A stretch of 64,000 bases of DNA from Bacteroidales bacterium (GCA_016938685.1 JAFGUD010000528.1:1-64000), one strand, 5' to 3'. Positions 1-64,000 are shown, counted from the first letter of the stretch. Numbers and translations: made by a program. The notes: generated by a model from the sequence alone, not told the origin.

Positions 1-250
1 GAATAACTCAAATTTGGATGTTTGAAAAACTCCAAATTTGCTAGTTATTCTTAATCGTCAGGATTATTTGTGAATAATCCGGGTTAATGTTTTTTTTGTT
101 GTCAAAGAAGAGGTTGGATTTGTCCTTGGGATTTTTCATTCAAGTAGAAATCCAAAAAACATGCTTGATAGATATAAAATAATTGATTAATCTCTAAATT
201 GTGCCAGTCGTTAGTGTGAGTGCAAAAAATATAAAGGTAGTTTACACTAT

Positions 251-288
251 TTGTCTCTTCAAATTCTTCGGAGTAGTACAAAGTTGGG
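251..288. repeat. partial, inverted copy of the dispersed palindromic repeat
   Basis: TTCTTCGGAGTAGTACAAAGTTGG matches the reverse complement of CCAACTTTGTTCTACTCCGAAGAA in copy A with one mismatch. Confidence 0.6.
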
Positions 289-314
289 TGTAATTTAAAA
301 GAAAACGCTATTCA

Positions 315-1109
315 TTAACAAAATCCCAATTTAGTATTCATTCTTACGTCTTTCAATTTATCATTTATAGGTTGAGGGTACTGAATATCAGTTAGAAACA
401 AACCGTTTGGTAATACAGAAACTCCGGCAGCCGATCGGTTTTGGGCTTCTATAATTGCCTTAAAATCTTCGATTGAAATTTTACTTTGTCCCACATCCAG
501 CATTGTGCCAACAATACTACGCACCATATTTCTTAAAAATCTGTCGGCTTTTATTTCAAAAACAAGAAAATTGCCGGTTTCTTTCCATTCAGCTTTAAAA
601 ATTACACAATTACTTGTTTTATTGTCGGAATGAAGTTTTTCAAAACTCTTGAAATTTTTGTAATCAAATAATATTTTGCACGCTTCGTTCATTTTTTCAA
701 CATTAAGTTTATGTGGAAAAAACAATGAAAAATCACTGTAAAAAGGTGTTTTTTGCTTTGCAATGAAATAATTATAAGTTCTGTAAAGAGCCTGAAAACG
801 ACTGTTGAAGTTGTTTTCAATTTCAAATATTTTGTAAATTACAATGTCTTTTGAAAGGTATCCGTTCAGGTTTTTAGTAAGTTTTTCAGTGTCTGTTATT
901 TCAAAATTAGAATCAAAATCAGCAATATAAAAAGTAGCATGAACGCCAGTGTCTGTTCTTCCGGCGCCTGTAATACAAATTTTTTGGCGTAAAATGACAC
1001 TCAAAGCAGTTTGTAAATCTTCCTGAATAGTTTTTGCATTCGGCTGAATTTGCCAACCATGAAAATTTTTGCCGTTATAAGCTAATGCAATTAAATATTT
1101 GTAAATCAT
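315..1109 (-). CDS. truA: tRNA pseudouridine synthase A
   Basis: 264 aa; YNGKNFHGWQIQPNAKTIQEDL and GAGRTDTGVHA (catalytic Asp) motifs, typical TruA C-terminus. Confidence 0.95.
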   Translation of the reverse strand: MIYKYLIALAYNGKNFHGWQIQPNAKTIQEDLQTALSVILRQKICITGAGRTDTGVHATFYIADFDSNFEITDTEKLTKNLNGYLSKDIVIYKIFEIENNFNSRFQALYRTYNYFIAKQKTPFYSDFSLFFPHKLNVEKMNEACKILFDYKNFKSFEKLHSDNKTSNCVIFKAEWKETGNFLVFEIKADRFLRNMVRSIVGTMLDVGQSKISIEDFKAIIEAQNRSAAGVSVLPNGLFLTDIQYPQPINDKLKDVRMNTKLGFC

Positions 1110-1113
1110 TGTA

Positions 1114-3282
1114 TTAAAATTTCACCGCTAAGATAATAATATCATCTGTTTGGCGAGCATTTTGTTTCCAGTTTTTCCAATTTTCAATCAAAATAATCTT
1201 TTGGTCGGTTAATGGAAGTACTTGGTTTTCAGATATTAACTCACGAAATTGTTTGATGCCGAATTTTTTAGATAAATCCATAGAAATCTGATCGTAAAAT
1301 CCATCACTAAAAATGTAAATTGTATCGTTGTTCTTTATTTCTAAGTAATTGTCGGTAAAAGGTTTTTCTTTTATGTATGCCGCAATTGGTTGTTTGTCGG
1401 CTTTAAGTTCCGTAAGATTATTATCTCTAAAATGGTAAAGAGGACGATAAGCTCCTGCGAAGTTAATTTCTTGTTTTTCTTCATCGTACATTACCATCGC
1501 AATGTCCATTCCGTCTTGAATAGTTCTTTGATCTGAGCTTTGTTTTAATACATTTTTAACAAGGTTTCTTACTTTATTCAGGGTTTCGGCAGCGGTAAGT
1601 TGTACGTCATCTCTAAGAACTTCTTTAAGTAAAGTCATGTTCAAGATACTCATAAGTGCTCCGGGAACTCCATGTCCGGTACAATCAGCAACAGCCAGAA
1701 TTGATTTTTTTTCAAATTTTTTAAAGAATAAAAAGTCGCCGCTGATAATATCTTTTGGCATATTTATAAGCATTGCATCAGAAAAAGTTTGTTTTAATTC
1801 GCTTATTTCAGGCAAAATGGCAGTCTGAATTCTCTTTGCGTAATTTATGCTTCCTTGAGTATCAATTTGGTATTTTTCTAATACAGTACGTTGATTTTCA
1901 ATTTCTTTATTTCGTTGATTTAAAACATCGTTTTGAGTTAATATTTCTTCTTTTTGTTGCATTATTTCCTGATTTTTGGAAAACAACATTTCAAAGTGTC
2001 TTTTACGTTGGCGCAAAATACTGAAAAGCATTATCAATAAACCTAAAAATAAACCTAATGCTATGGTAATGAATATGTTATAAAGTTTTTGGCGCTGAAT
2101 GATTAAATCTTGTTTAGCTTGTTTTTCTATTAAAATTTGATTCTCTTTTTCTTGTCTTTCCACATCAAATTCCGATTGGAGCGAAGCAATATTTTGTTGA
2201 GTTTCGGATTTTGCTATTGAATCGTTCAGATTTTTGTATTTCATCAAGTTCAAAAAAGCTCCTTCAAAATTATTGAGAGCAGAATCGCTCTTGTACATCC
2301 ATTTGTATGCTTGAGATTCAAATTCCAATGCTCCAATTTCATGTGAAACAACAATACAAGAATCGAGATATTCTTTGGCACGAACATAAAGGCCTTCTCC
2401 AAAATACAAACTAGCAAATGAAACATAAGATTGAGCAAGACCTCTACGGTTTTGAATTTGTTTGTTTAGTTGGATTGATTTGTTGTAATATTCTTTGGCT
2501 AAATCAAATTCATCGCTAAGTCCAAATAGTCTTGCCAAATTTGCACTGGTTTCAGCTAATTGTTCGGTAAAACCAATTTCTTCGGAATAACTTTCTGCAA
2601 TTTTTAAATACTTATACGCAGAATCTAAATCGTCATAATATTCAAGATATACTGAGCCAATATTGTTTGAAGAAAGAGCGATTCCATATTCACTTTTTAT
2701 TTCATTGTAAACAGTAAACGATTCCTCGTAAAATTCAAGAGCTTTTTCGTAATCTTCTAGTAGATAATAAACGCCTCCTATATTGTTGAGAGTTACGCCA
2801 ATATAAACTTTATTGCCAAGTTCTTCGGTATATCTGAGTGATTTAAGAAAGCAGTCGAGGCATTCATCGTAAATTGCTCTGTAACAGAACATATTTCCCA
2901 GTTCTCCCCAGGAGGCAGCAAGATAAAAAGTATCTTGTATTTCGGCAAATTCTTTAATAGCTTCTTCAAGATAATAAACAGCACTATCGTACTTATCGTA
3001 ATAATTTAACATCGAACCTTTGAAAAAGCTTGTAGCTGCAATTAAGTATGTGCTGCCGGTTTTTTGCGCAAGACTGTAGGCTTTATTTACGTACATCAAA
3101 TGTTCTTCGTCGCCGTTAAAATATTCTTTCGAAATTTCAAGATAAAGTTCAACTTTTGTGCTGTCGTTAGTTTCTTTTGCAATTAAATTTTTTAAACTAT
3201 CAATAGAGTCAGCAAAAATAAATTGATTTAAAGACAAAAGAAAAAGAAGGATAAAAAGTGGTTTTATTTTATATATATTCAT
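1114..3282 (-). CDS. TPR repeat sensor / SpoIIE-type PP2C serine phosphatase, membrane anchored
   Basis: signal peptide, multiple TPRs, TM segment (NIFITIALGLFLGLLIMLFSIL), coiled coil, ADCTGHGVPGALMS and QTDDIIILAVKF motifs. Confidence 0.9.
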   Translation of the reverse strand: MNIYKIKPLFILLFLLSLNQFIFADSIDSLKNLIAKETNDSTKVELYLEISKEYFNGDEEHLMYVNKAYSLAQKTGSTYLIAATSFFKGSMLNYYDKYDSAVYYLEEAIKEFAEIQDTFYLAASWGELGNMFCYRAIYDECLDCFLKSLRYTEELGNKVYIGVTLNNIGGVYYLLEDYEKALEFYEESFTVYNEIKSEYGIALSSNNIGSVYLEYYDDLDSAYKYLKIAESYSEEIGFTEQLAETSANLARLFGLSDEFDLAKEYYNKSIQLNKQIQNRRGLAQSYVSFASLYFGEGLYVRAKEYLDSCIVVSHEIGALEFESQAYKWMYKSDSALNNFEGAFLNLMKYKNLNDSIAKSETQQNIASLQSEFDVERQEKENQILIEKQAKQDLIIQRQKLYNIFITIALGLFLGLLIMLFSILRQRKRHFEMLFSKNQEIMQQKEEILTQNDVLNQRNKEIENQRTVLEKYQIDTQGSINYAKRIQTAILPEISELKQTFSDAMLINMPKDIISGDFLFFKKFEKKSILAVADCTGHGVPGALMSILNMTLLKEVLRDDVQLTAAETLNKVRNLVKNVLKQSSDQRTIQDGMDIAMVMYDEEKQEINFAGAYRPLYHFRDNNLTELKADKQPIAAYIKEKPFTDNYLEIKNNDTIYIFSDGFYDQISMDLSKKFGIKQFRELISENQVLPLTDQKIILIENWKNWKQNARQTDDIIILAVKF

Positions 3283-3370
3283 GAGTTTGTTGTCAGATTT
3301 TTAAACATTGTTGAAATAATGTCAAGTAAGTTTTATTCTATCAAATAACATTCCAATAGTGCTAGATAGA

Positions 3371-3400
3371 TTTGTTTCTCATGGAAATTTTGTAATTTTG
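3371..3400 (+). promoter_or_regulatory. Bacteroidota-type promoter for the 3417..4112 gene
   Basis: TTTG (3371-3374)-N18-TAATTTTG (3393-3400). Confidence 0.65.
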
Positions 3401-3416
3401 TTGAAAAATAATTCTC

Positions 3417-4112
3417 ATGAGTAAAATACCGGACATAAGCTGTGAAATCGAAAAAACTCAGTTTGACAAAAAAGCTCAAGGTGCTTTTGTTGATTATCTG
3501 AAAATTACTCAAAATGAAAAAAATGTAGAAATTATTCAGAAAAAGTTTGATCCTTATGAGCAAAAAGAGACAATTGAAGAATTATCAGGTAAAATAATTG
3601 CGTTTGACAAACATCAAAAATTTGCTAAAATAAAACAAAATGATGGTTCTTTTAGGTGGTTTGATTACGACAAAAAAACTTTTGACATGAGCAGATTGGA
3701 AAAGTTCTTTTATTTTAAAATAAATAATTTTAAGTACAATAATGCTACATTGAATACACTGATAAAGTTTATGAATATTGCCGTTTCAGTTGCTACAATC
3801 GAAGGTTTTGCTTTCTTTTTTATCGATTCTCCGGAGATAAAAGATAATCTTAAAATCCAAAATTCAAAAGTAGTAAAAGGTTATAGTGCTACTTCAAAAT
3901 ACTATAAATCAGAAGATTACAAAGAATTGAGAATGACGTTAAATGTACCGGCGACTACAATATTTGATGTGGAAATTGGAGTTAATTTTTTGGATTACGA
4001 TCAAGGATATGTTCGTTTATTGGGGCTTAATGAGATATCTAAGATAATTTTCGATAAAATTTTGCGATTTTTTATGCAAAATCATAATTTTACAGTAGTA
4101 AATAAGAAATAA
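3417..4112 (+). CDS. hypothetical protein, orphan; possible small OB/cold-shock-like segment
   Basis: 231 aa ORF with good promoter upstream and hairpin downstream; no family recognised with certainty. Confidence 0.75.
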   Translation: MSKIPDISCEIEKTQFDKKAQGAFVDYLKITQNEKNVEIIQKKFDPYEQKETIEELSGKIIAFDKHQKFAKIKQNDGSFRWFDYDKKTFDMSRLEKFFYFKINNFKYNNATLNTLIKFMNIAVSVATIEGFAFFFIDSPEIKDNLKIQNSKVVKGYSATSKYYKSEDYKELRMTLNVPATTIFDVEIGVNFLDYDQGYVRLLGLNEISKIIFDKILRFFMQNHNFTVVNKK

Positions 4113-4113
4113 A

Positions 4114-4147
4114 ATTGTAGCATCGAATTGTTTTTCGATGCTACAAT
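4114..4147. terminator. bidirectional terminator between convergent genes
   Basis: ATTGTAGCATCGAA-TTGTTT-TTCGATGCTACAAT, perfect 14-bp stem. Confidence 0.75.
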
Positions 4148-4155
4148 AGAAAAAT

Positions 4156-5061
4156 TTATTCTAAAATATCATCATCGCCACCTCGATCAGTTGAACCATT
4201 ACGTTTTTTAGCCCAATTAATATTACCAAATGCACCAACAAGAATTATTGGATCCTGAGTAAATTTTCCTCCGTTTTCCATTGAATAGTATTGTCTGCCT
4301 TCTACGTAAATGTTTAGATTATTAGTTTGAACAACAATTTTAGCACCAGGTCCCCAGTATTGTTTTCCTTTGTAGGAATTGCCCATTGCTGTTTCCATGC
4401 TACGTAAATATTGATCTGATTCATTTGTAAGCATAAAATTCATTTGCAAAGCAGCTCCAATCAAGAAATTTCCTAATACCGGAACATCTTTTTTAACATA
4501 AGAATATTGTGTTCCAAGATTTACATTAAAAACAGAAAAACGAAGAAAATCCTGTGAAAGAGTAGTATCCATAGTATTTGCAACATTGTAAGGAGTAAAA
4601 TACATTTCTCCAAAAAACATTACATGCTGTAACTGATCTTTTCCACCTCTGTAAAATTTTGAAAGATAGTTTTTGTGCCAACCTATATGTAAAACCGCGT
4701 CTTCTTGAAAAGGCATTTTATATACAGAAAAACTTTTTGCAGGCTGCTCAATAAGTTTGTTCCAGGTAAAAGGATCCCAGTCGATAATTATTGGATTGAT
4801 ATCAATAATAAACTGATGAAATGTTTGAGTTCCTCCATCGTTTACTTTGTAAAGAGCATTTACAATAAAACCGGATTGAGTTGTACTTGACAAGTTATCA
4901 ATTAGTCCGGCACCATTAGAGCCGTCAAGTGAAAAACCGCCATAAAGTGCTACGTTTATATCACGAGCTTCTACTAGTAAATCAACAGGTATAAAGTGCT
5001 GATTGTAACCAACTTTTGCTAAAAGCAAAATTCCTAAAAGTAAAGTAAGAATTTTTTTCAT
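4156..5061 (-). CDS. exported hypothetical protein, probable outer-membrane beta-barrel
   Basis: signal peptide MKKILTLLLGILLLAKVGYNQ and alternating aromatic beta-strand pattern. Confidence 0.6.
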   Translation of the reverse strand: MKKILTLLLGILLLAKVGYNQHFIPVDLLVEARDINVALYGGFSLDGSNGAGLIDNLSSTTQSGFIVNALYKVNDGGTQTFHQFIIDINPIIIDWDPFTWNKLIEQPAKSFSVYKMPFQEDAVLHIGWHKNYLSKFYRGGKDQLQHVMFFGEMYFTPYNVANTMDTTLSQDFLRFSVFNVNLGTQYSYVKKDVPVLGNFLIGAALQMNFMLTNESDQYLRSMETAMGNSYKGKQYWGPGAKIVVQTNNLNIYVEGRQYYSMENGGKFTQDPIILVGAFGNINWAKKRNGSTDRGGDDDILE

Positions 5062-5140
5062 AATTTTTTATTTAGTTGTTTTTGTTTTTATAAATGATTA
5101 TAAAATTTAATTTTCATGATTCAGACCACTGTATTCTCTC

Positions 5141-7630
5141 TTACGGATTTACTTTCCAGTTTTTCCATGTGTTTTGAATTGCCGGACTTACGTTTATTGT
5201 TGGCGATTGTTCTTTTAACCCATTTTGAGGATTAAGAGCAGTTGTTGTTACATCGTCGATTATTTTTGTTGCCAGTTCGCCATAACTAATATTTCCTTTA
5301 GTGTCTTTAAGATTTTTAAATAAAAAGTAAGTAAATAAACCGTGACGTTTTTCAAGGTATTCCTGCGAAATTTGTTTTTCAGAAGAAGCAGCAAAAACAA
5401 GCAGATTTCCGCCAATATTTGCGTCATTAGGAGTACGTTTTAGTCCGGTTTTTGCATTTATCAGCAATTGTCCGGTTTTACCACCGCCACTGAAACAAGC
5501 ATCTAAAAATACAATCACTTTTTTGTCGCCTTCAGGGTTTATTTGGGCATAAAAATCTGACAATTTTACTCCAAAATCGTTAATATAATCAGAAGTTACT
5601 CCAACCGGAACTATAAATGCTTCTCCTTCTTCGTTTTGTGTTCCGTGACCGCTGTAATAAACATAAAATTCGCCGTCAGATTTTGCTTTTATCAGTTTGG
5701 CAAAATTGTCTATATAAATCTTTATGTAAGTTGCATTTGCGTCTTCAATGTAATAAATATGATTGTTGTCGTCAGGTACACCAAGAATATTAATTGCATA
5801 TTGTTTAAAAATTTTAGCATCGTTGATAGAATATTTTATATCTACCATATCAGAACCGTGTTTGATATAATTAGAGTTTCCGATAATCAAAGCATAATGG
5901 TTAGAATAATTTTTGCCTGAATTTGGAATATTATTGTCAACATCAACATCAATATTATTGTTGTCTTGATTGTCATTACCATCTTCTTCGTGGTTTGGAC
6001 CAATAACGATAGGATCAAATTCATTTACGATAACCTGATCGTTAAAAATAACCGGTTTGCTTGCATCAAAGAAGTATGTTTTGCCATTTGCAGGGTTTTT
6101 TATTGTCATCTGATAAATTTCCAGCTTATCGTCTTGTGTTAAATTAAATTTTATTGATGAATACACCAGTTTTCCGAGATTTTTTTCAAAAATTTCAGCT
6201 TCTTCGATAGGAACGGGTAGATAAATGGAATTGTAGTAAGTAAGATTAAATCTAAAAATTTCGCTTTCGCTATCGTAATCAAGTGTGGTAGTTTTTACAT
6301 CATTTTGAAAAATAGGAATTCCTATTTGTCCAAAAAATTCATCCATTAGTTCATAAATTTTTTGTTGTCTTGTGCTTTCGTTTACTCGAATTTTATAATC
6401 TTCAATTTTTTCGTATTTACCTTTTGCCTCCCACAAAAAGATTGCGTTTTGCACATAAGAAGTTGCTCTATCTCGAACGGAAAAACGTAATTTAACAAGC
6501 CAAATGTCTTTTTTCCCTGCACCTTTTGATTCGGTATAGCCCAAAACAGCAAATCCGCCATCAAAAGTTTTGGTTATCGAAAAAGCTTTATCTTCGTACA
6601 TTCCGCCAAAAGTTTCGTCCCAAATAATATTTCCGTCTTTGTCAATGTCAATAATCCAGTAATCCCAGTCGCTGACTCCTTTTGATTTTGTGCTTCCTGC
6701 AATTATGTAGCTGTTTTCGTTATCTTGAATAATATTATAAGCATCATCATTTTGACTGCCGCCATAAGTTTTATCCCAAAGAATTTTTCCGGTTTCGTCA
6801 ATTTTAAGCACCCAAATATCAATCCAACCGGCGCCTTTTGATGATGTGTTAGCCAGCACTAAATAACCACCATCTTTTGTAGCTATAATATCTGAAGCTA
6901 TATCGGTTCCACCACCGCCATTATTTTGTTCCCAAACAACATCGCCTTTTGAGTTAATTTTAAAAATCCATACATCTTCAAAACCCATATCTTCAAAAGT
7001 TCTTCCTCCGGCAATAATAAATCCTTTGTCGGGAGTTTCGATTACACAGTTAATAATATTTTTGAAGTTATTTCCGTATTCTTTTTGCCATTGTTTATTT
7101 CCGTTTGCATCGGTTTTTACAATTGTTGCTTTGGAGTTAAAACTTTCGCCATAAGCTGAATTTCCAATTAAAAGATAACCACCGTCTGATGTTTCAATAA
7201 TATTAGTTGTATAATCTTCTTCTCGTCCATGAAATTGTTTTTGCCATTTTGAGCTGAAATTTCCATCAGTTTTAAATAAAAGAAAATTTTTACCTTCGGC
7301 TTCTGCCGAACTATTTATTCCGGTTGTAATAAAACCGTTGTCTTTAGATGGAAGCAATTTAATAAATAGAGGTTCGTAAATATTTTTGTAAATTTTTTCC
7401 GTTGTTATATTTCCTCTGTCATCAGTTTTCATCAACCAGAGGTAAGCTCCAAATCCTTTTGATTGAGAAGCAGAAATAGCAAATCCATGATTTGGCATTT
7501 CGATAATAGAGTAACCGATGTCGTTTTTCTTTTCTCCATAAGTTTTATCCCATTCTAGCTGAGGTTTTGTTTGTCCATTAAGAGAAAATATTGTGAATAA
7601 AAGAGCTAAAAGAGCTAATGTTTTTTTCAT
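5141..7630 (-). CDS. exported caspase-like (C14) protease with N-terminal beta-propeller-like WDKTYGG repeats
   Basis: signal peptide; about 6-7 repeats of WDKTYGG..D.A..I...DGGY..AG; caspase start YALIIGNSNY, His motif YYSGHG, Cys motif FLDACFSGGG. Confidence 0.88.
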   Translation of the reverse strand: MKKTLALLALLFTIFSLNGQTKPQLEWDKTYGEKKNDIGYSIIEMPNHGFAISASQSKGFGAYLWLMKTDDRGNITTEKIYKNIYEPLFIKLLPSKDNGFITTGINSSAEAEGKNFLLFKTDGNFSSKWQKQFHGREEDYTTNIIETSDGGYLLIGNSAYGESFNSKATIVKTDANGNKQWQKEYGNNFKNIINCVIETPDKGFIIAGGRTFEDMGFEDVWIFKINSKGDVVWEQNNGGGGTDIASDIIATKDGGYLVLANTSSKGAGWIDIWVLKIDETGKILWDKTYGGSQNDDAYNIIQDNENSYIIAGSTKSKGVSDWDYWIIDIDKDGNIIWDETFGGMYEDKAFSITKTFDGGFAVLGYTESKGAGKKDIWLVKLRFSVRDRATSYVQNAIFLWEAKGKYEKIEDYKIRVNESTRQQKIYELMDEFFGQIGIPIFQNDVKTTTLDYDSESEIFRFNLTYYNSIYLPVPIEEAEIFEKNLGKLVYSSIKFNLTQDDKLEIYQMTIKNPANGKTYFFDASKPVIFNDQVIVNEFDPIVIGPNHEEDGNDNQDNNNIDVDVDNNIPNSGKNYSNHYALIIGNSNYIKHGSDMVDIKYSINDAKIFKQYAINILGVPDDNNHIYYIEDANATYIKIYIDNFAKLIKAKSDGEFYVYYSGHGTQNEEGEAFIVPVGVTSDYINDFGVKLSDFYAQINPEGDKKVIVFLDACFSGGGKTGQLLINAKTGLKRTPNDANIGGNLLVFAASSEKQISQEYLEKRHGLFTYFLFKNLKDTKGNISYGELATKIIDDVTTTALNPQNGLKEQSPTINVSPAIQNTWKNWKVNP

Positions 7631-7651
7631 AATATATTGTTTTTTGTTTGT

Positions 7652-7700
7652 AGATTGAAGACTGAAGTCAGAAGACCGAAGTCAGAAGACTGCCGACTGT
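7652..7700. repeat. degenerate heptad repeat (GACTGAA family) between the two caspase genes
   Basis: GATTGAA GACTGAA GTCAGAA GACCGAA GTCAGAA GACTGCC GACTG. Confidence 0.8.
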
Positions 7701-7701
7701 A

Positions 7702-10700
7702 TTAAGGATTAATTTTCCAGTTTTTCCATTCGTTTTGTATTGACGGGTTTATTTTTATTGTTGGTGTTTGAGTTCTTAGGTTTTTAGAAGGAACCAATGT
7801 TTCGGACTTAACGTTGTTGATAACATCTTCTCCAATTTCGTTGAAAGTTTTATCTGAGTTCATATTTTGTAATTCTTTGAGTAAAAAATAAGTAAACAAT
7901 CCATGTTGTTTTTCAGGATATTCTTGTGAAATTTCAGTTCCTGTAGAAGCTGCAAAAACCAGAATATTTGTTGGCACAGCATTATTTTTAGATTGTCTTA
8001 ATCCAACCTTGGAATAAGGAACAAGAACTCCTGTTTTTCCGCCACCGCTAAAACAAGCATCTATAAAAATATAAGTTTTTTTGTCGGAGCCTGAATTTAA
8101 TTGTGCATAAAAATCGTCTAAGCTTAAAGCGTAATCTTCTACATATCTGGATTTTACATCAACCGGAAGAATATAAGAGTTTTTGGAAGAATCCAAAGTG
8201 CCGTGACCACTATAATAAACGAAAAATTCGCTTCCGGCAGGTTTTAATTTTATAAGTTCAGAAAAATTTTCAAGATATTCTTTTAATTCTAAGGCTTTTG
8301 CATCTTCAAGATAATATATATGTCTTTCGTCGTCCGGAATTCCAAGTGTATTTACGGCGTATTTTTTGAAAATTCGGGCATCATTTAACGAATAGCTTAT
8401 ATCAACAACGTCAGAACCATTTTTTTGATAATTTGCATTGCCGATTATAAGAGCATATCTATTGGCATATATTTTTGAAGATTTTGGAATATTTTGGTCA
8501 ACATCAACAATTTCATTGGGGATATTTTCGATAATAACATGTTCGTTTTCATTTTCGTTTGTGTTATCAACTTTATGAATAAAACCACTTTCTTCAAGTT
8601 CTTTGTTAATTGCAAATGATTTTATTTCGGTAAAACCGTACAAACCTGAATTATCCTTAGCTTTGATTGTGAATTTTAACTCACTGTCGGTAAATTCGCT
8701 GTTTACAAAATAACGATAAATAATTGTTACATATTTTCCGGCGTTAATTTCTGAAAAAATAGGATTTTGTCTTATTAATTGACCGTTTTCCATAACACCA
8801 AGAAACATGACACCAGATTGATTGTTGATTACATCAATGTTTATTTTTTCGGCGTTTCCTTGTCCAATATTCTGAACAATGAGTTTTAGTTCAAGTATTT
8901 CATTGATATCGATTTGGTTATTTGGATTTGCGGATTGGTTTTCGATAATTGCATACTGAGCCAAAATGAGGTCAGGTTTATTAAATGATTTGGTTGTAAA
9001 TTTAAGCTGTTTTCCTTGAATATTGACCATAAAATGCGGTTCAACAACATCAATTTTAATAGTAGCTTCGGTGTTTTTTAAAGACATTTGTCCCGTAACA
9101 TCAATTGTGACTGTTTTTTTGCCATTATTTGCAGGAATAATAGGGAAATTAACCACAGCAGGAAGAGTAATTCCAGAAGTAGTTGTTGATAAATTAACAT
9201 AAACATCGTTCGCATCTCCGGGACCTACATTTTCTATTGTAATACTTAATTTTGCTGTTTCTCCGGCATCTAATACGTTTTCAGAAAAACTAATATCTCC
9301 AATTTTCAGAATTGGTGGCATTACTACTTCAGTTACATTTTTGGGGAATTCAAAACTAATATCATAAAAAGAGTAAGAATTTCCTTCTGCTGGTTCAATT
9401 AGGTCTATATTTGTTGTCGTTTCCGGAATTTTATCAAAATAAAGCGTAAAATTTGAAGTATATTTATATGTTTTATCTTTACAAATAAGAATATTTTCTG
9501 CTTTTTGAAGGAAATATTTTTTGTTCGTTTTTTTATCAATAATGTATGTGTTGTTTTGAATACAAGAAGTGTTGTTACCTGTTTGATCAATGTTTACAAC
9601 TGTGTAGTTGTCATCATTTCCTAAGAAATTTATTTTTAGATTATCGGGATTTTTAGCAACATGTAGATATTCTGCTTCGGTTAATTTTCCGTGACTTTGA
9701 TTGTAGTTTTTATCGTAATTAACTGCAATAGAGTAGATTAATGCGTAATCGCCCTGGCCTTCGTCTTCTGTGTTCTGAATTGAGACTGTGTTTGGACCAT
9801 ATTGTATGTAATTTTCAATATCAAAACCATAAGAGTCAAGATTTTCGCTGTAAAAAGAAGATTTAGAATTCAATTGCCCCACAAAAACTTCTTTTTCGTT
9901 AACAAGAATTTTAAAATCGGTATAATCTGCATCACTGTCATAATTGTAATCTTTTCCAATAATGAAAAGTTTGCATTTATTTATATCGTAATAATCATCA
10001 AGTTTAAAGTTAAAAGTTTGTTTTGTGCCACTTGTGTAGTTCCTATTTACAATGAAATTATCATTTGTGTTTATGTTGAAAACATCTGAAACAGTAGCAA
10101 TATTGGTCGTTGTGGTGTTATTTGTGCTACTGCAAAAAGAGGAAATAACATATCCGTCGGTAACTTTTTCTTTGACCCAATCTACCGGAAATACATCATC
10201 TTTGTAATAAGTTTGGTTTAAGTTCAAACCACCTGACATAACAACTAACCATTTACCTTCGCCATAAGCAACATCGGTTACATCAAAGTCTTCTTCCCAT
10301 TTTTCTTTTATCCAATCAGCAGGAATATCAACGTTAGGATTAAAAGTTTGACCGATAATTCCAGTTCCTTTTGCCATAGAAAAAGCCCACATTCCGTCGC
10401 CATATTCAATATTTGTAATTCGATAGTTCAAATCCCAGTATTTTTGGATTTCGGTTTTCATATCTTCGTAATTAGACTTAGTACGCCAAATGTCATCTTC
10501 GTATCCAAGCCCTTTTGACATAATAATAAGCCATTCTCCTTCGCCAAAAGCAATATCTGTTATATAGAAACCTTTATCCCATTTTTCCTGAATTGTTTCT
10601 TTTGGAAAAATATTGTGTTTTATCCATGTTTGGTCAGTTATTTTACTGTTAGAACTAAAAGTTGTAATCCAGTAATAACCATTATATTCAATGTTTGAGA

Positions 10701-10896
10701 CATAATAACCTTTGTCCCAATATTCTCTGATATCAGTTTTCATATCCTCAAAATAATATTGAGAAGTGTAAAAACTATTACTTTCTCCAGTGTTTTTTGA
10801 ACAAACTAAAAACCAATTTTGACTTTTTACAATTTGAGTAGAAAAAGAAAGAAGAGTAAAAACAATAAGTATTTTAAAAAATAAATAACGATTCAT
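7702..10896 (-). CDS. exported caspase-like (C14) protease with N-terminal W/KEKW repeats (DUF7477-like) and CARDB-like middle region
   Basis: signal peptide; five repeats such as EKWDKGFYITDIAFGEGEWLIIMSKG; CARDB-like GDISFSENVLDAGETAKLSITIENVGPGDA; caspase motifs YYSGHG and IDACFSGGG. Confidence 0.87.
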   Translation of the reverse strand: MNRYLFFKILIVFTLLSFSTQIVKSQNWFLVCSKNTGESNSFYTSQYYFEDMKTDIREYWDKGYYVSNIEYNGYYWITTFSSNSKITDQTWIKHNIFPKETIQEKWDKGFYITDIAFGEGEWLIIMSKGLGYEDDIWRTKSNYEDMKTEIQKYWDLNYRITNIEYGDGMWAFSMAKGTGIIGQTFNPNVDIPADWIKEKWEEDFDVTDVAYGEGKWLVVMSGGLNLNQTYYKDDVFPVDWVKEKVTDGYVISSFCSSTNNTTTTNIATVSDVFNINTNDNFIVNRNYTSGTKQTFNFKLDDYYDINKCKLFIIGKDYNYDSDADYTDFKILVNEKEVFVGQLNSKSSFYSENLDSYGFDIENYIQYGPNTVSIQNTEDEGQGDYALIYSIAVNYDKNYNQSHGKLTEAEYLHVAKNPDNLKINFLGNDDNYTVVNIDQTGNNTSCIQNNTYIIDKKTNKKYFLQKAENILICKDKTYKYTSNFTLYFDKIPETTTNIDLIEPAEGNSYSFYDISFEFPKNVTEVVMPPILKIGDISFSENVLDAGETAKLSITIENVGPGDANDVYVNLSTTTSGITLPAVVNFPIIPANNGKKTVTIDVTGQMSLKNTEATIKIDVVEPHFMVNIQGKQLKFTTKSFNKPDLILAQYAIIENQSANPNNQIDINEILELKLIVQNIGQGNAEKINIDVINNQSGVMFLGVMENGQLIRQNPIFSEINAGKYVTIIYRYFVNSEFTDSELKFTIKAKDNSGLYGFTEIKSFAINKELEESGFIHKVDNTNENENEHVIIENIPNEIVDVDQNIPKSSKIYANRYALIIGNANYQKNGSDVVDISYSLNDARIFKKYAVNTLGIPDDERHIYYLEDAKALELKEYLENFSELIKLKPAGSEFFVYYSGHGTLDSSKNSYILPVDVKSRYVEDYALSLDDFYAQLNSGSDKKTYIFIDACFSGGGKTGVLVPYSKVGLRQSKNNAVPTNILVFAASTGTEISQEYPEKQHGLFTYFLLKELQNMNSDKTFNEIGEDVINNVKSETLVPSKNLRTQTPTIKINPSIQNEWKNWKINP

Positions 10897-11055
10897 AATT
10901 TTTGTTTTTAAAAAGTCAAAATTAGTAAATATTGAAATTACATTAAAAAAGCAATAATGATGTGAATTAAAAGATGAAATATAAAACTGAAAATCAACTT
11001 AATATGTGTTTTGTTTAAATCATGTAAAAAAAACTGATCTAGGCAAAGCGACAAC

Positions 11056-11147
11056 CAACTTTGTTCTACTCCGAAGAATGAGGAGTCTCTAACTCGTGAT
11101 AAACGTATCGTAGTCTAGACTCCTCCTATCGTCGGAGTGACAAATTG
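11056..11147. repeat. dispersed palindromic repeat, copy A
   Basis: ACTCCGAAGAATGAGGAGTCT (11068-11088) inverted against AGACTCCTCCTATCGTCGGAGT (11117-11138); near-identical second copy at 31953-32040. Confidence 0.85.
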
Positions 11148-11217
11148 ACTATTGTGACAACGGATTAAGCCCTTGTTGATTCTTAATTTATATTAATATC
11201 GTAATTATAACAAAAAT

Positions 11218-11257
11218 GAAATAATAGTTAATGACAATCATCACTAACTATTATTTC
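11218..11257 (-). terminator. probable terminator downstream of the 11266..12537 gene
   Basis: GAAATAATAGTTA / TAACTATTATTTC perfect 13-bp stem, 14-nt loop. Confidence 0.6.
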
Positions 11258-11265
11258 AAAAATAT

Positions 11266-12537
11266 TTATTTCATAGGAGTAACAATAAAATCAGTTCCGG
11301 CAATATCAACGTTGAAATTTGTCACACCGGCATTTTTTAGCAAATCTATCATCATCAGTTTCAAACGCAATCTGTCTAATAAATAAGTTCTTCCTTCCCA
11401 TGATTTACCAATTTGTTGACCGTTGTTTCTCCAAACAGCCGGATTTATTGATGATTCGGCAAAAAGTTTACAATCGAGCATAGATTGTTCAAGAGACAAT
11501 TCAATATTTTGAGTTAGAAGTGAATCTGAGATTTTTAAAGAAAATAACATTCCGTCTCTAAGATAACTAGAATATCTTTTAGCAATATCATACATATAAT
11601 TATCAATATCGCGGGCAAATACTTCTTTTAAAGCAAGATCAACTGCATCGTAATCATTTGAAGCTCCATCAACTGTATATTTTGAATCATAAATAAGAAT
11701 TTCTGTTGCTGTATTGGTGTTGTAACCAATTAAGTGAAAGTTCACAATTCTTTGATCTGTGTTAGGAACTTTTGTAATTGTGATTGTATCCATACTGAAA
11801 ACAATGTCAACTTGTCGACTACGGTTAGCGTTATTGGTAATTGATGTGACAAAATCTAAGTATTTGTTGCCAGTAGCATAAGATTGAAAACCTTCAGCCG
11901 GGTTATAATCAGCAGGTTTTGGTTGTAGTTTTGCTCTTTCAAGCATTCTTAATTCAATAACATTATCAAATTTGTATTTTGGTTGCAGACACATTGTGTG
12001 AAAACCATTTAAAGCACTATTATACAGTTCTTTAGTTGGTGCATCTCCGTCTCTTTCTATGTAAGGGTTAACAATAAAAACTACAGAGTATTTTATAAAA
12101 GTGTTTATGTAATATTGTAAAAACTCTATCAAATCAGGATTGTATTTTGTGCGGTAAACCATACAAGTATATAGTCCGTTTTCGGCTCTGTATTTCTTTT
12201 TAGTTTTAAAAACATCGTATTCGTCTTTTAATAAAAATACAACTTCACCTGCAAATTCAGCAAGAACAGAATCAACTCTTGGATTATCCAAATACATTTG
12301 ATTACCAATAAGTTCACGAAGAATAAGTACTTTTGTATTGTATTTCGCTTCTGCTTTCGAAGAGCCATAAGCGGTAATTGGTTCAAAAAACTCTTTGTCT
12401 TTTAAATTGTCGCGGTCATCTTTCATTTGTTTGTAGTTTTTGAAGTCACTACAACCGCCTTTTCCTATTTGAGCGCTTATTTGTAAAGATAAACTCAGTA
12501 AAATAAGAAAAACTGTTAATGAGATAATTCTTTTCAT
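11266..12537 (-). CDS. exported hypothetical protein (possibly DUF6175-like)
   Basis: signal peptide MKRIISLTVFLILLSLSLQISAQ; 423 aa; 10 nt from the upstream gene; family assignment uncertain. Confidence 0.6.
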   Translation of the reverse strand: MKRIISLTVFLILLSLSLQISAQIGKGGCSDFKNYKQMKDDRDNLKDKEFFEPITAYGSSKAEAKYNTKVLILRELIGNQMYLDNPRVDSVLAEFAGEVVFLLKDEYDVFKTKKKYRAENGLYTCMVYRTKYNPDLIEFLQYYINTFIKYSVVFIVNPYIERDGDAPTKELYNSALNGFHTMCLQPKYKFDNVIELRMLERAKLQPKPADYNPAEGFQSYATGNKYLDFVTSITNNANRSRQVDIVFSMDTITITKVPNTDQRIVNFHLIGYNTNTATEILIYDSKYTVDGASNDYDAVDLALKEVFARDIDNYMYDIAKRYSSYLRDGMLFSLKISDSLLTQNIELSLEQSMLDCKLFAESSINPAVWRNNGQQIGKSWEGRTYLLDRLRLKLMMIDLLKNAGVTNFNVDIAGTDFIVTPMK

Positions 12538-12547
12538 AATTTTTAGA

Positions 12548-13591
12548 TTAGAAAGTTAATATAATTGTTTTAGTTTGAATATCGCTTAGTGTTTTTATGT
12601 CATCTATTAGTTGAATACACTCATCAGCCTGAATTATTGTTGTTTCGTAGCCGTCTATGAATTTTTTCGTATAATATTTATCAATATCAATTTTATCTTT
12701 TGAAATAATAATTTTCACAAAAGAGTATTGACCTGCTTCAACAGTCTCGTAAAAATTAAGATTGTATGCAAAAAAATCTTCGTAAGTACCTTTTTTAAAT
12801 TCTGTATTGTCGTTTTCTATTGCCCAAAGAAATTTATGTTCAGTATCTCCAGGATCATAAAATAAAGCATAAATATATGCGTTTTTAGATAGTTCAAGTT
12901 TAATGTTGTAGTCTACATCATATTTTGTTTTGTATACTTGTCCTATTCCATCTATTTCTGTGCTTGATTCTTCGGTTTTATTTTTTGTTAAATTTACAGA
13001 TTTCAGAATTACGTTATCTTTTTTAAATTCCATTAAATTTTTGAAAGGATCAGCAGTAATACTACTTCCATCTAGTTCTTCAAGAATACTAATAGAGTTT
13101 GTTTTTACCTGATAATCTTTAAAAATAAATTCTGCCTGAGAATGAATATGACTCATTGTAAATTTAGACAAAGAAATTCCGCTTTTATTTAGGCTGTATT
13201 CCCCTGTTAGTGTATAGTCGTTTTGTTTTGTTTTTTCTATTTCTTCATTGGTAGGCATTTCAATGTCGTAAGGAGAAGACAGTTTGTAAAAAACCTGTCT
13301 TAAAATAACATTATTTAGGTCTTTTTGTAAATACTTTGTAATTCGGTAACCAAGTTCTTTGGAAAGATTTGTTTGCTCTCCGTTTGAATTGTAAAGAAAA
13401 TTGACATGAATAAGTACAGTATCTTTGTTATTACAAGCTTTTTTAATGTCTTTATTTTTTATAAGAATTTCATTTGCAAAAAAATTTGAAAATTCACTTG
13501 AGATTTCATCAAGAACTTTGCTTTGTTCCTGACTAAAAAGGTTGATATTTAATGAAAAAAAAGCGAGCAGAAGTATTATTTTAAATTTCAT
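12548..13591 (-). CDS. exported protein with C-terminal DUF4384-like domain
   Basis: signal peptide; region DVDYNIKLELSKNAYIYALFYDPGDTEHKFLWAIEND...SFVKIIISKDKIDI resembles the DUF4384 pattern. Confidence 0.55.
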   Translation of the reverse strand: MKFKIILLLAFFSLNINLFSQEQSKVLDEISSEFSNFFANEILIKNKDIKKACNNKDTVLIHVNFLYNSNGEQTNLSKELGYRITKYLQKDLNNVILRQVFYKLSSPYDIEMPTNEEIEKTKQNDYTLTGEYSLNKSGISLSKFTMSHIHSQAEFIFKDYQVKTNSISILEELDGSSITADPFKNLMEFKKDNVILKSVNLTKNKTEESSTEIDGIGQVYKTKYDVDYNIKLELSKNAYIYALFYDPGDTEHKFLWAIENDNTEFKKGTYEDFFAYNLNFYETVEAGQYSFVKIIISKDKIDIDKYYTKKFIDGYETTIIQADECIQLIDDIKTLSDIQTKTIILTF

Positions 13592-13747
13592 AAAAGCAAG
13601 TTTTAGGTTTAGTGAATAATAGATATTAAATTTAACGTAAAACTAAAACCTTTGATTTAGAAAAAAAAATTTCAGAAGCTATTTTGTTGATTTAATGTAT
13701 TAAAAATGTATTTAGATGTGAATAGGTTTTGAAAATATGCAAAAAAA

Positions 13748-13773
13748 AACTGCCTAACAATTGTTAGACAGTT
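13748..13773 (-). terminator. intrinsic terminator downstream of PQQ-like propeller gene
   Basis: AACTGcCTAACAATTGTTAGaCAGTT hairpin followed on the minus strand by a T9 run. Confidence 0.8.
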
Positions 13774-13779
13774 AAAATA

Positions 13780-15273
13780 TTAGTCTCCAAAACAATAAAG
13801 ATTTCCGTCCCGACAAGCCACGTATATTCTACCGTCCCAAACAAAAGGAGTTGCTTCAAATGAACCTAAATCCTGATGTTGTAAAAGTTTAAAATTCATA
13901 TCTTTATCAAATTCAAATAAATAAATACCTTCGTAAGTAGGTGCAATTATTTTATTACCAACAATAATCGGTGTAGAAATAGATGGTCCTGTATGGTATT
14001 TAAAAGCTAATTCCGGCATAGGATAAGTATGTTTTAACATAGGCCCTTTTGTTGTTTTATTTTCCGCTATTTTGTCATGTCTCACAACATATAAATTTCC
14101 GTCAATTGCAAGGAAAGCAGATAATTTAGGCATCGTGTCGGCAGCATAATAATCATTTATACTTGCAGAGCCTATAATTCCGCCAGCCCAATAAGCGTGA
14201 GTTTTAGTTTCTGTGGGGAAATACCAAACAACGCATTCATCGGGAGATAAAGAGGGATTTATTTTCATTGCGCCACCTTGTCCCGGAATATATTCTTTTT
14301 CTATGGTAATAATCAAACATTCGTCATCGGTAACAATTGGAGAACCATCCATATCAGCTTCGGTATCAAAAACCCAATCAATTTCTTTCTTTTTAATATT
14401 GTAACCAAAAAGATGCCCTGAACCGGAAGTAATGTATACATATCCGTTTAAATAACTTGGTGATGATTCTGTAACTAGATTTCCGCCGTGAGTATTTGCA
14501 TCAGATGCGTAAAAAAGCGTATCTACATCATATATAAAAGGTTGTAGAACTCCGTCGCGCATTTCTGCATGATTTGGATTTGGATCGAAAACAATAAATA
14601 ATCCGTTTTCAAGTCCAAGATAGGCTGTGTCGTTTACAATAAGAGCAGAACCGTCAACATCACGACTGTAAGAACGCATTTTTTTGCTGCTATAAATCCA
14701 TTTTTTTTGGAATGATCTGAAAGCTATACATTTATAACTTTGAACAACTTTTGAGTCAGAGCTATACATTGCTCCTCTTCTGCTTCCCTGCATGATATAA
14801 AATTCATCATCAGGGCTTGTTGGATTTGGATTGCGCCAGATAGAACCTGTTCCTTTTATAACATCATCAAATTCAAATTCATTCATTAATTTCCCGTCAG
14901 AAACCCTGATTTTTTTAAGGTTGTGATCGTATGCTCCTTGAATAATATACAATGTGTCGTTGTATTTTATCATCAAAGGTTGACCTGTCCAGCCGGCACC
15001 CGACCAAGTTTTGTGGATTGTTCCTACCCAGGTTTTACCTGTTCCTAATAGATGTTTCCATTTTATATTAAGATGAGAAGGTGCATAATTCCCGTAGAAA
15101 TATCTTCGTTCATTTCCTAAATACGTTCGGTTTATTATAAAAGTAGATTTTGCTTGTCTAACTTGAATTGTAATGTCTGAATTTTTGACAGGTTTATCCA
15201 TATTACCATCAGCGCACGAAGAAAAAAGTACGGAAAGTATTATTATTACAGAATAAAATATTTTTTTTAGCAT
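13780..15273 (-). CDS. lipoprotein with PQQ-like beta-propeller repeats
   Basis: lipobox-like LFSSCADG; repeated blade motifs (GSPIVTDDE, STPIIVGNKIIAPTYEG, ATPFVWDGRIYVACRDGNLYCFGD). Confidence 0.8.
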   Translation of the reverse strand: MLKKIFYSVIIILSVLFSSCADGNMDKPVKNSDITIQVRQAKSTFIINRTYLGNERRYFYGNYAPSHLNIKWKHLLGTGKTWVGTIHKTWSGAGWTGQPLMIKYNDTLYIIQGAYDHNLKKIRVSDGKLMNEFEFDDVIKGTGSIWRNPNPTSPDDEFYIMQGSRRGAMYSSDSKVVQSYKCIAFRSFQKKWIYSSKKMRSYSRDVDGSALIVNDTAYLGLENGLFIVFDPNPNHAEMRDGVLQPFIYDVDTLFYASDANTHGGNLVTESSPSYLNGYVYITSGSGHLFGYNIKKKEIDWVFDTEADMDGSPIVTDDECLIITIEKEYIPGQGGAMKINPSLSPDECVVWYFPTETKTHAYWAGGIIGSASINDYYAADTMPKLSAFLAIDGNLYVVRHDKIAENKTTKGPMLKHTYPMPELAFKYHTGPSISTPIIVGNKIIAPTYEGIYLFEFDKDMNFKLLQHQDLGSFEATPFVWDGRIYVACRDGNLYCFGD

Positions 15274-15288
15274 TTAGTGAAATTTGTG

Positions 15289-15319
15289 CAAATTTATTTT
15301 TAAAAAAGTTTCGGACAAA
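15289..15319 (-). promoter_or_regulatory. Bacteroidota primary-sigma promoter for the 13780..15273 gene
   Basis: minus strand TTTG-N19-TAAATTTG just upstream of the start codon. Confidence 0.7.
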
Positions 15320-15353
15320 TAATCTTTTCAACAAATCTTGAAATTTAATAAGG

Positions 15354-15383
15354 TTGTCTTTTTTTTAAATTTGATTATTTTTG
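15354..15383 (+). promoter_or_regulatory. Bacteroidota-type promoter for the CapA-family gene
   Basis: TTG (15354-15356)-N19-TATTTTTG (15376-15383); the track's TTG start at 15381 lies inside this -7 box. Confidence 0.65.
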
Positions 15384-15407
15384 TCGATCAAAACAAAATA
15401 TTTTATT

Positions 15408-16544
15408 ATGAACAAAATTTTTATTTCAATTTCAGCATTGCTGATTATTATAAGTGCTTCACTAATATTTATTAGCTGCAAAGACAACAATAAGGCTACA
15501 TCTGATATTAATCAAATTGTAGTTGCCGGTGAAGAGAACATTATTGAAGAAGTAATGGTAAAGGATACAATTACAATTGTAGCTGTTGGTGACATGATGT
15601 TAGGAACAAATTATCCTTCAAGCCCTAATTATTTGCCACCAAATGACGATTATAATTCTTTGTTTAACGACCTTGTTCCATATTTGAAAGACGCAGATGT
15701 TACTTTCGGGAACTGTGAAGGAACCTTTTCGGATAAACCTGAATATGCAAAACATTGTAATGATCCTCAATGGTGCTATCGTTTCAGTATGCCTACAAAA
15801 TACGTGAATGGCTTTGTTGATGCCGGTTTTGATGTTGTTAGTATTGCAAATAATCATGTGCATGATTTGGGTTCGTATGGAAAACAAAGTACAATTAAAA
15901 CTTTGCAAGATGCAGGTTTAAATTTTGCAGGAGTTTGTGATATTCCTGTTGATACATTTACAATAAATGGAGTAAAATATGGTTTTTGTGCATTTGCTCC
16001 AAATGAAGGTACTTGTCAAATAACAGATTACAAAAAAATGCAGGAAACTGTAAGAATGTTGAAAGAACAATGTCAAATTGTAATGGTATCGTTTCATGGC
16101 GGAGCAGAAGGCAGTAAATATGAGCATGTACCTCGCGAATATGAATATTTTTTGGGTCAAAATAGGGGTAATGTTTACGAATTTGCACACCTTGCAATTG
16201 ATGCCGGAGCAGATGTTGTAATAGGACAAGGACCTCATGTTACAAGAGGCATAGAGTTATACAATGGTAAATTTATTGCTTACAGTTTGGGAAACTTCTG
16301 TACTTACCGAAGATTTAATATTCAAGGAGTTAACGGTTTTGCTCCAATTGTAAAACTTTGGCTTGATGACGAAGGGAATTTTATAAAAGGAAAAATTACG
16401 CCGGTTTATCAGGATAAATTTAAAGGTACTTTCTACGATGACCAAAAAAGAGTAATCAAAAGAATGCAGGAACTTACAAAACAAGATTTTCCTGAAAGTG
16501 GACTTTTAATTACCGACGAAGGACAAATAATAATTAATAATTGA
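15408..16544 (+). CDS. CapA-family protein (poly-gamma-glutamate synthesis / metallophosphatase-like), lipoprotein
   Basis: GDMMLGTNYPS, SIANNHVHDLGSYG, SFHGGAEG, GADVVIGQGPHVTRGIELYNGKFIAYSLGNF; start moved from 15381 to ATG 15408. Confidence 0.88.
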   Translation: MNKIFISISALLIIISASLIFISCKDNNKATSDINQIVVAGEENIIEEVMVKDTITIVAVGDMMLGTNYPSSPNYLPPNDDYNSLFNDLVPYLKDADVTFGNCEGTFSDKPEYAKHCNDPQWCYRFSMPTKYVNGFVDAGFDVVSIANNHVHDLGSYGKQSTIKTLQDAGLNFAGVCDIPVDTFTINGVKYGFCAFAPNEGTCQITDYKKMQETVRMLKEQCQIVMVSFHGGAEGSKYEHVPREYEYFLGQNRGNVYEFAHLAIDAGADVVIGQGPHVTRGIELYNGKFIAYSLGNFCTYRRFNIQGVNGFAPIVKLWLDDEGNFIKGKITPVYQDKFKGTFYDDQKRVIKRMQELTKQDFPESGLLITDEGQIIINN

Positions 16545-16570
16545 TAGTTAATAATTAATAGTTAATAATT
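16530..16570. repeat. degenerate 7-bp tandem repeat (ATAATTA/ATAGTTA), overlaps the CapA gene 3' end
   Basis: units ATAATTA ATAATTG ATAGTTA ATAATTA ATAGTTA ATAATT. Confidence 0.85.
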
Positions 16571-16694
16571 CAATATTGTTTAGTTAAGAAAAAATGCCCC
16601 AGCGGGGCTTAATAATTGTAAAAAAAACATACAGGTACCCAAACCATTTGTCCCTGCGGGGCAATATATTAAATCTACTAACTAAACGACATTG
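16571..16694. repeat. MITE-like palindromic element with 17-bp imperfect terminal inverted repeats
   Basis: left CAATATTGTTTAGTTAA (16571-16587) vs reverse complement of right end CAATGTCGTTTAGTTAG (16678-16694), 14/17; inner inverted TGCCCCAGCGGGGC / GTCCCTGCGGGGCA. Confidence 0.6.
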
Positions 16695-16824
16695 ATTAAT
16701 AATTGATAATAATCAACTATATTATGTTTGGTGAGATAATGGCTGCCTTAATGGGCAAAATATTGATTTACTAAATAGTGTTTTAGATCTAAAAAATAAT
16801 TTCAAAAAAAACCAAAAACTGATT

Positions 16825-16900
16825 AACTGGTTAACTGGTTAACTCGATAACTGGTTAACTCGATAACTGGCAAACTGGTTAACTGGTTAACTCGATAACT
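16825..16900. repeat. degenerate 8-bp tandem repeat (AACTGGTT / AACTCGAT), 9.5 units
   Basis: AACTGGTT AACTGGTT AACTCGAT AACTGGTT AACTCGAT AACTGGCA AACTGGTT AACTGGTT AACTCGAT AACT, ends 11 bp before the ATG at 16911. Confidence 0.95.
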
Positions 16901-16910
16901 TATAGGAAAA

Positions 16911-18683
16911 ATGAAAAAAATAAATACAATTATTATTCTACTGTTTTTAAGCATAATTGGCTTTTCGCAGACAGAAATAACAAGTAAAGAAGTTCAAAAT
17001 CATATTGATTTTCTTGCTTCAGATGACTTAAAAGGTCGTTTCCCCGGCACAGAAGGTGATGAAACCGCAGCAAATTACATTCGCGACGAATTTAAAAATT
17101 TAGGCTTAGAATTGTTGTTTGACGATGGTTTTCAGTACTTTGACATACAAACAAAATCTAAGGTTGTTGGTTCAAAATCACTTCAAATTGGTAGTTTTTC
17201 TTGCAAATACGTAGAAGAATATCAGCCTTTGATGTTTTCGGCATCAGGTAAATTTTCCGGTAAAGCAGTTTTTGCAGGATACGGAATGACAATTGAAGAC
17301 GAAAATCAACCTTGGAATGACTATGAAAATCTTGATGTTAAAGGCAAATGGGTTGTGATTTTCAGAGGGAAACCAAATATTGCAGCTTATCCTGAAACGT
17401 ACTTTGATAAATACACAATAGAATATTCAAAAGTGCTTACAGCCTCTGATTTAGGCGCAGTTGGAGTTGTTTTTATAAATGGGTACAACGATTATCCAAA
17501 AGATAAATTGATTGAACCTTGTTTCGGAAGATTTTCAGAAAAAGCTCAAATTCCTGCTTATTCAGTAATAAGATATACCGGCGACAGATTGCTTGGTTTT
17601 GCTGGCAAAAAAGTCGGTGAGGTAGAAAAACTCATCAATGAAACAGGCAAAACTGTTTCGTTTGATTTAGACGTGACAATAAAAAATGACCTTACAATTG
17701 AGCCTGTTATGGTAAAAACTCACAATGTTGTCGCAGTTTTGGAAGGAAGCGATGAAAATTTAAAAGACGAATATATTGTAATTGGCGCACATTACGATCA
17801 TCTTGGTTTTGGTGGCTGTAACTCAGGCTCAAAAATGCCGGATAAGATTGCAATTCATAATGGTGCTGATGACAATGCATCAGGTGTTGCAGGAGTTTTG
17901 GAAATAGCAGAATATTTAGCTGCAAACAAAAATCTACTTGGTAGAAGTATTATTTTTATCGCATTTGGAGCAGAAGAAAGAGGTTTATTGGGCTCAAATT
18001 ATTTTGTGGAAAATCTCCCTGTTGACAAAGACAAAATTTATTGCATGTTGAACATGGATATGATTGGAAAATATAATGGGAAATTGACTGTAATGGGAGC
18101 AGGAACAGCTGCTGAATTTAATGATGTTTTTAACAGTGTTGATTATGACACAACAACGCTAAACGTTAAATTACATGATAAACCGTATTCCGGTTCCGAC
18201 CATGCTTCTTTTATAAGTCATGGTATACCGGCGGTTTTCTTTTATGGCAGTTCAGGGAAAGATTATCATACTCCATTTGATGATGCGGAGTTTATAAATT
18301 CTGAAAGCGCTGCTATTATTATGCAATATGTTGCAAATTCTGCAATAAAATTTTCTATTAAAGAAGGTAATTTAACTTTTGTTGATGTAAAAGACGAAAA
18401 TAATAATAATAATCACGGATATGGAATGAGAGTTAAACTTGGTGTTGTTCCTGCTTTTGAAGATACAGACAATAAAGGGATGAAAATTAGCGGCGTTACA
18501 GATGATAGCCCTGCTCAAAAAGGCGGAATGCAAGCTAATGATATTATTACTGCAATAAATGATGAACCAGTTAGTAATATTTATGATTACATGGAAAGAC
18601 TTAAAAAAATAAACCCCGGCGACAAAACAGTAATAAAAATAAATCGTGGTGGAGAAGAAATTGAAATTGAAATACAGTTTTAG
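16911..18683 (+). CDS. exported M28 family metallopeptidase with PA and C-terminal PDZ domain
   Basis: signal peptide; GAHYDHLG, NGADDNASGVAGVLEIAEYL, FGAEERGLLGSNYF, SGSDHASF; PDZ SPAQKGGMQANDIITAINDEPV. Confidence 0.93.
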   Translation: MKKINTIIILLFLSIIGFSQTEITSKEVQNHIDFLASDDLKGRFPGTEGDETAANYIRDEFKNLGLELLFDDGFQYFDIQTKSKVVGSKSLQIGSFSCKYVEEYQPLMFSASGKFSGKAVFAGYGMTIEDENQPWNDYENLDVKGKWVVIFRGKPNIAAYPETYFDKYTIEYSKVLTASDLGAVGVVFINGYNDYPKDKLIEPCFGRFSEKAQIPAYSVIRYTGDRLLGFAGKKVGEVEKLINETGKTVSFDLDVTIKNDLTIEPVMVKTHNVVAVLEGSDENLKDEYIVIGAHYDHLGFGGCNSGSKMPDKIAIHNGADDNASGVAGVLEIAEYLAANKNLLGRSIIFIAFGAEERGLLGSNYFVENLPVDKDKIYCMLNMDMIGKYNGKLTVMGAGTAAEFNDVFNSVDYDTTTLNVKLHDKPYSGSDHASFISHGIPAVFFYGSSGKDYHTPFDDAEFINSESAAIIMQYVANSAIKFSIKEGNLTFVDVKDENNNNNHGYGMRVKLGVVPAFEDTDNKGMKISGVTDDSPAQKGGMQANDIITAINDEPVSNIYDYMERLKKINPGDKTVIKINRGGEEIEIEIQF

Positions 18684-18700
18684 ATAAAAAATAATTTAGA

Positions 18701-18728
18701 ATGAAAGACTGAGAACTGAACGACTGAA
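18701..18728. repeat. degenerate heptad/octad repeat (GACTGAA family)
   Basis: GAATGAAA GACTGAGA ACTGAAC GACTGAAA. Confidence 0.65.
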
Positions 18729-18753
18729 ACACAAAACAAAATAAAAAATAAAC

Positions 18754-19620
18754 ATGAAAATAAAACTTGTATTAATTGCACTGTTGATAACATTTGGTGC
18801 TAATGCACAGAATTTATCGGCGTATAAAATTTTTGATAAATCGGGTAATGAAGTAGATTATACAACCATGATAAATGATTTATCAGATGCAGAATTTGTG
18901 TTTTTTGGAGAATTACATAACAATCCAATTTCACATTGGTTAGAATTAAACGTAACAAAGTCGCTTTATGAAATAAAAAAGGAAAACCTTGTACTTGGTG
19001 CAGAAATGTTCGAATCTGATAATCAGGTTATATTTGATGAATATCAACAAGGAATTATACTTGAAAAAAACTTTGAAGAAGAAATGAGACTCTGGCCTAA
19101 TTATGAGACTGATTATAAGCCAATTGTTAATTTTGCCATAGAAAATAATGTGCATTTTGTAGCCACAAATATTCCTCGTAGATATGCAAATGTAGTTTTC
19201 AAGCAAGATTTTGCGGGTTTAGATAATATTTCACACGAAGCGGAAAAATTTATTGCACCATTGCCTATCAAGTGGGATCCCGAAGTTGCATGTTACAAAG
19301 AAATGATAGAAGGAATGCAAGGTATGGGTGGACACGGAAATGAAACTATTGCAAAAGCACAAGCTATAAAAGATGCTACTATGGCACACTTTATCTTAAA
19401 AAATTGGGATAAAGGAAATTTATTTTTGCATTTTAATGGTTCTTATCATTCCGATAATCATGAAGGTATATGTTGGTATATTTATCAGGAAAAGCCGAAA
19501 GCTAAAATAATGACTATAACAACTGTTTTACAAAGTGATGTTTCTGTATTGGAAGAAGATTATAAAAACACTGCTGATTATATAATTTGTGTTCCCGAAG
19601 ATATGACAACTACTTATTAG
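18754..19620 (+). CDS. ChaN-family (DUF399) exported protein
   Basis: FFGELHNNPISHWLELNVTKSLYE, LGAEMFESDNQ, LHFNGSYHSDNHEGI. Confidence 0.85.
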   Translation: MKIKLVLIALLITFGANAQNLSAYKIFDKSGNEVDYTTMINDLSDAEFVFFGELHNNPISHWLELNVTKSLYEIKKENLVLGAEMFESDNQVIFDEYQQGIILEKNFEEEMRLWPNYETDYKPIVNFAIENNVHFVATNIPRRYANVVFKQDFAGLDNISHEAEKFIAPLPIKWDPEVACYKEMIEGMQGMGGHGNETIAKAQAIKDATMAHFILKNWDKGNLFLHFNGSYHSDNHEGICWYIYQEKPKAKIMTITTVLQSDVSVLEEDYKNTADYIICVPEDMTTTY

Positions 19621-19631
19621 AAGTAAAAAAA

Positions 19632-19697
19632 GAGGCTGTTCTGATGATTAACATGAGGTGATGATGGAGGAAGGTTAGGTTTATTTAGAACAGCCTC
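19632..19697. terminator. long-loop inverted repeat between convergent genes, possible terminator
   Basis: GAGGCTGTTCT (19632-19642) and AGAACAGCCTC (19687-19697), perfect 11-bp stem with 44-nt loop. Confidence 0.45.
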
Positions 19698-19705
19698 CGG
19701 TTATT

Positions 19706-20476
19706 TTATAATTCAATAATCGAACTTGTATTTGAAGTCAACATGTTTTGACTTTCACTTTCAAAGATGTTTGTTTCAGCATTTGAATTGTCTGATGAAA
19801 AATAATTTGTATTTAAAACGGACATTGCACTTATTGTTGAGTTTTCTTTCATTTCGATTTGTTTTGAACTAACGTTGCAAACTAATTCACCAAAGATTAA
19901 AAGATTAACACTCTCATCTAGTAATATTGGGCTATTGATTAGTAAATTGTCGCAAGTTATGTTTGAATTTGCTGCAATGTATGTAGAGCCGGTAGAGCAA
20001 ATTTCTAAATTCGAATAATCATTAGAAGGAATAGTTTGGTTACTTCCCATAAAAATTACTGTTGAAAGAGTATCATATTTAAATTTTGTTGCTGAAATTT
20101 GTCCTTTGTCTAAAAAAAAAGTAGATTTTGATTTAGCTTTAAATTCGCCAGAAATATTTACAATACCTTCTTTTAACAAAAAAACTCCTTCTAAATTAAT
20201 ATTGCCTGAAATGTTTAATTCGCAGTTTTGGTTTATTTCAAGCGAACTATGACTTTGAATTGTTAAACTTTTGATATAAGTATTTGCGCAAATTATAGGT
20301 TTGTTTTTAGAATAACTACTAATAATTACTTCGCTTGCTTGATCAGGAATTTGTCCATTTTCCCAATTATCTGGATTAAACCAGCAATTATCTTTTTCTC
20401 CTGTCCATACATTTGTTTGAGAGAATGAAAATCCGGCTAAAAAGATTATGAATAATATTGAAATTAGTTTTTTCAT
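19706..20476 (-). CDS. exported hypothetical surface protein, beta-solenoid-like
   Basis: signal peptide; VWTGEKDNCWFNPDNWENGQIPDQASEVIIS motif common in Bacteroidota surface proteins. Confidence 0.65.
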   Translation of the reverse strand: MKKLISILFIIFLAGFSFSQTNVWTGEKDNCWFNPDNWENGQIPDQASEVIISSYSKNKPIICANTYIKSLTIQSHSSLEINQNCELNISGNINLEGVFLLKEGIVNISGEFKAKSKSTFFLDKGQISATKFKYDTLSTVIFMGSNQTIPSNDYSNLEICSTGSTYIAANSNITCDNLLINSPILLDESVNLLIFGELVCNVSSKQIEMKENSTISAMSVLNTNYFSSDNSNAETNIFESESQNMLTSNTSSIIEL

Positions 20477-20578
20477 GACAGTAATTTTTCTTTATTTACT
20501 ATCATTAACGCATTTTAAAATGTTCAGGATTGAGTTTATTTACCTAAAAAATGCAAATAGGTGTTTTTGCCTAAAAAA

Positions 20579-21259
20579 TTATTCGTCGTCCAATAAATCA
20601 GGTCTAAGATTTTGGGTTCGTTCCAAAGATTGTTCTTGTTGCCATTTGTCAATTTCCTTGAAATTTCCTGATAGTAGTATTTCGGGGACTTTCCAGCCTC
20701 TAAAATCAGCCGGACGAGTGTAAACAGGCGGCGCGAGTAAATTGTCCTGAAAAGAGTCAGAAAGTGCCGAAGTTTCATCAGAAATTGCCCCCGGAATAAG
20801 TCTTACAATGCTGTCAACCATTACGGCAGCAGCTAATTCGCCTCCGGTTAAAACAAAATCGCCGATTGAAAATTCTTTTGTAATTAGATGTTCTCTAATT
20901 CTGTGGTCTATACCTTTGTAATGCCCACAAAGAATCAGAATATTTTCTTTCATCGAAAATTGGTTGGCGTCTTTTTGCTTAAATTGCTCACCATCAGGAC
21001 TTGTGTAAATTATTTCATCGTATTTTCGTTCAGAAGTAAGTTTTGTTATTGCCTTAAAAATCGGTTCAATCATCAAAACCATTCCGGAACCTCCTCCGTA
21101 TTGATAATCATCTACTTGCCTGTATTTATCATCGGTAAATTCACGAATATTATGAACGTAAATTTCAACTAAGCCTTTGTCTTGCACTCTTTTAACAATA
21201 GAATTATTCAACGGACTATCAAGAATTTCTGGAACAACTGTTAATATGTCAATACGCAT
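20579..21259 (-). CDS. trmD: tRNA (guanine-N1)-methyltransferase
   Basis: [52 protein letters not shown]. Confidence 0.97.
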
Positions 21260-21394
21260 TTTGTAATTATTAATTAGAAGTGTTTTTTATATTTTATCAA
21301 CCCAGGTATTATCAAAATATCTGATTTTCAATAATAAACCATTTTCGTCTCTGCGAGCTATAGCGTAACAGTCTCTAACTCGTCAAAAACCATT

Positions 21395-21422
21395 AATCAT
21401 TAACTATTAATCATTAATCATT
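21395..21422. repeat. degenerate 7-bp tandem repeat (CATTAAT/TATTAAT) spanning the 3' end of the PPTase gene
   Basis: CATTAAT CATTAAC TATTAAT CATTAAT CATT. Confidence 0.75.
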
Positions 21423-22037
21423 TTGTGTGTAAGCAAAAACATATTCATCTACAAATCCGAATTTTATTTTAGTTTCAATCGTATTTTTAATAATAACTTT
21501 TACTGAATTTTCAGTTGTAAAGTCAAATTCAGGAATTATAATTCCATGGATAAAAGCAAGGTTTTTTTCGCCGTAAAATTTGTAAGCTGCTTCTTTTATA
21601 GACCACAGTAGAGTTGTGATTTGAGAATCTGTGATGTCAAAAAATGATTTTTCTTCATCGGAAATAAACTTTGATGCAACCTTAACAGTAATTTCGCTGA
21701 TTTTTTGAATATCAATTCCAACTTCCGCAGTTTCTGATGCTATAACAGCAACGTAATCATTTGAATGAGAAATACTTATTTTGTGTGTGTCTGTATAAGG
21801 TTTTCCAAAGTTATCATATTTAATATTAATTTTATTTTCCAAATTACAGGCATTTTTTATTAAATAACGACTTAAAAGCCATTCTTTTTGTCTTCTCTCA
21901 TTTTTTAAAAATTTTAAATATTCAAAATCAGATTCAGTAAGATGATTTAAAATCAATTTCTTAATTTTTTCCAGCGACTCTTGTATTTCCCAGATTAAAA
22001 TCACCGAATCCTTGTATTTTATAGTTTTTTTCAGCAT
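21414..22037 (-). CDS. 4'-phosphopantetheinyl transferase family protein
   Basis: KISISHSNDYVAVIAS, VGIDIQKI, LLWSIKEAAYKFYG motifs. Confidence 0.88.
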   Translation of the reverse strand: MLKKTIKYKDSVILIWEIQESLEKIKKLILNHLTESDFEYLKFLKNERRQKEWLLSRYLIKNACNLENKINIKYDNFGKPYTDTHKISISHSNDYVAVIASETAEVGIDIQKISEITVKVASKFISDEEKSFFDITDSQITTLLWSIKEAAYKFYGEKNLAFIHGIIIPEFDFTTENSVKVIIKNTIETKIKFGFVDEYVFAYTQND

Positions 22038-22043
22038 TTTTTA

Positions 22044-22112
22044 GTCCTTCAGTTATTCAGTCTTCAGTCTTCAGTCGTTCAGTCTTCGGTTCTCTGTCTT
22101 CAGGCATTCATT
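22044..22112. repeat. degenerate heptad repeat, TTCAGTC (GACTGAA family)
   Basis: TTCAGTTATTCAGTCTTCAGTCTTCAGTCGTTCAGTCTTCGGTTC... Confidence 0.8.
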
Positions 22113-22153
22113 CGGTCCTTTATTCAATTATCAATTATTAACTATTAATTGTG

Positions 22154-22726
22154 TTATTTCCATTCAAAGCTTTCGATCAGGTGCATTACATCAACTTTTA
22201 AGAAATCAACAGCAGGAGCAAGAGAATCGGAATTAGGAGCCACTTTGAAGTAAAGTGAACCTCTGAACATATAATTAACGCTGTCTGTGATGTGAAATTG
22301 CATTGGACTTGCAGCATTTCCTTCAATAAAAAATATTGTTGCATAAACTTTTAAGCTGTCGTCAAAGTAGTCTTTTGCCTCAATAGCATCTGCTTTTACA
22401 GTGTGTTTATAAACCAAAGTGTGCGAGTCGTCTAATAAAGAATCCAAATTGTTGTTTATTTCTTTTAAAGTAATGTGAATGTGAGCTTTGTATTGACTTA
22501 GGTCAATGTTTAACCAACAAGGTTTATGTCCGTAATCTTCATCATTATTTATTTTTGCATAAACAGGATAGTCAAAAGTGTATGGACATTCATCAGAAGA
22601 ATACCTTTGATACTCATGTTCAGGGAAAGTTAGCCTGAAATATGCATCTGGTTTAGGATTTGGTGTCTCGTTACAAGAAATTAAACTTATTGCTATAAAA
22701 GCAAGTAAAACTATTGTTCTATTCAT
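22154..22726 (-). CDS. gldD: gliding motility lipoprotein GldD
   Basis: SLISCNETPNPKPDAYFRLTFPEHEYQ, YFKVAPNSDSLAPAVDFLKVDVMHLIESFEW. Confidence 0.88.
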   Translation of the reverse strand: MNRTIVLLAFIAISLISCNETPNPKPDAYFRLTFPEHEYQRYSSDECPYTFDYPVYAKINNDEDYGHKPCWLNIDLSQYKAHIHITLKEINNNLDSLLDDSHTLVYKHTVKADAIEAKDYFDDSLKVYATIFFIEGNAASPMQFHITDSVNYMFRGSLYFKVAPNSDSLAPAVDFLKVDVMHLIESFEWK

Positions 22727-22737
22727 GGTTTTTAAGG

Positions 22738-23841
22738 TTATAGTGTTTTAAAGTTACCTGAATCAACTTCAATTATCGAAAAATCAACTTTAGCCGGTTT
22801 TAAAATTTCTTCAAGTTTTTCTTTATCGGTGTGAGTAATAAATATTTGGCCAAAATGATTATCTGATACCAGGTTAACAACATTTTCAACTCTGTTATTG
22901 TCCAACTTATCAAAAATATCATCTAATAATAAAATTGGTCTAAAACCGGTATGTTCTTTTATAAAATTAGTTTGTGCAAATTTCAAAGAAGTTACAAAAG
23001 TTTTTTGTTGGCCTTGCGAAGCTGTTTTTTTGAGTTGATACCCATTTATAGTAAAAATTAAATCATCTTTGTGGATACCGGCAGAAGTTCTCTGGATTGC
23101 TAAGTCTTTTTTTAAACTGTTTTTTAGAATCGTTTCAATATCAGATTCTTGCAAATCAGATTTATATTCAATATTTACATTTTCGTTTGTACCTGAAATT
23201 TTTTTGTAATATTCGTCAAAAATATCAATATATTCATCAAAGAAGGCTTTACGTTTATTGTAAATAATTGGACTTAATTCAACTAATTTATAATCCCAAA
23301 TTTCAAGCATTCCTTTATCAAAAAAGCTGTTTTCAGCAAATTTTTTCAGTAAAGTATTTCGTTGCAATAATGATTTTTTGTAATTAATTAAGGAAATTAA
23401 ATATTCTCTGTCATATTGAGCTATAATAGAATCAATAAAATTTCGTCTTAACTCGCTTCCGTCAAGAATCAAATCAATATCGAACGGAGTAATCATTACA
23501 ACAGGAAACATTCCAAAATGGTCAGAAAGTTTTTTGTGTTTTTTATCGTTAAGTTTAACTGTTTTGCCTTTTTCGGCTGAAAACGAAGACTTAACAGAAG
23601 AAATGTCATCTTTTTTTAAAAATTTACCTTCAACAAGGAAGAAATTTTCGTTGTGTTTAATGTTCTGATTATCAATATGATTAAAATAACTTCTTGTAAA
23701 AGCCAAATAATAAATTGCATCAAGAAAATTTGTTTTTCCGGTTCCGTTATCACCAACCAAACAATTAATTTTAGCTGATAAATCTAGTTTGACATCAGAA
23801 ATATTTTTGAAGTTATTTATTTTAATCCGTTGTAAATTCAT
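22738..23841 (-). CDS. recF: DNA replication and repair protein RecF
   Basis: MNLQRIKINNFKN, GDNGTGKTNFLDAIYYLA (Walker A), SQGQQKTFVTSLKFAQ, LLLDDIFDKLD; internal ATG at 23841 preferred because the -7-like TAATTTTG (23859-23866, minus) overlaps the track's start. Confidence 0.93.
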   Translation of the reverse strand: MNLQRIKINNFKNISDVKLDLSAKINCLVGDNGTGKTNFLDAIYYLAFTRSYFNHIDNQNIKHNENFFLVEGKFLKKDDISSVKSSFSAEKGKTVKLNDKKHKKLSDHFGMFPVVMITPFDIDLILDGSELRRNFIDSIIAQYDREYLISLINYKKSLLQRNTLLKKFAENSFFDKGMLEIWDYKLVELSPIIYNKRKAFFDEYIDIFDEYYKKISGTNENVNIEYKSDLQESDIETILKNSLKKDLAIQRTSAGIHKDDLIFTINGYQLKKTASQGQQKTFVTSLKFAQTNFIKEHTGFRPILLLDDIFDKLDNNRVENVVNLVSDNHFGQIFITHTDKEKLEEILKPAKVDFSIIEVDSGNFKTL

Positions 23842-23964
23842 TGTTCCAAAATAAGCCACAAAATTAGAAAAAAAATATATATTAAAGAATATGACGACAA
23901 TCTTGTATATTATGATATTTCTATTTAGGTTTGTAAAGTTATTTCTAAATTTCTTTTAAACACT

Positions 23965-26103
23965 TTGGGAATGAAAGCCTATGTTTTTATAATATATTTA
24001 TTCCTTTCATCGTTAATGAGCGCCCAATACAACGTTGATTCTTTGCTTAATTTGTATTCTAATTCAAAAGATGCAAATAAAAAAATTGAGCTATTAGAGG
24101 AGATTTCTAATGAATTAACATATTATTCCATTGATTCTGCCCTATATTACACATCACTTGCAATTGATTTGGCTTTAACTAACAAAATTGATGAGCAGAT
24201 AATAAGACAAATGATTAGGCTAGGGCGTTTTCAAACTTTGATTTCTGATTTTGAAAGTGCAAGAAAAACACTTAATACTTGTTTAATATATGCAAACGCT
24301 GCCGGAGATGAAAAATCAAAAGGAACAATTTTACACTCAATTGCCTACGGCTATTTTTATGAATTTCAATATATTGAAGCATTAAATTATTATTTTGAAG
24401 CTCTTACTATAAGAGAAAAAATTCAGGATTCTTCAGGGATTGCAGCAACAAACAACAATATTGGACTTATTTATTGGAATTTGAGACAATACAATCAAGC
24501 ACTTATTTATTTTGAAGATGCTCTTGAAATGTACGAAGCGATAGGAAATCTGGGCGGAGTTGGTACTTGTTATTCCAATTGTGGAATGATTTATTCGGAA
24601 TTAGGTAACATTGATAGTGCGCTTTATTTTTTTAGAAATTCGCTTAAAATTTCTCTGGAACTTCAGGATTATTCGTACATAGCTACAGATTATGCCAATA
24701 TAGGAGTAGCTTTTGTGAAAAAACAGATGTTTGATTCTGCTAAAATATTTTTGGTCAGAGCTTATAATATTGAAAAAGAATTTGATAATGCTTATAATTT
24801 TGCAATCGTAACGCTCAATCTTGCAGATGTTTATGTTTCTGAGAATAAGTTAGACAGTGCTTTGTCTTTTCTTTATTCGTCTGAAAATAAGGCAAAAGAA
24901 ATTCATGCTGTTGATGTTTTAGAAGGAGTTTATAATCAAATTGCCAGAATATATTATAAAAGAGGACTGTTTAAAGAAGCTTTTAATTTTTTAGATTTGC
25001 ATGTTAAATACAAAGACACTGTTTTTGATGAAGATGTAGCAGAGCAAATAACTGAGTTGGAACATCAATTTTCAGTTGAGAAAAAAAACGAAGAAATACA
25101 ATTTCAGGAATTGTTATTAGAACAGCAAGAAACAAAATTAGAAACCCAAAAAAAATCACTTTTTTATCTTAAGTTATTTATCATTTCTCTCTTAATATTT
25201 GGTTTTGTAACAATTTGGTTTTTTGTTAAAAATAAAAAATCATATAAATTATTGGAAAATAGAAATGATGAAATTATGTCTCAAAAAGAAAAAATCGAAG
25301 AGCAAAATATCATAATTACGAACCAAAATGTTGCTATAAAATCAAGCATTACTTATGCCAGTGATATTATTGTTGCAATGTTGCCAAATGAAAATGAAAT
25401 TGATCTTTATTTTGAGAATTACATCTTTTTTTCACCAAAAGAAATTGTATCAGGTGACTTTTATCAAATGTACGTAAAAAATGAAGATATCTTTTTTATT
25501 TTAGCCGATTGTGCCGGACATGGTGTTCCTGGCGCTTTGTTGTCAATGCTGAATATTAGGATTTTGAACAGATTAATTAACGTTTATGAACTTTCTGACC
25601 CATCTGAAATAATTAAAGAACTTGACAATGAATTGTCAAAATCATTAATGAAGGAAGGTGAAGAAAATAAAGATGTTATAGATTTAGGGATAATAAAATT
25701 CTCAAAAAAATTAAATGATGGAAATGAATTAAAAGTGCAATATTCCGGAGCTAGTAGAGATTTAGTTTATTATAATCCTGATACCAAAATGCTTGAGCGA
25801 CAAACCGCAGTTAAAAGTTTTGTAGGGGGACCTGCTATTTTAAAACAAACATATATTACACATGAATTTTTATTACCTTTAGATACCGTTTTTTATTTAT
25901 ATACAGACGGAGTTGTTGATCAAACCAATAAAGAAAATATTAAACTAGGAAGAAAAAGATTAGTTAACAAAATAGAAGATATTGCGATATTACCAATAGT
26001 AGAACAAGGAAAAAAGATGGATAATTTGTTTTTAGAATGGAATACTGATTATGCTCAAATTGATGATATTACATTTATTGCTTTAAAATTTAAACCACAA
26101 TAG
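23965..26103 (+). CDS. TPR repeat sensor / SpoIIE-type PP2C serine phosphatase
   Basis: signal peptide, TPRs, TM, coiled coil, ADCAGHGVPGALLS, QIDDITFIALKF. Confidence 0.9.
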   Translation: MGMKAYVFIIYLFLSSLMSAQYNVDSLLNLYSNSKDANKKIELLEEISNELTYYSIDSALYYTSLAIDLALTNKIDEQIIRQMIRLGRFQTLISDFESARKTLNTCLIYANAAGDEKSKGTILHSIAYGYFYEFQYIEALNYYFEALTIREKIQDSSGIAATNNNIGLIYWNLRQYNQALIYFEDALEMYEAIGNLGGVGTCYSNCGMIYSELGNIDSALYFFRNSLKISLELQDYSYIATDYANIGVAFVKKQMFDSAKIFLVRAYNIEKEFDNAYNFAIVTLNLADVYVSENKLDSALSFLYSSENKAKEIHAVDVLEGVYNQIARIYYKRGLFKEAFNFLDLHVKYKDTVFDEDVAEQITELEHQFSVEKKNEEIQFQELLLEQQETKLETQKKSLFYLKLFIISLLIFGFVTIWFFVKNKKSYKLLENRNDEIMSQKEKIEEQNIIITNQNVAIKSSITYASDIIVAMLPNENEIDLYFENYIFFSPKEIVSGDFYQMYVKNEDIFFILADCAGHGVPGALLSMLNIRILNRLINVYELSDPSEIIKELDNELSKSLMKEGEENKDVIDLGIIKFSKKLNDGNELKVQYSGASRDLVYYNPDTKMLERQTAVKSFVGGPAILKQTYITHEFLLPLDTVFYLYTDGVVDQTNKENIKLGRKRLVNKIEDIAILPIVEQGKKMDNLFLEWNTDYAQIDDITFIALKFKPQ

Positions 26104-26105
26104 AA

Positions 26106-28340
26106 ATGAAATTATTTTCTTGGATTATTATTTTCTTGTTTTTTTCAATTGAGACATTTTCTCAGAGCAGTTTAGATTCTTTGAATTCGATTTTAGACAA
26201 AACCAAAAATAAAGAATCAAAAATTGATGTTTTGTGCCAAATGTCTGACGAAGCAGCATACATTTCTTACGATTCTGCCATTTATTATAAAAAAGCCGCT
26301 ATTGATTTGACCAATAAATCAGAAGATTTTGAAAAAATAACTAATCTGTATCTCGACTTAGGAAAATTACATTTGTACAACGGAGATTATTCAAAAGCGG
26401 TAGATGTTTTTAAAATGGCTTATGAAGAATCCTTAAAAACGACTAGCGAAAAATTACAATCTCTCTGTATTCATAATCTTGGAAACGCATATTTATATTT
26501 GGCTGATTATACTAGTGCTTTGGAAAATTATTTATTAGCACTTGAGATAAGAGAAAAAATAGGAGATTCTGTCGGAATAGCTGCTACAACAAATAATATA
26601 GGATTAATTTATTGGAACTTGGAAAATTATGACGAAGCTTTAACATATTACAAAAAATCATTGGATCAGGAAATACAATTAGGTAATGAATTAGGCATCG
26701 GGTCTTCTCTCAATAATGTGGGATTGGTTTTTTGGCAAAATGAACAATTTGATTCTGCTATTTATTATATCCGAATGTCTGTTATTATTCGTGAAGAGTT
26801 GGGTAATTCAAAGCAGATAGCTAGTGGATATAATAATCTTGGTGTTTTGTTCAGGTCAATGAATAATTATGATAGTTCTTTGTATTATTTCAATAAGGCT
26901 TTAGTGATAAATAAATCTACTAATATAGAATTTGATATTGCTAATGTTTGGAATAATATTGCTACAGTGTTATATTATCAGGATAAAAATAGTTTGGCAA
27001 TTAAATATCTTGATTCTGCTATTTTTATTTCTTATAAAAACAATGAAAGGGAATTGCTGAAAAATGCCTATAAAATGATGTCAAATATTTATAAAGATTG
27101 GCAAAAATTTGACAGTGCATTTAAGTATCTCAATTTGTACACAATTTACAAAGATTCTTTGTTTGATGAAAATTTTTCGGAGCAAATTGCCGATATGGAA
27201 ACAAAATACGAAAGTGACAAAAAACAAAAAGAAATTGAAATTCAAAATTTGGCTATTGAAAAAAAAGATACAGAAATTTCGGCACGAAAACGTACTCAAA
27301 CAATTTTAGTATCCTTTATTGTGGTCGTTTTGTTGCTCATGGTTTTTCTTGTAAGATTGTTTTTGCAAAAGAAAAAAGCTAATGAGTTATTAAGTGTGAA
27401 AAATGTTGAAATTTCCCAACAAAAAGAAGAAATTGAAACTCAGGCAAATAATCTTCATGAGGCTTTTGAAGAAATAAAGAAAGTAAACGAAGAGTTGACA
27501 GTTCAAAAAGAGGAAATAGACATTAAAAATAAACTTTTGCAGGAAAAAAATGACATTGTAGAATCAAGTATTAAATACGCAAGTACAATTCAGAACGCAA
27601 GTTTACCATTGCAAAGCAAAATTGATAGATTTTTTGACAATTTTATTATATATTATCCAAAAGATATTGTTTCCGGCGATTTTTATTTCTTTTCAGAAGT
27701 TAATAATGAACAAACAGGTAAATCGAACTTGTTTTTTATTGTTTCAGACTGCACAGGACATGGAGTTCCTGGTGCATTTATGTCTATGATTGGTATCAGA
27801 TTACTTACAAAATACATCAACGAAAGGAAAATAGAATCTCCGGCTGAAATCCTTACAATGCTTGAAAATGATGTTTATACTGCTCTTAAACAAGATAGTA
27901 CAAGTAATACCGATGGAATGGATTTAATTATTTGTAAATTTTCAGATTTTGAAAACTCCGACAAATTCACTTTGACTTATGCCGGAGCAAAAAGAGATTT
28001 GAGCTATTACGACACAAGCAAAGAAAATATTACAAAAATATCAGCTACCCGCAGATCAATCGGAGGGAATAATCCAAATAATAAAGAAGTTTTTAAAAAT
28101 AATGAGCTTATACTTTCCAAAAATGATACTGTTTTTCTTTATTCAGATGGACTTATTGATCAGAATGACATTTCCAGAAAAAGATTTGGTAGCAAAAAAT
28201 TAAATGCAATCCTAAAAGAGAATATCAACAAATCATTAGATGAGCAGAAATTTGAAATTGAAAAAGAATTAACTCTTTGGCAAAAAGATACTTATCAACG
28301 AGATGATATTACATTTGTAGCGCTTAAACTGAAATTCTAG
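26106..28340 (+). CDS. TPR repeat sensor / SpoIIE-type PP2C serine phosphatase (tandem paralogue)
   Basis: same architecture; SDCTGHGVPGAFMS, QRDDITFVALKLKF; 2-nt gap to upstream gene. Confidence 0.9.
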   Translation: MKLFSWIIIFLFFSIETFSQSSLDSLNSILDKTKNKESKIDVLCQMSDEAAYISYDSAIYYKKAAIDLTNKSEDFEKITNLYLDLGKLHLYNGDYSKAVDVFKMAYEESLKTTSEKLQSLCIHNLGNAYLYLADYTSALENYLLALEIREKIGDSVGIAATTNNIGLIYWNLENYDEALTYYKKSLDQEIQLGNELGIGSSLNNVGLVFWQNEQFDSAIYYIRMSVIIREELGNSKQIASGYNNLGVLFRSMNNYDSSLYYFNKALVINKSTNIEFDIANVWNNIATVLYYQDKNSLAIKYLDSAIFISYKNNERELLKNAYKMMSNIYKDWQKFDSAFKYLNLYTIYKDSLFDENFSEQIADMETKYESDKKQKEIEIQNLAIEKKDTEISARKRTQTILVSFIVVVLLLMVFLVRLFLQKKKANELLSVKNVEISQQKEEIETQANNLHEAFEEIKKVNEELTVQKEEIDIKNKLLQEKNDIVESSIKYASTIQNASLPLQSKIDRFFDNFIIYYPKDIVSGDFYFFSEVNNEQTGKSNLFFIVSDCTGHGVPGAFMSMIGIRLLTKYINERKIESPAEILTMLENDVYTALKQDSTSNTDGMDLIICKFSDFENSDKFTLTYAGAKRDLSYYDTSKENITKISATRRSIGGNNPNNKEVFKNNELILSKNDTVFLYSDGLIDQNDISRKRFGSKKLNAILKENINKSLDEQKFEIEKELTLWQKDTYQRDDITFVALKLKF

Positions 28341-29455
28341 TCTTTCAAAATAAGTTCGGCTGTTCGTTTTGGCGATCCTGATTCTCCAAGCAATTCAGTG
28401 AGTTTTTGATAATTATTTTTCATTTCAAGGCGGTAATTTTCATCTTCTGTAAGTCTTTTTAGCTCAGAAATTATGTCTTTTACCAAATTGTTTTGCAAAA
28501 ATTCTTTTACAACTTCTTTTTTCATTAAAATATTTACCAAAGAAAAGAACTCAAAATTTACTAATCTTTTGCCAATAGCATAAGACAATTTTCCTGTTTT
28601 GTAACAAACAACCTGAGGTACTTTGAATAATCCTGTTTCCAATGTTGCAGTGCCTGATGTAACAACAGCTGCATAAGAAACTTGTAATAAATCGTAAGTT
28701 TTATCAAAAACTAATTTAATATCTGTACCAGCTATTAAGTTGCGGTAAACTTCTTCATTTAAAACGGTCACGCCTGCAACAACAAACTGATAATCACGAA
28801 ATTGTTTGATTGCTTTTACCATTTCAGGCATAATTTTAGCCACTTCCTGAGCTCTGCTACCGGGCAAAAGTGCAATAATAGGCTTTTCTGTCAGATTATT
28901 TTCTTTAAGAAATAATTCTTTGTTTAAGTTTTTTGATAATTCTTCATGAACAATGTCAAGGGTAGGGTTTCCCTGATAATAAACTTTATAATCATGTCCT
29001 TTGTAAAAATCAACTTCAAACGGAAAAATAACAAACATTTTGTCGATGAATTTCTTGATCTTTTTTATTCTGTTTTTTTTCCAAACCCAAACTTTTGGCG
29101 AAATGTAATAATATACTTTTATTCCTGCTTTATGCGCAAATTCAGCTATTCTTAAATTTATACCCGGATAATCTACAAGAATAACAGCGTCTGGTTGCCA
29201 ATCAAGAATATCTTTTTGACTTAAAGTCATATTTCTTTTTATTGTGCGGATATTTTTTACAACATCTAAACCCATAAAAGCCATTTCACGATAATGTTTT
29301 ATAAGAGTTCCGCCCTGTGCGAGCATAAGATCTCCACCCAAAAATCTAAATTCAACATTCGGATTTATTTCTTTTATGCCTTTCATCAATCTCGATGCTT
29401 GCAAGTCACCCGAAGCTTCGCCTGCTACTATGTAGTATTTTTTATTTTTGTTCAA
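28337..29455 (-). CDS. lpxB: lipid-A-disaccharide synthase
   Basis: VAGEASGDLQASRLMKGIKE, VLVDYPGINLRIAE, YYISPKVWVWK, LLPGSRAQEV. Confidence 0.95.
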   Translation of the reverse strand: MNKNKKYYIVAGEASGDLQASRLMKGIKEINPNVEFRFLGGDLMLAQGGTLIKHYREMAFMGLDVVKNIRTIKRNMTLSQKDILDWQPDAVILVDYPGINLRIAEFAHKAGIKVYYYISPKVWVWKKNRIKKIKKFIDKMFVIFPFEVDFYKGHDYKVYYQGNPTLDIVHEELSKNLNKELFLKENNLTEKPIIALLPGSRAQEVAKIMPEMVKAIKQFRDYQFVVAGVTVLNEEVYRNLIAGTDIKLVFDKTYDLLQVSYAAVVTSGTATLETGLFKVPQVVCYKTGKLSYAIGKRLVNFEFFSLVNILMKKEVVKEFLQNNLVKDIISELKRLTEDENYRLEMKNNYQKLTELLGESGSPKRTAELILKD

Positions 29456-29478
29456 GTCTATGTATTTGAATGTTTTGG

Positions 29479-29507
29479 CAAAAATAGTATAAAGTTTTTC
29501 GTTCCAA
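29479..29507 (-). promoter_or_regulatory. Bacteroidota-type promoter for lpxB
   Basis: minus strand TTG-N18-TATTTTTG. Confidence 0.6.
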
Positions 29508-29659
29508 TAAAATGTTCTTAAAAAACTTTAACGAAATATCAGGATTAAAATTAGAAAAAAAAAATATCTTTGCCGGAATAAAATTAAGAAAAATGCACGC
29601 TTTTAATTCGTTAGAGTGTTCATTTTAAAAAATATTGTTAAAATTTAAAAAATAGACAA

Positions 29660-31819
29660 ATGAAGAAAATTACAATTTTATTTATTAGTTTTATCTTGAT
29701 TTTCAGCTCTTTAGCAAAGGCTGACGAAGGGATGTGGTTTTTAGCTTTTTTGAACAAAAATTATGATCAAATGAAAGCTATGGGTCTCAAATTGACACCC
29801 GAAGATATCTACAGTATTAACAATTCAAGTTTAAAAGATGCTGTTGTAGCTTTAGATCACGGTAGTTGTACTGCAGAAATAGTTTCTGATAAAGGTTTAT
29901 TACTTACAAACCACCACTGTGGGTATGGCGAAATTCAAGCTCACAGTACTGTTGAACATGATTATCTTCAAGATGGATTTTGGGCTGCTTCTTTTGACGA
30001 AGAACTTCCAAATCCCGGAAAAACAGTTTCTTTTTTAATTGAAATGAGTGATGTTTCAGACCAAGTTTTATCGCAAGTTAATGATAAAATGAGCGAACAA
30101 ATGCGTGCTGATATGATTGAAAAAGCTATTCAAAAAATTCAGGCAGAAGCTGTTGCCGGTACTAATTACGAAGCTGAAGTTCAGGAAATGTTTGAAGGTA
30201 ATGCTTATTACTTATTCATTTATGAAACTTTTCGTGACATTCGTTTAGTTGGTGCTCCTCCTTCTTCAATAGGAAAATATGGTGGCGATACTGATAACTG
30301 GATGTGGCCTCGTCATACTGGTGATTTTTCTATTTTCAGAATTTATTGCGCACCTGACGGAAGTCCTGCTGATTATTCTACTGATAATGTGCCTTACACT
30401 CCTAAAAAATATTTAAAAGTTAGTATTGCCGGAGTTAACGAAGGTGATTTTGCTATGATTATGGGCTATCCCGGAACAACTAACAGATATTTAACTTCTT
30501 TTGAAGTTGAAGAAGTAATGAATCATGAAAATGCTATTCGTTATGAAGTTAGAACTACTAAATTGGATATTTTGAAAAAATATATGGACACAGATCCTGA
30601 AATTAAAATTCAATATGCAGCCAAATATGCTCAATCTGCTAACTATTGGAAATACTCTTGGGGACAAAATCTTGGTTTAGAAAATCTTGGAGTTGTTAAA
30701 AGAAAACAAAAGTTCGAGAAAAAACTTATGAAATGGGTCAAAAAAGATAAATCAAGACAAGAAAAATACGGCGAAATGTTAGATATAATTGAAAATTCAG
30801 TTACTAAACATACTGATGCTGATATTGCTCAAAATTATTGGTTCGAAGCTATTTATCTTGGTTCTGAAATTGAACAATTTGCTCTTGAAAATTTTGGTTT
30901 TTATCGCACACTTCAAAGCGAAGATCAAAATGCAATTGACAGCATGAAAGAAATCATGAAAGAAACCGGTGAAACTTATTTTAAAGATTACAATTCAGCA
31001 TTAGATAAAGAATTATTTGTTGCAATGTTTAAAATTTATATCGCAAAAGTCGGGGAAGAGTTTTATCCAAGTATCTATGACGATATTCAAGCTGATTATG
31101 ACGGAAGTATCGAAAGATATGCTGACGATTTGTTTAGTAAGTCAATTTTAACTGATGAAGATAGATATTTTGCGTTTTTAGAAAACCCAACTGCCGAAGC
31201 TTTTGGTAGCGATTTTGGTTTTGTTTATGCTTTTAGTGTACTACAAACTTATTGGGGAATTATGGACGCAAAAGATGCTGAAGATAAAGATTATACTAAA
31301 GGTCGTAGATTATTTGTTGATGCTTTCATGAAAATGTACGCTGAAAAAGATCCTGATCATTTGTATTATCCTGATGCTAATTCTACTCTTCGTCTTACTT
31401 ATGGTACTGTTGGTGGATATACTTATGAAAAAACTGTTTACAATTATTATACAACAGTTGACGAATATATGGCAAAAGAAGATCCTAAGAATGATGAGTT
31501 TTTTGTAACTGATAGAATGAAAAAATTATATGAGAAGAAAGATTGGGGTAGATATGCTTATCCTGACGGAACTCTTCGTATCGACTTTTTAACTAATAAT
31601 GATATAACAGGAGGAAACTCAGGTAGCCCTGTTTTGAACGGAAATGGAGAGCTTATTGGTCTTGCTTTTGACGGAAACTGGGAAGGAATGAGTGGCGATA
31701 TCGCTTTTGAAACTGAATACCAAAAAACAATTTGCGCAGACATTAAATATGTACTTTGGGTTATCGACAAATATGGCGAAGCACAGAGACTTATTGACGA
31801 AATGGAAATTGTTGAATAA
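29660..31819 (+). CDS. S46 family dipeptidyl-peptidase (DPP7/DPP11 family, DPP7-like)
   Basis: DEGMWFLAFL, SCTAEIVSDKGLLLTNHHCGY (catalytic His), TGGNSGSPVLNGNGELIGLAFDGNWEGMSGD (catalytic Ser). Confidence 0.94.
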   Translation: MKKITILFISFILIFSSLAKADEGMWFLAFLNKNYDQMKAMGLKLTPEDIYSINNSSLKDAVVALDHGSCTAEIVSDKGLLLTNHHCGYGEIQAHSTVEHDYLQDGFWAASFDEELPNPGKTVSFLIEMSDVSDQVLSQVNDKMSEQMRADMIEKAIQKIQAEAVAGTNYEAEVQEMFEGNAYYLFIYETFRDIRLVGAPPSSIGKYGGDTDNWMWPRHTGDFSIFRIYCAPDGSPADYSTDNVPYTPKKYLKVSIAGVNEGDFAMIMGYPGTTNRYLTSFEVEEVMNHENAIRYEVRTTKLDILKKYMDTDPEIKIQYAAKYAQSANYWKYSWGQNLGLENLGVVKRKQKFEKKLMKWVKKDKSRQEKYGEMLDIIENSVTKHTDADIAQNYWFEAIYLGSEIEQFALENFGFYRTLQSEDQNAIDSMKEIMKETGETYFKDYNSALDKELFVAMFKIYIAKVGEEFYPSIYDDIQADYDGSIERYADDLFSKSILTDEDRYFAFLENPTAEAFGSDFGFVYAFSVLQTYWGIMDAKDAEDKDYTKGRRLFVDAFMKMYAEKDPDHLYYPDANSTLRLTYGTVGGYTYEKTVYNYYTTVDEYMAKEDPKNDEFFVTDRMKKLYEKKDWGRYAYPDGTLRIDFLTNNDITGGNSGSPVLNGNGELIGLAFDGNWEGMSGDIAFETEYQKTICADIKYVLWVIDKYGEAQRLIDEMEIVE

Positions 31820-31825
31820 TTCATC

Positions 31826-31849
31826 AAGGGGCTTTGTGCCCCTTTTTTT
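31826..31849 (+). terminator. intrinsic terminator of S46 peptidase gene
   Basis: AAGGGGCTTTGTGCCCCTTTTTTT. Confidence 0.85.
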
Positions 31850-31952
31850 GTACCTAAAGAAGTAAAAAAAAGTTAAACATACTAGAAGTAGTACTGTTTA
31901 TCAATTGTTATCTATGACAGATTACAAGTATATGTCTTTTTTAAGAGAAAAC

Positions 31953-32040
31953 CAACTTTGTGCTACTCCAAAGAATGAGGAGTTTCTAACTCTATAAAAC
32001 TTATCGCAGTATAGACTCCTCCTTTAGTCGGAGTGACAAA
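31953..32040. repeat. dispersed palindromic repeat, copy B
   Basis: CAACTTTGTGCTACTCCAAAGAATGAGGAGTTTCTAACTC...AGACTCCTCCTTTAGTCGGAGTGACAAA; same element as 11056-11147. Confidence 0.85.
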
Positions 32041-32149
32041 CAAAGAAATCTGTCGTTATACTTTTAAGTAAAATTATTTTCGCTTGGCACTCGCAATGAC
32101 GAAAATAGTTGTCGAATGAAAATAATAATGTAACTGTTTTAATATCCAA

Positions 32150-32184
32150 ATAATTATTAATTATCAATTATAAACTATTAATTG
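32150..32184. repeat. degenerate 7-bp tandem repeat (TAATTAT/CAATTAT) just upstream of guaB
   Basis: TAATTAT TAATTAT CAATTAT AAACTAT TAATTG. Confidence 0.75.
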
Positions 32185-32191
32185 CTCAAAA

Positions 32192-33664
32192 ATGTCTTTT
32201 TTTACAGAACGAATAACAGAAGAAGCTTTAACATTTGACGATGTGCTTCTAATTCCTGCATATTCACAAGTTTTGCCTCGCAATGTTGAGGTTAAAACAA
32301 AATTTAGCAGGAACATTTCTCTTAATATGCCTATAATATCGGCTGCAATGGATACTGTTACCGAAAGTGCAATGGCAATTGCTATTGCTCGTGAAGGAGG
32401 AATTGGTGTTATCCATAAAAATATGAGTATCGAACGTCAGGCGCAAGAAGTACGCAAAGTAAAACGTGCCGAAAATGGAATGATAATCGATCCGGTTACC
32501 ATTACCAAAGATAAAACAGTTGGTGATGCTTTGGACTTAATGAATAGGTACAAAATAGGAGGAATACCGGTTACTGATAAAAACGGGAGACTAATTGGAA
32601 TTGTAACTAATCGAGATCTTCGTTTTCAACGTGATACAAATCAAAAAATTAGTGTTGTAATGACCACTGAAAACTTGATTGTTACAAGTATGAATATTGA
32701 TTTGGAAGACGCTGCCGATATTCTACAAAAGCATAAAATTGAAAAACTTCCGGTAACCGATTCCGACGGAAGATTAATCGGTTTGATTACTTACAAAGAT
32801 ATTACAAAAGCCAAAGATCGTCCATTTGCAAGTAAAGACGACAAAGGTCAGCTTCTTGTTGCTGCGGCTGTTGGAATTGGGGCTGATACTCCTGCCAGAG
32901 CAAAAGCACTTGTTGAAGCTGGTGTTGATGCTATTGTAATTGATACTGCACATGGTCATAGCCAAGGTGTGCTTACAACCTTACGCGACTTAAAAGCAAA
33001 ATTTGGAGCACAAGTTGATTTGGTTGTTGGAAATATAGCTACAAGTCAGGCTGCAATTATGCTTGCCGAAGCCGGAGCCGATGCAGTAAAAGTTGGAATT
33101 GGTCCGGGTTCTATTTGTACAACCAGAGTTGTTGCCGGAGTTGGTGTTGCGCAAGTTAGTGCAATTTTTAATGTTTCAGAAGCCTTGTTGGGACTTGATA
33201 TTCCTGTTATTGCTGATGGTGGCGTTAGGTATTCCGGTGATATTGTAAAAGCACTTGCAGCAGGAGCTTCAACAGTTATGGCAGGTTCTTTATTTGCCGG
33301 AGTTGATGAGTCGCCGGGTGAAACAATTATTTATCAAGGCAGAAAATATAAAAATTATCGTGGAATGGGCTCTGTTGAAGCTATGCAACAAGGTTCAAAA
33401 GACCGATATTTTCAGGATATGGAAGACGAAATCTCAAAACTTGTTCCCGAAGGAATTGTTTCTCGTGTGCCATACAAAGGGCTTTTGGGCGAGGTGTTTT
33501 ATCAAATGGTTGGCGGTTTAAAAGCCGGAATGGGATATTGCGGAGCTCAAACTTTAAAAGATTTAAGAAAAGCTAAATTTGTTAAAATTACAAACGCCGG
33601 AATGGTAGAAAGTCATCCTCACGACGTAACAATTACAAGAGAAGCACCAAACTATTCAAGATAG
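32192..33664 (+). CDS. guaB: inosine-5'-monophosphate dehydrogenase
   Basis: [16 protein letters not shown] pair, [40 protein letters not shown]. Confidence 0.98.
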
Positions 33665-33674
33665 AAAAAATAAG

Positions 33675-33720
33675 GAGATGTTGAAATAATCTGTGTCAAA
33701 AAATCAACATCTCTTTTTTT
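33675..33720 (+). terminator. intrinsic terminator of guaB with a repeat-like loop
   Basis: GAGATGTTGA ... TCAACATCTC TTTTTTT; loop carries AATAATCTGTG. Confidence 0.75.
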
Positions 33721-33895
33721 AGAAAATCCAGAAAAAATCTTTTGCTTAAGAAAAGAAATAATCTGTGAATCTCCCGAAATAAGTTCGGGACAAGTAGAGT
33801 AAAAAAAATCTGTGAATCAGTGGCAAAAAAAGAAAAAATCTGTGAACTTAGCAAAGCGGTCTCTCGAAGTAATCTGTGTCTGATAAAAAGAAAAA
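33685..33895. repeat. cluster of five ATCTGTG(A/T) repeat copies between guaB and sbcD
   Basis: ATCTGTG at 33689, 33761, 33808, 33838, 33872; related AATCTGTGAATCTGTGGC at 49933-49950. Confidence 0.7.
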
Positions 33896-33899
33896 ATCA

Positions 33900-35111
33900 T
33901 TATTCATTATAAAGAAAATTACTCACCAATTCATTAAAAGTACCCAAAAGATTCTCTTTTTCTTCCTCATTAACATCGTCCAAAATATGTTCGAAAATTT
34001 CCTCAGGTTTTAGATCATTTAGAGAAACATTTTTTTCAAATTTTTTCTCAATTTCGCTTTGAATATCTTTGTGAGTGTAGCGTAGTTTAATTATTTCAAT
34101 GTTTTTTGAAGTATCTCTTATTGTGTTAATTTTCATTTCCATAAGTGGATCAATTTTATCTTCAATAACTTCTACCGAAGCCCAGGCTTTTAATTGTTTA
34201 TTTTCGTTGTAACTGTCTAATTTTTCCTCAATTTCTTTAAAACTTCCTTTTAATGACAATAAATCTCTGAAAACAGGAATAAAAACAATTTCAACTTTTG
34301 GTTCATTTGAGCTAAAATCAATTATTACAACCTGATTTTTATTTCTTATTTCACCAAAATTCATGTGAATAGGACTGCCCGAAAAGCGAACAGTTTCTCT
34401 TTTTCCCACTCTCATAGGTTTGTGGATATGCCCAAGAGCAATATAATCAAAAATATCCGGCAATTGTGAATAGCTAACTTGTTGTAAACCACCAATAAAA
34501 ATTTCTTTTTCTTCGTCGCTCATATCCGAAACATCATTTACAAATAAATGCCCGGTAGCAATAATAGGAACATTATTTTCATTTAATTCTAAGGCTTTTT
34601 TGCCAATTTCAGAATAAAAATTTTCAATTCCTTTGCCGATTTGATTTATACGTTCTTTGTAATCCGAGCCTGAAATTGAAGTTCTAAGGTCTTTTTCTCT
34701 TAAAAAAGGCACAGCACAAATAATAAGCTCAGTTTTTTCGTCTTTATTTTTTATTTTAATAATTAAGTCATCAATATTTTCAGTTACTCCGCCTATTACC
34801 GAAATATTCATTATTTCAAGCAACTCTTTTGGCGCATTTATAGTTGAAACAGAATCATGATTTCCTCCGGTAATAATAACTTGTTTTAGTTTTGTGCTAC
34901 TCAAACGGTATAAAGTTCTGTAATAAAGAGATAGTGAATTATTTCCGGGGAAAGGATTGTTAAAAATATCGCCCGCAACAATTAAAACATCAATTGAATT
35001 ATTGTTAATAGTGTCAATAAGCCAGTCGAAGAAATATTCAAGAGTTTCGTTTAGTTGTTTATCTTCAATTTTTCTTCCAATGTGCCAGTCAGATGTATGT
35101 AAAATTTTCAT
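33900..35111 (-). CDS. sbcD: exonuclease subunit SbcD (metallophosphoesterase)
   Basis: MKILHTSDWHIGRK, VAGDIFNN, ITGGNHDS, IALGHIHKP. Confidence 0.93.
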   Translation of the reverse strand: MKILHTSDWHIGRKIEDKQLNETLEYFFDWLIDTINNNSIDVLIVAGDIFNNPFPGNNSLSLYYRTLYRLSSTKLKQVIITGGNHDSVSTINAPKELLEIMNISVIGGVTENIDDLIIKIKNKDEKTELIICAVPFLREKDLRTSISGSDYKERINQIGKGIENFYSEIGKKALELNENNVPIIATGHLFVNDVSDMSDEEKEIFIGGLQQVSYSQLPDIFDYIALGHIHKPMRVGKRETVRFSGSPIHMNFGEIRNKNQVVIIDFSSNEPKVEIVFIPVFRDLLSLKGSFKEIEEKLDSYNENKQLKAWASVEVIEDKIDPLMEMKINTIRDTSKNIEIIKLRYTHKDIQSEIEKKFEKNVSLNDLKPEEIFEHILDDVNEEEKENLLGTFNELVSNFLYNE

Positions 35112-35163
35112 ATTATTCTTAAATAAAAAATATCGACTAAATTACGTCTTTTTTTAAAACAAA

Positions 35164-35190
35164 AAAACCGAAAGTTGAGCTTTCGGTTTT
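35164..35190 (-). terminator. intrinsic terminator, downstream of icd on the minus strand
   Basis: AAAACCGAAAG-TTGAG-CTTTCGGTTTT with T-rich tract on the minus strand. Confidence 0.75.
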
Positions 35191-35324
35191 TGATATATTG
35201 AATAATAATAATTTTCACGTAATTGTTAAGAGATAATATAGTTACTTTGTGAAAATTAAGTATTGGTTTTCATAAATAAAACTTTTTACATTAAGAACTT
35301 TCAAACTTTACAAACTCCAGGAAT

Positions 35325-37604
35325 TTATTTAATAGAATTGATAATAGCGTTTAAAGTTTCACTTGGGCGCATCGCTTTTTCAGCTAATTCATCATTCGGT
35401 AAATAATATCCGCCAATATTTGTTGCTTTTCCTTCTTCTGCTGCTATTTCTGCCAAAATAGTTGATTCGCTGCTAATTAGTTTTTCAGCAATATTTATGA
35501 ATTTTTCTTTCAACTCTATATCTTCACTTTGTTCAACCAGATTTTTAGCCCAATATTGAGCAAGGAAAAAATGACTTCCTCTGTTGTCCAATTCGCCGGC
35601 TTTTCTTGAAGGCGATTTTTGATTTTCTAAATATGAACCAACTGCTTTATCAAGAGCTTTTGCAAGCACTAAAGCCTTTGGATTGTCATACTTTTTGGCT
35701 AAATGTTCTAAAGAAACTGTTAGCGCTAAAAATTCTCCAAGTGAATCCCAACGAAGATGTCCTTCTGAAAGGAATTGATGAACGTGTTTAGGAGCAGAAC
35801 CGCCTGCTCCGGTTTCAAATAATCCGCCACCGTTAAGCAAAGGAACAACAGAAAGCATTCTTGCACTTGTTCCTAATTCTATAATTGGGAAAAGGTCTGT
35901 TAAGTAATCTCTTAGAACATTTCCTGTTACGCTAATTGTGTTTTTACCGGCTCTTGCTCTTTCTAAGGTGAATTTAATAGCATCGTCAGGTGACAAAATT
36001 TGAATGTCAAGCCCTGATAAATCGTAGTTTTGAATATATTGGTTAACTTTTTCTATAATTCTTGCATCGTGAGCTCTGTTTTTATCTAACCAGAAAATAG
36101 CAGAATCGCCTGTTGATCTGGCTCTTTCAACAGCTAATCTAACCCAGTCCTGAACAGGAATATCTTTTACTCTTGACATTCTCCAAATGTCGCCTTCTTC
36201 TACTTTGTGTTCCATCAAAATATTTCCTTCGGAGTCCAAAACTTTAACAAAACCATCAGCCGGAACTTCAAAAGTAGTTGGGTGAGAACCATATTCTTCT
36301 GCTTTTTGAGCCATCAAACCAACATTTGAAACAGCCCCCATTGTTGCAGGATTAAATTGACCATTGATGTTACAGTCGTCTATAACTTGTTGATAAATAG
36401 TAGAATAACATCTATCAGGAATAATTGCTTTTACGTCTTGTAATTTTCCGCTTGGTCCCCACATTTTACCGCCATCACGAATAACAACCGGCATCGAAGC
36501 GTCTATAATAATATCATTTGGAACATGAAGATTAGTTATTCCTTTGTCGGAATCAACCATTGCTATTTCAGGTCTGATTTTATACAAATCTTCGATGTCT
36601 TTCTTTATTTCTGCTTGTTTTTCAGGTGAAAGTTTATTTAGTTTGTTATATAAATCGCCAAGTCCATTATTTTTATTAAATCCAATTTCTTTCAAAGAAT
36701 CAGAATGTTTGTCAAAAACTTCTTTGTAGAAAACATCAACAGCATGTCCAAAAAGAACAGGATCCGAAATTTTCATCATTGTTGCTTTTAAGTGCAATGA
36801 AAATAAAACGCCTTTTTCTTTGGCATCTGTTATTTGTTCTGCGTAAAAGTTTTTCAGTGCTTTTTTGCTCATAAAAGTACCGTCAAGAACTTCTCCTTCG
36901 GTTGATTTAAGTCCGCTTTTTAATGTCTTTTTGTTGTCATTTTCATCAATAAATTCAATGCTGAATTCAGTTGCTGTTTTAGTAACAATCGATTTTTCAT
37001 TCCCGTAAAAATCGTTATTAGACATTGAAGAAACATGAGTTTTAGAATTTTCGCCCCAAGGTTTCATCATTCTATGAGGATTTTTTTGAGCAAATTCCTT
37101 TACCGATGCAGCAGCTCTTCTGTCCGAGTTTCCTTGTCTAAGTACAGGATTAACAGCACTTCCCAAAACTTTAGCAAAACGATTTATTAATTCTTTTTCT
37201 TCTTCAGTTTTTGGCTCTTCGGGATAATTAGGAATATTATAACCTTTTTCTTGAAGTTCTTTGATTGCATCTTTTAGTTGAGGAATTGAAGCACTAATGT
37301 TAGGGAGTTTAATAATATTTGCTTCCGGTTTTAATGCTAATTCGCCAAGTTGTGCTAAGAAATCAGGAATTCTTTCTTCTTCTTTTAAGTTTTCCGGGAA
37401 ATTGGCAATTATTCTTCCTGCCAGAGAAATATCTCTGGTTTCTACAACAACATTTGCGGCTTTTGTAAAAGCGTTTACAATTGGGAGTAGGGAATAAGTT
37501 GCCAAAGCAGGAGCTTCGTCAATTTTTGTCCAGATAATTTTTGCAGTTTCTTGTGTCATGGGTATAATGTTTAATTTTTTATGTGTACTAAAAAAGATAT
37601 GCAA
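35325..37604 (-). CDS. icd: NADP-dependent isocitrate dehydrogenase, monomeric type (start may be 37559)
   Basis: about 740 aa; [34 protein letters not shown], monomeric IDH motifs throughout. Confidence 0.95.
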
Positions 37605-37785
37605 CTAATTGTATTTTTCGGCAAATTTAAAATAATTCAATTATACAAAAAATAAAATGCAGTATGATTTATTTTCGTCAAAAAAACTAATATTAATTTT
37701 ACGTTAACTTTGGTTAATCAAATTTTTTCTTTTACTTTTACTACATACTTTTGTCGCTTGGGAATTTTGCGTAAAAAATGTTATT

Positions 37786-39729
37786 ATGAGTTATTTAAAC
37801 TTTGATAAACAGCAGCTTATCAATCTGAATTATTCTCTTAAAAGAGAACTAATCCGTTCAAACAGAGCCGGATCGTATTCTAGTACAACAATTACTTTTT
37901 GTAATACAAGAAAATATCATGGCTTGTTAATTTGTCCTTTGGAACAACTTGACGGAGAAAAACATGTGTTAATTTCGTCGCTTGATGAAACTATTATACA
38001 ACATGAAAGGGAGTTTCATATAGGTAGTCGAAAATATCCTGTGGAATATCATCCATTAGGGCATAAATATATCTTTGATTTTCACTCAGAGCCAATACCA
38101 ACTCACGTTTTTTGGGTTGGAGGCGTACAACTTAAAAAAGAAATTTTATTATCTGAGGAACAAGAACAAATTCTCATCAGATATACTCTTGTTGATGCTC
38201 ATTCTCCTACCAGAATTAGATTTCAACCATATTTAGCTTTCAGACAAATACACAAACTCAGCAAAGCAAACATGGACGTGAATACAAAATACGAAGAGGT
38301 AGAAAATGGTATCAGAGTAAAATTATACAATGGATATCCGTTTCTTTATCTTCAAACGTCAAAAAAATTCGATTATATTCATGCTCCTGATTGGTATTAC
38401 AATGTGCAATATCTCGAAGAAGAAAAACGTGGATATGAATCTCTTGAAGATTTGATGGCTATCGGTTTTTTTGAGGCAGCTCTAAAAAAAGGTGAAAGCA
38501 TTGTTTTTGCTATTGGGACAGAAGAAGCAGAATCTCAAAATCTTAAAAAAAGGTTTGCTGCCGAAGTTAAGAAAAGAACACCAAGATCAAGCTTTGAAAA
38601 TAATTTGGAAAACGCAGCTCAGCAATTTTTTGTCAAAAAAAATAACAAAACATATATAACTGCAGGATTTCCATGGTTTGGAGTTTGGTCAAGAGATACT
38701 TTTATTTCTCTACCGGGACTTTCATTGGCCAGAAATGACACCAAAACTGCCTTAAATGTTCTTGATACAATGTCGAAAGAACTTAGAAATGGCCTTTTCC
38801 CTAATATTGGGACAGGAGTGAATGCTGACTTAAATTCTGTAGATGCTCCTCTTTGGTATATTTGGGCAATTCATAAATATGTAGATCATGTTGGGTCTTT
38901 TGCTAATATATGGAAATTGTACGGAGATAAAATGGTTGAAATTCTTTCTTCCTATAAGCGTGGTACAAATTACAACATAAAAATGCAGGATAATGGATTA
39001 ATTTATGCCGGAGAAAAAGGAAAAGCTTTAACATGGATGGATAGTGTTGTTGCCGGAAAACCCGTAACTCCAAGAATAGGTTTTGATGTGGAAGTTAATG
39101 CTTTGTGGTATAATGCTGTAATGTTTGTTATTGAAGCTGCAAGAAAATCCAGAAAAAAAGAAATAGTGGAAGAGTGGGAATCAATTCCTGAAAAAATTAA
39201 AAATTCTTTTATTGATGTTTTTTGGGATAATGACAAAGGTTATTTAGCAGATTATGTTGATGAAAATGGAAAAAATTGGGATGTTAGACCAAATCAGGTA
39301 ATAGCTACTTCTATGCCTTATTCAATGTTAACACCGGAACAATCTCAAAGTGTGCTTAAAATTATTGAAAAAGAATTGCTAACATCAAAAGGTTTGCGTT
39401 CACTTTCTCCAAAAAATCCGGCATACAAAGGACGATACGAAGGAGACCAAACAGACAGAGATTTAGCTTATCATCAAGGTACAGTTTGGCCGTGGCTACT
39501 TGGACATTTTGTTGAAGGATATTTGAAAATTCATGAAAAAAGAGGTTTGCATTTTGTTGAAAAATTATTTCATGGATTTGAAGAAGAAATGACTAACGCA
39601 GGGATCGGAACTATATCCGAAATTTATGACGGAGATCCTCCTCATGAAGCTGGTGGTGCAATTTCACAGGCATGGAGTGTTGCGGAAATTTTACGGATTA
39701 AATGTTTAATTGATAATTATAAAAAATAA
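37786..39729 (+). CDS. glycogen debranching enzyme (amylo-alpha-1,6-glucosidase family)
   Basis: SNRAGSYSSTTITFCNTRKYHGLLI, FPWFGVWSRDTFISLPGL, RPNQVIATSMPYSML, YHQGTVWPWLLGHFVEGYLK. Confidence 0.92.
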   Translation: MSYLNFDKQQLINLNYSLKRELIRSNRAGSYSSTTITFCNTRKYHGLLICPLEQLDGEKHVLISSLDETIIQHEREFHIGSRKYPVEYHPLGHKYIFDFHSEPIPTHVFWVGGVQLKKEILLSEEQEQILIRYTLVDAHSPTRIRFQPYLAFRQIHKLSKANMDVNTKYEEVENGIRVKLYNGYPFLYLQTSKKFDYIHAPDWYYNVQYLEEEKRGYESLEDLMAIGFFEAALKKGESIVFAIGTEEAESQNLKKRFAAEVKKRTPRSSFENNLENAAQQFFVKKNNKTYITAGFPWFGVWSRDTFISLPGLSLARNDTKTALNVLDTMSKELRNGLFPNIGTGVNADLNSVDAPLWYIWAIHKYVDHVGSFANIWKLYGDKMVEILSSYKRGTNYNIKMQDNGLIYAGEKGKALTWMDSVVAGKPVTPRIGFDVEVNALWYNAVMFVIEAARKSRKKEIVEEWESIPEKIKNSFIDVFWDNDKGYLADYVDENGKNWDVRPNQVIATSMPYSMLTPEQSQSVLKIIEKELLTSKGLRSLSPKNPAYKGRYEGDQTDRDLAYHQGTVWPWLLGHFVEGYLKIHEKRGLHFVEKLFHGFEEEMTNAGIGTISEIYDGDPPHEAGGAISQAWSVAEILRIKCLIDNYKK

Positions 39730-39957
39730 ATTACTGAAAAATATTAGCCTGAATTATTTACATAATTCAGGAGTTATAACGCTAAATGTTTAAAGTTATT
39801 GAATTTTTTGTTTTTTATTTAGCCCAAATTTGGGATAAAAAACATTAAATAAAAATTTACATAAATTTTTGACTTTCAGTTTTATATGTTTTCAACTCCA
39901 CATTATTTTTAGTAATGCGGGTTATTTATTCAGTATTCATTATTCAAAATAAAAAAA

Positions 39958-41406
39958 ATGAAAGTTCTAATGTTCGGCTGGGAATTCCCACCACACATAT
40001 CAGGAGGTCTCGGAACAGCAAGTTACGGATTAACAAGAGGATTATCGCTTATCGATGACCTTGAGCTTATTTTTGTTGTGCCAAAATTATTTGGTGATGA
40101 AGATTCCGGCGTTGCAAAGCTTGTTGGAGCCGGAGACATAAAAATGGATTTTATTCGAGACAAATACACTGATTTATACGCTGAACATTCGGTAAAAAAT
40201 ATCTCTGAACAAATAAAAACCGAAGAAACTTATACTCTTGATGAAGTTTTCAAAGGTATTACAAAAATTGAAATTAATTCTGTTTTAACTCCTTATTTGA
40301 GTCCCGATAATTACGAAGCTTATCTTAGCAATATTGGTGTTGAGGATTTATCGAAAATAAGAGTTACAAAAGATGGTAAAATAGTATATCTGGAAAATGG
40401 AGAATATAAAGAGATTTCTCTTGAACAAACTGTTCATAGCCAATATGATGATCAGGGCTTTTATAAATTTACTGGCACTTATGGAGCTAATTTAATTGAT
40501 GAAGTTAAAAATTATGCAAAAATTGCAACTAAAATTGCTATGATGTATGATTTTGATATTATTCATGCTCACGATTGGTTAACTTATCTTGCTGGAATAG
40601 AAGCAAAGCGTATTTCCGGCAAACCATTAGTTATTCACGTTCATGCTACAGAATACGACAGAAGCGGCGAAAATGTTAACACTGTTGTGTATGATATTGA
40701 ACGAAACGGAATGTTAAATGCTGATGGCATTATCACAGTCTCAAATCTTACTAAAAACATTGTTGTTAACAAGTATAAAATTGATGAAAGTAAAGTAACA
40801 ACTGTTTACAACGCAGTTGAACCAATTGAAACTAAACGTTCTGAATACAAAAAAACAGTTGATGAAAAAATAGTGACTTTTTTAGGTCGTATTACTTATC
40901 AAAAAGGTCCGGAATATTTTATCGAAGCGGCTAAACTTGTTCTGGACAGAACTGATAATGTTCGTTTTGTAATGGCAGGTAGTGGAGATATGCTTCGTAG
41001 AATGATTGTACATGCTGCAAGACTAAAAATTTCAGATAAATTTCATTTTACCGATTTTTTAAGAGGAGAAGAAGTTGATAGAATGTTCAGTATTTCAGAT
41101 GTTTATGTTATGCCTTCTGTTTCCGAACCTTTTGGTATTTCTCCTTTGGAAGCAATGCGCTCAAATGTACCTGTTATCATTTCTAAACAATCCGGTGTTG
41201 CCGAAATCCTAAAACACGCAATAAAGGTTGATTTTTGGGATACTTTTGCCATTGCAGAAGCAATATACGGACTTGTTAAATATAATGGACTTTCTGAAAT
41301 GTTTATTAAATTCGGAAAAACCGAAGTTGATAGCCTAAAATGGGAAAATGCAGCTAAAAATGTAAAATCTGTTTACGATAAAACATTAATTAGATTTAAT
41401 TCGTGA
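39958..41406 (+). CDS. GT4-fold glycosyltransferase, glycogen-synthase-like
   Basis: MKVLMFGWEFPPHISGGLGTASYGL, DIIHAHDWLTYLAG, FLGRITYQKGPEYFIEAA, PSVSEPFGISPLEAM. Confidence 0.9.
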   Translation: MKVLMFGWEFPPHISGGLGTASYGLTRGLSLIDDLELIFVVPKLFGDEDSGVAKLVGAGDIKMDFIRDKYTDLYAEHSVKNISEQIKTEETYTLDEVFKGITKIEINSVLTPYLSPDNYEAYLSNIGVEDLSKIRVTKDGKIVYLENGEYKEISLEQTVHSQYDDQGFYKFTGTYGANLIDEVKNYAKIATKIAMMYDFDIIHAHDWLTYLAGIEAKRISGKPLVIHVHATEYDRSGENVNTVVYDIERNGMLNADGIITVSNLTKNIVVNKYKIDESKVTTVYNAVEPIETKRSEYKKTVDEKIVTFLGRITYQKGPEYFIEAAKLVLDRTDNVRFVMAGSGDMLRRMIVHAARLKISDKFHFTDFLRGEEVDRMFSISDVYVMPSVSEPFGISPLEAMRSNVPVIISKQSGVAEILKHAIKVDFWDTFAIAEAIYGLVKYNGLSEMFIKFGKTEVDSLKWENAAKNVKSVYDKTLIRFNS

Positions 41407-41451
41407 GAGCTGCAAAAAATAATTTTTAAAAAATAAAAACTCAATATAATT

Positions 41452-42906
41452 ATGAGAACAATTTGTTTCTATTTTCAAGTACACCAGCCATTTAGATTAA
41501 AAAAGTATCGGTTCTTCGAAATCGGAAACGATCATTATTACTATGATGATTTTAGCAATAGAAGCATAATGAAAAAAGTAGCTGAAAAATGTTATTTGCC
41601 AATGAATCATTTGCTTCTTGATTTGATTAAGGAATACGGCTCAGGTTTTAAAGTGAGCTTTTCTATATCGGGAGTTGCAATGGAGCAATTTGAAAAATAT
41701 GCACCTGAAGTATTAGACTCTTTCAAAGCTCTTGCTAAAACCGGAAATGTGGAATTTTTAGCCGAAACTTATTCTCATTCTTTGTCTTCTCTAAAAAGTA
41801 AAGAAGAATTTGCTCGTCAAATCGAATTACATGTTGCAAAAGTTAAGGAACATTTTGGACAAACTCCAACTGTTTTTCGTAACACTGAGCTTGTTTATTC
41901 TGATGAGATTGGTAACGCAATTGCAGATTTGGGTTATGATGCAATGTTAACTGAAGGTGCAAGACAAATTCTTGGATGGAAAAGCCCTAATTATTTGTAT
42001 TTTAATGCTATAAATAAGAAATTAAAAGTTCTTTTGAAGAATTATAAATTATCTGATGATATTGCTTTCAGGTTTTCTAACCATGCTTGGGCTGAATGGC
42101 CTCTTACTACTGAAAAATTTGTAAATTGGTTAAATCAAATCCCTGAAAACGAAGAAGTTGTGAACTTATTTATGGATTATGAAACTTTTGGTGAACATCA
42201 ATGGGCTGATACCGGTATTTTTAACTTTATGAGAGCGTTGCCTAATGCTGTCTTTAAAAATTCTGATTTTAAATTTTTAACTCCGTCTGAAGTAGCAAAA
42301 AAATTACAACCTGTGGCAGCTGTTAATGTTCCTTATCCTATTTCATGGGCTGACGAAGAACGCGATCTTACTGCTTGGCTTGGTAACGAAATGCAAGATG
42401 AGGCTTTTGATAAAATTTATGAACTTGAAGGTCTAATGAAAAAAGTGGACGATCCTGATTTACAGAAAGATTGGTTATACCTTCAAACTAGCGACCACTT
42501 TTACTATATGTGTACTAAGTTTTTCTCCGATGGCGATGTTCACAGATATTTTAATCCTTATGAAAATCCTTATAACGCATTTATTAATTATATGAATGTG
42601 CTTAGCGATTTTATTATTAGAATTGAAAAGCATGTAAAAACATCATTCGATGATAATGAACCGGTTACAAAAAAAGAAATAACTGATCTTTTGAGAAAAT
42701 ATCAAGCTGAAATTGACCGATTAAAAGTTAAAATGGAGAAACTTGAAGTTGCAGAAAAGAAACCTGTTGCAAAAAAAGCAACTGTTAAAAAAACCGGAAA
42801 CGCTGTTAAAAAAGTTGTAGCTGAAAAGAAAAAAACTGACACTACAAAGAAAACGACCGCAGATAAAACCTTAAAAACAAATACTACAAAAAAGAAAGAT
42901 AAATAG
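41452..42906 (+). CDS. GH57 family alpha-amylase-like protein with a lysine/alanine-rich C-terminal tail
   Basis: FYFQVHQPFRLKKYRFFEIG, VEFLAETYSHSLSSL, FMDYETFGEHQW; tail from about 42748. Confidence 0.92.
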   Translation: MRTICFYFQVHQPFRLKKYRFFEIGNDHYYYDDFSNRSIMKKVAEKCYLPMNHLLLDLIKEYGSGFKVSFSISGVAMEQFEKYAPEVLDSFKALAKTGNVEFLAETYSHSLSSLKSKEEFARQIELHVAKVKEHFGQTPTVFRNTELVYSDEIGNAIADLGYDAMLTEGARQILGWKSPNYLYFNAINKKLKVLLKNYKLSDDIAFRFSNHAWAEWPLTTEKFVNWLNQIPENEEVVNLFMDYETFGEHQWADTGIFNFMRALPNAVFKNSDFKFLTPSEVAKKLQPVAAVNVPYPISWADEERDLTAWLGNEMQDEAFDKIYELEGLMKKVDDPDLQKDWLYLQTSDHFYYMCTKFFSDGDVHRYFNPYENPYNAFINYMNVLSDFIIRIEKHVKTSFDDNEPVTKKEITDLLRKYQAEIDRLKVKMEKLEVAEKKPVAKKATVKKTGNAVKKVVAEKKKTDTTKKTTADKTLKTNTTKKKDK

Positions 42907-43067
42907 TTTTTAGTAATATTATTAGTTGTTTTGTTAAAAAAAATTGGAATACAATGTCTAAGTAGGTAGTTTTTAAAACAATGTTTAATTAATAATTTGC
43001 TGAAAAGATCACCATAAAAAACATCGTAAAAGTTGTTTTAGGCGATTTCTTTAAAAAATATAACCAC

Positions 43068-46000
43068 ATGAAAAACGAAAAAAAAATAGATTTTTTATTT
43101 GAAGTTAGCTGGGAAGTTTGCAACAAAGTTGGTGGAATACACACTGTTGTTGAAACAAAAGCTCTTACACTTGAAAAGGTATTTAAGGATAATTTTATTC
43201 TTATTGGTCCTGATTTAGATAGGGAAGGTCGCTCAAATCCTGAATTTGAAGAAGATTTGGATACTTTTAAGTCTTGGAGAACAATACTTCTTAATCAAGG
43301 AATTAGAGTTAAAATCGGCAGATGGAAAATAATTGGAAAACCACTTGTGTTTTTAATTGATTTTTCCTCACTTTTTTCGCGTAAAGATGAAGTTTTTACA
43401 GAACTTTGGACAGATTATAAAGTTGATTCATTGTCCGGTAGTTGGGATTATATTGAAGCAGCTATGTTTGGACACGCAGCAGGAATTGTAATTGAAAGTT
43501 TCCACAATTTTCATTTAAGTGTAAGACAAAATGTAATCGCTCATTTTCACGAATGGATGACAGGTGCCGGTTTACTTTATTTAAAGAGTAATGCTCCTCA
43601 GATTTCTACTGTTTTTACAACTCATGCCACTACTTTGGGGCGTTCTATTGCCGGAAATAATTTCCCGTTATACAGCATAATGCCAAAGATTAATGGAGAT
43701 TCAAAAGCCAAAGAATTAAATGTTGTTGCTAAACATTCACTCGAAAAAAGTGCTGCTCGTGAAGCAGATTCTTTTACAACTGTTAGTCATTTAACAGCAG
43801 CTGAAACTAAACAGTTTCTTGAAAAAGAAGTTGATGTTGTTACTCCAAACGGTTTTGAAGCCAATATGGTTCCTGCTGATGAAGAATATGCTGAAATAAA
43901 AACTGGGTCACACTCAAAATTAAGAGAAGTTTCAGAAGCTTTGTTTGGTTATGAATTAGATGAAGATACTGCTTTTGTATCGACTAGTGGTAGATATGAG
44001 TACAAAAATAAAGGTTTAGATGTTTTTATTGATGTTTTTGCAGAATTAAACCAAAAAGAAGAATTTCACAAAAAAATCGTGGCTTTTATTTTGGTGCCTG
44101 CAAACAACTACGGTCCCCGTAAGGATTTAATGGAAAAATTGAACGGAAACTCAACTCAGGATTTAGATAATAAATTTTTGACACATTATCTTCACGATGC
44201 TGATTTTGATACTATTCTAAGACGAATTAAAGAGCTTGGTTTTACCAACGGTAAAGAGCAAAACGCAAAAATTATTTTTGTTCCTGCTTATTTAAATGGA
44301 GACGACGGAATTTTTAATCGTACTTATTACGATCTTTTGCCTGCTTTTAATATGACAATTTATCCGTCATACTATGAGCCATGGGGATATACTCCACTTG
44401 AAAGTTTAGCTTTTCATGTTCCAACTATTACTACTTCTCTCGCAGGTTTTGGTATATGGATTCAAAATTCAAATACAGAACTTGGAGATTGTCTGACTGT
44501 GGTAAATAGAACTGATGACAACTATCGAGCAGTAGTTAAAGATATTTTAGGAACAATTATTACTTGTTCATACAAAACACAAAAAGAAATAGAATACGAA
44601 CGTAATAATGCTCTTTTTCTATCTAAAACTGCACTTTGGAAAAATCTTATTACTTATTATTATGAAGCTTATGATATTGCTATTAAAAAACAGAGAAAAA
44701 GAACTGAAGGCATAGTTATAAAACAAGTTAAGGAGCCGCTTGTTAGTATGCCTAAATTTCCTGTTAATAAACCCAAATGGAGAACCGCAAGCGTGCTTCC
44801 AAACTTACCTGAAAAATTAAAAGGTCTTGATGAATTATCTAAAAATCTATGGTGGGAATGGAATTTTGATGCCATTGAGTTATTTAAATCAATTGACGAA
44901 GAATTATGGAGCAATTCAAAAAACCCTATCAAATTACTCAAAGAAGTAGAATACGAAACACTTGTTAGACTTGAAAGAGATCGTGATTTTATAAGTAAGT
45001 ATGAAGAAGTTTATAGAAAATTCACTGATTATGTGAATACAGAATATAGAAAAGACTTACCAACGGTAACTTATTTTAGCATGGAGTACGGGTTGGCAAA
45101 TCCACTTAAAATTTATTCCGGAGGTCTTGGAATTTTGGCAGGTGATTATTTAAAACAAGCATCAGACAAAGGGATAGAACTTGTTGCAGTTGGGTTAATG
45201 TATAAATTCGGTTATTTTACTCAACAGTTATCAATCAGAGGCGAACAAATTGTTAGTTATGATTTGCAAAATTTTGCAGATTTGCCGGTTGAACTAGTAC
45301 GCGATAAAAAGAATGAACCAATTATAGTCAATGTTGGATTACCCGGAAGAATTGTACATCTTCAAATATGGAAGGTAAATGTTGGTCGAATTCCTTTGTA
45401 TTTGCTTGATTCTGATGTAGATAAAAATAATCATGACGATAGAACTATTACTCACAAATTATATGGTGGCGATAACGAACATCGTTTGAAACAAGAATTT
45501 ATTCTCGGAATTGGGGGAGCAAGAGCCATAAGAAAAATGAATATTTCTTCTAATGTTTATCACTCAAACGAAGGACATTCTGCTTTTATTGGAATTGAGA
45601 GAATCAACCAGTATATGAACGAGCACAGACTTACTTTTGCAGAGGCTGTTGAAATAGTAAGAGGTTCTACTTTGTTTACAACACATACACCTGTTCCTGC
45701 CGGTCATGATGTCTTTCCGGAAGATTTATTGATGGGATATTTTGGTCATTATCCTGAAAGGTTGAAAATTAGTTGGACAGAATTTCTTAAATTAGGAAAA
45801 CTTAATCCTGGAGATAAAACAGAAAAATTCTCAATGAGCCATTTAGCTGCTAATTTATCACAGGAAATTAATGGTGTTAGTTATTTGCATGGCGAAGTAA
45901 CAAAAGACATGTTTTATCATCTTTGGGAAGGATATTACCCCGAAGAGCTTCATATTGGTTATGTTACTAACGGTGTTCATTATCAAACATGGGCAGCTTC

Positions 46001-47300
46001 GGAATGGAAAAAACTCATTGATAAATATTTCTCTGAAAAAAGCGACAAACTGGAACATGATATGAAAGTTTGGAGCAAAATATACGAAGTTCCTGATAAA
46101 GAAATATGGGATATTAGAGATAGTTTGAGAAAAGAACTTGTTTCATTTATAAAAAATAGAATTAGTTCGCATTATGTTAGACAAAGAAAAAGTCCTCAGC
46201 AGATAGTTGCAATTCAGAATAAAGTTAATGATAAAATTCTTACTTTGGGTTTCGCCAGAAGGTTTGCGACATACAAAAGAGCTTATCTTTTATTTTATGA
46301 TACAGAAAAATTAGCTAATATTCTAAATAATCCAAAACAACCGGTTCAGATTATTTTTGCAGGGAAAGCTCATCCGGCAGATGGTCAGGGGCAAGAACTA
46401 ATTCAAAGAATAAATGAAATTTCAAAACTTCCTGCATTTTTAGGTAAAATTATTTTCCTTGAAAATTATGACATGGAAGTTGCTAAAAAAATGGTTCAAG
46501 GGGTTGATGTTTGGATTAATACACCAACCAGACCTTTGGAGGCAAGTGGAACAAGCGGAATGAAAGCAACTATGAACGGTGTGCTAAATTTAAGTGTCCT
46601 AGATGGTTGGTGGGTAGAAGGTTATAAAGAAGGTGCCGGTTGGGCTCTGCCGCTAGATAGAACTTATGAAAATCAGGAATTTCAAAACCAGCTAGACGCA
46701 GAAATGATTTATGAAATGCTTGAAAATGAGATAGTTCCAATGTTCTACAAACGAGACGACTCTGGGATTCCAAGAGAATGGATACAGTTTATCAAGAAGA
46801 ATCTTGCACAAATTGCACCTGAATTTACTACAGCTAGAATGTTAGATGATTATATTGATAGGTTCTATAAAAAACTTTCAACAAGAAAAGATTTGTTAAG
46901 AAAGAATGATTTCTTTATTGCTCACGAAATTTCAGCTTGGAAAAAAAGAATGGCTTATAGTTGGGAAAGTATTGTTCCTCTCAAAGTTGTTGCACCTAAA
47001 GAAGATTCTCCAATGTTAAGTGTTGGAGAAAAATATTACGGTGAAGTTGTAATTGATTTAAATGAAATTAGTCCTGAAAATGTTGGCGTTGAGTTGCTTA
47101 TTGTTGAAGAAGATGATGGAAATGTGAAAATTCTGCAAAAACAGGAAATGAATCTTGTTACTTATGAAAACAATATTGCTACTTATGCGTTAGAGGTTAA
47201 ACCTGCTAGACCAGGGATATATAAATATTCTTTTAGAGCATATCCCAAAAATGAACTTTTACCTCACAGGCAAGATTTCCCGCTTGTTTTGTGGATATAA
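43068..47300 (+). CDS. fusion: N-terminal GT3-like (eukaryote-type) glycogen synthase + DUF3417/GT35 alpha-glucan phosphorylase
   Basis: N-term FEVSWEVCNKVGGIHTVVETKA, HFHEWMTGAGLLYL, VFTTHATTLGR, VVTPNGFE; C-term LSKNLWWEWNFDA, YFSMEYGLANPLKIYSGGLGILAGDYLKQASD, HSNEGHSAF, EASGTSGMKATMNGVLNLSVLDGWW. Confidence 0.93.
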   Translation: MKNEKKIDFLFEVSWEVCNKVGGIHTVVETKALTLEKVFKDNFILIGPDLDREGRSNPEFEEDLDTFKSWRTILLNQGIRVKIGRWKIIGKPLVFLIDFSSLFSRKDEVFTELWTDYKVDSLSGSWDYIEAAMFGHAAGIVIESFHNFHLSVRQNVIAHFHEWMTGAGLLYLKSNAPQISTVFTTHATTLGRSIAGNNFPLYSIMPKINGDSKAKELNVVAKHSLEKSAAREADSFTTVSHLTAAETKQFLEKEVDVVTPNGFEANMVPADEEYAEIKTGSHSKLREVSEALFGYELDEDTAFVSTSGRYEYKNKGLDVFIDVFAELNQKEEFHKKIVAFILVPANNYGPRKDLMEKLNGNSTQDLDNKFLTHYLHDADFDTILRRIKELGFTNGKEQNAKIIFVPAYLNGDDGIFNRTYYDLLPAFNMTIYPSYYEPWGYTPLESLAFHVPTITTSLAGFGIWIQNSNTELGDCLTVVNRTDDNYRAVVKDILGTIITCSYKTQKEIEYERNNALFLSKTALWKNLITYYYEAYDIAIKKQRKRTEGIVIKQVKEPLVSMPKFPVNKPKWRTASVLPNLPEKLKGLDELSKNLWWEWNFDAIELFKSIDEELWSNSKNPIKLLKEVEYETLVRLERDRDFISKYEEVYRKFTDYVNTEYRKDLPTVTYFSMEYGLANPLKIYSGGLGILAGDYLKQASDKGIELVAVGLMYKFGYFTQQLSIRGEQIVSYDLQNFADLPVELVRDKKNEPIIVNVGLPGRIVHLQIWKVNVGRIPLYLLDSDVDKNNHDDRTITHKLYGGDNEHRLKQEFILGIGGARAIRKMNISSNVYHSNEGHSAFIGIERINQYMNEHRLTFAEAVEIVRGSTLFTTHTPVPAGHDVFPEDLLMGYFGHYPERLKISWTEFLKLGKLNPGDKTEKFSMSHLAANLSQEINGVSYLHGEVTKDMFYHLWEGYYPEELHIGYVTNGVHYQTWAASEWKKLIDKYFSEKSDKLEHDMKVWSKIYEVPDKEIWDIRDSLRKELVSFIKNRISSHYVRQRKSPQQIVAIQNKVNDKILTLGFARRFATYKRAYLLFYDTEKLANILNNPKQPVQIIFAGKAHPADGQGQELIQRINEISKLPAFLGKIIFLENYDMEVAKKMVQGVDVWINTPTRPLEASGTSGMKATMNGVLNLSVLDGWWVEGYKEGAGWALPLDRTYENQEFQNQLDAEMIYEMLENEIVPMFYKRDDSGIPREWIQFIKKNLAQIAPEFTTARMLDDYIDRFYKKLSTRKDLLRKNDFFIAHEISAWKKRMAYSWESIVPLKVVAPKEDSPMLSVGEKYYGEVVIDLNEISPENVGVELLIVEEDDGNVKILQKQEMNLVTYENNIATYALEVKPARPGIYKYSFRAYPKNELLPHRQDFPLVLWI

Positions 47301-47313
47301 TAATTTAAAAATT

Positions 47314-47345
47314 AAAAAGCCTTTACATTTATGTAAAGGCTTTTT
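47314..47345 (+). terminator. intrinsic terminator at the end of the glycogen cluster
   Basis: AAAAAGCCTTTACATTTATGTAAAGGCTTTTT. Confidence 0.9.
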
Positions 47346-47630
47346 AAATGAATATATTTGTTTAAATAATCAATAGGCTTTGCATACTTCAATGGTTGGA
47401 GTTCCACAAATCAAAAAAGTATCTTTTGTAATAGAGTTTTTTTGGGGATTACATATTCTATAAAGTTTTGAATTTTTTAGATTAAATATTGAATTCAAGT
47501 TGAGCAACAAAACATCTCACTTTATTCTTGAATTTTTTTAAGAATCTTCCTAAAACATATTTGAGTTTTTAATTATTATTTATATTTGGCAAATCAAATT
47601 TTACATATTTACTAAATTAAAAATAATCGA

Positions 47631-49757
47631 ATGAAAAAATTAACATTAATCGCACTTTTAGCAATTGCTTTTGCTTTTGGAGCGTGCAAACAATCAAAGA
47701 TCAACGAAATGAGTACAGATAATCCGCTTTTGCAGGAATTTACAAATGAATACGGAATTCCTCCTTTTGATAAAATCAAAACCGAACATTTTCTTCCGGC
47801 TTTTAAAGCTGCAATGGAGGAGCAAAATATTGTAATTCAGCAAATTGTTGAGAACAAAGACATTCCAACTTTTGAAAATACTATTGAGGCGTATGAATTT
47901 AGTGGTTTGAAACTTTCTGCTGTTTCTTCAATCTTCTATAACTTTTTATCAGCTAATACAAACGAAGAGATGCAGCAAATTGCTCAGGATTTGGCTTCAT
48001 TGTCAACTGCTCATTGGGCTGATATTCAGTATAATGCTGATTTGTTTGCTAAAGTTGAAATGGTTTATAAATCAAAAAAGGATTTAGCTCTTAATCAGGA
48101 GCAGGAAATGTTGTTGGACGAAACTTACAAAAGCTTTGTTCGCGCTGGAGTTGGTTTACCAAAAGAACAACAAGACAAGTTACGTGAAATAAACGAAGAA
48201 CTTTCAAAACTTACTTTGCAGTTTGATAACAACAATCTTGCAGAAGTAAACAGCTATCGTTTAGTTGTTGATAATGAAGCAGATTTGGCTGGTTTGCCTG
48301 ACGGTTTAGTTTCAGAAGCTGCCGAATTAGCTAAAAGTGAAGGAATGGAAAACAAATGGGAGTTTACAATTCATAAACCGGTTCTTATTCCTTTCTTGCA
48401 ATATGCTGAAAATAGAGAGCTTAGAGAAAAAATATTTAAGGCATATATAAATCTTGGTGATAATGGAAATGAGTATGATAATAAAGAAATTATTTCTAAA
48501 ATTGTGAATCTAAGAGTTGAAAAGGCTCATATATTAGGCTACAACAATTATGCTGAATATGTTTTAGAAGAAAATATGGCTAAAACTCCTGAAAAGGTTT
48601 ATGAATTTTTGAATTCATTATTTGAAAAAGCATTGCCAGTGGCAGAAAAAGAAGCAAAGGATTTGCAGGATATGATTATCGCAGACGGAAAAGATTTTCA
48701 GTTAGAACCTTGGGATTGGTGGTATTATACAGAAAAAATTCGTCAAACAAAATATGATTTGAACGAAGAAGAGTTACGTGAGTATTTTCAGTTAGATACT
48801 GTTTTGAAAGGAATGTTTAATGTTGCAAAAAAATTGTACAATATTGAAATTGTCAGGCTTGATGAGGCTCCTATTTATCTCACAGAAGCAGTTCCTCATG
48901 TTGTTAAAGATGCCACGACCGGGGAACATATCGGAGTTATTTATATCGACTTTTATCCACGTGCCAGTAAACAATCCGGAGCTTGGATGGATAATTATGT
49001 CAATCAATATATTTATGAAGGAAAAGAACAACGTCCAGTTATTACAAACGTTTTGAATTTCACAAAACCTTCCGGTGACAAACCGTCTTTACTTTCTTTA
49101 GACGAAGTAAGTACTCTATTCCATGAATTTGGTCATGCTTTACACGGATTATTAACTCAATGTACATATCCTTCTTTATCAGGTACTTCTGTTGCTCGTG
49201 ATTTCGTTGAACTACCTTCGCAAGTAATGGAAAATTGGGCAATGGAGCCTTCTGTTATCAAAACATTTGCAAAACATTATATTACAGGAGAAGTTATTCC
49301 CGATGAGTTGCTGGAAAAAATCGAAAATTCTGCTAAATTTAATCAGGGATTTGCTTCTGTAGAGTACCTTGCTGCTTCTTTATTAGATATGGATTATCAT
49401 TCAATTTCCGAAATTCAGGATAATTTTAACGTTACGGATTTTGAGAACAATTCTATGGCAAAAATTCACATGCCTGATAATATTGTTGTAAGATATCGTA
49501 GTACATATTTTGGACATATTTTCGCAGGAGGATATTCTGCCGGATATTACAGCTATATTTGGGCTGCTGTTTTAGATGCTGATGCTTATGCTGCTTTTAA
49601 AGAAACCGGAGATGTATTTAATCAGGAGAAAGCAAAAGCTTTTAGGGAAAATATTCTTGAAAAAGGTGGAACACAAGACCCAATGGAACTTTACGTTCAG
49701 TTTAGAGGTCAGGAACCTAAAATTGAACCATTATTGGAAAGAAGAGGTTTGATGTAG
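47631..49757 (+). CDS. M3 family metallopeptidase (Dcp-like peptidyl-dipeptidase), lipoprotein
   Basis: FAFGACKQ lipobox; LDEVSTLFHEFGHALHGLLTQ zinc motif. Confidence 0.93.
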   Translation: MKKLTLIALLAIAFAFGACKQSKINEMSTDNPLLQEFTNEYGIPPFDKIKTEHFLPAFKAAMEEQNIVIQQIVENKDIPTFENTIEAYEFSGLKLSAVSSIFYNFLSANTNEEMQQIAQDLASLSTAHWADIQYNADLFAKVEMVYKSKKDLALNQEQEMLLDETYKSFVRAGVGLPKEQQDKLREINEELSKLTLQFDNNNLAEVNSYRLVVDNEADLAGLPDGLVSEAAELAKSEGMENKWEFTIHKPVLIPFLQYAENRELREKIFKAYINLGDNGNEYDNKEIISKIVNLRVEKAHILGYNNYAEYVLEENMAKTPEKVYEFLNSLFEKALPVAEKEAKDLQDMIIADGKDFQLEPWDWWYYTEKIRQTKYDLNEEELREYFQLDTVLKGMFNVAKKLYNIEIVRLDEAPIYLTEAVPHVVKDATTGEHIGVIYIDFYPRASKQSGAWMDNYVNQYIYEGKEQRPVITNVLNFTKPSGDKPSLLSLDEVSTLFHEFGHALHGLLTQCTYPSLSGTSVARDFVELPSQVMENWAMEPSVIKTFAKHYITGEVIPDELLEKIENSAKFNQGFASVEYLAASLLDMDYHSISEIQDNFNVTDFENNSMAKIHMPDNIVVRYRSTYFGHIFAGGYSAGYYSYIWAAVLDADAYAAFKETGDVFNQEKAKAFRENILEKGGTQDPMELYVQFRGQEPKIEPLLERRGLM

Positions 49758-49770
49758 AAAAATAAATTAT

Positions 49771-49822
49771 AAAAAGGCTATTTTGTATTAGTTGAATTTA
49801 CTAATATTAAACAGCCTTTTTT
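49771..49822 (+). terminator. probable terminator of M3 peptidase gene
   Basis: AAAAAGGCT ... AGCCTTTTTT with interior GTATTAG/CTAATAT pairing. Confidence 0.6.
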
Positions 49823-49981
49823 ATTTTTTGAGTCTATTGATAGTTTAATAATTCGTTATAAATAACATAACCATATTATAATCAGATTGATAGCTTGATT
49901 TTTTAAATTAGAGTAAATAACAGATAATCAATAATCTGTGAATCTGTGGCTAAAAAATTAACGAACTAATGATAGTTAATA

Positions 49982-50044
49982 CAGAAAAATTAAAATTAAA
50001 AACTATCAAATTGTCAAATTAAAAAATCATCAAATTAAAAAATT
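49982..50044. repeat. short AT-rich tandem repeat (ATCAAATTAAAAAATC-type) abutting the fabI stop codon
   Basis: ATCAAATTGTCAAATTAAAAAATCATCAAATTAAAAAATTATT. Confidence 0.6.
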
Positions 50045-50882
50045 ATTCACAGTCTTCGCAATTATTTTCAAACGATTGTTTGTATTGAAGCATAGCTCTT
50101 TTGCTCATACCCATAGAAGCAAATCCGCCGTCGTGGAATAAATTCTGCATTGTTATTTTTCTGGTTAAATCAGAGAATAAAGTAACAGTGAAGTCTGCCA
50201 AATCTTTTGCGTCTGCGTTACCCAAAGGAGACATACGTTCTGTAAAGTCCATTAAAGCATCAATTCCGGCTACTCCGCTTCCTGCCGTTGTCATTGTAGG
50301 TGATTGCGAAATAGTGTTAACTCTAACTTTTCTTTCACGACCATAAATATAACCAAAACTTCTTGCAATAGATTCTAACAGTGCTTTTGCATCTGCCATG
50401 TCATTATATCTAAAAAGAGTTCTTTGAGCAGCTATGTATGATAAAGCAACAACAGAACCCCATTCGTTGATTGCATCTAATTTGAATGCAACTTGTAGTA
50501 CTTTGTGGAAAGAAATAGCTGATATATCAAGAGTTTTTACGTAATAATCATAATTAAGTTCAGGATAAGGTATTTTTTTTCGCACGTTTAGTGACATTCC
50601 AATTGAATGAAGTACAAAATCAACTTTTCCGCCTAAAATATCCATAGATTTTTCAAAAACATTTTGAATATCAGAAACTTTTGTAGCGTCTGCAGGAATA
50701 ATTTCAGAACCGGTTTTTTTTGCAAGTTCATCTAATTGTCCAAAACGAAGTGCAACCGGAGTATTTGAAAGTGTGAATATTGCTCCTTGTTCATGCGCTT
50801 TTTCAGCGATTTTCCAAGCCATTGATTTTTCGTCAAGTGCTCCAAAAATAATCCCTTTTTTACCTTTTAATAAATTTTCCAT
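50043..50882 (-). CDS. fabI: enoyl-[acyl-carrier-protein] reductase (NADH)
   Basis: LKGKKGIIFGALDEKSMAWKIA, DFVLHSIGMS, YNDMADAKALLESIARSFGYIYG (Y-x6-K), ITMQNLFHDGGF. Confidence 0.95.
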   Translation of the reverse strand: MENLLKGKKGIIFGALDEKSMAWKIAEKAHEQGAIFTLSNTPVALRFGQLDELAKKTGSEIIPADATKVSDIQNVFEKSMDILGGKVDFVLHSIGMSLNVRKKIPYPELNYDYYVKTLDISAISFHKVLQVAFKLDAINEWGSVVALSYIAAQRTLFRYNDMADAKALLESIARSFGYIYGRERKVRVNTISQSPTMTTAGSGVAGIDALMDFTERMSPLGNADAKDLADFTVTLFSDLTRKITMQNLFHDGGFASMGMSKRAMLQYKQSFENNCEDCE

Positions 50883-50953
50883 AATTTTTATTTTTGTCTA
50901 AAATATTGGTATTCAGTTAGTTGTTTTGGTTTTGCCAAATTATAAAATTCCGG

Positions 50954-50984
50954 CAAACATACTAAATATGTTTAAAAACACAAA
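50954..50984 (-). promoter_or_regulatory. Bacteroidota-type promoter for fabI
   Basis: minus strand TTTG-N19-TATGTTTG. Confidence 0.65.
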
Positions 50985-50990
50985 ATATAG

Positions 50991-51785
50991 TTATTGACCT
51001 ATTGGGATAACTACACGAAATCCGATTGTAATACTGTTGTTGTTTGGATTAGAAGCTTTTCTGTTTGAGGGGGTTATGCTTTTTGCTTTATTTGCCCAGG
51101 ATCCTCCTCTTTTAACTTTTTGATCGCCTTTTTCGGGTCCGGTTGGGTTTTCTTTTTCGGAATTTTTATAATAATATGGAGAATACCAGTCTTGACACCA
51201 TTCCGACAAATTGCCGAACAAATCGTAAACACCAGAAGGTAAAATTTCTTTTGATTTAATTTCGTAATATTTATAATGTTCGCTTTCAGAATAAACTGCA
51301 TACTTGTCAAGTGTGTCTATCGAAATTTCTTTATATGGTAATGAAAGCTTTGCCAAATATTCCCATTCTGCCTCTGTTGGCAATCTGCCGCCAATCCATT
51401 TGCAATATGCATTTGCTCCCCACCAACTGACAAAAACAACTGGATAATTTTCAAATCCTTTTTCTACGTAAAAAATACTGTCTTTTTCGTAAATTTTGCA
51501 ATTTTCTGACTCCCATTTTCCATTTATGTCAATCCACATTGTATTTCCTTCGTGTTGATTTCCTTTTTCGTTTAAAAAAATTACATATTCAGCGTTTGTT
51601 ACTTCATGATCAAGTACATAAAAATCAGATATTTTAACCTTGTGAATTGGAATTTCATCAGGTTGATTTTTTGAACCCATTTTATATTTTCCACCTTTAA
51701 TAAAAACATAGTTTTCTGGTGCTTGTGCATTGATATTTAATATAAAAAAAACACAAATTGAAATAAGAAATAATTTTTTTTCCAT
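50991..51785 (-). CDS. exported formylglycine-generating-enzyme-like (SUMF1/FGE sulfatase-modifying-factor) domain protein
   Basis: FIKGGKYKMGSKNQPDEIPIHKVKISDFYVLDHEVTNAEY, GGRLPTEAEWEYLAK, GNLSEWCQDWY, KRGGSWANKA, GFRVV; start moved to ATG 51785 before the signal peptide. Confidence 0.9.
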   Translation of the reverse strand: MEKKLFLISICVFFILNINAQAPENYVFIKGGKYKMGSKNQPDEIPIHKVKISDFYVLDHEVTNAEYVIFLNEKGNQHEGNTMWIDINGKWESENCKIYEKDSIFYVEKGFENYPVVFVSWWGANAYCKWIGGRLPTEAEWEYLAKLSLPYKEISIDTLDKYAVYSESEHYKYYEIKSKEILPSGVYDLFGNLSEWCQDWYSPYYYKNSEKENPTGPEKGDQKVKRGGSWANKAKSITPSNRKASNPNNNSITIGFRVVIPIGQ

Positions 51786-51811
51786 TTTTATTTTTTTTTG
51801 CAAATGTAGTT

Positions 51812-51841
51812 TTTGGTGTTTTTTTAAAAAAATTACTTTTG
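51812..51841 (+). promoter_or_regulatory. Bacteroidota-type promoter for the GT2 fusion gene
   Basis: TTTG (51812-51815)-N18-TACTTTTG (51834-51841). Confidence 0.65.
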
Positions 51842-51858
51842 TGAAATTATTATTTAAA

Positions 51859-53814
51859 ATGGATCTTTCAATTGTCATAGTAAATTACAACGTAAAACAT
51901 TTTCTGCAACAATGTCTTACATCGGTTTTTAATGCTTTAAAAACTGTTGATGCTGAGGTGTGGGTTGTTGATAATAACTCTGTCGATGGATCTGTTCAAA
52001 TGGTTAGGGAGAATTTTCCGGAAACAAAACTTATTGCAAATAAAGATAATGTGGGATTTTCTAAGGCTAATAATCAAGCAATTAGGTTATCAACAGGAAA
52101 ATATATTTTATTGCTAAACCCCGACACAATTGTAGAAGAATCAACTTTTGCTAAAATTGTTGATTTTATGGATGAAAATCCAAACGCGGGTGGGCTAGGA
52201 GTAAATATGATTGATGGAAAAGGTAATTTTCTGCCTGAATCGAAACGTGGAATCCCAACTCCAATGGTAGCTTTTTACAAAATGTTTGGATTAACTAGTA
52301 TTTTCTCAAAATCTAAGCGTTTTGCAAAGTATTATATGGGACATTTAGATAAAAATGAGACAAATAAAGTCGAAATTTTATCAGGTGCTTTTATGTTGCT
52401 CCGAAAAACAGTTCTTGACAAAATAGGTTTGCTAGATGAAGATTTTTTTATGTACGGAGAAGATATTGATTTGTCATACAGAATATTAAAATCCGGTTTT
52501 GATAATTATTATTTTGCTGACACAAAAATTGTTCATTACAAAGGAGAAAGCACTAAAAAAGGTAGTCTCAACTATGTTTATGTTTTTTACAATGCAATGA
52601 TAATTTTTGCGAAAAAACATTTTGCTAAATCAAATGCCAGATTGTTTATGTTTTTAATAAAAATGGCAATTGTTTTCAGGGCAAGTTTATCGGTAATGAA
52701 AAGAGCATGGAATAATTTGTATCTGCCACTTTTAGATGCAACGGCTATTTATGCAGGATTTTACTTTTTTGTGCCGTTTTGGGAAAAAATAAAATTTCAC
52801 GAAACCAATTATTATCCCGATTTTATATGGATACTTTTGGGCTTGTATGTGCTAATTTGGCTTATTTCAGGATATTATTCCGGAATGTATGAAAATCCGG
52901 TTAAGTTGAAAAGTGTTTTTGTAGGTATATTAATAGGAACATTTATTATTCTTGTAATTTATGCTTTAATAGATGTAAAATTCAGATTTTCAAGGGCTGT
53001 GATTTTAATTGGAACCGGATATGCTATTTCAATGCTTCTTTTGTTTCGGGTCATCTTACATGGTTTAAGAAAACATTCAAAATACAGTATTTATTCGCGC
53101 AGAGAAAACAGAGTTGCAATTGTTGGCGAAACCGACGAAAATTTAAGAGTAAAATCTATTTTGGAACAAATCAGCCTTAGGATTAATGTTGTAGGTTTTA
53201 TTAGTCCAAATGATAACAAAAATGATTATCTTGGAAACTTAGATCAAATTGATGAAATTGTTAAAATTCACAAGATTGATGAAGTAATTTTTTGTGCTAA
53301 AAATCTTTCTGCTGAAAAAATTATTAGCCGAATGTTGAAACTTTCAAGTCTTGATGTTAGTGTAAAAATCGCTCCTGAAGATAGTGTTTCAATAATTGGC
53401 AGTAATTCAATAAATACAGCCGGAGATTTGTATACTCTTGATTTGAATACAATAACAAAAGCAAATAATAAAAGATTTAAAGCTTTGTTTGACAAAATAT
53501 TTGCAGTTATTCTTTTGGTGTTTTTCCCAATTGTTTTGTTTTTCGTGAAAAATAAGTTGGGATTATTTAGAAATATTTTTTTTGTTCTAATTGGTAAATA
53601 TAGTTGGGTTGGATTTTCATCTAATGATCAAATATTTATGAATAATTTACCACTTATTAAAAAAGGAATATTGTCACCCATAGACAGTGTTAAGAACTCA
53701 AATAAAATGTTGGCGGGGGTAAAACACAATTTTAATGTATCTTATGCTAAAAATTATCGTGTTACAACCGATATTTTTATTATTTTTAAGGGATTTAATC
53801 AACTAGGAAAATAA
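51859..53814 (+). CDS. GT2 glycosyltransferase fused to a polyprenyl-glycosylphosphotransferase-like membrane region
   Basis: MDLSIVIVNYNVKHFLQQCL, NKDNVGFSKANNQAI, GEDIDLSYRI; then several TM helices, VAIVGETDEN nucleotide-binding-like domain and a shortened sugar-transferase-like C-terminus; start moved to ATG 51859. Confidence 0.88.
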   Translation: MDLSIVIVNYNVKHFLQQCLTSVFNALKTVDAEVWVVDNNSVDGSVQMVRENFPETKLIANKDNVGFSKANNQAIRLSTGKYILLLNPDTIVEESTFAKIVDFMDENPNAGGLGVNMIDGKGNFLPESKRGIPTPMVAFYKMFGLTSIFSKSKRFAKYYMGHLDKNETNKVEILSGAFMLLRKTVLDKIGLLDEDFFMYGEDIDLSYRILKSGFDNYYFADTKIVHYKGESTKKGSLNYVYVFYNAMIIFAKKHFAKSNARLFMFLIKMAIVFRASLSVMKRAWNNLYLPLLDATAIYAGFYFFVPFWEKIKFHETNYYPDFIWILLGLYVLIWLISGYYSGMYENPVKLKSVFVGILIGTFIILVIYALIDVKFRFSRAVILIGTGYAISMLLLFRVILHGLRKHSKYSIYSRRENRVAIVGETDENLRVKSILEQISLRINVVGFISPNDNKNDYLGNLDQIDEIVKIHKIDEVIFCAKNLSAEKIISRMLKLSSLDVSVKIAPEDSVSIIGSNSINTAGDLYTLDLNTITKANNKRFKALFDKIFAVILLVFFPIVLFFVKNKLGLFRNIFFVLIGKYSWVGFSSNDQIFMNNLPLIKKGILSPIDSVKNSNKMLAGVKHNFNVSYAKNYRVTTDIFIIFKGFNQLGK

Positions 53815-53921
53815 CAAAAAGCATTTTTAAATTTGCTGATAATTTATTTTTTAAAAAAAACAAAAACGAATATAGATAACTATCGGATAATTTTAATAAT
53901 TTTGTCCTAAATTTGAATGAA

Positions 53922-54878
53922 ATGGCATTAAATATTTTTAATAAAAATAAAAAAGAACGTTTAGAAGAAGGATTATCAAAAACTAAGGAAAATTTTTTCA
54001 AAAAATTCTCTCGCTCGATAGCCGGAAAGACTAAAGTAGATATAGATGTTTTAGATGAATTAGAAGAAATACTTGTTGCATCTGATGTTGGAATTGATAC
54101 TACTGTGAAAATAATTGATAGAATCGAAGATCGGGTTTCAAAAGATAAATATTTGAATACAAGCGAATTAAATCGTATTTTAATCGAAGAAATAGAAGGG
54201 TTATTAGATGAAAATCCGGCAACTGATTTTAACGCAGATTTTGAAACAAAAGACGGTTCTCCATATATTATTTTAGTTGTTGGAGTAAATGGAGTAGGAA
54301 AGACCACAACTATAGGTAAGTTGGCAAACAAATTTAAACGCGCCGGGAAAAAAGTTATCTTAGGAGCAGCTGATACATTTCGTGCCGCAGCCGTAGATCA
54401 GATTGAAATTTGGTCAAAAAGAGTTGATGTTCCCTTGGTTTCAAAAGGTATGGGCGCCGATCCTGCTGCTGTTGCTTTTGACACTGTAAAAAAGGCTGTT
54501 GCTGAGAATTACGATGTTGTTATAATAGATACTGCCGGACGATTACATAATAAAATCAACTTAATGAATGAACTTTCTAAAATTCATCGTTCGGTTCAAA
54601 AAGTTGTACCTGATGCACCACACGAAGTGCTTCTTGTTCTTGACGCCTCTACCGGTCAAAATGCTTTTGAACAGGCAAAACAATTCACTCTTGCCACAAA
54701 AGTTTCTGCTCTGGCATTAACAAAGCTCGACGGGACTGCAAAAGGCGGAGTTGTAATTGGTATTTCTGCCGAATTTAAAATTCCTGTTAAATACATTGGA
54801 GTAGGAGAACAGATTGATGATTTGCAAATTTTTGATAAACACTTATTTGTTGAATCTCTTTTTTCAAATCAAAAATAA
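53922..54878 (+). CDS. ftsY: signal recognition particle receptor FtsY
   Basis: GVNGVGKTTTIGKLANKFK, AADTFRAAAVDQIEIW, VVIIDTAGRLHNKINLM, LTKLDGTAKGGVVIGI; ATG at 53922, a TTG start at 53913 is also possible. Confidence 0.96.
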   Translation: MALNIFNKNKKERLEEGLSKTKENFFKKFSRSIAGKTKVDIDVLDELEEILVASDVGIDTTVKIIDRIEDRVSKDKYLNTSELNRILIEEIEGLLDENPATDFNADFETKDGSPYIILVVGVNGVGKTTTIGKLANKFKRAGKKVILGAADTFRAAAVDQIEIWSKRVDVPLVSKGMGADPAAVAFDTVKKAVAENYDVVIIDTAGRLHNKINLMNELSKIHRSVQKVVPDAPHEVLLVLDASTGQNAFEQAKQFTLATKVSALALTKLDGTAKGGVVIGISAEFKIPVKYIGVGEQIDDLQIFDKHLFVESLFSNQK

Positions 54879-54892
54879 AAAACCTTAATATC

Positions 54893-55891
54893 ATGAAAAA
54901 ATATTTTTTAATTATTTCTGCTTTCTTTTTTGTTTTTACTGCTTGTCAAGATGTTAAATATCAACAAGTAGCAGGAGAAGCGCAAGGTACAACTTATCAT
55001 ATTATCTACAATAAAGATAAAATGATGAAAAATGAAATTGACTCTATCTTATTAGAAATTGACTTATCGGTTTCTAATTACAATAAAAATAGTCTACTGT
55101 ATAAAATTAACAAAAATGTTCCTGATGTTACGTTAGATCAGCATTTTATCACTGTGTTCAATAAAGCTGTCGAAATTTCAAAAGCTTCTGATGGACTTTT
55201 TGATATTACAGTTGGTCCTTTAATTAATTTATATGGATTTGGAACTGAGGATAAAGGACAAATAAGCGATACTCTTGTAGATAGCTTGTTGCATTTTGTA
55301 GGTTATGACAAAATAAGAATTGTAGGAAATAAACTTGAAAAAGAAAATGAGAATGTAATAATTGATATGAATGCATTAGCACAAGGTTATTCGGTTGATT
55401 ATGTTGCTGATTATTTTGAAAGAAAAGGAATTACAAATTACATGATTGAAATCGGTGGAGAAACAATATGCCGAGGACATAACGAATTTGGCGAAGCTTG
55501 GAGAATTGGAGTAGAAAAACCACTTGAAAATTCAGACATTAATGATAGACAGATAGAATTAATTGTAGGTTTTAAAAATGAGAAAAAAGCTCTGGCTACG
55601 TCAGGAAATTATCGCAAATTTTATATTGAAAATGGTGTAAAATTTACACACACTATTAATCCTAAAACAGGTTATCCATCAAGAGACAGCCTTGTTAGTG
55701 TAACAATAATGGCAAGTGACTGCATGACAGCAGATGGATATGCTACTGCGTGTTTGGTATCAGGTTACGAAAAAGCAGTTGAAATTGTTAATTCTAATGA
55801 TAACCTTGAAGCATTTTTGATTTATTTCGATTATCAAGGGAATTATAAATTCTATTTTTCTCAGGGATTTAAAGAATATGTTGTTGAATAA
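54893..55891 (+). CDS. apbE: FAD:protein FMN transferase
   Basis: lipobox FTACQD; GEAQGTTYHIIY, SDGLFDITVGPLINLYGFG, ALAQGYSVDYVADYF, HTINPKTGYPSRDSL. Confidence 0.93.
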   Translation: MKKYFLIISAFFFVFTACQDVKYQQVAGEAQGTTYHIIYNKDKMMKNEIDSILLEIDLSVSNYNKNSLLYKINKNVPDVTLDQHFITVFNKAVEISKASDGLFDITVGPLINLYGFGTEDKGQISDTLVDSLLHFVGYDKIRIVGNKLEKENENVIIDMNALAQGYSVDYVADYFERKGITNYMIEIGGETICRGHNEFGEAWRIGVEKPLENSDINDRQIELIVGFKNEKKALATSGNYRKFYIENGVKFTHTINPKTGYPSRDSLVSVTIMASDCMTADGYATACLVSGYEKAVEIVNSNDNLEAFLIYFDYQGNYKFYFSQGFKEYVVE

Positions 55892-55896
55892 AGATT

Positions 55897-56280
55897 ATGA
55901 AATTATCTTTAAATAAGGAAGATTTAGATCAAATTATAATGGTTGGAGACAGAGTTTTAATAAAACCTAAAACTCCACAAGACAGAACAAAATCAGGATT
56001 GTATTTGCCTGCGTCGATAGAACAAAAAGAAAAATTGCATAATGGTTATGTTGTTAAAGTTGGACCGGGTTATCCTATTCCAGCTATTAATGATTTTGAT
56101 GAACCATGGAGGGACAATACTGAAAATGTTAAATTTGTTCCAATTCAACCTCAAATTGGGGATTTGGCTGTATATTTGCAGTCAAATTCCTTTGAAATTG
56201 CTTTTAATAAAGAAACTTTTGTTATAGTTCCGAGTTCTGCAATTTTAATGCTTGTCAGAGATGATGGTCTGATAGAATAG
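55897..56280 (+). CDS. divergent GroES-family co-chaperonin-like protein
   Basis: MVGDRVLIKPKTPQDRTKSGLYLPASIEQKEKLHNGYVVKVGPG; insertion relative to GroES; no groEL adjacent. Confidence 0.8.
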   Translation: MKLSLNKEDLDQIIMVGDRVLIKPKTPQDRTKSGLYLPASIEQKEKLHNGYVVKVGPGYPIPAINDFDEPWRDNTENVKFVPIQPQIGDLAVYLQSNSFEIAFNKETFVIVPSSAILMLVRDDGLIE

Positions 56281-56305
56281 AAAGATTTTTAGAAAAAATA
56301 GTCTC

Positions 56306-56770
56306 ATGGAAAAAAAAGTTGCCGGTTGGCTTATTGTTCATACAGAAGGAACAGAACACGTTAATTATGAACTTTATGAAGGGAAAAATATTATTGGAAG
56401 ATCAACTCCAAACTTTTCTCCTGATATTCCTTTAGATGATACTTATGTTAGTCGTAAACATGCGGTTATGATTGTGCGACTTAACGAGAATAATTTTTAC
56501 GAATATTATATTGCCGATAATGATGAAGTAAACGGTAAACCAAGTATGAATGGTACTTTTGTTAATGGTAAAACTGAACGTATTGGTAAAAGTGCAGTAA
56601 AAATGATTGATGGAGATACTGTTCAAATTGGAGTTACAAAGTTTGTTTTAAAATCAACAGAAATTTCAATTGATATTGAAGAAGCAATTAAACTTGTCAA
56701 AAAACAAGAATATCAAACTACAGTTGATTTTGTTACTCAATCTAAATTATATAAAAAAATAAAAAAGTAA
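56306..56770 (+). CDS. FHA domain protein
   Basis: NIIGRSTPNFSPDIPLDDTYVSRKHAVMIV ... SMNGTFVNG ... DGDTVQIGVTKFVL. Confidence 0.88.
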   Translation: MEKKVAGWLIVHTEGTEHVNYELYEGKNIIGRSTPNFSPDIPLDDTYVSRKHAVMIVRLNENNFYEYYIADNDEVNGKPSMNGTFVNGKTERIGKSAVKMIDGDTVQIGVTKFVLKSTEISIDIEEAIKLVKKQEYQTTVDFVTQSKLYKKIKK

Positions 56771-58108
56771 TTAAAATATATTTGGCGTAATCTTTCTTTT
56801 GATGTAATATCGATAATGTAAGTTAATCCCTATCGAAAAAAGCAACATTTTAGGGTTACGCCAAAGATATTTATTAAGCAAAGTTCTGTTTAAAATGCTT
56901 TTCATTGAAAAAGTTTTCCTGTTCAACCACCAATACATTTCAGTTAATTTTTCAGGTGATATTTTTTTAGGAATATGCACACATTGCGAACCGTCAAAAT
57001 CTTTCCAGTTTTCGGTTAATAGTCTTCCTTCTTCTTTGTACTGATTATATAAAGCCGTTCCCGGAATTGGTGTTAAAATATAAAAACGTGGAATAGGAAC
57101 TTTATTTTTGTTAATAAAATCGAATGTTTCTTTTATGCTTTCTTCAGTGTCTTCATCTGTTCCAACAATCATTTCAGTACTTACAGTTATTCCTGCTTCG
57201 CTCAAAATACGGAAATTTTCAACATGTTCACTTGCTTTCAGCCATGGTTTTTGAATGCTGTTTAGAGCATCCTGACTTATGCTTTCTACACCAAAACTCA
57301 TCAAATCACAACCTGATTTTACAACAATATCAAGCAATTCCGGTTTTTTTGCCAAATGCAAAGCACATTGACTAGCCCAATTCATTTTAAGTGGCGTAAT
57401 TTTTTCACATAATTCTTTGAGATACTTGGGGTTAGAAACAATATTATCATCAATTAAATAAAAACGTTTGAAGCCGCGTTTTTTTACCTCTTTAATATCT
57501 CTTATTACCTCGTCAACCGGACGAAATAAATATTTACCTTCATATAAACAAGCAATTGAACAAAAAGAGCATTGAAAAGAACAACCTCTTCCGGCTTGAA
57601 CCGGTAACATGTTGCCAATTGATTTTTTTGTAAGTAACTCATAACGAGGAACAGGAAGATTTTTCAATTCAGTAATTGGATAATTATATACTTGTTTTAG
57701 TTTGCCTGATTCTTCAAAATCTTTAAGCATCATCGGATATGAAATTTCAGCATCGCCAATTACTACGCTGTCAACGTACTTTAGAGTTTCTTCGTAAGCT
57801 ATAGAAGCCATGTAGCCACCCATAACAACGATTTTTCCTCTTTTTTTGAACTCCTGTGCAATCTCAGCTCCTCTAAAAATTGCATGTCCCATTGTTCCAA
57901 TTGCAATAATGTCGGCATCGCTGTCTAAATCTATTTTGTCAACAACTTCTATCGCTACTTCAACTTCCCAATTATTAGGTGTGTAAGCCGCTAACAAAGG
58001 GAAAGCTAATCCCGGAAGATTTATTTTTTTTTGTGTACAAAGTTTACCGTTTTCTGCATATTGAGTTGGTTGTATGAAAAGTATTTTTGGCATTTTTCTA
58101 TTTTTCAA
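56771..58108 (-). CDS. B12-binding-domain radical SAM protein
   Basis: GRGCSFQCSFCSI (C-x3-C-x2-C), cobalamin-like N-terminal domain IIAIGTMGHAIFRGAEIAQEFKKRGKIVVMGGYMAS, IVGTDEDTEESI. Confidence 0.92.
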   Translation of the reverse strand: MKNRKMPKILFIQPTQYAENGKLCTQKKINLPGLAFPLLAAYTPNNWEVEVAIEVVDKIDLDSDADIIAIGTMGHAIFRGAEIAQEFKKRGKIVVMGGYMASIAYEETLKYVDSVVIGDAEISYPMMLKDFEESGKLKQVYNYPITELKNLPVPRYELLTKKSIGNMLPVQAGRGCSFQCSFCSIACLYEGKYLFRPVDEVIRDIKEVKKRGFKRFYLIDDNIVSNPKYLKELCEKITPLKMNWASQCALHLAKKPELLDIVVKSGCDLMSFGVESISQDALNSIQKPWLKASEHVENFRILSEAGITVSTEMIVGTDEDTEESIKETFDFINKNKVPIPRFYILTPIPGTALYNQYKEEGRLLTENWKDFDGSQCVHIPKKISPEKLTEMYWWLNRKTFSMKSILNRTLLNKYLWRNPKMLLFSIGINLHYRYYIKRKITPNIF

Positions 58109-58251
58109 GTTTTGAGCAACAGCGTTAAATCTAATTATTATGTCAGGTTATAATATGAAACTATCAAAAATTATTAGTCGATAACTTGTTTACAAATTTA
58201 ATTGAATTGTATAACAAAAGAAGTTTTATTTTTTTAGATTTGCCACAAAAA

Positions 58252-59493
58252 ATGAAAATACTGTCTCTTGCATTCATAATATTTTTAACTTCACAAGTAT
58301 TGTTTGCTCAATCTACAGATTCTTTATCGAGAAAAAACGCTTTAAATATCTTTCTTGATTCTTATCATAATACACAATTTATCAAAGAAAATATAACATT
58401 TGTTAATTATGTTAGAGATGTTAAAGATGCTGATGTTTACGTGCTTGAAATAACACAATCTGCCGGAAACGGAGGCGAAGAGTTTTCTTATATATTCACT
58501 GGAAATCATAAATATATTGGCAAAAACGACACTCTGAAGTTTTACACAACCGCTGATAATACCATAGACGAAATAAGACAAAAACAAGTTCAGATTTTGA
58601 AAATTGGTTTAATGCAATATGTTGCTCATACTCCTTATGCTAATGAAATTGATATTGTTTTTTCTGACAATTTTGATGATGAAATAACCGAAGATAAATG
58701 GCGAAGTTGGGTTTTTGAATTGAACGCTTCCGGAAGTACTAGTGGCGAAGACTCTTATAAAAGCTATAATCTTGAATCGTCAATTAGTGCTCAAAAAATT
58801 ACTGAAAAGTGGAAAATAGAAATTAAATACAGTAACTATAATTATTTGTCATATTATTATTTTGATGATGATACAATTTCCAGTCAGCGAGTTACTAATT
58901 ATTTTAGATCATTGGTTGCTTTGAGTATTGGCAATCATTGGGCACTTGGTTTCAACTGCGATTTTGGAAATAGTACGTACAATAACAAAAAACTATTTAC
59001 CGGATTTTGGCCAACAATTGAATATAATGTTTTTCAATATTCTAAATCTAATATTATTCAGTTAAGGTTTCAGTATTTATTTGGCCCAAAATATTACAAA
59101 TATTACGAAACAACTATTTATGATAAGCACGAAGATTTATTGTATTCTGAGAGATTAGGAGTTGCTTTTCAGATAAATAAAAAATGGGGTTCTATAAATA
59201 CATCTGTAAGTGGGGAACATTATTTTCATGATTTTTCTAAAAACAGGCTTAATTTTGATAATGAACTGGAAATAAGGATAATTAAGGGGCTTTCTGTTTA
59301 TTTATACGGTTCATATTCTATTATAAACGATCAAATATTTTTACCTAAAGGAGATTTATCTTACGAAGACATTTTACTCCGTCAACAACAAGCTTCAACA
59401 AATTATTCTTATTGGGGTTTTGTAGGTTTTTCATACACTTTTGGATCTATTTACAATAATGTGGTAAATCCAAGATTTAATAGTATTTATTAA
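58252..59493 (+). CDS. exported hypothetical protein, DUF481-like outer-membrane barrel
   Basis: signal peptide MKILSLAFIIFLTSQVLFAQ; beta-barrel-like alternating pattern to the C-terminal YWGFVGFSYTFGSIYNNVVNPRF; start moved to ATG 58252. Confidence 0.65.
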   Translation: MKILSLAFIIFLTSQVLFAQSTDSLSRKNALNIFLDSYHNTQFIKENITFVNYVRDVKDADVYVLEITQSAGNGGEEFSYIFTGNHKYIGKNDTLKFYTTADNTIDEIRQKQVQILKIGLMQYVAHTPYANEIDIVFSDNFDDEITEDKWRSWVFELNASGSTSGEDSYKSYNLESSISAQKITEKWKIEIKYSNYNYLSYYYFDDDTISSQRVTNYFRSLVALSIGNHWALGFNCDFGNSTYNNKKLFTGFWPTIEYNVFQYSKSNIIQLRFQYLFGPKYYKYYETTIYDKHEDLLYSERLGVAFQINKKWGSINTSVSGEHYFHDFSKNRLNFDNELEIRIIKGLSVYLYGSYSIINDQIFLPKGDLSYEDILLRQQQASTNYSYWGFVGFSYTFGSIYNNVVNPRFNSIY

Positions 59494-59675
59494 TCCGTAT
59501 CATAGAAGAAATTTTGTTTTAAAAATCATTATTTGGTCGCAAGAAAAATCAGATTTAGTAGAAAAATTGATTTCATAATTTCATGTTCTGTTAAAAATTA
59601 CACTAATTTTTTGTTTTTTCCTTGTATTTTACCAAATTTGTGAGGTTATATTAACTATAAAAAACAAGCATAACC

Positions 59676-60599
59676 GTGAATTTTGATAATTTCGACATAA
59701 GCTATATTACCGAATGGATTGATCAGGAAAAGTGTGTAATAATACTTGGACCTGACTTTGCTTTCGACTTTAAAAAATCATTATTAGGAGAATTTAACAA
59801 TTTTCTTAATCTGAAAAAATATAAAAGCGAGTTTAATGAAAAAGATGATTTTTTTGATTCTCATTCAATTAAACCAATGTTTTATCAGCATTTGTCGCGT
59901 TTTTTTAAGTCAATCGAGCCAACTGATTTTCATAAAAAAATTGCAGAAATTCCATTTCATCTAATTATTTCTTCTTCTCCTGATGTGCTTCTAAGTCAAA
60001 TTTTCGATGAAAAAAGCTTTGATTATACTTTTGATTATTACGACAAAAATATGAATCCGCAGCCTATTGCTCCTCTTTCAAAGGATAAACCATTAATTTA
60101 TAACTTGCTTGGTGTTCAGAATATGTTCAATTCATTGGTATTGACTTTTAATCAGCTTTTTGATTACCTGGCGTCAATACTTGGAGACCATAAACTTAGC
60201 GATGGATTAAAAAAACAATTACAAGAAGCTCAATCAATTCTTTTTCTTGGTTTTAAATTCAACAAATGGTATTATAAGCTGATATTTAGGCTGTTAGGGT
60301 TTTATGAAAATGCCATGTATCAAGCACCAATGGACGAAATAGAACAACTTAACAACGATGAAATTTATAATTTTTACGTTAATGAGTTTAATTTTCAGTT
60401 CATAGATGTTTCAGGCGAACAAATTATCACTAAATTATACGAACATTACAAAGATTTAAATCAGCTGAGAAAACCAAAAAGCAAAATAGTTGCTGGAAAT
60501 GTTATTCAAAATATTACAAACAACAATATTAATATTCAAGGTAATGGAAATATTGTAGCAAACGACATAAAAGATTCCGATATCGACATTAAAAAATAA
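59676..60599 (+). CDS. SIR2-like domain protein with N/G/I-rich C-terminal tail
   Basis: GTG start; ITEWIDQEKCVIILGPDFAF, KIAEIPFHLIISSSPDVLL, SILFLGFKFNKWYYKLIFRLL; tail GNVIQNITNNNINIQGNGNIVANDIKDSDIDIKK. Confidence 0.78.
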   Translation: MNFDNFDISYITEWIDQEKCVIILGPDFAFDFKKSLLGEFNNFLNLKKYKSEFNEKDDFFDSHSIKPMFYQHLSRFFKSIEPTDFHKKIAEIPFHLIISSSPDVLLSQIFDEKSFDYTFDYYDKNMNPQPIAPLSKDKPLIYNLLGVQNMFNSLVLTFNQLFDYLASILGDHKLSDGLKKQLQEAQSILFLGFKFNKWYYKLIFRLLGFYENAMYQAPMDEIEQLNNDEIYNFYVNEFNFQFIDVSGEQIITKLYEHYKDLNQLRKPKSKIVAGNVIQNITNNNINIQGNGNIVANDIKDSDIDIKK

Positions 60600-60634
60600 T
60601 TAATAGTTGAATTACAGAATGATAAAAAAACTTT

Positions 60635-60668
60635 GGACTGAAAGACCGAAGACTGAAAGATTGAATGA
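60635..60668. repeat. degenerate heptad/octad repeat (GACTGAA family)
   Basis: GACTGAAA GACCGAA GACTGAAA GATTGAAT GAC. Confidence 0.75.
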
Positions 60669-60680
60669 CAAACGAAATAA

Positions 60681-61928
60681 ATGAAAAATTTCTCCGGTAA
60701 ATATTTTGAAAGAGTTAATAATTTTGAACAGTGTATTTTTTCTCATTCCTCGCCAGATTTAGCTGTTATTGTTGTTATTCCTGTTTTCAATGAACCAAAT
60801 GTAGATAAAACGCTTCTAAGTTTAATTTTAAATTCATTTAGTGGTTTTTCGACTGAAATAATTTTTGTTGTCAATTCCTCAGAAAACTCTCCCAATTCTG
60901 CTAAAAAAGAAAATTTAAAGTCCATTGATAAGTTAAATTCTGATTTTCAGGAAAATAAAAATGAAAAATTAGGGTTACATGTCCTTCATTTTCAAGATTT
61001 AGAAGAAAAAAAATCTGGCGTTGGGGTTGCTCGTAAAATAGGAATGGACGAAGCTTTGCGAAGATTTATCAGTATAAATAATCCACAAGGAATAATTGTT
61101 AGTTTAGATGCCGATACAATTGTCGAAAAAAACTATTTACAGTCAATTTTCGATACTTTTAACCAAAATAAAAATACGCAAGCAGCAAACATTTATTTTG
61201 AACACCCAACAAACGGATATGAATTTCCTGATGAAATTTACAAAGCAATAACTGTTTATGAAATTTACCTAAGATATTATATCGAAGCGTTGAGATATAC
61301 AGGATTTCCTTATGCTTTTCATACAATTGGTTCAGCTTTTTGTTGCACTGCTAAAATTTACGCTGAACAAGGAGGAATGGTAACAAACCAATCCGGCGAA
61401 GATTTCTATTTTTTGCAAAAAATTATTCCTGTAAGCAATTTTAAAGAAATATCAACAACAACAGTTTATCCATCGCCCAGAATCACGGACAGAGTTATTT
61501 TTGGAACAGGAGTAGCTGTTAATCAGATAATTAACGAATACGGTTTTGACTTTCCTACATACAAATTCGAAGCTTTTTTAAATCTAAAACTATTATTTGA
61601 ACAACTAGAAAACCTTTTTGAATCTAATATTGAAATTAGTAATCTTAACCTACACAAATCGCTCGAAACTTTTCTAATTTCAAATAAATTTAAAGAAAAT
61701 TTAAACGAAATTAAAAGAAACACCAAAAACTATAGCAACTTCAAAAATCGATTTTTCAAATGGTTCAACGCTTTTAGAATAATAAAATATCTAAACTTTG
61801 CACACGAAAATTATTGTCAAAAATCAAGTGCAATTGCAGAAGCAAGCGAACTTTTAAAACTGTTAAATCATAAAACTCCCAATGAAACAATTAGTTTACT
61901 CAATATTTATCGTAAAATTCAACAATAA
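60681..61928 (+). CDS. GT2 family glycosyltransferase
   Basis: LAVIVVIPVFNEPNVDKTLLSLI, IGMDEALRRF, GIIVSLDADTIVEKNYLQSI. Confidence 0.8.
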   Translation: MKNFSGKYFERVNNFEQCIFSHSSPDLAVIVVIPVFNEPNVDKTLLSLILNSFSGFSTEIIFVVNSSENSPNSAKKENLKSIDKLNSDFQENKNEKLGLHVLHFQDLEEKKSGVGVARKIGMDEALRRFISINNPQGIIVSLDADTIVEKNYLQSIFDTFNQNKNTQAANIYFEHPTNGYEFPDEIYKAITVYEIYLRYYIEALRYTGFPYAFHTIGSAFCCTAKIYAEQGGMVTNQSGEDFYFLQKIIPVSNFKEISTTTVYPSPRITDRVIFGTGVAVNQIINEYGFDFPTYKFEAFLNLKLLFEQLENLFESNIEISNLNLHKSLETFLISNKFKENLNEIKRNTKNYSNFKNRFFKWFNAFRIIKYLNFAHENYCQKSSAIAEASELLKLLNHKTPNETISLLNIYRKIQQ

Positions 61929-62014
61929 AATTTTAAAAACATATTTAAGAGATTTTTAGTTGAAATATTTAGAATTTTGCCTTTTCTTTTTTAATTTTGA
62001 ACAAAAAATAACTT

Positions 62015-63535
62015 ATGAGAGAATACGAAGTAGCATTAAATCCAAATTCACTGGTTAAATATTTAAGAAAACCGGCAGATGAATTTACCCGTCACGATAT
62101 TATTAGATATATCGAAGAAAACAGTATTGAACAAGTTAATTTTCACTATGCTGGAGGTGATGGAAAACTCAAAACGCTGAATTTTGTTATAACATCTCGT
62201 CAATATCTTGAATCAATTTTGGCAACGGGTGAAAGAGTTGACGGTTCTAGTTTATTCAAATTTGTTGACGCCTCCACAAGCGATTTGTATGTTATTCCTA
62301 GATTTCGAACAGCTTTTGTAAACCCCTTTTCAGAAGTTCCAACTGTTGACATTTTATGTTCTTATTATACCCGCGAAGGAAAACCGTTAGAAAGCGCACC
62401 TGAAAATATATTACGCAAAGCCCATGAAAGATTCACCAGTTATACTGGGTTGAAAATCAAGGCGTTAGGAGAGCTGGAATATTACATTATTGCCAACAAA
62501 GATACTAATTTACATTATCCTGCAACCGATCAAAGGGGTTATCATGGCTCAAAACCTTTTGCTAAATTTGAGCACATAAGAGTTGAAGCGATGCGTTTGA
62601 TTGCAAGATGTGGCGGTAAAATAAAATATGCTCATTCCGAAGTAGGAAACTTTACAACCGAAGATCATTATTACGAACAACACGAAATTGAGTTTAATCC
62701 GGTTAATGTTGAAGAAGCAGTAGATCAAATTGTTCTGGCAAAATGGATTTTAAGAAATATTGCATATAAATACGGAGTTGAGATTAGTTGGGCGCCAAAA
62801 ATCACTGTAGGAAAAGCAGGTAGCGGTTTACATATTCATTATTTGTTTTGCAATGAAAATGGTGAAAACATGATGATTGAAAATGACAGCCTGAGTCCAG
62901 TTGCCTTAAAATCAATTGCCGGATTGTTAAGCAAAGCAAAATCTTTGACAGCATTTGGCAATACTGTTCCAACTTCATATCTAAGACTTGTTCCTCATCA
63001 GGAAGCGCCAACAAATATATGCTGGGGCGAAACAAACCGCTCTGCACTGGTACGCATTCCGCTTGGTTGGGTATTAAAAACCGAAATGGTAAAAGATGCC
63101 AATAAACCATTTGAAATTTCTGACGTTCCATACATTCCGGGTAAACAAACTGCAGAATTTAGAGTGCCTGATGGCTCCGCAGACTTGTATCATCTTTTAG
63201 CCGGCATGATTATGGCTATGCAACACGGAATTGAAATGAAAGATGACGGATTAAAAATGGCAAAAGACCTAAAAATTGAAGTTAATATTTTCAAAGATGA
63301 AAATAAACACATTTTGGATAAATTGGATCATTTACCGGTTTCTTGTTGGGAATCAGCAGAAGAATTAGAAAAAGAAAGAAATTTTTATCAACAAGATAAT
63401 ATTTTCCCAAAAGGAACAATTGATAATTTTATTAAATTATTAAAATCTTATGACGATAAAGATTTAAGCGAAAGACTATACGGAAAAACCGAAGAAATTA
63501 AAAAACTAGTCGATTCTTTTATTAATTATCAATAA
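62015..63535 (+). CDS. glnA: type I glutamine synthetase family protein
   Basis: LKIKALGELEYYII, ITVGKAGSGLHIHYLF, NRSALVRIPLGW, EFRVPDGSADLYHLLAGMIMA; could be a GS-like ligase. Confidence 0.8.
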   Translation: MREYEVALNPNSLVKYLRKPADEFTRHDIIRYIEENSIEQVNFHYAGGDGKLKTLNFVITSRQYLESILATGERVDGSSLFKFVDASTSDLYVIPRFRTAFVNPFSEVPTVDILCSYYTREGKPLESAPENILRKAHERFTSYTGLKIKALGELEYYIIANKDTNLHYPATDQRGYHGSKPFAKFEHIRVEAMRLIARCGGKIKYAHSEVGNFTTEDHYYEQHEIEFNPVNVEEAVDQIVLAKWILRNIAYKYGVEISWAPKITVGKAGSGLHIHYLFCNENGENMMIENDSLSPVALKSIAGLLSKAKSLTAFGNTVPTSYLRLVPHQEAPTNICWGETNRSALVRIPLGWVLKTEMVKDANKPFEISDVPYIPGKQTAEFRVPDGSADLYHLLAGMIMAMQHGIEMKDDGLKMAKDLKIEVNIFKDENKHILDKLDHLPVSCWESAEELEKERNFYQQDNIFPKGTIDNFIKLLKSYDDKDLSERLYGKTEEIKKLVDSFINYQ

Positions 63536-63553
63536 TTAGAAGGTTAATCAATT

Positions 63554-63597
63554 AAAAATCAACATGTTAATTCTTTTTAATGTGTTGATTTTTTTTA
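63554..63597 (+). terminator. intrinsic terminator after glnA-like gene
   Basis: AAATCAACATGTTAA ... TTAATGTGTTGATTTTTTTT. Confidence 0.7.
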
Positions 63598-63733
63598 TTT
63601 TCAGATTTTAAATACTTTTGCGGTTTAAAAATTTTAATCAACTTTGTAAAATATTAGTTTAAAATCATTTACAAAAACTCAATCAATTCAACCAAAACAT
63701 AATCTAACATTAAACATAAAAAACATTAAGTAT

Positions 63734-64000
63734 ATGAAAAAAGCAATTGTGGCATTAGGCGGAAACGCTCTTTTGAGAGGCGACCAACTTGGAACAATAG
63801 AAGAACAAGAACAAAATTCAAAGACAACACTCGAAAACGTAATCAGCTTAATTAAAGCAGGATACAACATTGTTATTACTCACGGTAACGGTCCACAAGT
63901 TGGAAATATTTTGATGAGAAACGATGCCGGTGAAGAATTATATAATATTGCTCAAATGCCTTTGGACGTTTGTGTTGCTGACTCACAAGGTGGAATCGGT
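63734..64000 (+). CDS. arcC: carbamate kinase, truncated by the window edge
   Basis: MKKAIVALGGNALLRGDQLGTIEEQEQNSKTTLENVISLIKAGYNIVITHGNGPQVGNILMRNDAG...; open at right end, absent from supplied ORF track. Confidence 0.93.
   Translation, partial: MKKAIVALGGNALLRGDQLGTIEEQEQNSKTTLENVISLIKAGYNIVITHGNGPQVGNILMRNDAGEELYNIAQMPLDVCVADSQGGIG

Follow-up and report, generated by a model that had tools for sequence, protein, structure and literature searches.

Two adjacent genes in a Bacteroidales genome (GCA_016938685.1) encode caspase-like proteases with a similar catalytic module and dissimilar N-terminal halves, and exported proteins are encoded on either side of them. The question raised by this locus is whether the five genes belong to an envelope protease system with interchangeable N-terminal regions, or whether the two caspases are a pair of paralogues among ordinary neighbors. 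The window analyzed is the whole 64,000-nucleotide stretch JAFGUD010000528.1:1-64000.

Layout of the locus

The minus strand holds five ORFs at positions 4156-5061, 5141-7630, 7702-10896, 11266-12537, and 12548-13591, exactly as given for the five exported genes of the preliminary description. Read in the direction of the genes, 12548..13591 encodes a divergent DUF4384-type exported protein (347 aa) and lies 10 bp from 11266..12537, which encodes an exported protein of 423 aa, here called e, that is followed immediately 3′ by a terminator-like hairpin of 19 pairs (11217..11258). The first caspase gene (7702..10896, the DUF7477-caspase) is separated from the second (5141..7630, the propeller-caspase) by a gap containing an array of 7-bp tandem repeats (7652..7692), and a gene for a probable outer-membrane barrel protein (4156..5061; 301 aa) comes last, with a hairpin of 14 pairs (4114..4147) closing the caspase-caspase-barrel unit. 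The simplest reading of this layout is two transcription units, 13591-11266 (DUF4384-type gene and e) and 10896-4156 (both caspases and the barrel gene). Support for calling the two hairpins terminators is positional, since a hairpin scan of the region found 6 terminator-like hairpins against 4.1 expected, barely above chance. No RNA families were found in positions 1-20000 of the window. All five genes have signal-peptide-like starts, judged from a charged start and a hydrophobic core rather than with a trained predictor, and inspection of the sequences found no lipobox in any of them.

Two caspases with a common protease module and unrelated N-terminal halves

Each window caspase matched Peptidase_C14 significantly (E = 1.2e-16 for one and 2.8e-19 for the other) and exceeded the curated Pfam cut-off, with the model, scored as a whole, covered almost end to end. 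Both proteins carry YYSGHG and DACFSGGG, their caspase modules are 55% identical, and a D-D--IP linker and a P-IQN-WKNWK-NP end are common to the two. The propeller-caspase consists of a WDKTYGG beta-propeller (∼aa 22-390), a linker domain (391-560), and the C14 module (563-829); its propeller half matched the C-terminal propeller region of CylK (4.5e-14 against PDB sequences). The N-terminal half of the DUF7477-caspase begins with DUF7477 (PF24289; E = 1.1e-28, 100.6 bits versus a Pfam cut-off of 27), a putative propeller-like domain, and continues with beta-rich and CARDB-like domains before C14 (∼aa 797-1064). In a structure model of this protein (mean pLDDT 70.6; caspase part ∼90), the N-terminal half forms regular strand-helix repeats that would fit a propeller followed by Ig-like domains. 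Intact His and Cys motifs, a signal peptide on each caspase (at the level of sequence inspection), a common linker and extreme C-terminus, and unrelated N-terminal halves had all been proposed for this pair and were borne out; of the DUF7477 and CARDB domains proposed for the second caspase, the former was confirmed and the latter fell below the Pfam threshold (0.0092). The signal peptides would place both proteins in the envelope, where their N-terminal regions may act as sensors or in recognition.

The His and Cys motifs were kept in all 69 sequences of the caspase alignment (67 GTDB relatives plus the window pair), and two Asp residues were invariant, one in an ND-A motif and the other being the D of DAC. 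Equated by motif and not by superposition, these would correspond to Asp95 and Asp211, the basic-specificity pocket residues of TbMCA2 (PMC6426788), and on that equation both window caspases have the two acidic S1-pocket residues expected for a basic P1. The L2 loop, matched in 55 of the 69 sequences, averaged 5.2 Lys/Arg per 24 residues (21% versus 11% overall) and is disordered in the structure model of the DUF7477-caspase. The paracaspase MALT1 is Arg-specific. MaOC1 of Microcystis self-processes without calcium (PMC5756287, PMC8283722), and by analogy with it an exported, self-processing Arg/Lys protease would be expected here.

Relation to known caspases

On their catalytic features the window caspases class as orthocaspases (MEROPS C14B; e.g., MaOC1), with which they have a p20-type C14 fold, a His/Cys dyad, and an acidic specificity pocket in common. 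Cyanobacterial orthocaspases bear DUF4384 and WD40 as accessory domains (PMC8283722), but these are usually C-terminal, and the literature presents the proteins as either cytosolic or bound to membranes (PMC5756287, PMC8283722), whereas the window caspases have the protease at the C-terminus and are predicted to be exported, and the DUF4384-type domain is a separate, adjacent gene. Among solved structures, MALT1 and metacaspase-1 were the nearest relatives; MALT1 gave the best match both by sequence and by fold, the latter with the model of the DUF7477-caspase. MALT1 likewise has Ig-fold domains beside its caspase, but it is a cytosolic animal signaling protein, and the window caspases have CARDB-like regions only, with no Pfam Ig domain (PF00047, PF13895, or PF13927) found before p20. 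The secreted YARHG-caspase of Bradyrhizobium is a precedent, being a bacterial caspase that has both a signal peptide and an extracellular domain (PMC3355149); it differs in being a single sequence with a C-terminal YARHG, for which linked genes were not reported (PMC3355149). A search of open-licence papers found no literature on DUF7477 or on exported Bacteroidota caspases as a system.

A wider, apparently exported family with exchanged N-termini

A scan of GTDB genomes yielded 80 caspase loci, overwhelmingly from Bacteroidota. Most full-length relatives have an N-terminal signal peptide, in a few cases of lipoprotein type, and the protease lies nearly always at the extreme C-terminus. Among 67 GTDB relatives, C14 was found in all 67, CARDB in 30, and WD40 in 8, and the N-termini varied between WD40, propeller, DUF7477/CARDB, and other regions. 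In the tree, the protease module of the DUF7477-caspase was sister to that of a propeller-caspase on another contig of the same genome (C281; 99/93). Because it groups with this protein and not with its neighbor, an exchange of N-terminal regions has taken place within the genus, and the tree led to rejection of an origin of the window pair by simple tandem duplication. The earlier proposal of a common effector with swappable front ends is thus upheld, both by the domain variety of the relatives and by the tree.

Conservation of the locus within the genus

The closest counterpart of the locus was found in G002 (DYKL01, a cave MAG labeled Acetofilamentum), where one contig carries the DUF4384-type gene (52%), e (69%), and the DUF7477-caspase (61%), and a second contig carries the propeller-caspase (71%) and the barrel gene (74%). 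Both contig ends bear one and the same 7-bp repeat, and the inter-caspase gap of the window and its G002 counterpart each contain a 7-bp array, of differing sequence; as the contig break probably falls within this repeat, the gene order in G002 would be that of the window. G002 has an additional propeller-caspase/barrel pair (L042), so that the barrel follows a propeller-caspase twice in this genome. In G001 (JAFGXO01), the propeller-caspase (56%) adjoins a homologue of the window's 13780-15273 gene, and e, the DUF4384-type gene, and the barrel gene were not found beside it. Synteny of the full set (DUF4384-like gene, e, DUF7477-caspase, propeller-caspase, and barrel) was limited to one sister species, and the exact five-gene locus is therefore a genus-level feature.

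The orthologue pairs that were compared show far less non-synonymous than synonymous change, the latter being near saturation, so these genes are not chance ORFs. All parts of both caspases are under purifying selection. The N-terminal part of the propeller-caspase evolves at ∼2 times the rate of its protease and that of the DUF7477-caspase at only ∼1.5 times; given these rates and purifying selection throughout, there is no hypervariation, and a rapidly diversifying recognition domain was rejected. It is also worth recording that caspase ORFs at several of the linked loci are interrupted (in G018 by a TAA, in G001 across two frames, and toward the end of the DUF7477-caspase in G002); either errors in the MAGs or decay could account for this.

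Partner genes and their linkage to caspases

None of the DUF4384-type protein, e, or the barrel protein matched any family above cut-off in Pfam or NCBIfam. The label DUF4384-like, applied to the 12548-13591 protein in the preliminary description, found no direct Pfam match (PF14326) even at E ≤ 10 and is supported only through relatives: homologues in its profile family (A7) matched Pfam DUF4384 (6.2e-11, 6.5e-7, 4.3e-5, and 2.2e-4), namely, relatives in G111, G236, G038, and G070. DUF6175, suggested for 11266-12537, was not detected by Pfam in the window proteins at E ≤ 10. The DUF4384-type relatives in G111 and G070 are accompanied by an FlgT_N-like exported protein, and in G111 by an LpoB-like lipoprotein as well. 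A weak colinear hhalign match between e and FlgT_N-type proteins near other caspases (E = 0.007, probability 5.6%) suggests that e is possibly a very distant FlgT_N-like protein; hhalign found no relation between e and the 685-, 561-, and 506-aa exported neighbors in G071 and G018, and a structure model of e from a two-row alignment reached a pLDDT of 35. A weak match of e to transglutaminase (TGL; E = 0.003, under the cut-off) was rejected, as the 69% orthologue lacks it. The e family was found in 5 of 386 genomes (G000, G001, G002, G038, and G174, plus three weak matches) and the barrel family in 6 (the same five and G018, plus one weak match), a strong overlap. In G174, e and the barrel gene stand together on a 9.4-kb contig without a caspase, and in G001 the barrel gene stands by itself.

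Near the 80 named GTDB relatives, a single-sequence search found the flanking genes only in G002. Order-wide searches of 386 genomes, using two-row profiles and then richer ones, revealed linkage that this search had missed: 9 of 16 DUF4384-type profile matches had a same-strand caspase that was adjacent or within ∼2.4 kb (the window, G002, G018 [C381], G071 [C461], G001 [C182], G038 [C56], G236 [C55], G070 [C133], and G111 [C43]). These loci span seven Bacteroidales families (f1, f17, f28, f37, f69, f70, and f110). By a rough hand estimate, chance linkage would be <1% per match, at ∼5 to 15 caspases per 3 to 6 Mb in most genomes counted. The G001 locus is not independent, because it was found through its caspase neighborhood before joining the profile, and nearly half of the DUF4384-type matches have no caspase beside them, many on short contigs. 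The linked caspases in G071 are two tandem WD40-caspases; in G001, a caspase is flanked by the DUF4384-type gene on one side and e on the other; and in G018, caspase, DUF4384-type gene, and barrel gene share one contig. The expectation that the flanking exported genes accompany caspase homologues elsewhere thus failed for the exact five-gene set, kept in one congener only, and succeeded for the DUF4384-type gene, whose linkage to caspases recurs well outside this genome.

Interpretation

The reading we favor, at about an even chance of being right, is an extracytoplasmic orthocaspase module in which interchangeable N-terminal platforms work with DUF4384-type, e, and barrel partners in the envelope. 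Two C14 proteases would be exported by their signal peptides, each placing one catalytic unit behind a different beta-rich platform (the propeller, or DUF7477 with Ig/CARDB domains) that may hold the protease onto an envelope partner or substrate. As in characterized orthocaspases, the enzymes would process themselves within the basic L2 loop and cleave after Arg or Lys; the periplasmic and outer-membrane roles of the DUF4384-type protein, e, and the barrel could be those of scaffold, regulator, or substrate, and the output would be that proteins of the envelope, or secreted ones, are processed in a regulated way, rather than cytosolic suicide. A more elaborate version, improbable as it stands, is an undescribed Bacteroidales form of extracytoplasmic caspase signaling in which exchangeable propellers act as sensors, DUF4384-type and FlgT_N-like periplasmic partners license the protease, and it acts on or through the outer-membrane barrel.

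It is unlikely, though conceivable, that the pair reflects just a lineage-specific expansion within a large family of exported Bacteroidota caspases, with ordinary flanking genes and no system. C14 genes are indeed numerous (seven in the window's genome and, in some relatives, 15 to 32), conservation of the full gene set does not extend beyond one genus, and G001 retains a propeller-caspase without the three partners adjoining. However, linkage of DUF4384-type genes to caspases is found independently in seven families, a G018 contig unites caspase, DUF4384-type gene, and barrel gene, e flanks a caspase in G001:C182, and in G002 the barrel gene was duplicated along with its caspase.

We consider it distinctly doubtful that these are secreted nutritional or surface proteases, in which the propeller or Ig-like part would bind a polymer or cell surface while the caspase degraded or shed extracellular proteins in the manner of gingipains. 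Export signals and a predicted basic P1 specificity would suit such a role, and beta-propeller and CARDB/Ig-like modules are frequent in surface proteins, but no type IX sorting-domain family was matched in NCBIfam by the seven proteins tested, as type IX cargo would be expected to do, and linkage to DUF4384-, FlgT_N-, and LpoB-type envelope proteins points to the periplasm. C14 enzymes are regulated, self-processing proteases and not broadly digestive ones. This habit (cf. MaOC1, PMC5756287) further weakens the case for a digestive enzyme. An envelope-based protease serving phage defense or altruistic cell death is very improbable: like the conflict-system caspases (EACC1-associated, PADLOC caspase), these proteins join a C14 unit to modular accessory regions, with exchangeable N-termini resembling conflict-system sensors, and the PADLOC caspase model matched (5e-11), but this generic model was the sole match, EACC1-associated NF047832 stayed far below its cut-off (47.5 and 49.5 bits versus 140), no EACC1/STAND partner, STAND NTPase, or defense gene was found among the window ORFs, and the caspases carry signal peptides and are predicted to be exported.

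Significance

Bacterial caspases are mostly treated as cytosolic stress and cell-death enzymes. What is new here is that the proteins are predicted to be exported, that the protease is C-terminal, that N-terminal propellers have been exchanged, and that linkage to DUF4384-type, e, and barrel genes recurs. A widespread exported branch in Bacteroidota, with the catalytic dyad in every member examined and DUF4384-type genes beside it, points to another role and offers a testable gene set. That DUF4384 is fused to caspases in cyanobacteria and encoded by a separate, linked gene here suggests that caspase and DUF4384 work together, and similar exported caspases across the phylum, together with a recurring envelope partner gene, hint at an undescribed extracytoplasmic protease system.

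Genomic context of the caspase genes and their putative partners

Exported FlgT_N-like proteins were linked with caspase and DUF4384-type genes at two relative loci (L237, G111:C43; L234, G070:C133), and at L237 an exported LpoB-like protein, found in this linkage in G111 only, was also present. The names FlgT_N and LpoB derive from flagellar and peptidoglycan factors. A relative of the barrel protein (∼53% identical) adjoined a relative of the exported protein e in G174 (L158:5650-8177); no caspase was found on this 9.4-kb contig (G174:C395), and barrel and e may be a pair of their own. Caspase gene counts were very high in some Bacteroidales MAGs (C14 matches: G174, 32; G018, 15; G071, 11).

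Intergenic gaps of the window genome and its same-genus relative G002 repeatedly held 7-bp tandem repeat arrays (window 7652-7692, 16528-16575, 21391-21422, 22047-22103 and 32151-32183; relative loci L040:164-330 and L041:1-90). The repeat unit differed among arrays, and each genome had an array in the caspase-caspase gap. Also encoded within the 64-kb window were three proteins of the TPR-SpoIIE phosphatase type, either exported or in the membrane (1114-3282, 23965-26103 and 26106-28340), and a lone SIR2-like protein with an Asn-rich tail (59676-60599, plus strand; SIR2_2, 3.5e-6), for which PADLOC gave no match.

Besides caspases, DUF7477, the propeller-like front end of the larger window caspase, had tandem AAA ATPase domains and TPRs as fusion partners (L056:1992-5369; L057:2520-5591), and is therefore a front end common to quite different effectors.
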